A stretch of 41,024 bases of DNA from Candidatus Bathyarchaeum sp. (GTDB lineage Archaea; Thermoproteota; Bathyarchaeia; Bathyarchaeales; Bathyarchaeaceae), in contig CP070820.1 of NCBI GenBank assembly GCA_020344315.1, positions 793,325 to 834,348 on the forward strand. Direction: 5' to 3'. The position numbers and the translations under genes are program-made. Positions 1 through 41,024 of the stretch are shown one piece after another. The notes under the pieces are model-generated. The model did no database searches, was not told where the DNA came from, and was given only the letters and a program-made list of their open reading frames with translations. Numbering within the stretch: the stretch's first letter is position 1; every line of letters begins with the position of its first letter.

Positions 1-2
1 AA

Positions 3-671
3 GATTTCTCGATCAAAACACGCAAACCTTTGTTTGGTTATGTCCTGAAAGACCTGAAAATTTCCTCAAGAAATCCTGCAACCGCTTTCTTTTTTGCCCT
101 TCCTGTCCTAGAAACTGTTATTGTATCATTTACGATAGCAAACTTTGAGGTTCTGCGGGCTTCCACGTTACTTGTCTCGACGTTCATGGGCGGAATCTTT
201 GTTTTGCTTATGCCTCTTGCCTTGTTGAGTGCAGAGGGAACAGGGCTGGAGTATACCAAAACTTTACCCTTGAATGTTAATAGCATCATAACCTCCAAGG
301 CGCTGATATCCACGTTAACCTATATTCCAGTGCCCCTCGTATTGTTCGTCATGGCATTCCTGAAGTCCCTCTCCTCGCCCCTAACAATTTTCATTCCATT
401 TTTTGTCATATTGGCAATAGCTTCGGCAAGCATCTTTGAGATTCAGCTATTCCTAAGTTCTGTAACCAAAGGAAAAATAGCTGCGCTAATCCATGATCTA
501 AAAAAGCTGATCGTCGGCGTCACAACCCTTCTTATTCCATTAGCTGCCTATGCTGTAGTTTTCCTCATTTCTTTCAGTCACGTTTTTGCAGTTTTGGCTA
601 TGGGCGGAGCAGCAACTTCAGAAATGGCTCTGGCTGTTTACCTGCTTAGGCGCAATAAAAATTGGGTTTAA
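3..671 (+). CDS. Integral membrane protein, C-terminal part (ABC-2-like permease?), cut by window edge
   Basis: The reading frame is open from the first bases of the window to a TAA at 671, so the gene begins to the left. A TTG at position 30 could start a 213-residue product, but the frame continues upstream without a stop, so a truncated larger protein is more likely. The visible part has about six hydrophobic segments separated by short polar loops, including a charged LKDLK segment near its left end and KGK and RRNK near the right. This resembles the permease half of ABC-2 type exporters, but no diagnostic motif is visible. The family is an inference; the membrane location is well supported. 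Confidence 0.6.
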   Translation, partial: DFSIKTRKPLFGYVLKDLKISSRNPATAFFFALPVLETVIVSFTIANFEVLRASTLLVSTFMGGIFVLLMPLALLSAEGTGLEYTKTLPLNVNSIITSKALISTLTYIPVPLVLFVMAFLKSLSSPLTIFIPFFVILAIASASIFEIQLFLSSVTKGKIAALIHDLKKLIVGVTTLLIPLAAYAVVFLISFSHVFAVLAMGGAATSEMALAVYLLRRNKNWV

Positions 672-730
672 GCTGTTGTTTCGACTCTACGAATTTAAGT
701 GCTATTTCACCTATTAGTTTTTGAGAAACA

Positions 731-1798
731 GTGCCAGATGCAGCATGCTTAAAGGTTCCAAAAAAGTTGGGAGAACAAGCCATTCGCCTAGTTACAAATC
801 TTGAACTTTTTAACCGCGAACTGAAGATTCAGCAAGTAGACAACCACCTCTGCATACCTTTAACCGCTGAACCCTTGGCGGCTGTTCTCAAAAAATTCGA
901 GATTAATCTGCAAGATTTCGAGATTTCAGTTCATAACTTTCCTGAACGGGAGAAGCGCCATTTCACTCACTTTGATTTGCTCTCGGACAAACTGCCGCCC
1001 AACATCTTAACTAGAATCCCTAGAGCCATCGATTTTGTAGGCGACATCGCCATAGTCGAGATTCCCCCAGAGCTTGCAGACCACAAAAAGCCAATTGGAG
1101 AAGCACTGCTGAAGGCACACAAGCAGACTAGCACAGTCTTAGCCAAGTCCGGTGCTGTTGAAGGAGTTTACCGTCTAAGAGACTTTGAAGTCATAGCTGG
1201 AGTCCACAAAACTGTCACTGTCTACAGGGAGTATGGTTGCGTGTATCATGTTGACGTTGCCAAAGCCTACTTTTCACCCAGGCTCTCAAGTGAACACAAT
1301 CGCGTTGCTTCGCAGGTGAAAGAGGGAGAAACAGTGGTTGACCTCTTTGCCGGAGTCGGTCCCTTCTCCATTCTGATCGCTAAAAAGTATCCAGCAGTAA
1401 AGGTCTACGCCGTTGACGTGAACCCAGACGCCATAGCCTTCCTAAAAAGAAACGTCTATTTGAACCGTGTTGAAAAGCAGGTTGTTCCGATTCTTGGCGA
1501 CGCTAGGAAAGTGGTCAGAGAAGAGTTAACGGAGGTTGCAGATCGCGTAATCATGAACCTGCCGGAAACGGCTATAGAGTACGTGGATGTAGCATGTGAT
1601 GCCATCAGATCGGACGGTGGTATTATGCATTATTATGGGTTCACAAAAGATTCAGAGCCGTTGGAGAAAGCACGTGTTCGGTTGACCGAAGCCGTGAGAC
1701 GTAGCAACCGGCAATTAAAGAAAATCCTCTTGGCGAAGACCGTTCGAGAGGTTGCTCCTTACACTTGGCAAGTGGTTGTGGATGCTGAAATTCAATAA
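731..1798 (+). CDS. trm5: tRNA (guanine-37 N1)-methyltransferase, Trm5 family
   Basis: Trm5 transfers a methyl group from S-adenosylmethionine to N1 of G37 next to the tRNA anticodon, which prevents frameshifting. The 355-residue length is typical of the archaeal enzyme. The SAM-binding motif DLFAGVGPFS lies near residues 203-213, the acidic strand VYAVDVNPDA follows, and the NLPE catalytic motif (NPP-like in the family) is near residue 276. The N-terminal 150 residues match the D1/D2 region that recognises tRNA. The start is a GTG at 731; no in-frame ATG fits better. The last seven bases overlap the converging DUF371 gene. Archaeal paralogues exist (Trm5a, Trm5b, and Taw22 in wyosine synthesis); I cannot separate them from sequence alone. 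Confidence 0.92.
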   Translation: MPDAACLKVPKKLGEQAIRLVTNLELFNRELKIQQVDNHLCIPLTAEPLAAVLKKFEINLQDFEISVHNFPEREKRHFTHFDLLSDKLPPNILTRIPRAIDFVGDIAIVEIPPELADHKKPIGEALLKAHKQTSTVLAKSGAVEGVYRLRDFEVIAGVHKTVTVYREYGCVYHVDVAKAYFSPRLSSEHNRVASQVKEGETVVDLFAGVGPFSILIAKKYPAVKVYAVDVNPDAIAFLKRNVYLNRVEKQVVPILGDARKVVREELTEVADRVIMNLPETAIEYVDVACDAIRSDGGIMHYYGFTKDSEPLEKARVRLTEAVRRSNRQLKKILLAKTVREVAPYTWQVVVDAEIQ

Positions 1799-2223
1799 TC
1801 TTCTGCGACTAGTGTGACTGTTATTTCTTGATCCCGGTCTTTCATCTTTTCCACAAGCTTTCTTGAAAAGTCGCTGGCAGCATTGTCCGCCTCTATCGCT
1901 AGCGTTCGATTGCATACGTAACTGCTCTTTCTGATCACTAAATCCGTGGGGTGAGTTAATGTTAACTGAGGGCTTCCTTTAGCCTTCACTACCTCTCTCA
2001 GTTCGTTTGCCTCAATCGTTATTGTTATTTGTGTCCCCTCTCTTCTTGCAGCTTGTTTGAATTCGAGTGGCAAATCGGCTGCAGCTCTGGTTGCTTCTAC
2101 AGCTATTATGCAGTCGCCATGCTTCGTAAGGGCTGCATCCTTCGTGATTTCGAAGGTTTTTCTGTGAGTTGCAACTATGTTCTCGTGTCCATGTGCAGAA
2201 AAGACAACAGTTACAGGGTTCAT
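1792..2223 (-). CDS. DUF371 family protein
   Basis: This 143-residue soluble protein matches the archaeal DUF371 family, which has no established function. Recognisable family features are GHENIVATHRKTFEITKD near the N-terminus, the TKHGDCIIAVEA segment, and LTLTHPTDLVIRKSSYVCNRTLAIEADNAA (cited only to show the region, split here as LTLTHP and VIRKS and RTLAI). Family members are about this length, so the gene looks complete. It converges on trm5 and the two share seven bases at their 3' ends, so their transcripts must overlap. No cofactor motif is visible. Confidence 0.85.
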   Translation of the reverse strand: MNPVTVVFSAHGHENIVATHRKTFEITKDAALTKHGDCIIAVEATRAAADLPLEFKQAARREGTQITITIEANELREVVKAKGSPQLTLTHPTDLVIRKSSYVCNRTLAIEADNAASDFSRKLVEKMKDRDQEITVTLVAEDY

Positions 2224-2311
2224 GCTATGACAAAATGGTGTACCTTTCAGATATTCTTTTAGCCTTCACACTAGAAAACGAAATTTGCGCCTTCAGCTGG
2301 CTTGAATCTGA

Positions 2312-2929
2312 TCAGATTTTCTCTACTGGTTGGCGGATGATGGTTTTCCAACGTTCAGGCGGAACCCTTCTTGGGTCCGACATGTAGACTTCATGGTGAA
2401 GACCTCTCATCCTGTAACCGTTCTCCTCGATAAAATCATGCAGCCGCTTGATAGTAGGGCCCTCCTCGGAGTAGGGACCGATGTGCATTATCTGGGTTGA
2501 TAGGCCCTCATAGACGGTTTCTAGCTTGATTTTGTCAGCCTCTTTGATGCCCTTCTTTTCTCTGACTATTTTCTTGATGTCCTCAATCACCTCCTCTGTT
2601 ATGAAGTTGGGAATTCTGATCATGGATTTCCAGTTCCATTCCTCCCTTGGAGGAGCATCAGAAAAGTCAGTTATGGAGGGGTCGTCCCACCACCAGAGAC
2701 CTTCTAGAGTCATGACTGTGAAGTCCTTTCCCTCGGCTTTGCACTTGAACTTGAGCGTATAGGCAACAGAGTACAGAGCATTCAATGCCGCTTGGTAAGC
2801 CGGTCCGCCAGGTGCACCGCGCCCTATTATGGTAACAAACTTGCCCTCTGGAACGTCTATTATGTTGGGTTTCTTGGCGCTGGCTCTGTAAAATTCCTTC
2901 AATTCTTTCTTAAGGTCCAGTTTACTCAT
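2312..2929 (-). CDS. GyrI-like small-molecule-binding domain protein
   Basis: This 205-residue protein resembles the stand-alone GyrI-like family, which shares the SHS2-type fold of GyrI/SbmC and the effector domains of BmrR- and AraC-type regulators. No DNA-binding domain is present. Features that fit are the start DLKKELKEFYRAS, the EGKFVTIIGRGAPGG segment, the tryptophan-rich GLWWWDD region, and the C-terminal HHEVYMSDPRR-PPERWKT segment typical of these proteins. ATG start at 2929. In the known family the fold binds hydrophobic or aromatic small molecules, and some members hydrolyse cyclopropanoids; the ligand here is unknown. It is oriented like its neighbour at 2987-3949, 57 bases upstream, so co-transcription is possible. 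Confidence 0.8.
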   Translation of the reverse strand: MSKLDLKKELKEFYRASAKKPNIIDVPEGKFVTIIGRGAPGGPAYQAALNALYSVAYTLKFKCKAEGKDFTVMTLEGLWWWDDPSITDFSDAPPREEWNWKSMIRIPNFITEEVIEDIKKIVREKKGIKEADKIKLETVYEGLSTQIMHIGPYSEEGPTIKRLHDFIEENGYRMRGLHHEVYMSDPRRVPPERWKTIIRQPVEKI

Positions 2930-2986
2930 GGATAATGTTGGAGTAGGGTAAACTAAAATAATTTTTGCGTGCTCAGGAAAAGAAGG

Positions 2987-3949
2987 TTATTCAAGAACTT
3001 CTATGGAGTCAACTTTTCCGTCGCCGTCGAGGTCGAATCCCTGAATCACAACAGCGAAATTTTCCTCACCAGCAAAGCTCTTTAAAGTCTTCTTCCAGAA
3101 TTTCGTGAGAGCCAACACACACGCCTTTGTTCCAACCGCCTTGTTGCCGGCGAGAACAATCACAATCTTTTCACTGTTCCAAGGGTTAGGTATTCTCGCT
3201 ATTAACCCTATGTTGTCAGCAGTGTAGACCTTTTTGGTTTTTTCTGAAACCAACCCTCCCAAAAGGAACCCATGTTCAGAGGGCATCATGTTAAAGCGTA
3301 TTGGCAAAAATCCGTTTAACTCTTGGGTAATCAGGTTGGTTCCGGGTCCACCCACCAAGATTAGACTGTTGCTTTCCTCCTTCTCAGCCTTCACATCAAC
3401 ATCCAGCTTTATCAGAAAGTCCTCTGGCAAATCCACAAACTGGCCCAGAAAGAGGGTTAGATATGCGACATAGTGGCCGTCTCTGGCTTTAGCCTTGAAG
3501 GGACCGTGAGGGTCAGGGCTTCCTACCACGATTTTTCCGTCAAAAGCGCTGTCTTTGATGAGGGGATTTAGGAATTGTCTCATTTTTTCATCTATGTTAA
3601 TGGTTAGGAAACTGTTGATTTTTTGGTAACCAAAGGGGAGTTCTACTGCTATAGCTGGAAAAGAGGCTTTGTAGTACTTTGCTACGGCACCCTTCCTTTC
3701 CTCCTCTCTAACGACCTTTACCACGCCAGCTTTCGTCAGCTTTCTGATGTGATAGTAGACCTTCTGTTCGTGCACACCCAGTTCCTTAGCGACTTCCATT
3801 GGATACATCTCTTTTTTGCTTAGGAGCTGGAGAATCTTCCAGCTGAGTTTGTGCAACACAGATTTGAGTCTCTCTGGGTCTTCGAAGACTGCTATGTCCT
3901 TAGCCATTAATTGTCTTCTTTCATCGCTGAGCAAACGCTTCTTCTTCAT
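2987..3949 (-). CDS. ArsR-like winged-helix protein fused to an S-layer-like domain with a C-terminal EF-hand motif
   Basis: From ATG 3949 the product has 320 residues. The N-terminal third is a winged helix: SWKILQLLSKKEMYPMEVAK, then LGVHEQKVYYHIRKLTKAGVV as turn and recognition helix. The rest resembles the archaeal S-layer protein family: a VGGPGTN-LITQELN segment, a VLAGNKAVGTKAC segment and a terminal DLDGDGKVDSIE, which fits a 12-residue calcium-binding EF-hand loop. The frame extends upstream to 4063, but a TATA box at 3971-3980 lies 27 bases before ATG 3949, so a leaderless start there is preferred. No signal peptide is seen. The fusion may be a cytoplasmic regulator that borrowed an S-layer fold; its function is unknown. 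Confidence 0.75.
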   Translation of the reverse strand: MKKKRLLSDERRQLMAKDIAVFEDPERLKSVLHKLSWKILQLLSKKEMYPMEVAKELGVHEQKVYYHIRKLTKAGVVKVVREEERKGAVAKYYKASFPAIAVELPFGYQKINSFLTINIDEKMRQFLNPLIKDSAFDGKIVVGSPDPHGPFKAKARDGHYVAYLTLFLGQFVDLPEDFLIKLDVDVKAEKEESNSLILVGGPGTNLITQELNGFLPIRFNMMPSEHGFLLGGLVSEKTKKVYTADNIGLIARIPNPWNSEKIVIVLAGNKAVGTKACVLALTKFWKKTLKSFAGEENFAVVIQGFDLDGDGKVDSIEVLE

Positions 3950-3970
3950 GCGTGGAACTATGACGGGTTC

Positions 3971-3980
3971 TCTTATAAAT
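3971..3980 (-). promoter_or_regulatory. TATA box for the winged-helix/S-layer-like gene
   Basis: On the minus strand this reads ATTTATAAGA, with AT-rich sequence before it. Its centre is 27 bases upstream of ATG 3949, the usual archaeal spacing from TATA box to transcription start, which implies a leaderless mRNA. Confidence 0.6.
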
Positions 3981-4199
3981 ATTATTTTAATGGTTGGCGA
4001 CTGCAACGCCTCACGATGTGCTTTGAGTTTCTGCGACAAAAGCCCTCCCAAACTAGCTTTCAACCATATTTATTTTTTGAAATAATAATCCACAAAATGG
4101 TATATTATTTTTTACTTTCAAATTAGAACGGAATTAATTACATTCTCAATTCGTGAACGCGCAGTTCAAACAACTTGACATGATTTGATGAAAGGTTAA

Positions 4200-4207
4200 T
4201 TTTATTA
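4200..4207 (+). promoter_or_regulatory. TATA-like box before the FUN14 gene
   Basis: TTTTATTA, centred about 26 bases before the ATG at 4230. That spacing predicts transcription starting at the ATG, even though this ATG is not in frame with the FUN14 coding sequence. Confidence 0.45.
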
Positions 4208-4229
4208 GATACGTAGATTGTAGAGAAAA

Positions 4230-4555
4230 ATGGAAGGATAAATCTGGCACTCAGTGAGTCATTTACCCCTATTCTTTTTCAGCTGGTCATAGGTGGAATC
4301 GGCGGATTTTTTATAGGTTACGCCATAAGAAAATTCCTCAAAATTGCTTTGATTCTCGGAGTAGTTATCTTTTCTCTGATATTTTTGGCTTACACAAACG
4401 TGATCAACGTAAATTATGGAGGACTATCCGAAATGACATCAGGATTTGTTAACGCTGTTAATCCGGCGCTAGGTGTGTTTACTCCCCTCTTGGCTCACAT
4501 TCCCTTCATAGTCAGTCTTATCCTTGGCTTGATTATTGGATTCAAAAGGGAATAA
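4230..4555 (+). CDS. FUN14 family small membrane protein, start region out of frame
   Basis: The frame ending at 4555 encodes a protein of about 100 residues matching the FUN14 family: a conserved GGIGGFFIGYAIRKFLKIA segment, a hydrophobic helix with IFSLIFLAY, then INVNYGGLSE and a last membrane helix ending GFKRE. FUN14 proteins are small membrane proteins of unclear role in prokaryotes. The family-specific part begins near 4247, but the frame has no ATG, GTG or TTG between its upstream stop (4214-4216) and the TTG at 4349, which would delete the GG motif and first helix. A leaderless ATG at 4230 is one base out of frame; an added base between 4233 and 4243 would join them. A CTG at 4244 is the alternative start. 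Family call firm, start unresolved. Confidence 0.72.
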
Positions 4556-4609
4556 TATCTAATCGCTATTTGATGCGCTAGCCTAGTATCCATGCCCGCT
4601 CAGTTGTTG

Positions 4610-4960
4610 CTAAGTTGGTGGTTCTTTTCTGATGTATTTCTGCATCTCTTGCCATATAGCTTTTATATCTGCCACTTTGCCAACTATGGGATCCATCTTC
4701 TTGCTCAAGGTTTCAATGCGCAAGACTCCCTTCTTTTTCAAAACTCCTTTTTCGCTATATTGCATTGTTCGGATATCCTCTATTCTTTCTGCGATGACTC
4801 TGTCCTTTTTGAATAGAACCCCCCGTCGTCTATGAAGAAGTATCCTCTGATCGGTTATGTAAAGGAAGAATTGATCGTTGAGAGTTCTAATCTTGCCACT
4901 CTGAAACACCACTGCTTCTCCGGGGTAAAGGAAGTCTGTGAGAACCAAAGTGCTCTCCAT
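4610..4960 (-). CDS. Small PH-domain-like protein
   Basis: This 116-residue soluble protein starts at ATG 4960. It has the layout of a bacterial-type PH domain: an N-terminal LYPGEAVVFQSGKI strand pair, the characteristic LYITDQRILLHRR strand, a DIRTM turn, and alternating strands through GVLRIETLS, then a C-terminal helix (VADIKAIWQEMQKYI). In this broad family the TDQRIL-type segment is common and the domain is thought to bind membranes or proteins. The function here is unknown. It converges with the FUN14 gene and diverges from glmS. Confidence 0.6.
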   Translation of the reverse strand: MESTLVLTDFLYPGEAVVFQSGKIRTLNDQFFLYITDQRILLHRRRGVLFKKDRVIAERIEDIRTMQYSEKGVLKKKGVLRIETLSKKMDPIVGKVADIKAIWQEMQKYIRKEPPT

Positions 4961-5176
4961 TTTCCTTTTGAGTTTCTAGATTCATATTTTTTGCGGTAAA
5001 AAAATGTGAAAACTTAAGTCTTGTGATATAATATGAACCTCTATAACAAAAACTTTAACGGTCCATCTTCAATACAACCAACATTTCTCAAAAACCATTC
5101 CGATTTCTCTTTTAATTCTAAAACAAGTTTCCTAAAAATGCTTATACATGCCTTTCCAGTTTACATAAACTCTCCA

Positions 5177-5193
5177 AGACCGGCTTACGGTCT
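5177..5193 (+). promoter_or_regulatory. Short perfect hairpin in the glmS leader
   Basis: AGACCG and CGGTCT form a six-base-pair stem around a five-base loop, 41 bases before the glmS ATG. A TATA-like CTTATACA near 5150 would place the transcript start close to the base of this hairpin. It is not followed by a T-tract, so it is not an obvious terminator. A role in glmS regulation is only an inference. Confidence 0.35.
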
Positions 5194-5234
5194 GCCCTGT
5201 CAACTTAGAACCTAAGAAATATGAGGAATAAATG

Positions 5235-7058
5235 ATGTGTGGCATATTCGGATGCATCCTACGAACAGGTGAGGCTGCATCGACAATTCATGAAGGCTTA
5301 AAGAAACTTGAGTATCGAGGCTACGATTCCGTCGGAATCGCAACCATCCAAGGACGCCAACTGTTTTTAAAAAAGGATAGAGGAAAAATTGACGAGGTTC
5401 ACGAAATACACAACCTTGATGCTCTTCCCGGTCAACTGGGGATAGGTCATACGCGATGGGCGACCCACGGCGCAGCCTATCAAGAGAATGCTCATCCGCA
5501 TACAGATTGTAAAAATCAGGTTGCTGTGGTTCACAATGGAATTATCGAAAATTTTGTAGAGCTCAAGGCTGAACTTGAAGAGCTTGGGCATACTTTTAGG
5601 TCAAAAACTGACACTGAAGTAATTCCACACCTCATCGAAGAAAAGTTGAAGGAAGGCTTGTCTCTCGTCGAGGCGGTTCGCGAGACCGTGAAGCGATTAG
5701 ACGGTTCTTACGCCATCGCTGTAATCTCTGTTAAAGAACCTGACAAGCTTGTTTGTGCCCGAAAAGAGAGCCCCCTGGTTCTTGGAGTAGCGGAAGACAG
5801 CCTGTACATTGCGTCCGACATTCCCGCTTTTCTACCGAAAACAAACAAATCTGCTATCATTCAGGACGGCGAGATTGCTGTTCTAAGTGATGAGGGATAC
5901 GAAATCCGGAAGACCCTTGATTGGAAACTTGTCACTAGAGAACCTGAGGTTATAGATTGGGCTCCAGAGATGGCTGAGAAACAGGGTTATCCACACTTCA
6001 TGTTGAAGGAAATCCACGAACAACCTCTACGCCTAAGAAACACCCTCAGATTACAGGACCAATACTTGGAGTTGATGACCACCTTCTTAGATCGGGCAGG
6101 AGAAGTTTTCTTGGTGGCCTGCGGAACCTCCTACCACGCCTGTCTGGCAGCATCCTACATGTTCTCTAAAGTGGCTCTTCTAGCAACTCATCCTGTCGTA
6201 GCCTCAGAGTTCGTTGAGCAACATGGGAAATCAGTGAATATCGACAGCACCCTTCTGGTTGTGAGCCAGTCTGGAGAGACCGCTGACACCTTAGCAGCTG
6301 TTGAAAGCGCTAGGCTACGCGCCGCTACTGTTCTGGGGCTCACAAACATTGTCGGTTCCACTCTGACTCGAGTTGCCCGGGTCTATATATCTCAGCAGTC
6401 GGGTCCAGAGATAGGTGTCGCAGCCACGAAAACCTTCACCTCTCAGCTCTCTGTGCTCTCTCAGCTCGCCTTAAGGCTTGCTAAGAAGAGGGGAAAGATT
6501 TCTCATGTAGAGATTGAGAATCTTGAGGAGAAGCTTGAGCAGATACCAGAGATCGTAGAGAGCGTTATCTTAAGTCAAGAGGAAAAGGTAAAACGGTTAG
6601 CTAAAAAATATCGAGGTAAACCGTGCTTCTTCTTTCTGGGAAGGGGAATAAGTTCAGCTGTCGCCTTGGAGGGTAGACTAAAACTCATGGAGATCGCCTA
6701 TCTTCCTTCCCTAGCTTATCCTGCGGGAGAAAGCAAGCACGGTCCAATCAGTCTGGTTGAGTCTGGGTTTCCTGTGGTTTTCGTATGTCCAAAGGACGGC
6801 ACGCATAAAACGGTAATCGGCAACATTATGGAGATGAAGGCTCGCGGCGCTTCCATAATTGTCGTAGTTGAGAAGGGGGATGAGGAGATAAAATCGTTGG
6901 CTGATGATTACTTGGAGGTAGAGACCGGTTTGCCTGAAGTTCTGTCTCCAATACCGTTTGTTGTTCCATTGCAACTCTTCGCTTATTACATGGCAATCGA
7001 GCGAGAATGCGACCCAGACAAGCCCCGAAACTTGGCCAAATCCGTTACTGTGAAATAG
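5235..7058 (+). CDS. glmS: Glutamine-fructose-6-phosphate aminotransferase (isomerizing)
   Basis: GlmS converts fructose-6-phosphate and glutamine to glucosamine-6-phosphate and glutamate, the entry step to UDP-GlcNAc for archaeal surface glycans. Of two adjacent ATGs, 5235 is preferred because it gives MCGIFG, which exposes the catalytic Cys as residue 1 after Met removal. The glutaminase domain covers roughly residues 1-230, with HTRWATHG and the VVHNGIIEN segment. Two SIS isomerase domains follow: VACGTSYHACLA and SQSGETADTLAA in the first, and the second near residues 455-600. The C-terminus DPDKPRNLAKSVTV is the family signature. At 607 residues it is full length. A GAGGA site lies just before the start. 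It may supply the amino sugar for the glycosylation genes in this window. Confidence 0.97.
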   Translation: MCGIFGCILRTGEAASTIHEGLKKLEYRGYDSVGIATIQGRQLFLKKDRGKIDEVHEIHNLDALPGQLGIGHTRWATHGAAYQENAHPHTDCKNQVAVVHNGIIENFVELKAELEELGHTFRSKTDTEVIPHLIEEKLKEGLSLVEAVRETVKRLDGSYAIAVISVKEPDKLVCARKESPLVLGVAEDSLYIASDIPAFLPKTNKSAIIQDGEIAVLSDEGYEIRKTLDWKLVTREPEVIDWAPEMAEKQGYPHFMLKEIHEQPLRLRNTLRLQDQYLELMTTFLDRAGEVFLVACGTSYHACLAASYMFSKVALLATHPVVASEFVEQHGKSVNIDSTLLVVSQSGETADTLAAVESARLRAATVLGLTNIVGSTLTRVARVYISQQSGPEIGVAATKTFTSQLSVLSQLALRLAKKRGKISHVEIENLEEKLEQIPEIVESVILSQEEKVKRLAKKYRGKPCFFFLGRGISSAVALEGRLKLMEIAYLPSLAYPAGESKHGPISLVESGFPVVFVCPKDGTHKTVIGNIMEMKARGASIIVVVEKGDEEIKSLADDYLEVETGLPEVLSPIPFVVPLQLFAYYMAIERECDPDKPRNLAKSVTVK

Positions 7059-7087
7059 ACAAACACTCCTAGATTGATTGGAATTCA

Positions 7088-7747
7088 ATGAGTTTGTGGA
7101 GGTCGTTTGATAAATTGAAGGCTGCGGGTCTCTTTTCTGGTGGCAAAGATTCCCTCTATGCCGTATATCTCGCTGAAAGACAAGGTGTCACTGTTGAGCA
7201 TCTGATAAGTCTGGTTCCGAGTCTTCCATGGCCATCTCCTCATGGGGAGAATATGGAAGCTTTAAAGATTTTAGCGAGGTCCATGGGGAGAAATCATATA
7301 ATCGTAGATTATCAAGGAATGGAAAATTTCGTTGAGGCGCTCAAGGGCTTAGAGGTCGATGCTTTGGTGGCGGGTGACATCCTTGTTGAGGCGCATCTGA
7401 CATTCCTTCAGGATGTCTGTAATAAAGTTGGTTTGAAGTTGCTTGAGCCCATATATGGCAGAGACACATCAGAGCTTTTCCATGAAATATTCGGTTTAGA
7501 ATTCAAGGCTTTGATAACGGGTGTAGACCTGAAATTTTTGGGAGTAGAGTGGCTGGGATTCACCATTAGTAAAGAGACTGCCGCCACCTTTCTCTCGAAG
7601 ATAGGAAGTGTCGACCCTTTGGGTGAGAACGGGGAGTTTCATACGCTTGTCCTTGAATGCCCACTATACGCCAAATCCTTCAAGGTAAAGTCTGCAGAGA
7701 GGAAGGTTGCGAAGGGCATGGCTTATCTTAATGTGTCAATTGTGTAG
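7088..7747 (+). CDS. dph6: Diphthine-ammonia ligase (Dph6 type PP-loop ATPase)
   Basis: Dph6 catalyses the last step of diphthamide formation on elongation factor 2, amidating diphthine with ammonia and ATP. The 219-residue protein has the PP-loop SGGKDS at residues 17-22, which binds ATP, and the family-defining DPLGENGEFHT near residues 176-186. The interior VAGDILVEAHLTFLQDVC and LLEPIYGRD segments also fit. ATG 7088 is the annotated start; a TTG at 7115 would give a start closer to the usual archaeal N-terminus (KAAGLFSGGK), so the first nine residues are uncertain. It follows glmS by 29 bases and may be co-transcribed. Related MJ0570-type proteins are the only serious alternative. Confidence 0.88.
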   Translation: MSLWRSFDKLKAAGLFSGGKDSLYAVYLAERQGVTVEHLISLVPSLPWPSPHGENMEALKILARSMGRNHIIVDYQGMENFVEALKGLEVDALVAGDILVEAHLTFLQDVCNKVGLKLLEPIYGRDTSELFHEIFGLEFKALITGVDLKFLGVEWLGFTISKETAATFLSKIGSVDPLGENGEFHTLVLECPLYAKSFKVKSAERKVAKGMAYLNVSIV

Positions 7748-7817
7748 ACTTCTGTCTGGCTATGTTAGACACGTGTAAATTCTTTCTGGTGGAGTGGTTG
7801 TGTGCGTTTTTTCGGAA

Positions 7818-7828
7818 CTTTTATATAG
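7818..7828 (+). promoter_or_regulatory. TATA box for the btuF-like gene
   Basis: CTTTTATATAG. Transcription would begin near 7850, downstream of the GTG at 7829. That rules out 7829 as the translation start and favours GTG 7871, which has a GAAGGTG Shine-Dalgarno site at 7856-7862. Confidence 0.6.
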
Positions 7829-7870
7829 GTGTTTGGATGGATTATCCATCCTGAAGAAGGTGCAGAACCA

Positions 7871-8824
7871 GTGAAAAAAACCACTACTTACATCCTAGCA
7901 ATAATCGTCATTGTCGCATTAGTTGTTACAGTTTACGCTTATACCACATATCTTGGAGAACCTGAAGAATTCAAGGGAGGAGACCTCATCGATGATTACG
8001 GTTACTCGCTGAATTTAACTTCACCTCCAGAACGAATAGTGTCGTTAGCGCCTAGCAACACTGAGATCTTGTTTTCTATAGGAGCTGGCGACAAAGTTGT
8101 TGGAGTGACAGATTTCTGTGACTATCCCTACAATTTTACGGCATGGATCGAAGCTGGCAACATGAGTACCATCGGAAGTTTTAGAAGTCCAGGCGTAGAA
8201 CCAATCGTTGCACTTGAACCTGACCTCGTTCTTGCCAGCAAACAAAGTTTAGAAGCCGCCGAAAATCTGAGAAACCTCGGAATAAATGTCTTGGTGTTAG
8301 ATGCAAAGAACATGAGTGGTGTTTTTCGGGACATACTCTTAGTGGGTAGAGCCGCTGATCGATACAGCGAAGCTGTTGCAGTCGAGAGTGAATTCAGGCA
8401 GGCAATAGACGCCATATCCAACCAAGCAATGGATGCAGATTCCACACCGAAAGTATACAACGAAGTTTATCCCCAAATGAGCGCGGGTCCAGATACATTC
8501 ATTGATGAACTAATAACATTGGCAGGTGGAACAAACATTTTCCATGATGCCGCTACACGTTATCCAACTGTAAGCTCCGAGGCAGTTATAGAGAAGAATC
8601 CTGACGTAATGGTGTTTCCTGACAAGTATATGGGTAGAGAACACTTCTCTGAAACCATGGAAGATGTGACTAACAGACCTGGATGGGACTTAATAACCGC
8701 AGTTCAGAACGGTGCAATCTACGAGATCGATTCAGACATAATCTCTAGGGCCGGTCCCAGACTTGCCGACGCACTAGGCATCCTGGCAAAGATGATTCAT
8801 CCAGAAATCTTTGGACAACCCTAA
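7871..8824 (+). CDS. btuF: ABC transporter substrate-binding protein, BtuF-like (cobalamin or related chelate)
   Basis: This is the extracellular binding protein of a class II importer. From GTG 7871 the product has 317 residues and begins KKTTTY followed by one hydrophobic segment (ILAIIVIVALVVTVYAY), which serves as signal anchor. No lipobox Cys is present. The binding fold shows ERIVSLAPSNTEILFSIGAGDKVVGVT, quoted here as the two parts ERIVSLAPSNTEI and GAGDKVVGVT, then the VEPIVALEPDLVLA segment and the VMVFPDKYMG and RPGWDLI segments typical of BtuF/FhuD-like proteins. Permease and ATPase genes follow directly. Cobalamin is inferred as the substrate from the many B12 enzymes nearby; an iron chelate cannot be excluded. 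Confidence 0.82.
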   Translation: MKKTTTYILAIIVIVALVVTVYAYTTYLGEPEEFKGGDLIDDYGYSLNLTSPPERIVSLAPSNTEILFSIGAGDKVVGVTDFCDYPYNFTAWIEAGNMSTIGSFRSPGVEPIVALEPDLVLASKQSLEAAENLRNLGINVLVLDAKNMSGVFRDILLVGRAADRYSEAVAVESEFRQAIDAISNQAMDADSTPKVYNEVYPQMSAGPDTFIDELITLAGGTNIFHDAATRYPTVSSEAVIEKNPDVMVFPDKYMGREHFSETMEDVTNRPGWDLITAVQNGAIYEIDSDIISRAGPRLADALGILAKMIHPEIFGQP

Positions 8825-8841
8825 AATAACCCCTCTCTTTT

Positions 8842-8849
8842 TTTATAAA
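8842..8849 (+). promoter_or_regulatory. TATA box before the btuC-like gene
   Basis: TTTATAAA within a T-rich stretch directly after the btuF-like stop. Its centre is 18 bases before GTG 8864 and 30 bases before ATG 8876, so an internal transcript starting near 8872 would favour ATG 8876. The preceding T-tract could also end the upstream transcript. Confidence 0.4.
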
Positions 8850-8863
8850 CCTAAAAACGATTT

Positions 8864-9955
8864 GTGAAACATCAAATGAAGACCGACAGTGAAAAGGCGC
8901 ACTTAAAACGTGTTTCTCACTGGAAGTTATATATATTAATACTAATAATTGCATTCGGTCTCGTTCTTGTTTTATCGCTCAACTTGGGCTATGCCCATAT
9001 ACCCTTCGATGACATTCTGAAGATACTCGCAAAGCAAGTTCCTGGCATAAACTATCTGGTAGATTCCTCAGATATCACTCAAACAGCTGAGGTAATAATA
9101 ATGCAAATAAGGCTTCCCAGAGTAATATGTGGAGCTTTGGTTGGCGCGGCATTGGCAACAGCGGGTGTCATCTATCAGGGAATATTCAGAAACCCAATGG
9201 CCGACCCTTATACCATAGGGGCTTTAACAGGCGCCTCATTAGGCGCAGCACTCGTCATAGTTCTCGGAGTAGGAGTCTCACTTTTTGGTGTAAACACGCT
9301 TCAAATTTTAGCTTTTTTCGGCTCCATAACAACCGTCCTCATCGTCTATAACATATCAAGAGTTGGCTCTAGGGTTCCAGTCACAACTTTGCTCCTTACT
9401 GGGATAGCAATAAGCCTCTTCCAAAATGCCATAGTCACCTTTCTGAAAGTAATCGCCGAGGAAAAACTTCTTCACGGCCTAACTTTCTGGATCATCGGAA
9501 GCCTTGCACCGACAGAAAATTGGAACAATGTATGGTCCATCCTTCCCTTCATAGTGGTTGGGGCCACCATTTCTTACTTCTTCGCGCGCGACTTGAACAT
9601 CCTTGCTCTAGGAGAAGATCAAGCCCAGCACTTAGGCGTTGAAATAGAAAAGGTGAAACGAATATTACTGATTTGCGGAGCTCTCATAACCGCAGCCGCG
9701 GTCTCCATCAGCGGTATAATCGGTTTCGTTGGTTTAATAATTCCCCACTTGACAAGAGTCATAATAGGTCCTGACCACCGGGTTCTCCTACCAACCTCCG
9801 CCATCGTAGGCGCTTCTTTCCTAATGATCTGCGACGCCGTAGCAAGGGTGATAATGGGTTCCGGTGAGGCACCTGTCGGTATAATCACAGCGCTCTCCGG
9901 AGCTCCGTTTTTCATATATCTTCTGCGCCGGAAGAGGAAAGGATACATGGCATGA
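8864..9955 (+). CDS. btuC: ABC transporter permease, BtuC-like
   Basis: A 363-residue polytopic permease of the BtuC/FecCD family, the membrane channel of the importer. It has about ten hydrophobic helices. Family landmarks are IRLPRVICGALVGAALATAG near residue 85, the NPMADPYTIGALTGASLGA segment, the LGEDQAQHLGV cytoplasmic loop that contacts the ATPase, and the late GIIGFVGLIIPHLTR segment. GTG 8864 is taken as the start; ATG 8876, four codons downstream, fits the nearby TATA box better. It lies 39 bases after the binding-protein gene and 11 bases before the ATPase gene. Substrate specificity cannot be read from the sequence. Confidence 0.9.
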   Translation: MKHQMKTDSEKAHLKRVSHWKLYILILIIAFGLVLVLSLNLGYAHIPFDDILKILAKQVPGINYLVDSSDITQTAEVIIMQIRLPRVICGALVGAALATAGVIYQGIFRNPMADPYTIGALTGASLGAALVIVLGVGVSLFGVNTLQILAFFGSITTVLIVYNISRVGSRVPVTTLLLTGIAISLFQNAIVTFLKVIAEEKLLHGLTFWIIGSLAPTENWNNVWSILPFIVVGATISYFFARDLNILALGEDQAQHLGVEIEKVKRILLICGALITAAAVSISGIIGFVGLIIPHLTRVIIGPDHRVLLPTSAIVGASFLMICDAVARVIMGSGEAPVGIITALSGAPFFIYLLRRKRKGYMA

Positions 9956-9966
9956 GGTGATGAGCT

Positions 9967-11259
9967 GTGGTGGTTTTAACAATTGACGGCATTGACTGTT
10001 CCTATGGTTCCGTTAAGGTTCTAGAGGATGTCCAGTTTGGAGTTGAGAGCGGTGAATTCTTGGGTATTCTTGGTCCCAACGGCTCAGGAAAGACTACGTT
10101 ACTCAGAAGCATCAGTAGGGTCCTCAAGCCGCAGAAAGGAACGATCTTCATTGGCGACGCGGACATATACAAACTGAAAACGTTGGAAGTTGCCAAACAG
10201 TTGGCGGTAGTGCCGCAGGATACACCAGTAACCTTTGACTTCACTTCTCTGGAAGTAGTTCTTATGGGTCGCAATCCCCATATGCCCCGCTTCAGGATGG
10301 AGAGCAAAGAAGATCTTGCTATAGCAAAAAAATCCATGGAGCTCACTGGTACTTGGCAGTTTGCCGACAGACCAGTAACCGAACTTAGCGGTGGAGAAAA
10401 GCAACGCGTAATAATTGCACGTGCCCTAACTCAGGAACCCAAAATTCTTTTGCTAGACGAACCAACAACCCACTTGGACATCTGCAACCAACTTGAAATA
10501 ATGGACCTCATCAAACAGCTATGCAAAACCAAGAAGATGCTAATAATTGCAGTTTTTCACGACTTCAACCTCGCCGCCCGCTACTGTGACTCCCTCATCC
10601 TCTTGAAGGAAGGAAAAATCGTCGCTGTTGGAGAATCAAACAAGACTCTCACAAGCGAAAACGTCAAAAAAGTTTTTGCCGTTGACACCATCGTGAAGAA
10701 ACATCCTGTCACAGGCCAACTCCATGTCATCCCCATCTCAAGGCCTCAAAATCAGCTGCAAAAGAGCCTAATTATTCATCTGATATGTGGAGGCGGCACA
10801 GGCAGTCCCTTGATGAAGATTCTGACTGATGAGGGCTACACATTAACCGCTGGGGTCCTTAACCTGTTAGATACGGATCATGAGACGGCCCAGTTGCTAA
10901 AGATTCCAACAGCCAATGAGGCTCCATTCTCCCCAATAACTGACGAGGCTCACAAAGCTAACCTACAGATGATAAGCAAAACCAATGTCCTCGTAATAGC
11001 GCCGACTCAGTTTGGTGGTGGAAACTTACGAAACCTTGAGGCAGCAGAGAAGGCATTGGAAAAGGGAATACCCACCATAATTATAGAAGATGGAACTCTG
11101 GAAGAGAGAGACTTCACCAAAGGCAAAGCCACCAACTACCTGACGAAACTCAAAAACAACGGCGCCATAACCGTGAAGAGCACCAGCGAACTCCTGCATT
11201 TTCTCGACACCCTAGAAAACAAGAACAACAAAGGAACCCATCAAAAAAAGAAACCTTAA
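9967..11259 (+). CDS. btuD: ABC transporter ATPase, BtuD-like, with a fused C-terminal alpha/beta domain
   Basis: The first 255 residues form a complete ABC ATPase: Walker A GPNGSGKT at 36-43, Q-loop region VVPQDT, signature LSGGEKQR near 141-148, Walker B ILLLDEP, and switch His in FHDFN. It energises the BtuC-like permease. From about residue 265 there is an extra domain of roughly 165 residues with a glycine-rich CGGGTGSP strand-turn, LTAGVLNLLDTD, LVIAPTQFGGG and GIPTIIIEDG segments, which suggest a Rossmann-like alpha/beta fold. Comparable extensions occur in archaeal cobalamin-type ATPases; the role is unknown to me. The start is GTG 9967 or GTG 9970, preceded by a GAGGTGATG site that overlaps the btuC stop. 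Confidence 0.88.
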   Translation: MVVLTIDGIDCSYGSVKVLEDVQFGVESGEFLGILGPNGSGKTTLLRSISRVLKPQKGTIFIGDADIYKLKTLEVAKQLAVVPQDTPVTFDFTSLEVVLMGRNPHMPRFRMESKEDLAIAKKSMELTGTWQFADRPVTELSGGEKQRVIIARALTQEPKILLLDEPTTHLDICNQLEIMDLIKQLCKTKKMLIIAVFHDFNLAARYCDSLILLKEGKIVAVGESNKTLTSENVKKVFAVDTIVKKHPVTGQLHVIPISRPQNQLQKSLIIHLICGGGTGSPLMKILTDEGYTLTAGVLNLLDTDHETAQLLKIPTANEAPFSPITDEAHKANLQMISKTNVLVIAPTQFGGGNLRNLEAAEKALEKGIPTIIIEDGTLEERDFTKGKATNYLTKLKNNGAITVKSTSELLHFLDTLENKNNKGTHQKKKP

Positions 11260-11310
11260 ATACATTTTATTCACTGGTTAACTTCTTGGATTACTTATTA
11301 CGGTGATATT

Positions 11311-12381
11311 TTGAGTCGCAAGGGACCATTATTCATTCTGCCTTGGAGATGCACACAAGCGTGCACCAGCAATTGCCTACACTGCGGCTTCGCATCAAAC
11401 CCTCCAGCCGCCGACGCCCTTGGAACCAAAAAGACCATGCATATTATTGATGAAATATATGATTTTGGCGCAAGTTATCTCGGGCTAGGTGGTGGGGAAC
11501 CCCTTCTACGAGAAGACCTGCCCGAAATACTAGGTTACGCAAAAAAGACTGGTTTGAATGTGAGCCTACTGACCAGCGGCTATTTTGTTGAGGGTAAAGT
11601 CTTCGATAATCTGGTTAGACATGGGGTTCGCATCTCATTAAGTGTTGATGGACCCGAAGAGATTAACGATGCTATTAGGGGAAAGGGTGCGTATGCAAAA
11701 GCCGTTTCAGCCATGGAGAAGACTTCAAAAGTGGGACTGCTGGACTGTCTTGTGGCAACCCTTGCTAATGTTGACGCAACCCGCAATAATGTCACCTCCG
11801 AAGATATGGAGCACATCATAAAACTGGCTCAAGAGTATGGTGCTAGGTGGGTGGTGATTCACGGGTTAATCCCCTTCAACCGAACAAAAGAACACCTCGC
11901 TAGGGCTCTCTCCCCACAACAGTACGAAAAGATTTGGAACGAAGTCTATGATCTGAGCCTGAAATATAAAGTAAAACCTGAAGTCAACGTTTATTGTCCC
12001 TTCTACGCACGAGTTGCCAAACAGCGGGGAATGCCGAACTTTGACGACTGGTTCAAGAATTTCTTCCTTGGCAAGTGCGCCATCGCCGGCAAATACATGA
12101 GCGTAATCGAAAACGGAGACGTCATCCCCTGCAGCTTCAATGACCGTATCCGACTAGGAAATGTTCAGGATAAGCCGCTGAAGCAAATCTGGGATGAACT
12201 ACAAACATCCGAATTCACCCTCAAGCTCAGAGACCGCAACAACCTGAAGGGCAAATGTGGTGTCTGCGAATACCGTGAAATTTGTGGTGGATGCCGAACC
12301 AGAGCAGAAATGTACACCGGAGACCTCTTTGCTTCTGATCCTGCATGCGGATACATCCCTAAAAGTTTGCGTGACAAATAG
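11311..12381 (+). CDS. Radical SAM/SPASM domain protein
   Basis: The 356-residue protein carries the radical SAM cluster motif C18-x3-C22-x2-C25, preceded by an extra Cys at 14, then GLGGGEPLLRED, the SAM-contact region, and SLSVDGPEE. The C-terminal SPASM region, from GKCAIAGKYMSV to the end, has Cys residues in IPCSF, GKCGVCEYREICGGC and DPACGY, sufficient for one or two auxiliary iron-sulfur clusters. SPASM proteins usually modify peptides or take part in cofactor or haem maturation. A TTG start at 11311 has GGTGAT seven bases before it. It follows the BtuFCD genes by 51 bases in the same direction. The substrate is unknown; an AhbC/AhbD-like or peptide-maturase role would be guesswork. 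Confidence 0.85.
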   Translation: MSRKGPLFILPWRCTQACTSNCLHCGFASNPPAADALGTKKTMHIIDEIYDFGASYLGLGGGEPLLREDLPEILGYAKKTGLNVSLLTSGYFVEGKVFDNLVRHGVRISLSVDGPEEINDAIRGKGAYAKAVSAMEKTSKVGLLDCLVATLANVDATRNNVTSEDMEHIIKLAQEYGARWVVIHGLIPFNRTKEHLARALSPQQYEKIWNEVYDLSLKYKVKPEVNVYCPFYARVAKQRGMPNFDDWFKNFFLGKCAIAGKYMSVIENGDVIPCSFNDRIRLGNVQDKPLKQIWDELQTSEFTLKLRDRNNLKGKCGVCEYREICGGCRTRAEMYTGDLFASDPACGYIPKSLRDK

Positions 12382-12405
12382 CGCATGCGACATCAATGCT
12401 AAGCT

Positions 12406-14715
12406 CTATCTTTTTGTTGAATACACGATAGTTCTGCCATTATCATAGACTCTATCTAGGTCAGGAGAAACATCGTTTTCTGAGAGGACCTTTTGCGAGT
12501 CAACGACTACAAATTTAATGTTATATTCTTCAATGTAAGTTCGGAAATCCCTTTCTTGAATTTCCATATTGGTTTCGTGATCTAATAGCTGCTTCAAATC
12601 TGATACTGCCCATTGTTCAATATCTTGGATCTCAGAATCGTAAAGAAGTGCTGAAGAAGAGATTTCTCGAGTCTCGCCCTCAGCCAAATTGCCGAATTCA
12701 TATCGGAGTCTCAAGGCATCTATTTTGCGATCATCTAAAGCACCGAGGTTAAGCCAATCTGGAAGGTCATGAAATTCAAAAACCGCGAATACTCCGTATT
12801 GAGAATCGTGAATTGCTAAAATGTTTTCGGCTAGCGTATGTGAATAGGCTTCTATTAAGGCCCATTTAGCCTCCGGATTTATTGATGAGGCGTTATCCCA
12901 TGGGTTCTGCCATTCAAGAATTCCGGGAACAAGTGCTTTCCTGAAGTGGAACGCAGGGTTCAGATCATTGGTAACTGTCAGTTTGGCACTTGCCAAGTTT
13001 TGATGAGCCTTAACTTTCCACTTGATGTTGATTACAGAGCTGTTACTTGAGAATGTAACAACCTTTTCGACAGTAAAGAGTTCGTGAGTATATTCAGAAA
13101 TCAGTTGAGCAGTATCATTAGTTTGCTGCGTCCAGTAAATATATTCATCAGTTTCGGAGAGGGGAGTCGGAACCCATTCGCCAAAAGGATCAACGTAAAT
13201 TACGTTCGCCTTTTTGTTTGGAATGCTGATGCCTTTCCTCCAAATGTTATAAACTGAGGCCAAAATTTCCTGTCCCGCGCTTGAGCTTGCTCGCGTATAC
13301 TCGCGGTTGAGAGTGAGAGTGTTATCCATCTCATAAAAGCTATACAATACTGCTTCGGCAGTTGCGTTTCTTGAATATTGAGGATCCGTCTCTTCTATGA
13401 CGTGATGATCGGAAAATGCGTTAAACCACGTTCCCGGGCTTCTTGAGGTAATGATTGTTCCCTCTGGAACTGAATGCTGGCTTATCCAGAGTCCAGAGTT
13501 GTAACTTGTGATTGATGCTCTTTCATAAAATTGTGGATAGGTTTCAATTCTTTGAAGAAAGAAGAAGCTCTGAAGAAGGAACAATGTGACGATTATCGCC
13601 AGAGAAAGAATCTTGGTAGCCTTCATGATCTTGCGTTTCATTTCGATATTTGAAGTAATTTTTGACTCGATGAAGGCGGGAAACTTTGTGAGGCTGTATG
13701 TGAATATTCTATATGTGAATATACCGGCAAGTATTGTCATTGGTGTGGCAAAGAAGTATACGAAACGGATGTAGGGTAGGTAAATTCCGAAGAGGTATGA
13801 CTGAGACAAAATGAAGGGAATGGCGATCCACAAAATAACTAATGCTAATGGTTTCAAGGATTTTTTCTTCAGTAAAATGTAAGTCATGGGTATGCCCGCT
13901 AATGCTAAGAATAAGGATGCCCCAAAGTTGTTCCTGATTAGAGCATCAAGGCCTACTTCTGGGATGCTGTAGATATTTTCTTTCATCGTGAAAAGGAGGT
14001 GTTGGATAACAGTGCTTGAGTACTGAAGTATGATTCCTGCATACCATGCCAGCAATGCTAAACCACCCCCCACAATTATCCCAAGAAGAGCTAGGAGTTT
14101 TTTCTTTGAACGGCCAGTGCTGACTAGAAAGGCGGGAACAAACATGAAAAAGAAAACGAAGGTGGTGAGTTGATGGGCCATTACGATGGTGAAGGCTCCA
14201 ACAAATAAGAGGAACGTTTTAACCGAGACTCGTAAGTCCTTGTTCATTATGTAAAAGATAAAGGCGATGTAAGCTAAACCCAGAAAGTTTGCGTAGCCTC
14301 CCCAAAAAACAATCTCCAAAAGCGGAACTGACAGAATCGTGAAGAGGGCTGAAGCGACGGCAGCACCTGTCCCAAAGAGTTTTCGGCTTAGCAAGTATGT
14401 TGACAGCAGCATCAGCACGTTGAGGGTTGCAATCAACATTTTTAGGATGAAAGCTGCGGCCATGACGTCAAGTGTTCCTGCAAATATTTGGAGGATTGCT
14501 AGGATGGTGTGAAATAGGGGTGGATACCATGGGAAAGTGCTATAGGTGACTCTCTCGTCTACTATGATTTTTTCTGATTTTCCTAGGTGTACCGCCGGGT
14601 CGTTTCCTGGAAGAATCCCGTCTGTGGACATCTGGTGAACTGTAACGATGAAGATGGTGAATACGGCAGTTAGGACGAAAACCAGTTCAATAGTGGATAG
14701 TTTTGCTTTTTGCAC
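12406..14715 (-). CDS. Large GT-C-like polytopic membrane protein with C-terminal extracytoplasmic domain (paralogue 1)
   Basis: From GTG 14715 the product has about 769 residues. The frame extends to a TTG at 14745, but a GGAGG site lies seven bases before 14715. The N-terminal 400 residues hold about eleven to twelve membrane helices. The first extracytoplasmic loop contains an acidic LPGNDPAVHLGKSEKI segment and then WYPPLFHTIL, the arrangement of GT-C glycosyltransferases (PMT, STT3 and GT39 types). The C-terminal 330 residues are soluble, rich in beta strands, and end in EEYNIKFVVVDSQ and GRTIVYSTKR. The gene at 15550-17787 is a clear paralogue. The likely role is transfer of lipid-linked sugar to surface targets; donor and acceptor are unknown. 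Confidence 0.65.
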   Translation of the reverse strand: MQKAKLSTIELVFVLTAVFTIFIVTVHQMSTDGILPGNDPAVHLGKSEKIIVDERVTYSTFPWYPPLFHTILAILQIFAGTLDVMAAAFILKMLIATLNVLMLLSTYLLSRKLFGTGAAVASALFTILSVPLLEIVFWGGYANFLGLAYIAFIFYIMNKDLRVSVKTFLLFVGAFTIVMAHQLTTFVFFFMFVPAFLVSTGRSKKKLLALLGIIVGGGLALLAWYAGIILQYSSTVIQHLLFTMKENIYSIPEVGLDALIRNNFGASLFLALAGIPMTYILLKKKSLKPLALVILWIAIPFILSQSYLFGIYLPYIRFVYFFATPMTILAGIFTYRIFTYSLTKFPAFIESKITSNIEMKRKIMKATKILSLAIIVTLFLLQSFFFLQRIETYPQFYERASITSYNSGLWISQHSVPEGTIITSRSPGTWFNAFSDHHVIEETDPQYSRNATAEAVLYSFYEMDNTLTLNREYTRASSSAGQEILASVYNIWRKGISIPNKKANVIYVDPFGEWVPTPLSETDEYIYWTQQTNDTAQLISEYTHELFTVEKVVTFSSNSSVINIKWKVKAHQNLASAKLTVTNDLNPAFHFRKALVPGILEWQNPWDNASSINPEAKWALIEAYSHTLAENILAIHDSQYGVFAVFEFHDLPDWLNLGALDDRKIDALRLRYEFGNLAEGETREISSSALLYDSEIQDIEQWAVSDLKQLLDHETNMEIQERDFRTYIEEYNIKFVVVDSQKVLSENDVSPDLDRVYDNGRTIVYSTKR

Positions 14716-15122
14716 CAATTGTCCTCCAACGTTGCTGGGAGTCAAGAGTACATGATTTATGAGATTTCCCTAATTAACATATCAGTTTATGTGGGTAAAA
14801 GTTCTCTTCAGAAGCCGTGTTGTTATTTATGTTTTCTTAGTGAGTGATTCCTTTTAGGAAGAGGAGACTAAGAAGATTGAAGGCTCCACGGTTACTTTGG
14901 GATATGAGACTGTAAATCAAGAATCCCTTGGGAAACAGATTAGAAACGTGGGATTTTGCCAAGGAGACTCCTGCTAAATATTAACTAACCTAACGCTCTA
15001 AACTTCACTTTACTTATGCCACAATATATCCATATTCGCAAATACATCGGTTTTCCCAGCATTTCTGCGCAAGAAACTTTCCTTTTAAGATTTGTCATCT
15101 CTTGCTTCTTAAGGTTGAAGTC
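14716..15122. other. Intergenic region of about 400 bases with a possible gene relic
   Basis: No convincing gene. One frame on the plus strand, 14858-14977, is open for 39 codons and reads EEETKKIEGSTVTLGYETVN before continuing to a TAA, but it has no start codon and may be the relic of a lost gene. A minus-strand reading at 14985-15194 overlaps the zinc protein gene and looks spurious. A TTTTAAG box near 15087 could serve the gene at 15123. Confidence 0.35.
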
Positions 15123-15391
15123 ATGAAGCATCTGTTTTGTGATTGTTGCGGCGATGCAGTTACTGCAGTTTATCCATGCAAATTTGTTTTTCATGATAAT
15201 TTAACCTGCGATTTTAATATTTGCTTAGATTGCATGAAAACTGGAACCCTTAAAATAAACCTCAAACGAAAGAGGCTGGTTTCTCAAATTCTTCTCAGGT
15301 TATCAAAGAAACGGTAACCTTTCATGAAGAATGGCACCTGTGCAGGGAATGTTCAGGAATTAGAACAGTATGTTCTAATCCATGGAACTAA
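15123..15391 (+). CDS. Small Cys-rich zinc-binding protein, apparently frameshifted
   Basis: From ATG 15123 the frame gives 64 residues with CDCCGDAV at the start, a lone Cys at YPCKF, and ICLDCMKTG, the spacing of a treble-clef or zinc-ribbon domain. It then ends in a basic stretch and a TAA at 15317. A second frame, open from 15254 to a TAA at 15391, overlaps this end and reads KETVTFHEEWHLCRECSG, supplying another Cys pair in a credible protein context. Joining the two frames between 15254 and 15315 gives a protein of about 89 residues with three Cys clusters. I infer one frameshift, from assembly or decay. The function is unknown. A GGTTGAAG site precedes the start. Confidence 0.5.
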
Positions 15392-15549
15392 ATTGCGCTC
15401 CGCGATAAAGGTATATTCTAGCAGGGTGTATGAGGTTGTTATCTTCGATAAAGCATGTGACTGTTAATGAGTTAAATGAGCTAGTGGAAATTATTGCCCG
15501 TGTGAATTCGAAAACCTGTGGTTAATAGAATCGGTCTCTGGTTTTTGTT

Positions 15550-17787
15550 TCATCTTACTGCCTGAAAAATTGTGACGTTTCCATTGTTGAAGAGTCGCCG
15601 AAGGTTGGGGTCTTTCGAGAATTTCGCTTGGGCCTTCTTATCTCTGTTCACCACATATGAAACATCATATTCTTCTATCATTTCAACGTAGTTCCATGTA
15701 AAAAGCGGATCGAGGGTTACGGTTTCTAGGGGAGAAGCTGCGAGTTCGTGGTACATTTCCTCAACTTCGTTGGGGTAGCTCAGGTCTTTAGCGTCAAAAA
15801 CGCCGATTAGCATCCTCATGTTTATGTTTCGTTTCCATGAGTATCTATACTTCAAATCGACCCGGAGTGGTTCCAATTTTATCTGATCGATCTCTGCGGG
15901 TAAATCTCCTTTAAAGACAACTAGTCCACACACTTTCTGATCTGTGTCGTAAAATCCAAACATCTTCGGATACAAGTTTTCTTCCTTTATCACGTAGCCT
16001 TCTTTGGTGTAAATGTGGAGATAATTGAGGTATAGGTTGGTTCTAGGATCTTTGACCTCTATGTCATATGATAATTCAGCAAATCTTACTCCCCGCTGAA
16101 CTGTCAATGTTTTATTAACGATGAATAATTCGTCTTCAAATGTCGTTGTCAATGATGCTGAATTTTCGTCTTTCATTAGTATAGGCATCTGAACTATTCG
16201 CATGTCTGCCAATGTCGGGATTGGGTAGTCATCAGTTTCGTCCCCTTCAATCTCGTACCAAAATTCTAACCCACTGTCTTGGAAATTTAACACAGAAAAA
16301 GATTCTCCAACCCGTGCCTCGATGCTGAACTCAGGGTTGTGACGCGAAAGATGGACACCATCCTCTCTCACTTGGATCAAGCAGTTGTCAATGTAATAAT
16401 TAGTGTCAAGGAGAAGCTGCGCTGATTTTGCAACCTCAATCTCATGCAAATATAAGAGGAACTCCAAACCAGCTGCGCTAAGGGTGGTTCTCTCGCCAAC
16501 TCCAGAAAGCCACCACCCATAAAGGTGATCGGCGACGAGAACAGAAGATTCTGGGATTCTGTTCTGAATCCACTCCATAGCCGTTGCTTCAGGTCCATGT
16601 ATTGTCGTGTAAAAGTCCACTCGTTCCATGGCCTCGTTTGGAAAAATAGACCAAGGCGAAAGAACAATGAAGACAAAGAGACTTGCAATAAAAACTGCGG
16701 GAACTAATTTCTTAACTCTACTCCATTTGGTTCTTTGGGTTTTCCTGAGGGCAATTGAGATGAGGCGAAAAAGATAGAGTAAGCTTGCTGATATTATCAG
16801 TATTCCAGGAAAGTCTATGAAATACATGAACCTTGAGTAATCAACGAATACACCAAAAATGTGGGACTGAGTCATAATTAGTGGCACAAGAAACCATGCT
16901 ATCAGCAGCAAGCTCCAATTATCGAAATATCTTTTTCTGGATGCTTTGAGCATAAGAAATGTTGGGATTAGAACGATGACTAGGCTCAGAATTATGCCTA
17001 TGATGGTACGGTTTGCAAGGATCAGATTTTTGTTCTCTTCCAGCCCTCCCAAGAGGACTCCTTCCGATGAAACACCCATGTAAAAGTTGAGGACCCTCAG
17101 TAGCCACGGTGATACAACTATAATTCCTAATGCTACTGAAATAGTGAAGAAACGTAGCGGTTTTAGGAGTTTTATCTCCTTGAGTTTTCGAGCCTTCCCT
17201 ATGAACAGGGATGCGAAGTAGAATATTATGATTGGAAAAAAGACAAATAGACTGAATGTGTGCGTGAGGATGATACTGCCGAAAAGCATGGTTCCCATCA
17301 GTAGGTTGATGTAGCTTGGCTGATCTAGGTCTTTGAGAAACAGATAGAAGAGTGTTACAATTAGGGCGAGAGAGATCACGTTGGTGTAGCCTCCCCAACT
17401 TATCATCTCAAGGCTTAAGGCTGAAACCGCTGCAAAAAACGCTGCCAGAGTTCCCGCGCTGTGGCTCCTCCATATCTTTTTTGATATAAGATAAGCGGGA
17501 AAAACTATGAATGCACTGAAAAAGGCGGCTGTGACGAGTTGTGCAATTAGTAATGGCATTCCTGTGAGGAGAATCAGTGTTGATACAAAGAAGTGGAATC
17601 CTGGGGGAGTTGCAAGAGGTTCTCCTCCCATGTGATATGGGTTCCAGAGGGGCAGTTTTCCCTCATCGAGAATCAAGTTTAGGATGCTGCCGTGTAGTCC
17701 AATGTCTGAACTTGGGGGGTGCTCATTGTGGAAGAGAATGGCTACTCGAAAGAGGAATGCGAGGATGAATATGGTGAAGAGTAGCAG
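15550..17787 (-). CDS. Large GT-C-like polytopic membrane protein (paralogue 2), start region out of frame
   Basis: A paralogue of the gene at 12406-14715, with the same layout: many membrane helices, then a soluble beta-rich domain ending EEYDVSYVVNRDKK and NVTIFQAVR. The first outer loop contains PPSSDIGLHGSIL and GEPLATPPGFHFF, matching the acidic loop and PP-FH segment of paralogue 1. The only standard in-frame start is TTG 17676, but it removes the first membrane helix and the acidic loop. The frame is open to 17832; CTG 17787 is one possible start. An ATG at 17830 has a TATA box 27 bases upstream but is one base out of frame; losing one base there would give M-SFQRWSTTRHK before the first helix. 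Probably a surface-glycan transferase. Confidence 0.62.
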   Translation of the reverse strand: MLLFTIFILAFLFRVAILFHNEHPPSSDIGLHGSILNLILDEGKLPLWNPYHMGGEPLATPPGFHFFVSTLILLTGMPLLIAQLVTAAFFSAFIVFPAYLISKKIWRSHSAGTLAAFFAAVSALSLEMISWGGYTNVISLALIVTLFYLFLKDLDQPSYINLLMGTMLFGSIILTHTFSLFVFFPIIIFYFASLFIGKARKLKEIKLLKPLRFFTISVALGIIVVSPWLLRVLNFYMGVSSEGVLLGGLEENKNLILANRTIIGIILSLVIVLIPTFLMLKASRKRYFDNWSLLLIAWFLVPLIMTQSHIFGVFVDYSRFMYFIDFPGILIISASLLYLFRLISIALRKTQRTKWSRVKKLVPAVFIASLFVFIVLSPWSIFPNEAMERVDFYTTIHGPEATAMEWIQNRIPESSVLVADHLYGWWLSGVGERTTLSAAGLEFLLYLHEIEVAKSAQLLLDTNYYIDNCLIQVREDGVHLSRHNPEFSIEARVGESFSVLNFQDSGLEFWYEIEGDETDDYPIPTLADMRIVQMPILMKDENSASLTTTFEDELFIVNKTLTVQRGVRFAELSYDIEVKDPRTNLYLNYLHIYTKEGYVIKEENLYPKMFGFYDTDQKVCGLVVFKGDLPAEIDQIKLEPLRVDLKYRYSWKRNINMRMLIGVFDAKDLSYPNEVEEMYHELAASPLETVTLDPLFTWNYVEMIEEYDVSYVVNRDKKAQAKFSKDPNLRRLFNNGNVTIFQAVR

Positions 17788-17852
17788 AGTTCTCTTATGT
17801 CTCGTTGTAGACCACCGCTGAAACGAACATGACTACCCTTTCAATTGAAGCA

Positions 17853-17860
17853 AATTTATT
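17853..17860 (-). promoter_or_regulatory. TATA-like box for GT-C paralogue 2
   Basis: The minus strand reads AATAAATT, centred 27 bases before the ATG at 17830. This predicts a leaderless mRNA starting at that ATG. Confidence 0.4.
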
Positions 17861-17866
17861 GCTTTC

Positions 17867-18091
17867 TCAAAAAGAACCATCAAGTAGGTTTTCTTTGACT
17901 GGAAACTCTGCATCATCATAGACTATGTCCAAGTTTAATCCGTATTCTTGGATGAGATCACATCGTAAATTATAAATTTGCTCTGATTTTTCATCAGCAT
18001 TCCACAATCCCCAGATTGTATCATCAAGGTTCCTCATGCCCCATCCGTAATTCTTGAGTAAAACACCAAACCAACGATAGGACTCATTCAT
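17867..18091 (-). CDS. Hypothetical small protein
   Basis: ATG 18091 opens a 74-residue frame rich in Trp, Tyr, Asn and Asp, with GWGMRNLDDTIWGLWNADEK and YGLNLDIVYDDAEFP segments. The composition looks protein-like and not like an antisense shadow, since no other gene occupies this stretch. There is no membrane segment and no Cys cluster. I do not recognise the family. Its 5' end borders the imperfect repeat at 18101. It could be a complete small protein or the C-terminal remnant of a larger one. Confidence 0.45.
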   Translation of the reverse strand: MNESYRWFGVLLKNYGWGMRNLDDTIWGLWNADEKSEQIYNLRCDLIQEYGLNLDIVYDDAEFPVKENLLDGSF

Positions 18092-18100
18092 ATTTGGAGC

Positions 18101-18160
18101 CTAATAATACTTCATTGTTGAAAACAGTACTTTTCTGCAAAAACCAAGCACAATAAAGAA
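18101..18160. repeat. Imperfect direct repeat, copy 1
   Basis: Starts CTAATAATACTTCA, then TGTTGAAAAC, an ACTTTTCTG-type segment and an A-rich tail. A similar series of blocks in the same order occurs at 18194-18256. Confidence 0.45.
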
Positions 18161-18193
18161 TAACCATCCAAAACGAAAAAATCATATTAGGAG

Positions 18194-18256
18194 ACTAATA
18201 ACAGAAGCATGTTGAAAACTAGCTTTTTTCTGAAAACAGCAACCGCAGTGAAGAGC
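18194..18256. repeat. Imperfect direct repeat, copy 2
   Basis: Starts CTAATAACAGAAGCA, then TGTTGAAAAC, a CTTTTTTCTG segment and AAAACAGCAACC. It matches copy 1 block for block with small gaps, about 93 bases downstream, next to the 3' end of cobS. Confidence 0.45.
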
Positions 18257-18275
18257 CTGCACCAGACTTCTGTTT

Positions 18276-19016
18276 CTAACTTACAGTTGCAAGAACGACG
18301 AGGAGGGCGAGCATCCTGTTAATTTCGTTTGTTGCTCCCATAACGTCGCCAGTTATGCATCCCAAGGTTTTGTCAGCATAAAAACTGACGGCAACTACAG
18401 CGATTTCCATTGCAACAAAAACAAAAACAAAATTGATGCCAACCAACAAGAAAACTATAACCGCAGACAAGATTACAGAAAAGAGAGCCTTCAAGTGTCT
18501 ATTCTTCATAGATTCAACCACATAATATCCCATGCCCTTATACATCGGCGTCCTCCCCATGTAGGCAGTCAAAACCATGCTCTCCTTAGCCACTATCTCA
18601 GCGACTACTGCCGCCTTCACGATGTCCAAACCAGAAAAATATCCAAAAGCTAAACCCGTTACAACAAGAACAATAACCCCAGCTGCTACCGCCGCCGCAC
18701 CCGTGAACATATCATGCATAACCTCCAACCTTCTTTTAGAGTCACCCCTAGCCATCGCAGCATCACCAAAATCCAAGAGACCGTCTAAATGATGAAAACC
18801 AGTTAGAAGCTGTATGCTAACTAAGACAAAAAAACCAGAAATCAAGTCTGGCAGAAAAATGTTTGACACAAAACCTACTGCCCCAGCAATAAAACCTATT
18901 ACTAATCCCACTAGGGGACAGAGAAAAAAATATTTGGATACCTCCTCAATCGATTCCATTCCAACGGGCACAATCGTTAAGAAACTGAACAAAGCCTTCA
19001 AACCTTTGATTACCAA
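18276..19016 (-). CDS. cobS: Adenosylcobinamide-GDP ribazoletransferase (cobalamin synthase)
   Basis: CobS joins adenosylcobinamide-GDP with alpha-ribazole in the last steps of cobalamin assembly, in the membrane. The 246-residue protein has the family core GFHHLDGLLDFGDAAMARGD, whose acidic residues bind magnesium, then RLEVMHDMFTGAAAV and about seven hydrophobic helices. The usual length is 240-260 residues. The TTG start at 19016 has a GAAGGTGT site four bases upstream (19021-19028) and a TATA box at 19060-19068. It diverges from a corrinoid protein-mtrH pair, whose product needs a corrinoid. Together with BtuFCD this suggests that the cell can complete cobamide made or imported as precursor. 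Confidence 0.93.
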   Translation of the reverse strand: MVIKGLKALFSFLTIVPVGMESIEEVSKYFFLCPLVGLVIGFIAGAVGFVSNIFLPDLISGFFVLVSIQLLTGFHHLDGLLDFGDAAMARGDSKRRLEVMHDMFTGAAAVAAGVIVLVVTGLAFGYFSGLDIVKAAVVAEIVAKESMVLTAYMGRTPMYKGMGYYVVESMKNRHLKALFSVILSAVIVFLLVGINFVFVFVAMEIAVVAVSFYADKTLGCITGDVMGATNEINRMLALLVVLATVS

Positions 19017-19059
19017 CCAAACACCTTCAACGGATACGTCTGCCCTGAAGAAATATGTT

Positions 19060-19068
19060 CTATATATG
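19060..19068 (-). promoter_or_regulatory. TATA box for cobS
   Basis: The minus strand reads CATATATAG. Transcription would start near 19037, leaving a leader of about 20 bases that holds the GAAGGTGT ribosome-binding site. Confidence 0.55.
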
Positions 19069-19133
19069 GTCTTTTAAGCTTGTTCAAGGTTTCCCGCCTA
19101 AAGGACATCCTTTGTTACTGCTTTGACACAAAG

Positions 19134-19140
19134 CTTATAC
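19134..19140 (+). promoter_or_regulatory. TATA box for the corrinoid protein-mtrH pair
   Basis: CTTATAC. A start near 19163 would give a leader of about 31 bases with GAAGGT at 19181-19186, seven bases before ATG 19194. The divergent cobS promoter lies only about 70 bases away, so one regulator could control both. Confidence 0.45.
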
Positions 19141-19193
19141 GCGGGTGCACGCATAAAACCCCAATTACCCTATGTAAAAAGAAGGTATCTATA

Positions 19194-19622
19194 ATGTCTT
19201 GGTTAAAATCCATGATGGAAAAGGAACCGCCTGAACCTGAAAACCCCATAGGAACCGTTGTAATAGGCACCCTTGAACCCGACATGCACCTGACCCCCAA
19301 AGAAATGGTACGAAAGTCTCTCAAAAAAGCCCTCTTCAAATGCGTTGATGTCGGAAAAAAGGCACCAGCCGCCTCTTTCGCTTCAAAAGCCAAAGAAGTA
19401 AACGCCGACATCATAGCCGTTTCAATAAACACAGCCCCGGCTAAAAATAACATACCAAAGTTGATGGAAGCCATCGAGGCTGAAGGTCTGAAGGGCAAAG
19501 TCACTATTATGATTGGTGGCGCTGCCGTGGACAAAGAGGACGCAGACAAGATAGGCGCTATGTACGGGGAGACTAGAGAAGAGGCCGTAGCCCTCGCAAA
19601 GAAGGCTATGCAAGCAAAATAA
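19194..19622 (+). CDS. Compact corrinoid-binding protein (B12-binding domain), probable partner of MtrH
   Basis: The 142-residue product is almost only a B12-binding Rossmann domain. It aligns with the methyltransferase corrinoid proteins MtmC/MtbC: VVIGTLEPDMHLTPKEMV stands where they have the DxHxxG motif, followed by FKCVDVG, a conserved Ser in IIAVSINT, and IMIGGAAV. Asp and His, the lower-ligand pair, are kept, but the Gly of DxHxxG is Pro. The N-terminal helical cap of MtmC-type proteins is missing; only about 18 residues precede the domain. The start ATG 19194 has a GAAGGT site. It lies 45 bases before mtrH, so it probably accepts the methyl group that MtrH removes from a pterin. Confidence 0.8.
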   Translation: MSWLKSMMEKEPPEPENPIGTVVIGTLEPDMHLTPKEMVRKSLKKALFKCVDVGKKAPAASFASKAKEVNADIIAVSINTAPAKNNIPKLMEAIEAEGLKGKVTIMIGGAAVDKEDADKIGAMYGETREEAVALAKKAMQAK

Positions 19623-19667
19623 GCTCAAGGCGACAAATTCTTCGAATAAAAAATGAAGTGAGCTAGA

Positions 19668-20585
19668 ATGTTTAGGTTTGAAAAGGAACAGAAAATTGTT
19701 GATGCCGGTGGAATAAAGCTTGGAGGCCAGCCTGGAGAGCTTCCCACTGCTCTCACTGCCACAATCTTTTACATTGGTCACAAGATCGTTTCAGATAAGA
19801 AACAGGGAATTTTCGATAAGGAAAAAGCTGAACATCTAATCAACAGGATGGACGAGCTTTCCGATATGACAACAAACCCGTTCATCTTGGATGTTGTAGG
19901 CACTTCCGTACAGGCTTTCGAAAGTTACATCGATTTCATCGCCAAAGTAACCAATGCTCCCATACAGATAGACGCCATAAGTCCCAGACTAAGAAGGGAA
20001 GCCATCAAGTGGGCGAGTGAAGCTGGCTTGTCAAAGAGACTCGTCAATAACTCCATCTACAGAGGAGTCAAAGAGAAAGAGTTAGAAAATCTGAAGGCCT
20101 GTGGAGTCAAAGCATCAATTGTCTTATGTGACAATCCTGCTGATGAGAGTACCCAAGGTAAATTGGATGTTTTACCCGGGATACTAGAAATGGCTGATCA
20201 AGCAGGAATCGAAGGCGCTCTTATTGATACAGCTATGCCCTCTTGGGGAATAGGAATAGGAGCAGGTCTTAGGTCTATCTACCTGATTAAAGAAATGTAT
20301 GGTGACCGCGGAGCCGTTGGAACAGGAATCGGAAACGTATCTGACACCCTCGGATGGGTCAAAGGCAACTTCCCGAAAGACATCAAAAAAGCCGTCGACG
20401 CCTCACAGAACGCTATACTACCAATGATCGGAGCCGACTGGATTATGTTTGGACCCATCGAATTTGCAGAATTTGTCTTCCCAGCTGTTGCGGTAGTAGA
20501 CACCTACATATTGACTGCGACCGCAGAACTTGGCACCAGACCTGCAATCGAAGGAATGCATCCTCTCTTCAAGCTCGTAGGCTAA
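19668..20585 (+). CDS. mtrH: Methyl-tetrahydromethanopterin:corrinoid methyltransferase, MtrH family
   Basis: MtrH moves a methyl group between a tetrahydropterin and a corrinoid protein. The 305-residue product has the family's opening FEKEQKIVDAGGIKLGGQPG, the FILDVVGTS and IQIDAISPRLRREA segments of the TIM-barrel fold, and GTGIGNVSDTLGWVKGNFP. In methanogens MtrH belongs to the eight-subunit Mtr complex; no mtrA-G genes are seen here, so it probably works with the corrinoid protein encoded just upstream. Such stand-alone pairs are known or proposed in non-methanogenic archaea for methyl shuffling into the Wood-Ljungdahl pathway. ATG start at 19668 with a GTGAG-type site. A hairpin and T-tract terminator follows. 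Confidence 0.92.
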   Translation: MFRFEKEQKIVDAGGIKLGGQPGELPTALTATIFYIGHKIVSDKKQGIFDKEKAEHLINRMDELSDMTTNPFILDVVGTSVQAFESYIDFIAKVTNAPIQIDAISPRLRREAIKWASEAGLSKRLVNNSIYRGVKEKELENLKACGVKASIVLCDNPADESTQGKLDVLPGILEMADQAGIEGALIDTAMPSWGIGIGAGLRSIYLIKEMYGDRGAVGTGIGNVSDTLGWVKGNFPKDIKKAVDASQNAILPMIGADWIMFGPIEFAEFVFPAVAVVDTYILTATAELGTRPAIEGMHPLFKLVG

Positions 20586-20610
20586 ACTAAACAACCTGAA
20601 ATTTTTCCAC

Positions 20611-20638
20611 GGGCTTCACGCCCATTTTTTTTGTTTTT
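20611..20638 (+). terminator. Hairpin plus T-tract terminator after mtrH
   Basis: GGGC and GCCC form a stem around a five-base loop (20611-20623), followed directly by an eight-T run and a second five-T run. It lies 26 bases after the mtrH stop and would end the corrinoid protein-mtrH transcript. Confidence 0.6.
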
Positions 20639-20774
20639 CAGAATTCCAGCCTTAACACTCTGACGAGTTCGCAAAAGTTTCTCCTACAACAATCGGTTTA
20701 CCCGTAGCCCTTAATTAGTTGACTTGGAGAACTACGCTTTTATGTAAACTTGCTCATAAGAAGGTTGGTGCACA

Positions 20775-21341
20775 ATGAAATCCCTAGAAAAAGCCATCTT
20801 AGAAGTCTTGGAGACGAAGCAACCGAAGAATGTGAAAGAACTAGTTCAGTTAGTTCAAGAACAAGTTGACGCCACACTAGAAGATATAGAGAAAGAAGTA
20901 AAGAGTCTTCACCAAAAGGGTCTAGTGTTACTTGAGGAACTAAAGCAAAAAGAAAATTTCATCAGCTTCCTGTCTCCAAGAAAAGGTCTCTGGTTCTGGA
21001 TTGTCATAGGCTTATCCCTTCTCTCATTCGTTTCGATCCTGTTGATTCCTGCGACCGGAACATCATTGTCCTATTTACGTTACATATTCGGTTTTCTTCT
21101 AGTAGCCTTTCTACCTGGCTACTGTCTGAACGAAACACTCTTTCCCAGAGAGGATACTATGGACATAATCGAACGATTCACTTTTTCCATCGGATTAAGC
21201 TTCGCCGTCACAGCCTTAGTAGCGCTCTTCCTGAGCTTCACTCCCTTCGGCTTGACCCTTACAACAGCGCTTTCCGCTTTAGGTTCTCTAGTGATTGTTT
21301 TGGCTATAATGGCTCTGATTCGAAAATACATAGCGCAATAA
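20775..21341 (+). CDS. DUF1616 family membrane protein with N-terminal winged-helix-like region
   Basis: The 188-residue product begins with a charged helical region of about 70 residues (KAILEVLETKQPKNVKELVQ, then VKSLHQKGLVLLEE), which looks like a small winged-helix or tetrahelical domain. Four hydrophobic helices follow, with the DUF1616 landmark YIFGFLLVAFLPGYCLNETLFPR, quoted as FGFLLVAFLPGY and ETLFPR, and an ERFTFSIGLSFAV segment. DUF1616 proteins are often longer, with a C-terminal outer domain that is missing here. Some members accompany surface polysaccharide genes, but their function is unknown. ATG 20775 has an AAGGTTGGTG site. It stands alone, after the mtrH terminator. Confidence 0.75.
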   Translation: MKSLEKAILEVLETKQPKNVKELVQLVQEQVDATLEDIEKEVKSLHQKGLVLLEELKQKENFISFLSPRKGLWFWIVIGLSLLSFVSILLIPATGTSLSYLRYIFGFLLVAFLPGYCLNETLFPREDTMDIIERFTFSIGLSFAVTALVALFLSFTPFGLTLTTALSALGSLVIVLAIMALIRKYIAQ

Positions 21342-21466
21342 TCACTTTCTAGACTCACAATCACAGTAAAATTTGCTCTTTGACTTCTTTTAGGAAGAAG
21401 AAATTGCCGCAATCAAAAGTTATTTAACTATAATGAAATGAATAGGCAAGAGAGAGGGGTAATATT

Positions 21467-22099
21467 GTGACTTCTGAATCGACTGAAGCTTTGTCGAAGG
21501 GTATTGATACTTCAATAAAGAATCCAATATTGTTTATTCCAGCGCTTGTTCCGATTATTATTCACGTGTTATTTCTAATTTTAGCCTATGCAGTTTCAAA
21601 TACATGGCTAGTTTGGGGCGGGCAATTCATAGCATCCATTCTTGGATTCTTTGCATATTGCATGATCGTTGACATGGCAAATGACGGAATTAATGGTCAG
21701 CCAATAGACCTAAACAAAAGTATGAATGTTGTAACTGGCAGATTAGGAACTTTGATTCTTGCCGCGATTATATTTGCCGTTTTCGCCATCACATTTATCC
21801 TAATTCCTGTTGCACTATTCATCATCACAATTGCAATAGTAGAGAAGACAGACGCTATCAAAAGTACAACAAAATCATTTGACTTTGTAATCAAGAATTT
21901 GGGGGAAGTCATTGTTTTCCTTATCATCGTGATAGTTGTCTGGATTGTTCTGGGCATCGGTTTCGCATTAATTCCAGTCGTCGGTGCGTATCTTGGTTCT
22001 GTGTTCAGTTGGCTTCTAAACGTCGTTTTAATCATTGCAGCTGTGCACTTTTATCTTTCTCTGAGACCGCAACCGCCTCCACCCCCAACCCAAGACTAG
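21467..22099 (+). CDS. Polytopic membrane protein of unknown function
   Basis: The 210-residue product has about five membrane helices. The order is a short polar N-terminus, a helix pair, a conserved-looking DMANDGINGQPIDLNKSMN loop, further helices with the turn ATKSFDFVIKN-type motif (here STTKSFDFVIKN), and a proline-rich tail (PQPPPPPTQD). The loop and the KSFDFV turn are typical of a broad archaeal and bacterial family of glycerophosphoryl-diesterase-like membrane domains of unknown function. GTG start at 21467 after an AGAGAGGGG purine-rich site. It is followed by the inverted repeat at 22180-22215. No enzymatic motif is visible. Confidence 0.65.
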   Translation: MTSESTEALSKGIDTSIKNPILFIPALVPIIIHVLFLILAYAVSNTWLVWGGQFIASILGFFAYCMIVDMANDGINGQPIDLNKSMNVVTGRLGTLILAAIIFAVFAITFILIPVALFIITIAIVEKTDAIKSTTKSFDFVIKNLGEVIVFLIIVIVVWIVLGIGFALIPVVGAYLGSVFSWLLNVVLIIAAVHFYLSLRPQPPPPPTQD

Positions 22100-22179
22100 T
22101 GATCCATTGCAAGAATTGGGTTTTAGATTCTGGGCTGCCAGAGATTAAAAGCTTCTAGCATCTCGGTTGGCACGCGAAT

Positions 22180-22215
22180 TTAGATGTAACAATAATTTGT
22201 GAAAAAACATCTAAA
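22180..22215. repeat. Perfect nine-base inverted repeat
   Basis: TTTAGATGT at 22180-22188 and ACATCTAAA at 22207-22215 are perfect complements with an 18-base loop. It lies between the convergent genes ending at 22099 and 22277 and could be a bidirectional terminator or a protein-binding palindrome; no long T-tract follows. Confidence 0.4.
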
Positions 22216-22276
22216 ACTCCAATGCTCGGGTGGAATTACGCCGTCGACCAAGTTTACCAACAATCTCCCCTTATGG

Positions 22277-23107
22277 CTAGGCGGAATCGAGCATCGGCGG
22301 ATAGGAGTCGGCTGGATATTCCACGTGTAACAAGAGCAAGAGCCCCAAGATTGTGGTGTGCCAGGCGGAGTCGCCCTGCCCATCGCTGGAAAAATCCCAG
22401 GACCCGTCATCATTTTGGCTCGATATGACGCTCTCGATAAAAGAATCGTCAACTAGCGCGCCCTGTCCTGCCAGGTAGAGAAATGCCGCGGCTTCTAGCT
22501 TGAGGTCATTTACAATCATGGGTTCGTTGTTGATTATCGCAGCGTTCGCCTGGTACACCTCGTCAATAAATCCATCGGGCAGTGCCAGTTCACAGCCGTT
22601 TTCCTGAATCCAGACCAAGGACAGTAACACATGTGTCAGATAATAATCCCCCCTACTCGCCTCTTTCTCAAGCAACTCAGGGTAATCAATTGGTAATCCC
22701 AGACGATCGCAATAGAGGGCATAGACAAAGTAATACTCGAACGTCTTTAGAATCGCCGACAAGTCCTCAGCCCTTACCAGATTGTTATAATCGGCGATTC
22801 GACGAAACACACGCATCCTCGAAGCCTGTTCCGACCCGCGTGTGGCCAGCACTTCGTCGTAGCGCTGCAAGGAATCGGCGAACTCCGTGATTCCGAAACG
22901 CCGGTGCATCACATCGAGCCACAATAGGGCGTCCGGCTCTAGCGACCCCTCAAAAAAGTCGATCGCGTTCCCGATTGCGGAAGACAGGTCCAGCTCGGCC
23001 GGCAAGTCCGGCTCATGATACGTCAGTAGCGGTACTACAAACAAAAGACTGCAAACCACAGTTATACAAAAAGCCGCCAAGAGAGCTCCAAGTTTCCAGT
23101 GTTTCAT
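22277..23107 (-). CDS. Exported or membrane-anchored alpha/alpha-barrel-like protein in a GC-rich island
   Basis: From ATG 23107 the product has 276 residues. A frame extension to TTG 23143 exists, but a TTTATAAAA box lies about 27 bases before 23107 and a GAGG site precedes it. Residues 6-30 form one hydrophobic segment (LGALLAAFCITVVCSLLFVV), a signal anchor. The rest is helical and ends with SSQNDDGSWDFSSDGQGDSA and a helix LLLLLHVEYP, resembling one QxxDGSW repeat of the squalene-cyclase/prenyltransferase fold. Catalytic motifs of those enzymes are not seen. Codons are clearly GC-richer than in both neighbours, suggesting horizontal transfer. The function is unknown. Confidence 0.65.
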   Translation of the reverse strand: MKHWKLGALLAAFCITVVCSLLFVVPLLTYHEPDLPAELDLSSAIGNAIDFFEGSLEPDALLWLDVMHRRFGITEFADSLQRYDEVLATRGSEQASRMRVFRRIADYNNLVRAEDLSAILKTFEYYFVYALYCDRLGLPIDYPELLEKEASRGDYYLTHVLLSLVWIQENGCELALPDGFIDEVYQANAAIINNEPMIVNDLKLEAAAFLYLAGQGALVDDSFIESVISSQNDDGSWDFSSDGQGDSAWHTTILGLLLLLHVEYPADSYPPMLDSA

Positions 23108-23458
23108 AAACACTTTCCTCGCTTCGTTTTTATAAACATGCAATTGGAGTTTATTTCACCGATCTATTAAATATAGTTGCGCGTGCATCGATCCCAAGTT
23201 CCAATTAAATTTAACCCTCACTCCAAGAATTCAGGGATTAAATGCTTTCTCTGATTGCTATTTCTTTAGATTCTCTTATTCATAATCTCTCTTCTGCTTA
23301 GATTACTCACTTTCATAACCGAAGCAGTTCTTATAGGAGTTATTGGTGTAAATGCAGAGAAGATAATTCGCTTTTCACCTGGATTTCAGTGTGGAAATCA
23401 GGTAATAACCCTTAAATTTGCACAATCACCCTGTAACCTAACCCTAGAGGAACTGAAA
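23108..23458. other. Intergenic region of about 350 bases, divergent promoters
   Basis: This separates the GC-rich gene from the accessory locus and is AT-rich. A TTTATAAAA box at its left end serves the minus-strand gene. No frame longer than about 20 codons has a credible start. The last bases before ATG 23459 read CTAGAGGAACTGAAA, giving a GAGG ribosome-binding site. I see no RNA gene or repeat. Confidence 0.5.
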
Positions 23459-24430
23459 ATGAATTCACTTGATCATATCTGTTCAGAAATTCGCCGCCTC
23501 ATCGACAAGGTTGTCAAAAGAAATCTAACGGAGGGAATCCTCTTTTCCGGAGGATTAGACACAAGCGTCGTTGCATTTGTAGCATCCAAATACACTAAAC
23601 TTGAGGCATTCACCGTTGCCTTCGAAAACTCTCCGGCACTAGACCTCAAGTACGCAAAGTTGATGGCAGATTTGCTGAAGATGAACCACACGATTCATTA
23701 TTTTGGAGAAGAGGAGATGCACTCAGCAATCCAAGATGTCATAAAGATTCTGAAGGTTTTTGATCCCATGGACATTAGAAACAGCGTAGCAGCCTATGTT
23801 GGTCTAAAAGTCGCGAAAGAAAACGGAATCAAAAGCGTCATGACAGGCGACGGCTTAGACGAACTCCTAGCCGGTTACAGCTGGCTCTTCAATCTCAACG
23901 AAAAAGCGCTAAAGGAATACCTGTCCAACATGTGGCAAGTTATGCAGTTCACCTCAATTCCCATGGCAAAATCTCTAGGAATGGTATCCAAGCCCCCATT
24001 TCTTGATCCAGAATTCAAATCCTTCGCTTTCGGCGCCGACCCAAAGCTGATGATCAGAAGCGAACGGGGTAAAACTTGGGGAAAATGGATAATTCGCAAA
24101 GCCTACGAGGGTCTCTTGCCTGACGAGATAGTGTGGAGAATAAAGACTCCCATAGAATTTGGCTCTGGAACCACCATTTTCCCAAAGGTTTTCGCCAGAA
24201 AAATCTCTGACAAATATATCCAAAATAAAGCCAAGAAGTACCTGGAGTCTGATCAGGTTACTATAAGAGACAAGGAGCACCTGTTCTACTACGAAATTTT
24301 CAGGTCCCATTTTGGAGTACCTGCTGAATTCTTCAAGGATGCGGAAGGCAAGCGTTGTCCTTACTGCAATTCTAAAGGCGGTAACGAGAGAAGCAAATTC
24401 TGCAAAGTATGCGGAGCCTATCCTATCTAG
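23459..24430 (+). CDS. Asparagine-synthetase-type ATP-pyrophosphatase domain with C-terminal zinc ribbon
   Basis: The 323-residue product matches the synthetase half of class B asparagine synthetase: the PP-loop SGGLDTS at 30-36, the TGDGLDELLAGY segment near 140, and the RKAYEGLLPDEIVWRIKTP segment. AsnB enzymes activate a carboxylate with ATP and transfer ammonia from an N-terminal glutaminase domain, which is missing here. At the C-terminus C300-x2-C303 and C315-x2-C318 form a zinc ribbon. It may therefore use free ammonia, another amine, or act on a carrier-bound substrate. ATG 23459. The gene opens a co-directional series with the GT4 and radical SAM genes, so an amidation or ligation step in surface or lipid biosynthesis is possible. 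Confidence 0.8.
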   Translation: MNSLDHICSEIRRLIDKVVKRNLTEGILFSGGLDTSVVAFVASKYTKLEAFTVAFENSPALDLKYAKLMADLLKMNHTIHYFGEEEMHSAIQDVIKILKVFDPMDIRNSVAAYVGLKVAKENGIKSVMTGDGLDELLAGYSWLFNLNEKALKEYLSNMWQVMQFTSIPMAKSLGMVSKPPFLDPEFKSFAFGADPKLMIRSERGKTWGKWIIRKAYEGLLPDEIVWRIKTPIEFGSGTTIFPKVFARKISDKYIQNKAKKYLESDQVTIRDKEHLFYYEIFRSHFGVPAEFFKDAEGKRCPYCNSKGGNERSKFCKVCGAYPI

Positions 24431-24498
24431 TTCATTTTTTATACTGCATTGCCAAAGAATGGCTAGGGAAACCGCTCTAGAACTAGAGGCAAATATCA

Positions 24499-25692
24499 AT
24501 GAAAAGGAAGCTGAAGGTAGCGGTCTTTAACACGCAGCCACCTCACCTTTACTTTGGAGGCGTTGAACGCCGAATAGTTGAGATTGCTAAACGATTGGTA
24601 AATGAAGTTGACACGACGGTTTATAGCGGAACCAAAAAAGGATTCAACAAATCTACTGTGATCAGCGGAACAGCCATCGTTCCCTGCTTCTCCACAGATG
24701 TGCTTTATCCGCTAGACAACTGGGTTTTCAACCGGTCCCTCTCTGCAATGTCTGTAGATATTGGAGCCGACATCTACGAGGCGCATACTGTTAGTGGTTA
24801 CGGATTCCTTAAGGTTCTCAAGAAGCAGAAAAACAGCAAGCCGTTCATACAGACTATTCACGGTGTTCTGGCGGACGAATATGCTCAATCGGTCAAAAGC
24901 AGGTCTCCGTCCCTCAGAATGAAACTCTCTAATGTTTTCATGTGGCACCTTGCAAGAATCGAAAAGGAAGCAACCAAAGAGGCAACTCTGATAGTTACTG
25001 TCAGCAGATACTCTGCCAAAAATCTAGTTCAATTATATGATGTTGATGAGACGAAAATAAGAATAGTACCAAACGGTGTAGACCATCAAAGGTTTAAACC
25101 TGCTGAATATTGTGAAAAAGTCAAGGATAGAATCGGTGAAAACAACAAACATGTCATACTCTTCGTTGGCAGCCTAATACCCAGAAAAGGGTTACATTTC
25201 TTAATCGAAGCAGCCAAACATATTATCAAAGAAAATAAAGACACCAAGTTTGTAGTAGTTGGAGACGGCCCACTCAAAAACCATCTAATCTCATATTCAA
25301 AAGAGCAGGGTGTTTCGGACAAATTTGCCTTCTTAGGAAATGTTCCCGAAGCCATGCTTCACCGATTATACAATTGTGCTGATGTTTTTGCTTCTCCATC
25401 AATTCAGGAAGGGCAAGGCATCACACTGCTGGAGGCTCAAGCCACAGCTAAGCCAGTGGTTGCCTTCAACGTTAGCGCAATCAATGAAGTCGTAAAAAAT
25501 AACGAAACTGGACTATTAGTTAAACCGGATAGTTACGAACTAGCCAACGCTATTTCACGTCTCCTTTCGGACACGTCCTTACGGGAAAAGATGGGGCGTT
25601 CTGGGCGCGATTTCGTTAGTAAACATTTTTCTTGGGATATTTGTGCTCAGAATATGTTCCAAGTGTATTCTGAAGCGGCGGAATGGATTTGA
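24499..25692 (+). CDS. Glycosyltransferase family 4 protein
   Basis: The 397-residue product has the GT-B layout. The N-terminal domain begins KVAVFNTQPPHLYFGGVERR with the GG-ER acceptor-side loop of GT4 enzymes. The C-terminal domain begins near residue 205 with ILFVGSLIPRKGLHFLIEA, then VVVGDGPLK, ASPSIQEGQGITLLEAQA with the E-x7-E nucleotide-sugar motif, and NETGLLVKPDS. GT4 enzymes are retaining and act in the cytoplasm with nucleotide sugars. ATG 24499 has an AGAGG site. It lies 68 bases after the asparagine-synthetase-like gene. It could build the glycans carried by surface proteins such as the one at 32578; acceptor and sugar are unknown. Confidence 0.92.
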   Translation: MKRKLKVAVFNTQPPHLYFGGVERRIVEIAKRLVNEVDTTVYSGTKKGFNKSTVISGTAIVPCFSTDVLYPLDNWVFNRSLSAMSVDIGADIYEAHTVSGYGFLKVLKKQKNSKPFIQTIHGVLADEYAQSVKSRSPSLRMKLSNVFMWHLARIEKEATKEATLIVTVSRYSAKNLVQLYDVDETKIRIVPNGVDHQRFKPAEYCEKVKDRIGENNKHVILFVGSLIPRKGLHFLIEAAKHIIKENKDTKFVVVGDGPLKNHLISYSKEQGVSDKFAFLGNVPEAMLHRLYNCADVFASPSIQEGQGITLLEAQATAKPVVAFNVSAINEVVKNNETGLLVKPDSYELANAISRLLSDTSLREKMGRSGRDFVSKHFSWDICAQNMFQVYSEAAEWI

Positions 25693-25780
25693 AGGAAAAG
25701 CAACAACTTAAAATAATTATATCAAATTGTGAAATGATAAACGTATATCTTCAGGGACAGCGCATCCAAAGGTGCAAACG

Positions 25781-27265
25781 ATGAAAATACTTCTCCTCAA
25801 TCCACCACAGACATTTTTCCCCGGTTCTGACCCGCCAGCAGCTAATCTTCCTTTAGGTCTACTGTATGTAGCTGCGGTTTTAGATAAAGCAGGATATAAA
25901 ACGGAAATTTTGGATGCGTTCATTGCTGATGTTCCTTTCAGGAAAATTGGAGACGTTACAGAAGTTGGCATGCCTTATGGAAGAATAAAAGAAGAAATTC
26001 AGAGAAGAAAGCCAGACATTGTAGGTATAGCGAATCCCTTCACATGCCAAGTGGAGCACGCAATTAGAGTTGCTGATATTATTAAAGAAATAGATCCTAG
26101 CATTTTAACCGTTGTTGGAGGTCCTCATGTAACCGTAGTGCCAGTAGAATTTCTGGAAGCGGCAAGGAATGTTGACATTGCAGTTATTGGCGAAGGCGAA
26201 TATGCAATGTTAGACATTGTCAGGTTCTTTGAGGGAAAAAAGAAGATAGATGATGTGCAGGGAATTGCCCATCGTAGGGATAAAATGGTAATTCTGAATT
26301 CGCCACGACCATTCAACGAGAATTTGGATGAGCTTCCATTTCCAGCTTATCATTTAGTGGACATGGAACAATACCTTGATCCAAAAAGAATAGAGTATCG
26401 TAGCTTCCAGAAACGGGCATTATCAATGATAACCAGCAGGGGCTGTCCCTTCAATTGTAACTTCTGTTCAGTTCATCTACATATGGGAAAGACGTTCAGA
26501 GCACACTCAGTAGATTATGTAGTAGCCCATATAGAACATGTAGTAAACAAATATCACGTAAAAACGATATACTTCGAGGATGACAATCTCACATTTGACA
26601 TAAAAAGATTCGAAGCCATTTGCGACAAAATAATTGAAAAAGACATCAAATTCCAGTGGGAAACCCCGAATGGAGTAAGGGCAGACTACTTGACTTTGGA
26701 TCTTCTGAAGAAAATGAAAAAGACAGGATGCCAAAGCGTCTTCGTCGGCATCGAATCTGGTGACCAATATGTCCTAGATAACATAATCGGCAAGAGCCTC
26801 AAATTAAAGAACGTAATTAAATTTGCTGAGATGTGCAAGAAAATAGGGCTAAAAACAGGTGCCTTTTACATTATTGGTTTCCCTGGTGAAACGAAAGAAA
26901 GCATGATGAATACTGTTGAATTCGCCCTTATGTTAAAGAGAAAATATGATGTTGGCATGCACCTGCTTTTTGCAACACCATCATACGGCACCAGACTCTA
27001 TGAAGAATGCAAGACAAAAGGGTATATCCGGGGACATTTGACGCCGAGGGCTTTCGCTGAGGTAAGACAGAATTGGGGATTGCCGTTGATAGAGACTGAA
27101 GAGTTTACGGCGATGGAAGTAAAAGAAATAGCTTCAAGGGCAATGAAGGCCTACAGGAAATTATCCATAATCAACTATATCAAGCACCCTAGGAAAACAT
27201 TAAAGACAGCACTGAGTCAGCCAAGCCTCGTTGGGAAATTCATCAAGAATCTACAATCTGCGTAA
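25781..27265 (+). CDS. B12-binding domain radical SAM protein (A)
   Basis: From ATG 25781, with AAGGTG six bases before it, the product has 494 residues. An upstream GTG at 25772 is less likely. The N-terminal domain begins KILLLNPPQTF and has the LPLGLLYVAAVL, PDIVGIANP and VVGGPHVTVVP segments of class B radical SAM cobalamin-binding domains. The cluster motif C-PFN-C-NF-C is near residues 221-228, then TIYFEDDNLTF, GIESGD and GFPGETKES. Such enzymes methylate inert carbon or phosphorus or join or cyclise lipids using methylcobalamin or SAM radicals. It resembles protein D at 34945 more than the other two. The substrate is unknown. Confidence 0.88.
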   Translation: MKILLLNPPQTFFPGSDPPAANLPLGLLYVAAVLDKAGYKTEILDAFIADVPFRKIGDVTEVGMPYGRIKEEIQRRKPDIVGIANPFTCQVEHAIRVADIIKEIDPSILTVVGGPHVTVVPVEFLEAARNVDIAVIGEGEYAMLDIVRFFEGKKKIDDVQGIAHRRDKMVILNSPRPFNENLDELPFPAYHLVDMEQYLDPKRIEYRSFQKRALSMITSRGCPFNCNFCSVHLHMGKTFRAHSVDYVVAHIEHVVNKYHVKTIYFEDDNLTFDIKRFEAICDKIIEKDIKFQWETPNGVRADYLTLDLLKKMKKTGCQSVFVGIESGDQYVLDNIIGKSLKLKNVIKFAEMCKKIGLKTGAFYIIGFPGETKESMMNTVEFALMLKRKYDVGMHLLFATPSYGTRLYEECKTKGYIRGHLTPRAFAEVRQNWGLPLIETEEFTAMEVKEIASRAMKAYRKLSIINYIKHPRKTLKTALSQPSLVGKFIKNLQSA

Positions 27266-27317
27266 GTGCGGTATTCTGAAAATACTGAATAGTGAAAAAT
27301 GGAAAACTGGGTAAAAT

Positions 27318-27440
27318 ATGACTTTCAAAGTGCACTTTATCCTCATCAATAAGCTTATTGGCTTTTGGAGCGGTATCCGCACTAACCTTATTAATAGCGC
27401 TTTTTGTTGTATTAATCGAAGATATCCTAGGAAAGTGTAA
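27318..27440 (+). CDS. Possible small basic peptide between two radical SAM genes
   Basis: ATG 27318 opens a 40-codon frame (MTFKVHFILINKLIGFWSG, continuing to a basic end PRKV). In another frame the same bases encode a hydrophobic run LLAFGAVSALTLLIALFVV with no good start. One of the two might be a small membrane peptide, or the region may simply be non-coding. No ribosome-binding site is clear. Confidence 0.15.
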   Translation: MTFKVHFILINKLIGFWSGIRTNLINSAFCCINRRYPRKV

Positions 27441-27442
27441 GG

Positions 27443-28831
27443 ATGCAGGTAACTTTTGTGAATCCACCATACCCACCAGGCGCTCACCAGCACCCCCCAT
27501 TCCTTCCTCTGGGCATCGGATACCTTGCTGCCGTCCTAGAGAAAAACGGATACGATGTCAACGTCATCGACTGCCAAGCTCTACACCTCACATTAAGCGA
27601 GGTGGAAAACGAACTTCGCAAACGTCAACCCGACATAGTTGGATTAACCTCCACCACCCTTACCTACAAATCCGCCCTTAACATAATCAAAGCGGCTAAG
27701 GACGCTTTGCCAAACTGTTTAACCATTCTTGGAGGCTCACACGCCACCTTCTGGGATGAGGAGGCTCTAAAGGAATGCCCACAACTGGACGTAATAGTGA
27801 GAGGTGAAGGTGAAAATACAATTCTTGAACTCGTTAAAAAGGTGGAAATGGGCGAGAGCTTTCATAATGTTATGGGCACAACCTGCCGAAAAGACAACAA
27901 GACAATAAAAAATCCAACCCGGCCTTTCATCGAAGACCTTGACAATCTACCTTTTCCTGCCTTTCATCTTTGGCCTATCGGTCACTTCAAAAAATACGGA
28001 AAAATCATCTTTCCAGTTATGACGAGTAGAGGCTGTACATTCTGGTGCGACTTCTGCTCTGCAGTTAGGATGTTTGGCAGAAGGTATCGGATGAGAAGCC
28101 CACAAAAGGTCGTGGACGAACTCGAATTCCTCTATAGGAAATATGGCGAAGACCAATACACTTTCTATGATGACGCATTCACTGTTAGCCAAGCCAGAAC
28201 TGAGGAAATATGTAACGAAATCCTGAAGCGAGGCTTAAAGATAAAGTGGGATTGCGAAACTCGTGTGGACATGGTCACGAAGGATTTGCTTCAGAAAATG
28301 AAGGATGCAGGTTGCATTGCCGTATGGTTCGGTGTTGAGGCGGGCTCGGAGCAGGTTATAGAAGCGATGGGCAAAGGAATCTCTATCCAGCAGACTCTTA
28401 ATGCTTTCAAGTGGGCAAACGAAGTTGGTCTGATGACCGTCGCAAGCATGATCCTTGGCTTTCCTGGCGAAACCCGCGAAACCGCAATGGAAAGCATAAA
28501 CCTATTGAAGCGAATAAAATCTGACGAGATAGGCGTTTACATTGCCACGCCCTATCCTGGGACACCTATGTACGATTATGTGAAAAAGATGGGCTGGATA
28601 AAGATAACGGACTTCAACAGGTATGATACAGCTACACCCATTTTCGAGACTCCAACCATGAGCATGAAGGAACTGAGAGAACTACATGATGAGGTGCATC
28701 GAAGATTTTATCTTCGCCCAACTTATATCATCCGCGCGTTCAGCAAGGGAGGAGTATACGGCTACTCAACGACCAAAACTGCCTTGGCGTGGCTTAAGCG
28801 AACCGTAGCCGACAAACTAAGCTTTAGATGA
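27443..28831 (+). CDS. B12-binding domain radical SAM protein (B)
   Basis: The 462-residue product begins QVTFVNPPYPPG with an LPLGIGYLAAVLEKNGYDV segment and TILGGSHATF, the cobalamin-binding domain of class B radical SAM proteins. The cluster motif C-TFW-C-DF-C is near residues 197-204, followed by RYRMRSPQKVVDELE, TFYDDAFTVS, WDCETRVD, GVEAGSEQVIEAMGKG and GFPGETRET. The C-terminal 60 residues contain the FYLRPTYIIRAF helix often seen in this family. It is closest in this window to protein C at 30804-32192: both have VIDC, TFYDD and WDC-TRV. It follows protein A in the same direction. Methyl transfer or carbon-carbon bond formation on a lipid or sugar is possible; the substrate is unknown. 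Confidence 0.88.
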   Translation: MQVTFVNPPYPPGAHQHPPFLPLGIGYLAAVLEKNGYDVNVIDCQALHLTLSEVENELRKRQPDIVGLTSTTLTYKSALNIIKAAKDALPNCLTILGGSHATFWDEEALKECPQLDVIVRGEGENTILELVKKVEMGESFHNVMGTTCRKDNKTIKNPTRPFIEDLDNLPFPAFHLWPIGHFKKYGKIIFPVMTSRGCTFWCDFCSAVRMFGRRYRMRSPQKVVDELEFLYRKYGEDQYTFYDDAFTVSQARTEEICNEILKRGLKIKWDCETRVDMVTKDLLQKMKDAGCIAVWFGVEAGSEQVIEAMGKGISIQQTLNAFKWANEVGLMTVASMILGFPGETRETAMESINLLKRIKSDEIGVYIATPYPGTPMYDYVKKMGWIKITDFNRYDTATPIFETPTMSMKELRELHDEVHRRFYLRPTYIIRAFSKGGVYGYSTTKTALAWLKRTVADKLSFR

Positions 28832-28882
28832 GCTTCCTGGTCATCCGCAGTTTCCTCAACTTTATGCTGCTGGAGGAGTAAT

Positions 28883-29974
28883 TTGGTGCAGAAACGAACT
28901 CTTGGCAGAACCGGTCTTCAGGTGTCCGTTGTTGGCTTTGGTGGCACATGGATTTCACAGCTAAGCATGGATAAAGCAGTGCAGGTTGTCCGAAGGGCCT
29001 TTGAATTGGGCATCAACTACTTTGACACTGCAAAATTGGATGGAGACAGTGAAGAAAAGATTGGAGTAGCATTGAAGGATGTACGAGAGGAGTACATTTT
29101 AGCTACAAAAACTGCCTCAAGAACGAAAAGGGAATCATTAGCAGACTTCAAAAGTAGTCTACGTCGGCTGAAGACGGACCGACTGGATTTGATTCAACTT
29201 CATGGAATAGATGACGAAAAAACGCTTGAGAAGGCAATGGGTCCAAATGGTTCACTGGAGATGTGTAAAAAGGCGCGGTCTGAAGGCTTAGTGGATTACA
29301 TTGGCATAACAAGCCACAAGCCTCATGTATTGATTAAAGCAATTGAAACAAACGAGTTTGACACGGTACTTGTGCCCCTTAACGTGGTAACGAGGCAAGC
29401 TTTAGAGGAATTGATACCGCTCGCAAAAGATTTGGACATCGGCGTTGCCATAATGAAGCCCTTGTCAGCTAAGACCTCTAAGCTCATAACCTGCTTGTAT
29501 GAGCCTTCATTGTCTCTGCTTTCTAACGAGCCCGAACTGAAAACTTTGTTAGGGCAAGATAATAGTTCAATGGTCCAAAATGCAATTCGATTCGTTCTGG
29601 CACAGGATGTCTCCGTGGTTGTCACAGGGATGAAGTCGATCGAAGAAGTTGAGACCGCTGCTAAAGTAGGAGAGGCTTACAGAGGGTTAACAGAAGATGA
29701 GGAAAAACGTTTTAGAGCCCAATTTGAAGGTAAATACTGCCGAGACTGTGGGCTCTGCTTACCTTGCCCTCAAAATCTGGACACAGCAGCTATACTCAGG
29801 TTTCATACGCTCTCCGTCACCTATGGATTCAAAAATTGGGCTAAAAGACTGTATGACGGGCTCGAAGTTGACGTCGACAAATGTACCGAGTGCGGTGAAT
29901 GCGAACCAAAATGTCCATACAAGTTACCGATTATATCTATGCTGAAAGAAGCTCAGGTATGTCTGCAGCGCTAG
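28883..29974 (+). CDS. Aldo/keto reductase with C-terminal ferredoxin-like domain
   Basis: The first 270 residues are an aldo/keto reductase barrel: KRTLGRTGLQVSVVGFGGTW, NYFDTAKLDGDSE, LATKTASRTK and RLDLIQLHGID. Asp and Lys of the catalytic tetrad are visible, with His in LHGID. From about residue 285 come the Cys clusters C-RD-C-GL-C-LPC and C-TE-C-GE-C-EPK-C, enough for one or two Fe4S4 clusters. This matches the COG1453-type iron-sulfur aldo/keto reductases of archaea and anaerobes, probably linked to ferredoxin electron transfer. The start is TTG 28883 or GTG 28886, after a strong GGAGGAG site. It lies 51 bases after radical SAM protein B. The substrate is unknown. Confidence 0.88.
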   Translation: MVQKRTLGRTGLQVSVVGFGGTWISQLSMDKAVQVVRRAFELGINYFDTAKLDGDSEEKIGVALKDVREEYILATKTASRTKRESLADFKSSLRRLKTDRLDLIQLHGIDDEKTLEKAMGPNGSLEMCKKARSEGLVDYIGITSHKPHVLIKAIETNEFDTVLVPLNVVTRQALEELIPLAKDLDIGVAIMKPLSAKTSKLITCLYEPSLSLLSNEPELKTLLGQDNSSMVQNAIRFVLAQDVSVVVTGMKSIEEVETAAKVGEAYRGLTEDEEKRFRAQFEGKYCRDCGLCLPCPQNLDTAAILRFHTLSVTYGFKNWAKRLYDGLEVDVDKCTECGECEPKCPYKLPIISMLKEAQVCLQR

Positions 29975-30028
29975 TTTCATATGTTGTGAAGGCATTGAAT
30001 CTTGTGTATCTCTTAAGCTAGAAGAATA

Positions 30029-30769
30029 ATGATGGAGACGCGCATGTTAAAGCTGATTAAACGTCAAGTTCACGGGTTTGCCTACTTACTGTTAAATCCT
30101 TCCCAGTTGAAGCACCTTATCCTAAGAGAGACACGGTATAGGTTTAGGAATAAGAGCAAACGAATGTGGGTGAAGTGGCAGAAATATGATTCAGAGCGCG
30201 CATATGAAGCTCTAGTGGAGGCTCTTCACAATACGCGGACACGCCCATTTAATCTGGAGCGAATAGAAATTATTTCTGACCTGATTGGTCGTCTGGGAAA
30301 TGGTTTGAACATTCTAGATGTTGGTTCTGGAGATGGAATCATTGGTGAGCACGTATGGAAAATAGGAAACCACGTAATAGCCATTGACTTGCCAACAGTT
30401 GCTATTCAAGCTCACAGATGCCAAGGTCTATTAGCTTTGGCAGGCGACGCAGAGCAATTATCCTTTGCCTCGAACATTTTTGATGTTGTTTTAGCTTCTG
30501 AAATATTAGAGCATTTATGGAATCCGCACAGTTTCGTGGATGAAGCTTACAGAGTTCTCAAAGCTGATGGACATTTGATCATATCCACGCCTGAAGGGAT
30601 AGATAGTTTACGTTATGACGCGCACAAATACTATTTCACATTAGAAAGTTTAAAGCAGATGCTCGGTGCAAGATTCGATTTATGTGAAGTTAAACGTTTA
30701 AAGCCTGCAGGCACTGCAACACCCACAATTATCTCGCTATTCCGTAAATCGGCGATGCCAAAAAATTAG
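30029..30769 (+). CDS. SAM-dependent methyltransferase, class I
   Basis: The 246-residue product has motif I ILDVGSGDGIIG near residues 96-107, acidic strand VIAIDLP, motif II region GDAEQLSFASNIFDVVLASE, the EILEHLWNP loop and VLKADGHLIISTPEG. This is the Methyltransf_11/UbiE type. The first 80 residues are basic (LIKRQVHGFAYLL, RETRYRFRNKSKR), suggesting membrane-surface or nucleic-acid contact. ATG at 30029, with another ATG one codon later. It is convergent with radical SAM gene C. Given the neighbours it could modify a lipid or glycan; the substrate cannot be named. Confidence 0.82.
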   Translation: MMETRMLKLIKRQVHGFAYLLLNPSQLKHLILRETRYRFRNKSKRMWVKWQKYDSERAYEALVEALHNTRTRPFNLERIEIISDLIGRLGNGLNILDVGSGDGIIGEHVWKIGNHVIAIDLPTVAIQAHRCQGLLALAGDAEQLSFASNIFDVVLASEILEHLWNPHSFVDEAYRVLKADGHLIISTPEGIDSLRYDAHKYYFTLESLKQMLGARFDLCEVKRLKPAGTATPTIISLFRKSAMPKN

Positions 30770-30803
30770 AACATCGGCAGCTTAGGGCAAATTTTTCTCA
30801 AGT

Positions 30804-32192
30804 TTAGAATATGTTCTTGATTCGCCAGAGGAGATGGTTCAAAGCTGTTCGAGCCATCACTCGACTGTAAAAGTTTGTTTTAAACAGGTGACGGAGCACA
30901 TATTTTGGGGAATAAAAACGGTTATAGAACGATGTTCTTAATTTTTTGACTTCTTCTGCTGACAGATTGGGATTCGCAAAAACAGGCGTTGTTGTATCAT
31001 AGAGTCCCCAATCATTGGACATCTCCCACCCCATCTCCTCCACGAGGCTGCGAAGCTCAGTGCCGGGATATGGCGTTGCCACACATATGTATACATCGTC
31101 GGGTTCCGCTTTTCTGATTAGATCGATAGTCTCCTGTAGCATATCTTTTGTTTCTCCAGGATATCCAATGATCACGGAAACGGCGACGAACAAGCCAACA
31201 TCTTTTGCTAATCTAATCGCTTTTTCGTTTTGTTGAACCGTAGTTCCTTTTTTCACGGCATCCAGAATTTTTTGGCATCCTGACTCAACACCGAAAAAAA
31301 CTTGTTGGCAGTTTGCCTCCCGCATTTTGAGCAGAATTTCTTTAGAAACCGTGGTAACTCTGGTTTGGCAATCCCATGGAAGACCAATCTCTCTATTCCT
31401 GATCTCTTCGCAAATCTTGAGCGCCCTTTTTCTGTCAAGTGTAAATGTGTCGTCGTAAAAGGTGAAGGCGTCAGCTCCATGCACATCTCTTAACCACTCA
31501 AGCTCATCCACGACGTTTTTTGGGCTCCGCGCCCTGAAACCTTTCCCAAACATTCGAGCTGTTGTGCAAAAGGAACATTGAGAGGGGCACCCTCTGCTTG
31601 TTATTATTGGAAGCATTCTTCTCCCAAAAAGCCGATATTTTTCTAGCGAGAAATATTTGTATGCTGGATAGGGCAGTTCGTCGAGGTTTTGAATGAATGG
31701 TCTGTTAGGCGTGCGAACGGTCTGTCCATTATTCCTAAACGTTATTCCTTCAATCCTGCCGAGATCTTTCGGGTTGGACACGTTTTGTGCCAGCTCTAGC
31801 AAGGTTTCTTCGCCCTCGCTCCTCACAACTATATCCACTGCCAGCTCTTCGATGAGAACTTGTTCGTCCATAAACGTGGCATGTGGACCTCCCAGAACAA
31901 CCATTGCATCGGGAAATGCTTCTTTTGCAACATGCGCCGATAGGAGAGCCGACTGTATCGTTGGTGTCATGGAAGTGATGCCAACCAAATCTGGTTCGAT
32001 AGAGGCTAACCTTGCTTTCAATCCCTCATGATCTATCTCGAGTGCTGGACAATCTATAACAGTTACTTCATGTCCGTTTTCTTCAAGGACAGCCGCCAGA
32101 TAGGCTAAGCCTATTGGCAGGTAAGGCTGATGCCGATAGACTCCTTTTAGAGGTGGTGGGTTGACTAGCGATGTCTTAACTCTCTTATGCAT
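30804..32192 (-). CDS. B12-binding domain radical SAM protein (C)
   Basis: From ATG 32192 the product has 462 residues and begins HKRVKTSLVNPPPLKG. The frame reaches 32306, but the extra 38 residues are unlike the family and a GTGA site precedes 32192. The cobalamin-binding domain shows YLPIGLAYLAAVLEENGHEV and MVVLGGPHATF. The cluster motif C-PSQ-C-SF-C is near residues 200-208, then RARSPKNVVDELEWL, TFYDDTFTLD, WDCQTRV, GVESGCQKILDAVKKG and GYPGETKDM. Length and motifs closely match protein B, so the two are probably paralogues with related substrates. It is the first minus-strand gene of the locus and is divergent from the propeller protein gene. Confidence 0.88.
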   Translation of the reverse strand: MHKRVKTSLVNPPPLKGVYRHQPYLPIGLAYLAAVLEENGHEVTVIDCPALEIDHEGLKARLASIEPDLVGITSMTPTIQSALLSAHVAKEAFPDAMVVLGGPHATFMDEQVLIEELAVDIVVRSEGEETLLELAQNVSNPKDLGRIEGITFRNNGQTVRTPNRPFIQNLDELPYPAYKYFSLEKYRLFGRRMLPIITSRGCPSQCSFCTTARMFGKGFRARSPKNVVDELEWLRDVHGADAFTFYDDTFTLDRKRALKICEEIRNREIGLPWDCQTRVTTVSKEILLKMREANCQQVFFGVESGCQKILDAVKKGTTVQQNEKAIRLAKDVGLFVAVSVIIGYPGETKDMLQETIDLIRKAEPDDVYICVATPYPGTELRSLVEEMGWEMSNDWGLYDTTTPVFANPNLSAEEVKKLRTSFYNRFYSPKYVLRHLFKTNFYSRVMARTALNHLLWRIKNIF

Positions 32193-32577
32193 CTTCGTCA
32201 CTTTTGCGGCAACCGCCAGAATAGTCAAACAGTTAGAAACTTCCTCAGCTATATCTTTATTGTTTTGTGTCTTTTTATACGCTAAGGAGGACAGAATTCC
32301 AACCACACGATACCTAGCATATTGTTGCTGAGTTCCTTTCAGGAAATATGAGGTTCACAAAGGTTACGTGAATGTTCTGGCATCCTTCCAAACATTATTG
32401 CTAAACACTTTAAACCCAATAGTCGCGTTTGGAAAAGAAATGGAGCGAAGGAACGTAAGAGAAGTAACTTTTTATTTATTGTTGACTGATAAATATAGTA
32501 AAGTGGTTATAATCTGTCTCAGGTTCAACTTTGTGGCAGTCATACTTTAGAATAACTGTTTCAGAGGAGAGTAGAAA
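32193..32577. other. Divergent intergenic region between radical SAM C and the propeller protein
   Basis: About 385 bases, AT-rich. On the minus strand a GTATAAAAAG box near 32275 would start the radical SAM C transcript with a leader of about 55 bases. On the plus strand a strong AGAGGAGAG site precedes ATG 32578, and CTTTAGAAT near 32546 is a weak TATA candidate. I see no RNA gene or repeat. Confidence 0.45.
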
Positions 32578-34824
32578 ATGAACAAGAAAAGATTTGTCTG
32601 TCTCGCCCTCTTTGTGTTGTTCTTGCTCTCGGTTTTTACAATGACCCCCTTCGTTGGAGGAGCTAGCTCTAGTGGTGGCTCTGCAGACAGATGGCCTATG
32701 TTCCACAATGACCTGATGCACACAGGTAATACAAAATCAAAAGCACCAGACACAAATCAACTACTATGGAAATTCAACACAGGAGGTCAAGTGGGATCTC
32801 CTGTTGTAGTTGACGGTGTAGTTTACGTGGGTGCTTATGACCGCAAAATCTACGCTTTGAATGCATATAATGGCTCTCAAATATGGAACTACGTAAGCGG
32901 CGGGGTGGTGGTTTCTCGTCCTGCTGTGGTTGGCGATTTGGTTTACATAGGCTCAGAAGACTATAGTATCTACGCTTTGGATGTGTCTAACGGCGCTCAA
33001 GTATGGAATTTCACAACAGACTACTTTGTAGATTCAGACCCCGCTTATTCTAATGGCCTAATCTATATTGGCTCAGTGGACAACAAGGTTTACGCCTTGA
33101 ACGCTACAACGGGCGCCCGTGTGTGGAGCTACGAAACAGGCAGTCAGATAATGTTATCTTCTCCTACTGTTGCAAACGATATAGTTTACATAGGCTCAAT
33201 AGACAACAACGTTTACGCTTTGGATGCGTCTAACGGCAACTTGGTATGGAACTACACAACAGACGATAACATAGTTTCCACTCCTGCCGTTGCAAACGGC
33301 ATAGTTTACGTAGCGTCATTAGACAGCAAGGTCTACGCTTTGGATGCCCTAAATGGAAACCTCGTATGGAACTACACGACAGGCGGTCCAATTTTTTCTT
33401 CTCCTGCAGTCGCTGATGGTGCAATTTTCGTAGGTTCAGAAGACAGTAAGGTTTACGCCTTGAATGCCTCAACAGGTGCCCATCTTTGGAGTTACCAAAC
33501 AGGCGGTGGTGTGTCTTCTTCTCCTGCCGTGGCTGGCGGTTTAGTTTACGTGGGTTCACAGGACAACAAGGTCTACGCTTTGGATGCATATGACGGCAAC
33601 TTGGTATGGAACTACACAACAAGAGATCTTGTGATTTCACGTCCTGATGTAGCCAACGGAATAGTTTATGTGGGTGGCTGGGATGGCCAGCTTTACGCTC
33701 TGGATGCTTTGAATGGTAACCTCGTGTGGAACTACCGAACTGGCGGCAAAGTAGACTCTTCTCCTGCTGTTGCTGATGGCATAGTTTATGTGGGCTCACA
33801 TGATCACAAGGTTTACGCCTTGAATGCTTCAACAGGCATGGTCGGTTATGATGTTGAGCTGCACAATACTCCTATTTGGAGTTTCACTGCTGGCGATTTG
33901 ATATTGCTGTCTTCTCCTGCAGTAGCTGATGGTGTAGTTTATGTGGGTTCGTATGATCACAATGTCTACGCTTTAGACGCTATAACCGGTGCCAATATTT
34001 GGAGCTACACGACAGGTCTTTTTGTTGTTTCTTCTCCTGCTGTTGCTGATGGTGTAGTTTATGTGGGTTCGCAGGACAAGAAGGTTTACGCTTTGGATGC
34101 GTCTAACGGCGACTTGGTGTGGAACTACACAACAGGCGGCAAGATAGTGATGTCTTCTCCTGCTGTTGCCAACGGCATAGTTTACATAGGGTCATTAGAC
34201 AACAAGACTTACGCTTTAGATGCTAAAACGGGCGCCTATATTTGGAGCTACGGAACAGGTGATATGGTTTTGTCTTCTCCCCTTGTGGCTGGTGGTTTGG
34301 TTTATTTTGGCTCCCAAGACAACAAGGTTTACGCTTTGGATGCGTCTAACGGGAACTTGGTGTGGGATTACACAACTGGTGGTCCAGTCTATTCTTCAGC
34401 TGCAATTGCTGACGGCATAGTTTACATAGGCTCACGGGACAACAAGGTTTACGCTTTGGATGCGTCTAACGGGAACTTGGTGTGGGATTACACAACCGGC
34501 GGTGACGTGGATTCTTCTCCTGCAGTTGCTGACGGCAAGATTTACGTAGGCTCAGAAGACAAAAAATTTTACACCTTGAATGCTTCAACAGGCGCCCACA
34601 TATGGAGCTTCAAAACAGACGATATGATAGTTTCTTCTCCGGCCATTGCCAATGGCATAGTTTATGTAGGCTCATACGACCACCTAATCTACGCCTTTGG
34701 CACTTCACCGAGCCCCCAAACTGATTCTGCACCAGAGCCAACATTAACCATTCCTTTACTCATAACAACAATCATATTGGTAGTCGGTATCTTGGCAATC
34801 GTAGTCTACCGAAAAAAACGTTAG
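32578..34824 (+). CDS. Surface PQQ-like beta-propeller protein with 16 repeats and C-terminal membrane anchor
   Basis: The 748-residue protein begins with a signal peptide (NKKRFVCLALFVLFLLSVF, cut near the GGASSSGGS run). From residue 80 to 710 there are 16 repeats of about 40 residues with consensus VYVGS-D-KVYALDASNGNLVWNY, then SSPAVADG. This is the PQQ-type blade; 16 blades would make two eight-bladed propellers, or one large array. Repeat 9, the midpoint, carries an insertion of about ten residues (GYDVELHNTP). At least eleven N-x-S/T sequons are present, many as WNYTT. The C-terminus is a membrane helix (IPLLITTIILVVGILAIVVY) and RKKR, so the protein is anchored outside. It probably binds proteins or glycans; it is unlikely to be a PQQ enzyme. 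Confidence 0.9.
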   Translation: MNKKRFVCLALFVLFLLSVFTMTPFVGGASSSGGSADRWPMFHNDLMHTGNTKSKAPDTNQLLWKFNTGGQVGSPVVVDGVVYVGAYDRKIYALNAYNGSQIWNYVSGGVVVSRPAVVGDLVYIGSEDYSIYALDVSNGAQVWNFTTDYFVDSDPAYSNGLIYIGSVDNKVYALNATTGARVWSYETGSQIMLSSPTVANDIVYIGSIDNNVYALDASNGNLVWNYTTDDNIVSTPAVANGIVYVASLDSKVYALDALNGNLVWNYTTGGPIFSSPAVADGAIFVGSEDSKVYALNASTGAHLWSYQTGGGVSSSPAVAGGLVYVGSQDNKVYALDAYDGNLVWNYTTRDLVISRPDVANGIVYVGGWDGQLYALDALNGNLVWNYRTGGKVDSSPAVADGIVYVGSHDHKVYALNASTGMVGYDVELHNTPIWSFTAGDLILLSSPAVADGVVYVGSYDHNVYALDAITGANIWSYTTGLFVVSSPAVADGVVYVGSQDKKVYALDASNGDLVWNYTTGGKIVMSSPAVANGIVYIGSLDNKTYALDAKTGAYIWSYGTGDMVLSSPLVAGGLVYFGSQDNKVYALDASNGNLVWDYTTGGPVYSSAAIADGIVYIGSRDNKVYALDASNGNLVWDYTTGGDVDSSPAVADGKIYVGSEDKKFYTLNASTGAHIWSFKTDDMIVSSPAIANGIVYVGSYDHLIYAFGTSPSPQTDSAPEPTLTIPLLITTIILVVGILAIVVYRKKR
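34318..34376 (+). repeat. Recent blade duplication, copy 1
   Basis: Fifty-nine bases identical to 34438-34496, exactly 120 bases (one 40-residue blade) apart, within the propeller gene. Other blades differ at many third positions, so this pair is the most recent duplication or has been converted. Confidence 0.85.
34438..34496 (+). repeat. Recent blade duplication, copy 2
   Basis: Identical to 34318-34376; see that entry. Confidence 0.85.
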
Positions 34825-34944
34825 TTATGCAACAACCGTTTTCTACATTTCTCACATTAAATAAACAGCCTAGCTTGCGTGTGTATTGTAAATATTAATG
34901 TGTGCGTTCATGCTTTGAGAAACTGCTTTGACCTCTGATTCACC

Positions 34945-36396
34945 TTACTTTCTTCCCAATAAGGTTTTAATTGCTTTCTTTGGGTCTCGAAGGGCTCTTA
35001 ACAGCTTATCGCGAGTAACAGTTTGATTTACCAAATTAGCTCGCAAACATAATTCACGCAACTCATCTGCCGTGAACTCCGAAGTTGTAATGAGAGGTTC
35101 AGCCGCAGCTAGAGCTTCGTCACTGAAATCCTCTGTTAAGAATCCGCCGTGCTTAGCCTGTTCATAGAGTTCAGTTCCATATAGAGGCATAGCTATGCTG
35201 AAGTGGAAACTATCAGCCCCTAGTTTCCTTAGCTTGTAGGCATAACTTATGGTCTCTTTCATATCCTCTTTTGTTTCACCTATAAGCCCAAGTATAAAGA
35301 AGACTCCTACCTTAATTCCCACTTTTTTGGCTAATACTACCGCTTTTTCCACCTTTTTCAAGTCTAGGTTCTTTTTAATAATCTCATTTACCACACGTTG
35401 AACTCCAGACTCAGGAGCAATCCGTAATCCCTTGCAACCGGACGCCCTCATTTTTGTTAAAAGGTTTTCATCAAGAGTATCCGCTCTAACACCGGTTGGA
35501 ACATACCACTCGATATCTAGCCCCCTTTCTATCATCAAATCACAAATGGTATGCACCCTTTTCTTGTTTAGCGTCATATTGTTGTCATAGAAGTCAATCT
35601 GTTTAATGGAGTAGGTATTAACAAGTTGTTCTATTTCATCAACAACTTTTTCAGGGCTTCTTTTTCGCCACTTCTTTCCCATAACAATATGATCAGAGCA
35701 AAAAATGCAATTGTGTGGGCAGCCTCTACTTGTAATCATTATCGCCCACGGTTTGCGTATTACTCCTCTTATGGGGTTTTCCTTTACAGCTGCAAAATAT
35801 GCTTCCATTGGAAGTAGGTGTCTTGCCGGAAAGGGCAGAGAATCTAAATCTTGAATCTCTGGTCTTGGAGGGGTAATGACTTTCTTTCCCTCTTTGGTAA
35901 ATCCGATTCCTCTTATTTTCTTAAGGTCCTCAGTGTTGCCTTTTTCCAGTGTGCCGACCAACTCAAACATCGTGTGTTCTGGTTCGCCTCTTACAACAAA
36001 ATCGGCATTCGGATCTGAAAGACAATCCATCGGTCTTGCAGAGGGATGTAGTCCGTCCAAAATGGTGATGATGTCTTTGTCAACGCTTTTTACTACCGAT
36101 GCAACCTCAAATGCAGTTTTTGACCATCCCGAAAATGGAATGTTGATTCCAACGATGTCTGGTGACCACCGTCTTATCCTATTGGCTATCTCCTCGTTTT
36201 TTAAACCCTGTCGATATTTCGTTTCGTCTATCTGTTCAAGATTTCTCCAGCCTTCTGTAGGAGAATCTATAATGCTTACCTTATGTTGCCTTTCTAGAAC
36301 TGCTGCTACATACGCTATTCCTAAAGGCTGATATACTGTTGGTTTTCCCCAGGATCTTGGGTGGATTCGCGGTGGATTAATCAAACAAACACGCAT
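34945..36396 (-). CDS. B12-binding domain radical SAM protein (D)
   Basis: From ATG 36396 the product has 483 residues and begins RVCLINPPRIHP; the frame extends to ATG 36450, but the added 18 residues are not family-like. The cobalamin-binding domain has YQPLGIAYVAAVLE and PDIVGINIPF segments. The cluster motif C-PHN-C-IF-C is near residues 225-233, then WRKRSPEKVVDEIEQL, QIDFYDNNMTLN, GVRADTLDENLL, APESGVQRVV and GLIGETKED. Sequence and length resemble protein A. Of the GD, GS and GC seen after ESG in the others, this protein has GV, so the SAM pocket differs slightly. The substrate is unknown. It is separated from the propeller gene by a 120-base convergent gap. Confidence 0.87.
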   Translation of the reverse strand: MRVCLINPPRIHPRSWGKPTVYQPLGIAYVAAVLERQHKVSIIDSPTEGWRNLEQIDETKYRQGLKNEEIANRIRRWSPDIVGINIPFSGWSKTAFEVASVVKSVDKDIITILDGLHPSARPMDCLSDPNADFVVRGEPEHTMFELVGTLEKGNTEDLKKIRGIGFTKEGKKVITPPRPEIQDLDSLPFPARHLLPMEAYFAAVKENPIRGVIRKPWAIMITSRGCPHNCIFCSDHIVMGKKWRKRSPEKVVDEIEQLVNTYSIKQIDFYDNNMTLNKKRVHTICDLMIERGLDIEWYVPTGVRADTLDENLLTKMRASGCKGLRIAPESGVQRVVNEIIKKNLDLKKVEKAVVLAKKVGIKVGVFFILGLIGETKEDMKETISYAYKLRKLGADSFHFSIAMPLYGTELYEQAKHGGFLTEDFSDEALAAAEPLITTSEFTADELRELCLRANLVNQTVTRDKLLRALRDPKKAIKTLLGRK

Positions 36397-36563
36397 TCTG
36401 CCGTTCACTACCCATAGAACACTTTTTTTGGTCCCTGTCCCAATCCTCATTCAAGCTGATCTAGGCAATATCGGTTATGCTTTTGGAAACCTAAAAACGT
36501 TTGGAAAAATCATAGTCCAACGTTTTATTCTAAAAATGAAGTTTCTTTTTTGTTTGTGCTACC

Positions 36564-36944
36564 TCAGATTTTTTTCATTACAAAGATGTTTCCTTGTCCA
36601 TCTCGTGCTCCAATACCTACTGTATTAAGACCGGGAACAATTTTCTTTGAGGGAAAGAGTGTTTGGTAAGTGTAAACGCCCGAAGTACATCCTAAAATCA
36701 CTAGTACGTCTCCTTCATATTCAGGTTTTTTCGCTAGGTCAATGTTACAAGCCATTGGAACTAAATGCGTATCTACTACATCGAATCCGTCATTCTTTAA
36801 CCTCTCTGCCAGTTCTTCCATTTTTTTCCTACCTCCTGTTTCGCAAGCTCTAGCGCAAGAGTTACATGACACGATTCCGGTTTTTTTCCACTTTTTAAGC
36901 ATACCCCTAATAACGCCGTACGGTTTGCTGCTCGTAACGATCAT
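36564..36944 (-). CDS. MetV-like zinc protein (methylene-tetrahydrofolate reductase C-terminal family)
   Basis: From ATG 36944 the product has 126 residues and begins MIVTSSKPYGVIRGMLKKWK, matching the start of MetV / MTHFR C-terminal domains. The Cys motif is C-NS-C-ARA-C-ETGG at residues 27, 30 and 34, followed by the KKMEELAERLK helix, a further Cys in MACNID, and ILGCTSGVY. The upstream ATG at 36974 has a TATA-like box and cannot be excluded. In acetogens MetV partners MetF and helps link methylene reduction to electron carriers; no metF is in this window. In archaea the same family occurs near methyl-branch or Hdr-type genes. It supports one-carbon metabolism, with the partner outside the window or a different protein. 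Confidence 0.72.
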   Translation of the reverse strand: MIVTSSKPYGVIRGMLKKWKKTGIVSCNSCARACETGGRKKMEELAERLKNDGFDVVDTHLVPMACNIDLAKKPEYEGDVLVILGCTSGVYTYQTLFPSKKIVPGLNTVGIGARDGQGNIFVMKKI

Positions 36945-37084
36945 CTTCCATCCCTTCTGTATGTTGTACTCCATTCCTTTAATATGTTTTTAAATTCATT
37001 TTATAGCGAAATCATTCAATTCTCTCGTTTGATGTATTTTGTCACGTTCTGTCTTCATCTAAGAAGGAGCCTATTTTTTTCGAT

Positions 37085-37840
37085 TTAACTTCTACCAAAT
37101 AGTGGTACATCAGGAAAGATTTGGATGCCATTTTTATCTATCGTGTAGGGTACACAGTTTGGATTGATCTTGGTTCCTCTCATCTTTTCTACCTGCAATG
37201 CTCTTGAAATGACTCCCTCTGAAAATAGAGTCTGCATCACAATAACTCCATGCGCCATATATTCTTCAATTGACACATCTCGATCAAGACCTAGGCGACT
37301 CAGCTCTGTGGTTATTAAGGTAGTGATCCCCAATTCGGACAATGATTCAACTAAATCTACAGCAATCATTCTTCGTTCCACAGGATCTGGAAATCGATGG
37401 AAAAGTGTAGCTAGTGTATCCAATGCAACCCTTTTCGCATCAATTTGACGAGCCTTTTCCTCCAAATCCTCAATTAACCTATCAATTGGCAATTGCTTAG
37501 CCCGTAAACTGCTGGGTTCTCCAAATATTTTCTCTTTTTGTAATTCTGATCTCGGCATTCTGGTTGCATCTAGAAATACAAACTTCTTTTCTTCTTCTGC
37601 TTTCTTAAAATCCCATCCAAAAGTCTGCATTTCAGAAAAATAATGGTTCTTACTTTCGTCCAAACTAACGTAGATACCACTTTCGTTGTAATCGGTGATT
37701 CCCTTGTATAGAAATTGAGCTGCAAGAACGGTCTTTCCGGTTCCGGGTCCTCCAACAACGAGGATTACTCTTCCTTCAGGGAAACCACCGTTTATTAACT
37801 CATCTAATCCTTGGATCCCCGTTTTGACTCTTCTTGACAA
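37085..37840 (-). CDS. KaiC-like RecA-superfamily ATPase (single domain, B)
   Basis: A 251-residue KaiC/RAD55-type ATPase. It begins RRVKTGIQGLDELINGGFPE, the family's standard entry, with Walker A GGPGTGKT at 30-37, then QFLYKGI, and Walker B in KRVALDTLATL. The catalytic Glu pair of KaiC (in TFEET) is here SLDES, so the second Glu remains and the first is Asp. The TTELSRLG segment and the SRALQVEKMRGTKI C-terminal strand also fit. TTG 37840 is preceded by an AAGGTGAAA site. It is the third gene of a probable operon with ParA and KaiC-like A, 39 bases after the latter. Single-domain KaiC proteins often control motility, transcription or signalling; the role here is unknown. Confidence 0.85.
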   Translation of the reverse strand: MSRRVKTGIQGLDELINGGFPEGRVILVVGGPGTGKTVLAAQFLYKGITDYNESGIYVSLDESKNHYFSEMQTFGWDFKKAEEEKKFVFLDATRMPRSELQKEKIFGEPSSLRAKQLPIDRLIEDLEEKARQIDAKRVALDTLATLFHRFPDPVERRMIAVDLVESLSELGITTLITTELSRLGLDRDVSIEEYMAHGVIVMQTLFSEGVISRALQVEKMRGTKINPNCVPYTIDKNGIQIFPDVPLFGRS

Positions 37841-37879
37841 AGTAATTTCACCTTTTACGTTTAACCTATCTCCAATGTG

Positions 37880-38728
37880 TCATTCAAAGTTACTACCATA
37901 TATGCTTTTGAATTTCTTATATGTATTCAAGCATTCTACGGTGTCAAAGGGGTACTTCTTTCCATCAATTACCTGAGTAATTGGTTCCCAATCAATAAGT
38001 TTTGAACATAATACACATCTGAGTTCTGTTTCTCTCTTCACGATGATTCCTTTGTCAGTTATCTCAAAAGGCGTCCAAGTTGTCCTATGTTTTACCCCCT
38101 TAAGTGAAAAGATTCTAAGAAGTCTTTTGATTTCTTTTCCTGAATCGTCTATCTTCATCTCCAAAATTCCATCAAATATTAAACGCAACAAGTTCATGAA
38201 ATGTTCATCATGAGCTCCAGAAGCGACAGTACAAATGGCTTTGCCTCCTTCCAATCGTATTCTAGCTGTAAGGATCTGTAAGAAATTTAAAACGGATTCT
38301 GGATTACTCAGTGCAGTAAGTTCGGAAATAGAGTCTAATATTAGACGGATGTTCTTCAAGTTTTGTCTGGCTTGTTTTATTTTTATTGAAATTGCTGTTA
38401 AGTAATTCTGTTGACTCTCAATAGAATATTCACTTGAAGATCCTCTGCCTAATTTCCAAGAACACCCATCAACTACACGTAACAATTTTTTGTTTTTATA
38501 GGGTTCAACGTCAAAACCAAAAGTTTTCATGGATTTCTGTATTTCCTCGGGCGATTCATTTGTGGTTACGTAGATGCAGGGTTCGCCCGTGATGAGACCA
38601 TTGTAAAGGAACTGTTTGCAGAATATGGTTTTCCCAACACCTGAAGGTCCGATTAAAAGCAAGGACGAAGAAGGAATCACCCCTTTTACTAACCTTCTGG
38701 AACCGGGAAAAACATCAACGACTTTCAT
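37880..38728 (-). CDS. KaiC-like ATPase with C-terminal Cys cluster (single domain, A)
   Basis: The 282-residue product has Walker A GPSGVGKT at 27-34, QFLYNGL, and Walker B IRLILDSISEL. The KaiC catalytic pair is TTNES here: the first Glu is Asn and the second remains, which suggests weak or no phosphotransfer. The entry segment FPGSRRLVKGVIPSSS replaces the usual GLDELLGGG. After residue 225 there is a short domain with C238-x2-C241 and C266 in an EC-LNTYKKF context, resembling a YHS/TRASH-type treble clef with one Cys replaced by Asp. Its ATG overlaps the stop of the ParA gene (ATGA), a sign of translational coupling. The two probably act in one complex. Confidence 0.8.
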   Translation of the reverse strand: MKVVDVFPGSRRLVKGVIPSSSLLLIGPSGVGKTIFCKQFLYNGLITGEPCIYVTTNESPEEIQKSMKTFGFDVEPYKNKKLLRVVDGCSWKLGRGSSSEYSIESQQNYLTAISIKIKQARQNLKNIRLILDSISELTALSNPESVLNFLQILTARIRLEGGKAICTVASGAHDEHFMNLLRLIFDGILEMKIDDSGKEIKRLLRIFSLKGVKHRTTWTPFEITDKGIIVKRETELRCVLCSKLIDWEPITQVIDGKKYPFDTVECLNTYKKFKSIYGSNFE

Positions 38729-39558
38729 TCTTCATCAACTTGGAATCTTTGGTTCATTCCATTAATTTTGTTTGCTATGTCACGCAAATTTTTAGAGAAT
38801 CTGTGTTTTGGTTGATTGATGGCTGAGAGGAATTCATGTTTGTTAAACTGAACGTCACAAAAGCAGGGGATAGACCCTGTCACTTTTATGCCGATGCTTT
38901 TTTCAATATCTTTCTCCAAGAGCACCCTTTCATTTGCCTTTTCTTGGAATTTTTTGATCGGAGAGGCTCCGGGGACTTTGTTTAGAATAACGAAGCATTT
39001 CGAACCGAATTTAGTTAATGATTCGTAAACTTCTTTGATCATTTTTTTTGTGCCTTCAATGTCCATGTCACTGGCCCTCATCGTGAGAAAAAGAAAATCA
39101 GCTGCTGCTATGCAGTTTACAGACCAGTATCTGATGCCAGGGCTAGTATCAAAAAAAACATAATCTAATTTGTATTCAGAGAACAACTCTTTCTTTGCTG
39201 CCAAAAATCTTCTCAAGGCCGCAAGTTGCCATTTCATGTCATGTCTAATCTCAATTTCGTGAATATCGACTTTTCTTGGACTAGAGAAACCTAACAAAAG
39301 TTTTCCATTCAGTCCTAGCTCGGAGCTTACATCAACTAGGATGTCAGATATCTCTGCTTCACCAGCGAGAAGGTTGTTTATATACGACTCTGGTGTCTTT
39401 CGAAAGTATGTGGTTAGACTTGGAGCGTATAAGTCACAGTCTAACAGGCAAACTCTCATTCCTATTTTCGCATAAAAGGCGGCAAGATTTGTCGCAATAG
39501 TTGTTTTACCTGTTCCGCCTTTGTATGAATGAAAGGCTAAGGCTTTTCCTGCACTCAA
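38725..39558 (-). CDS. ParA/MinD-like deviant Walker ATPase
   Basis: A 277-residue ParA/MinD-type ATPase. The deviant Walker A KGGTGKT is at 13-19, followed by VCLLDCDLYAPSLT, the Walker B segment LDYVFFDTSPG near residue 133, and VILNKVPGA. No C-terminal amphipathic membrane helix like that of MinD is obvious; the end is charged (INGMNQRFQVDEE). TTG 39558 has a GGGG site and no better in-frame ATG. No ParB, centromere-like repeat or MinE is nearby, so chromosome or plasmid partition is not indicated. Overlap with the KaiC-like gene points instead to positioning or scaffolding of a complex, as with ParA-type proteins that place chemosensory arrays or other cargo. Confidence 0.87.
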   Translation of the reverse strand: MSAGKALAFHSYKGGTGKTTIATNLAAFYAKIGMRVCLLDCDLYAPSLTTYFRKTPESYINNLLAGEAEISDILVDVSSELGLNGKLLLGFSSPRKVDIHEIEIRHDMKWQLAALRRFLAAKKELFSEYKLDYVFFDTSPGIRYWSVNCIAAADFLFLTMRASDMDIEGTKKMIKEVYESLTKFGSKCFVILNKVPGASPIKKFQEKANERVLLEKDIEKSIGIKVTGSIPCFCDVQFNKHEFLSAINQPKHRFSKNLRDIANKINGMNQRFQVDEE

Positions 39559-39636
39559 TTTTTTCCCCGCATTACATATAACTAGCTCTCATGAAAACAT
39601 GGTAGACAATAGTTAAATGACTTTTGCTTTCATTTT

Positions 39637-39765
39637 TTACTCGTGGTTTTGAGTCTCTTCCTTCTCAATGACTTTTTTGACTTTTTTGAGGTATTTCTTA
39701 AATTTTCTGGCCCGTATTTTCTCCCTTGGGAGGGTTTCAGGTGCGTACAAAAGTGGAATAACAGC
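39637..39765 (-). pseudogene. Relic of a second MFS transporter (C-terminal tail only)
   Basis: In the same frame as the MFS gene, directly after its TGA, 42 codons encode IPLLYAPETLPREKIRARKF and then KKYLKKVKKVIEKEE before a TAA. This corresponds step by step to the MFS C-terminus YPVLRAKETLTESKIQERKM and KEYVERVGKVIQETEEE. The rest of the second copy is absent. It is best explained as the leftover of a tandem paralogue deleted by recombination between tails. No start codon or ribosome-binding site is seen. Confidence 0.75.
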
Positions 39766-40950
39766 TCATTTTTCTTCTTCTGTTTCCTGAATGACTTTTC
39801 CAACTCTCTCTACGTATTCTTTCATTTTTCTTTCTTGTATTTTGCTCTCAGTCAAAGTTTCCTTAGCACGTAGCACTGGATAAATGGCGAGGAAGAGAAA
39901 AACGCCAAGGATTTGGGAAATTACCTCTGGGTGTAAAATTCTTAGTAGTGCGTCCACTGGAATGATAGATATGAGGAATTGCCCAAATAGGGGAAAAATG
40001 TATATAAATGCGTAGAATTTTTCTCTTGAACTCGGAAATGATAGATCACCCGGAACAGCTAGGAAGACAACAAAGAATGAGCCCCAGGTTATACCCGAGA
40101 GGGTCAAATAAAGAATCACGCTTTCTCCGCTCAAGTTGAAGCCAAGTCCTAGGAGAAAACCGATTCCCAAAGCTGCTAGCCCTATTATGATTGGCTGTTT
40201 ACGCCCAAATCTGTCAGCCATAACACCTGCTACCGCACCAAATACCGCCATCAAAACGAAACGCAACGTATTTCCAAAGGCCACTTGAGGCTCGTAATTG
40301 TCTGGGATTAGACTCCAAGCGAGACCTGAGGCAATGCTGAATAATAAAAATGTGCAAAGATAGACAAAGAAATCTTTGTAATCATATAGGTGTAACCGGA
40401 TCTTCTTTCCTATTGATGGAGGTCTATCAAACTTTTCCATAACTAACGCAAATATGCTAATTGATCTTAAAACAGACAATAACAGGATAAGACCTAATAT
40501 ATCAAGTTCCAAAATTCCACAGATCCCCATGGAGACAGACGCTACGATGAAGGTGCCTAGCAGTATTATTCCTGAGATGCGTCCTCTATTTTCAACAATG
40601 GTATAATCGGCTACTAGCGCCATGCTACTTGGTAATCCTAATCCCAGAGAAGTACCCATTAGGACACTTATGATTGTAATAAAAAAGGTTCCTTCCAATA
40701 AGCCCAGAAGAATTGTTGTAAGTATTCCTAAAATTATTGATGTAAACAGTAACTTTCTGCGGTTAATTCTCTCTCCGATGAAACTTATTGCGATTGACCA
40801 GAAAATAATAGAGCCATAGAATAGACTATTTCCAATATGACTCCCCCAATCCGTGGCATTCGGAGTCAAGGCAGTAAATGTTTCTTCCATGTAATTGTTG
40901 AAAACGAAGAACCATGAGAGAGCTCCTAAATTGAGGAGCATGACCGCCAC
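39766..40950 (-). CDS. Major facilitator superfamily transporter, N-terminus uncertain
   Basis: The 394-residue product from GTG 40950 has about twelve membrane helices in two bundles, with the loop motif GERINRRKLL between helices 2 and 3, a matching MADRFGRKQP in the second half, and a charged cytoplasmic tail. The substrate cannot be predicted. The frame stays open upstream as SNINRRKFVAVM, which looks like a genuine N-terminus, but has no standard start before the TAG near 41015. A GTG at 40979 is one base out of frame; one extra A would join it to give M-KSNINRRKF. A TATATA box lies at 41014-41024, at the window edge. It precedes the ParA/KaiC genes in the same direction. Confidence 0.82.
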   Translation of the reverse strand: MAVMLLNLGALSWFFVFNNYMEETFTALTPNATDWGSHIGNSLFYGSIIFWSIAISFIGERINRRKLLFTSIILGILTTILLGLLEGTFFITIISVLMGTSLGLGLPSSMALVADYTIVENRGRISGIILLGTFIVASVSMGICGILELDILGLILLLSVLRSISIFALVMEKFDRPPSIGKKIRLHLYDYKDFFVYLCTFLLFSIASGLAWSLIPDNYEPQVAFGNTLRFVLMAVFGAVAGVMADRFGRKQPIIIGLAALGIGFLLGLGFNLSGESVILYLTLSGITWGSFFVVFLAVPGDLSFPSSREKFYAFIYIFPLFGQFLISIIPVDALLRILHPEVISQILGVFLFLAIYPVLRAKETLTESKIQERKMKEYVERVGKVIQETEEEK

Positions 40951-41024
40951 AAATTTACGTCTATTGATGTTGCTTTCACTAAAAAATCCCAGGTTCGAGC
41001 AGTCACCGCAAATCTAATATATAA

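Follow-up and report, generated by a model that had tools for sequence, protein, structure and literature searches.

A capless corrinoid protein and its MtrH-family partner in a Candidatus Bathyarchaeum genome: a probable MtgC-MtgA pair without MtgB

Methyl-transfer couples of the Bathyarchaeia

Two systems of the Bathyarchaeia come closest to the locus described in this work. Loh et al. (2021) reported a Bathy-6 corrinoid protein (CoP) gene flanked by mtrH, the closest functionally annotated relatives of the protein being MtbC/MttC, and discussed both methylotrophic and anabolic roles (PMC7886697). Yu et al. (2023) described, in another member of the Bathyarchaeia, Ca. Baizosediminiarchaeum ligniniphilus, a cluster of two mtgB genes, one mtgA, one mtgC and a gene for a transmembrane protein, the latter a candidate transporter. 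The two MtgB proteins have some 300 amino acids and are 44.85% similar; MtgB_2 transfers the methyl group of guaiacol and vanillin to MtgC, which carries cobalamin and takes up methyl from guaiacol, and the methyl flow proposed for this three-part O-demethylase continues from the corrinoid to H4MPT. The published enzyme assays cover MtgB together with MtgC, and not MtgA (PMC10989822). In addition, a 2024 paper reported that every Bathy-6 genome it covered has MtgA and MtgC, and that one subgroup is without MtgB (PMC11697101), and B. tardum, a congener of the organism studied here, grows on methoxylated aromatics (DMB, vanillate), needing yeast extract or casamino acids, of which the second can replace the first (PMC10477458).

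The window, that is, the whole stretch of 41,024 nucleotides analysed (bases 793325-834348 of the 1.56-Mb single-contig genome of a Candidatus Bathyarchaeum sp.), holds a gene for a small corrinoid protein followed by an MtrH-family gene. This is the already known CoP-MtrH couple of Bathy-6 (PMC7886697): the lineage is the same, and the orthologous pair is present in Bathycorpusculum loci among L084-L105, although the MtrH of the window's genus is more diverged (47-51% identical to that of the other group, against 62-74% for the corrinoid protein). Moreover, anatomy, size and lineage suggest that the pair corresponds to MtgC and MtgA in the aromatic O-demethylase of Bathyarchaeia. As in Ca. 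B. ligniniphilus, a corrinoid protein of ~15 kDa, an MtrH-like MT2 and a transmembrane protein are encoded together in a bathyarchaeon, whereas mtgB, encoding the substrate-specific MT1, is missing from the window's genome (PMC10989822); the complete MtgABC was not found there, and proteins of the MtgC and MtgA types remain.

The corrinoid protein and its MtrH-family partner

The first gene of the pair (19194..19622, forward strand) encodes a protein of 142 amino acids, P0001, in which a profile search recognises the PF02310 B12-binding domain with 56 bits, over a gathering threshold of 32.1. Translation likely begins with the ATG at 19194, since MSWLKSMMEKEP (MSWLK...) is kept at the same place in relatives, while the extra upstream part of a longer ORF with a TTG start is not conserved in them. 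The AlphaFold model, a Rossmann fold built with an alignment of 57 sequences (mean pLDDT 82.7), places the beginning of strand 1 at residue 21, leaving only ~20 residues ahead of it. Coordinates, length, domain match and this short lead all agree with the original prediction of a B12-domain protein devoid of the helical cap. The position of the cap is occupied by a conserved N-terminal segment, MSWLKSMMEKEPPEPENP (19194..19247, forward strand), near-invariant in the alignments and modelled with low confidence (mean pLDDT below 70 for residues 1-20 and below 50 for residues 3-8), which is probably a flexible or docking peptide.

The fingerprint of corrinoid-binding domains has been given as DXHXXG-41-42-SXL-26-28-GG (PMC4915002). 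P0001 fits every spacing of it, with D30-M-H32-L-T-P35, 41 residues to S77 and 28 to G108-G109, and retains D, H, S and GG, the deviations being Gly to Pro and Leu to Asn. Since MetH works by a His-Asp-Ser relay (PMC4915002), the cobalt-ligand chemistry would be expected to be kept in P0001. The DMHLTP motif pointed out at the outset is right as read; the Pro, whose conservation was to be checked, turned out to be one of several replacements, the position being occupied mostly by Ala in the relatives, by Pro in the window's genus as well as in a few more, by Ser in one, and by Gly in none of the members of the pair family.

The closest solved relatives of P0001 by sequence are MttC (7xcn), the Moorella corrinoid protein 1y80, 4jgi and MetH; Foldseek ranked MttC 7xcn first among PDB structures, with TM values of 0.82-0.83 for 7xcn and 1y80. 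A structural alignment gives 37% identity between the B12 domains of P0001 and MttC, both with D-x-H...S...GG. Nevertheless, MttC and MtbC have an N-terminal helical cap and Gly in DxHxxG, whereas the family of P0001 is capless and has Pro or Ala, so that P0001 falls outside the capped corrinoid proteins (TIGR02370, MttC/MtbC/MtaC) by its N-terminus. P0001 is thus, as judged from sequence and predicted fold, an MttC/MtbC-type corrinoid domain without the cap. Its calculated mass of 15,193 Da (15.19 kDa) lies next to the ~15,190 Da implied for MtgC by the assay concentration of 1.2 mg/ml, equated with ~79 uM (15.19 kDa; PMC10989822), an indirect agreement that takes no account of a tag and whose precision is partly luck; a capped corrinoid protein would be of ~23 kDa, unlike the ~15-kDa MtgC. 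Another capless, stand-alone B12 domain is the S subunit of glutamate mutase, with ~137 residues. Its partner is an adenosylcobalamin isomerase, and the process is not a methyl transfer.

The provision of the cap by a separate protein was considered and rejected, as PF02607 had no match in the 15 genomes tested that encode the small corrinoid protein, nor anywhere in the window's genome, while the same model, used as a control, had a match in 9 of 14 control genomes. The absence of the cap is family-wide, and no account of it was found in the literature examined, as far as the available text of those papers goes.

The second gene (19668..20585, forward strand) starts 45 bases downstream and encodes P0002, an MtrH-family methyltransferase of 305 amino acids with the probable MT2 role of an MtgA-type protein. 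It is full-length, as had been claimed, with 275 bits for PF02007 and 282.5 bits for TIGR01114, over the mtrH equivalog cut-off of 271.4; the orthologue of locus L046 lies just under this value (269.9). Its relatives in the PDB are 8z9u, 9qtp and 6sj8, and the window's genome has a single MtrH copy. The terminator announced downstream came down to a 4-bp GC stem with a T run at ~20610-20640, unscored by the terminator scan; a T-rich transcription stop after the gene is plausible in an archaeon. Upstream, AAAGCTTATA (19133..19142, forward strand), with a core nearly invariant in five congeners, is probably the archaeal TATA/BRE element of the pair's promoter. Searches of the window for tRNAs and Rfam families were negative.

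According to the original prediction, P0001 would be an MtrA-like acceptor taking methyl from methyl-H4MPT via MtrH, in a minimal soluble version of Mtr. The MtrH of methanogens is indeed homologous to P0002, which scores over the mtrH cut-off, and MtrA is capless as well, as the prediction stressed and as its single Rossmann-type domain would lead one to expect (PMC4915002); however, MtrA belongs to another family, without the DxHxxG fingerprint carried by P0001, and is not among the best 50 structural matches of P0001, whose fold is like that of MttC. Moreover, PF04208 (MtrA) had no match in the window's genome or in 14 relatives, and no partner from the coenzyme M pathway is known in the former. 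It is thus very improbable that P0001 takes the place of MtrA, and P0002 does not belong to an MtrA-containing Mtr complex. What stands of the minimal pair is the combination of a soluble corrinoid protein with an MtrH-family protein in the absence of MtrA; what does not is its novelty as a stand-alone module, the two proteins matching the MtgC and MtgA of the three-part O-demethylase.

Several neighbours of the pair can be recognised. A third gene (20775..21341, forward strand) encodes a small membrane protein corresponding to the N-terminal part of DUF1616 (PF07760, 67.9 bits), and in most loci where the sequence extends far enough, a gene of this type comes next after the pair. The divergent neighbour (18276..19016, reverse strand) encodes CobS, for cobamide assembly (TIGR00317, 161.8 bits); its linkage to the pair is found in the window's genus only, where it adjoins the pair in five congeneric loci. 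Some 8 kb upstream of the pair (7829-11259), a binding protein, an FecCD permease and an ATPase are encoded in a row, likely forming a corrinoid or iron-chelate ABC importer. They are followed by a radical SAM/SPASM protein (11311-12381), closest to the heme b synthase AhbD (203 bits, under the cut-off of 500), with orthologues near the pair in congeners, and by two large membrane proteins that match no Pfam family (12406-14745 and 15550-17676); most loci have homologues of them upstream of the pair, of which the one in L046 weakly resembles the archaeal STT3 oligosaccharyl transferase. Further downstream, 30804-32306 and 34945-36450 each encode a radical SAM protein that has a B12-binding domain.

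Distribution of the pair and loss of mtgB

When 84,980 species genomes were scanned with patterns taken from the N-terminal segment, by which more distant relatives could be missed, 58 loci came up, all of them in records labelled Bathyarchaeota, Bathyarchaeum or Bathycorpusculum, or more widely Crenarchaeota/Nitrososphaerota. The search for the same pair in archaeal genomes, proposed with the original prediction, was thereby answered positively, the MtrH gene lying directly downstream and on the same strand in 52 of the 58. D-x-H is kept in 51 of these 52 copies, the remaining one having a stop at codon 3. This copy (L075:6001-6420) is an otherwise intact small corrinoid gene with an in-frame TGA (MS*LKS), due either to a sequencing error or to a start further on. 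Both genes of the pair show dN/dS values of ~0.04-0.18 against congeners, where estimable, and this purifying selection, together with conservation in 52 of 58 loci, shows that the association is not a chance one. Among 60 related genomes there is a clean separation: identity to P0001 reaches 64-84% in the window's genus and in one other family (f7, to which Bathycorpusculum belongs); elsewhere it does not exceed 41%, the best matches being longer proteins with an N-terminal extension.

A long branch (0.46) carries the MtrH of Bathyarchaeum and of L055, the matching branch of the corrinoid protein being short (0.09). Replacement of the genus's MtrH by a foreign copy, considered because MtrH is so much less identical to the other group than the corrinoid protein is, was set aside, as both trees agree in their placement, although the long branch persists. 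Since both of them group the genus and L055 beside L061, L063, L106 and L072, a faster change of MtrH within the genus would seem the simpler account.

The other 6 of the 58 loci hold small corrinoid proteins without MtrH beside them, and in all these orphans the DxH motif is broken: His is lost in five (DIMTTA, DMMDTA, EVMDTA) and an extra residue stands inside the motif in one. The association of orphan state with broken motif is drawn from sequences sharing ancestry, so that the cases cannot be taken as independent events. The two orphan pairs compared are under purifying selection and not decaying, as their dN/dS ratios are near 0.15 (0.097/0.653) and 0.10 (0.052/0.540). Orphan loci with a broken DxH are listed as L033, L035, L037, L049, L056, L059, L062 and L064; orphans adjoin dnaK/dnaJ-like genes in three congeners and a cysteine desulfurase-like gene in L041/L056. 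No description of such paralogues was found in the literature examined, in the portions available.

In congeners, two proteins of ~300 amino acids, which match no Pfam or NCBIfam model above its cut-off and are 44-46% identical to each other, are encoded in tandem beside the pair, in line with MtgB_1 and MtgB_2 of the published cluster. By their anatomy these would be MtgB; the model predicted for the candidate resembles a TIM barrel and matches glycosidases weakly, which narrows its identity no further. A profile search detected this candidate MtgB three to four times per genome in all seven congeners, and not at all in the window's genome (G000). The corresponding site (21342..24498) carries mtgB-mtgB-cbiZ-mtgB in congeners; in the window it is filled by genes for a DUF7847-like protein, a 288-aa protein and an asparagine-synthase-like protein, its flanks (20775-21341 and a glycosyltransferase-like gene at 24499-25692) being syntenic in five congeners. 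These 3.1 kb are unrelated genes, and no significant match to a remnant of mtgB or cbiZ was found in the window. The genome completeness of 88% is not the cause of the absence at this main site, since the syntenic flanks enclose other genes. mtgB has thus been lost from the syntenic site with the pair intact, and it is by this loss that the minimal-pair state of the window's genome arose. A clean local loss with retention of the pair was not described in the literature examined, to the extent of the text available. A relative of the asparagine-synthase-like protein (23459-24430) is also encoded close to the pair and to a CbiZ-like gene in the termite loci L084, L085, L091, L093 and L098, which are without MtgB nearby.

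The disappearance of mtgB and cbiZ from the site could suggest that the pair is a functionless vestige, decaying after the loss. This is very unlikely, as both reading frames are intact, dN/dS is low against the MtgB-bearing congeners, the window's branches are no longer than those of congeners in either tree, and three termite genomes of f7 (G045, G048 and G057) also keep the pair without MtgB.

Probable role of the pair

The pair probably represents the MtgC and MtgA of a Bathyarchaeia methyl-compound system, moving methyl from corrinoid to H4MPT, with a donor other than MtgB in this species. In such a system, P0001 would bind cobamide, His32 serving as the lower ligand of the cobalt with support from Asp30 and Ser77, and would take up methyl on cob(I)amide as methyl-Co(III); P0002 would then hand the methyl group to H4MPT, and methyl-H4MPT could be converted into acetyl-CoA through CODH/ACS, which is present in the window's genome. 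Access to cobalt without a cap would presumably be set by the partner enzyme and perhaps also by the conserved N-terminal peptide. Methyl exchange between corrinoid and tetrahydropterin in a non-methanogen, as originally predicted, is supported as the most likely role, the flux in this species most likely running towards H4MPT. Against this explanation it counts that the Gly of DxHxxG is absent throughout the family, and the window's genome has no known methyl donor enzyme, since MtgB and, in profile searches, the MTTB and URO-D-type methyltransferases were all without match. The donor in the window's species would be a methyltransferase or compound different from the lost MtgB.

The main rival is the anabolic direction, in which methyl-H4MPT made by Mer, also present in the window's genome, would pass through the MtrH-family enzyme and P0001 to a biosynthetic acceptor, e.g. 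a methionine synthase that is of the MesC type or has escaped recognition. Corrinoid proteins are considered the donors required by core methionine synthases (PMC7857596), a CoP-MtrH pair adjoins metE in Methanomethylicus (PMC7886697), and the pair persists without MtgB and without faster evolution; nevertheless, no methionine synthase gene was recognised beside it at any locus seen, and Mer had no match in the three MtgB-less termite relatives that keep it. In favour of the anabolic direction, no MetE/MetH-type synthase was found with PF01717 and PF02574 in the 15 genomes with the pair, the window's included; PF01717 is probably blind to MesC, as this model had no match in Methanosarcina acetivorans, the source of the MesC reference Q8TUL3 (PMC7857596). 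The need of B. tardum for yeast extract or casamino acids speaks against it, as this would fit auxotrophy (PMC10477458). On balance, the anabolic direction is improbable.

Returning to the pair as MtgC and MtgA, it is conceivable, if rather speculative, that in the MtgB-less Bathyarchaeia it has been rewired, either to a methyltransferase family not yet recognised or to a corrinoid relay run in reverse, by which methyl-H4MPT supplies a biosynthetic acceptor (a methionine synthase that has escaped recognition, for example), and that the orphans with a broken DxH act as His-off carriers like CoFeSP.

These results link an odd gene pair to the published lignin-methyl pathway of abundant sediment archaea and correct the analogy with MtrA. 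Furthermore, the methyl-transfer corrinoid proteins of this lineage apparently work without a helical cap, the structure by which methylcobalamin is protected elsewhere. As the corrinoid/MtrH half outlives its known demethylase, the source of the methyl group becomes a testable question.
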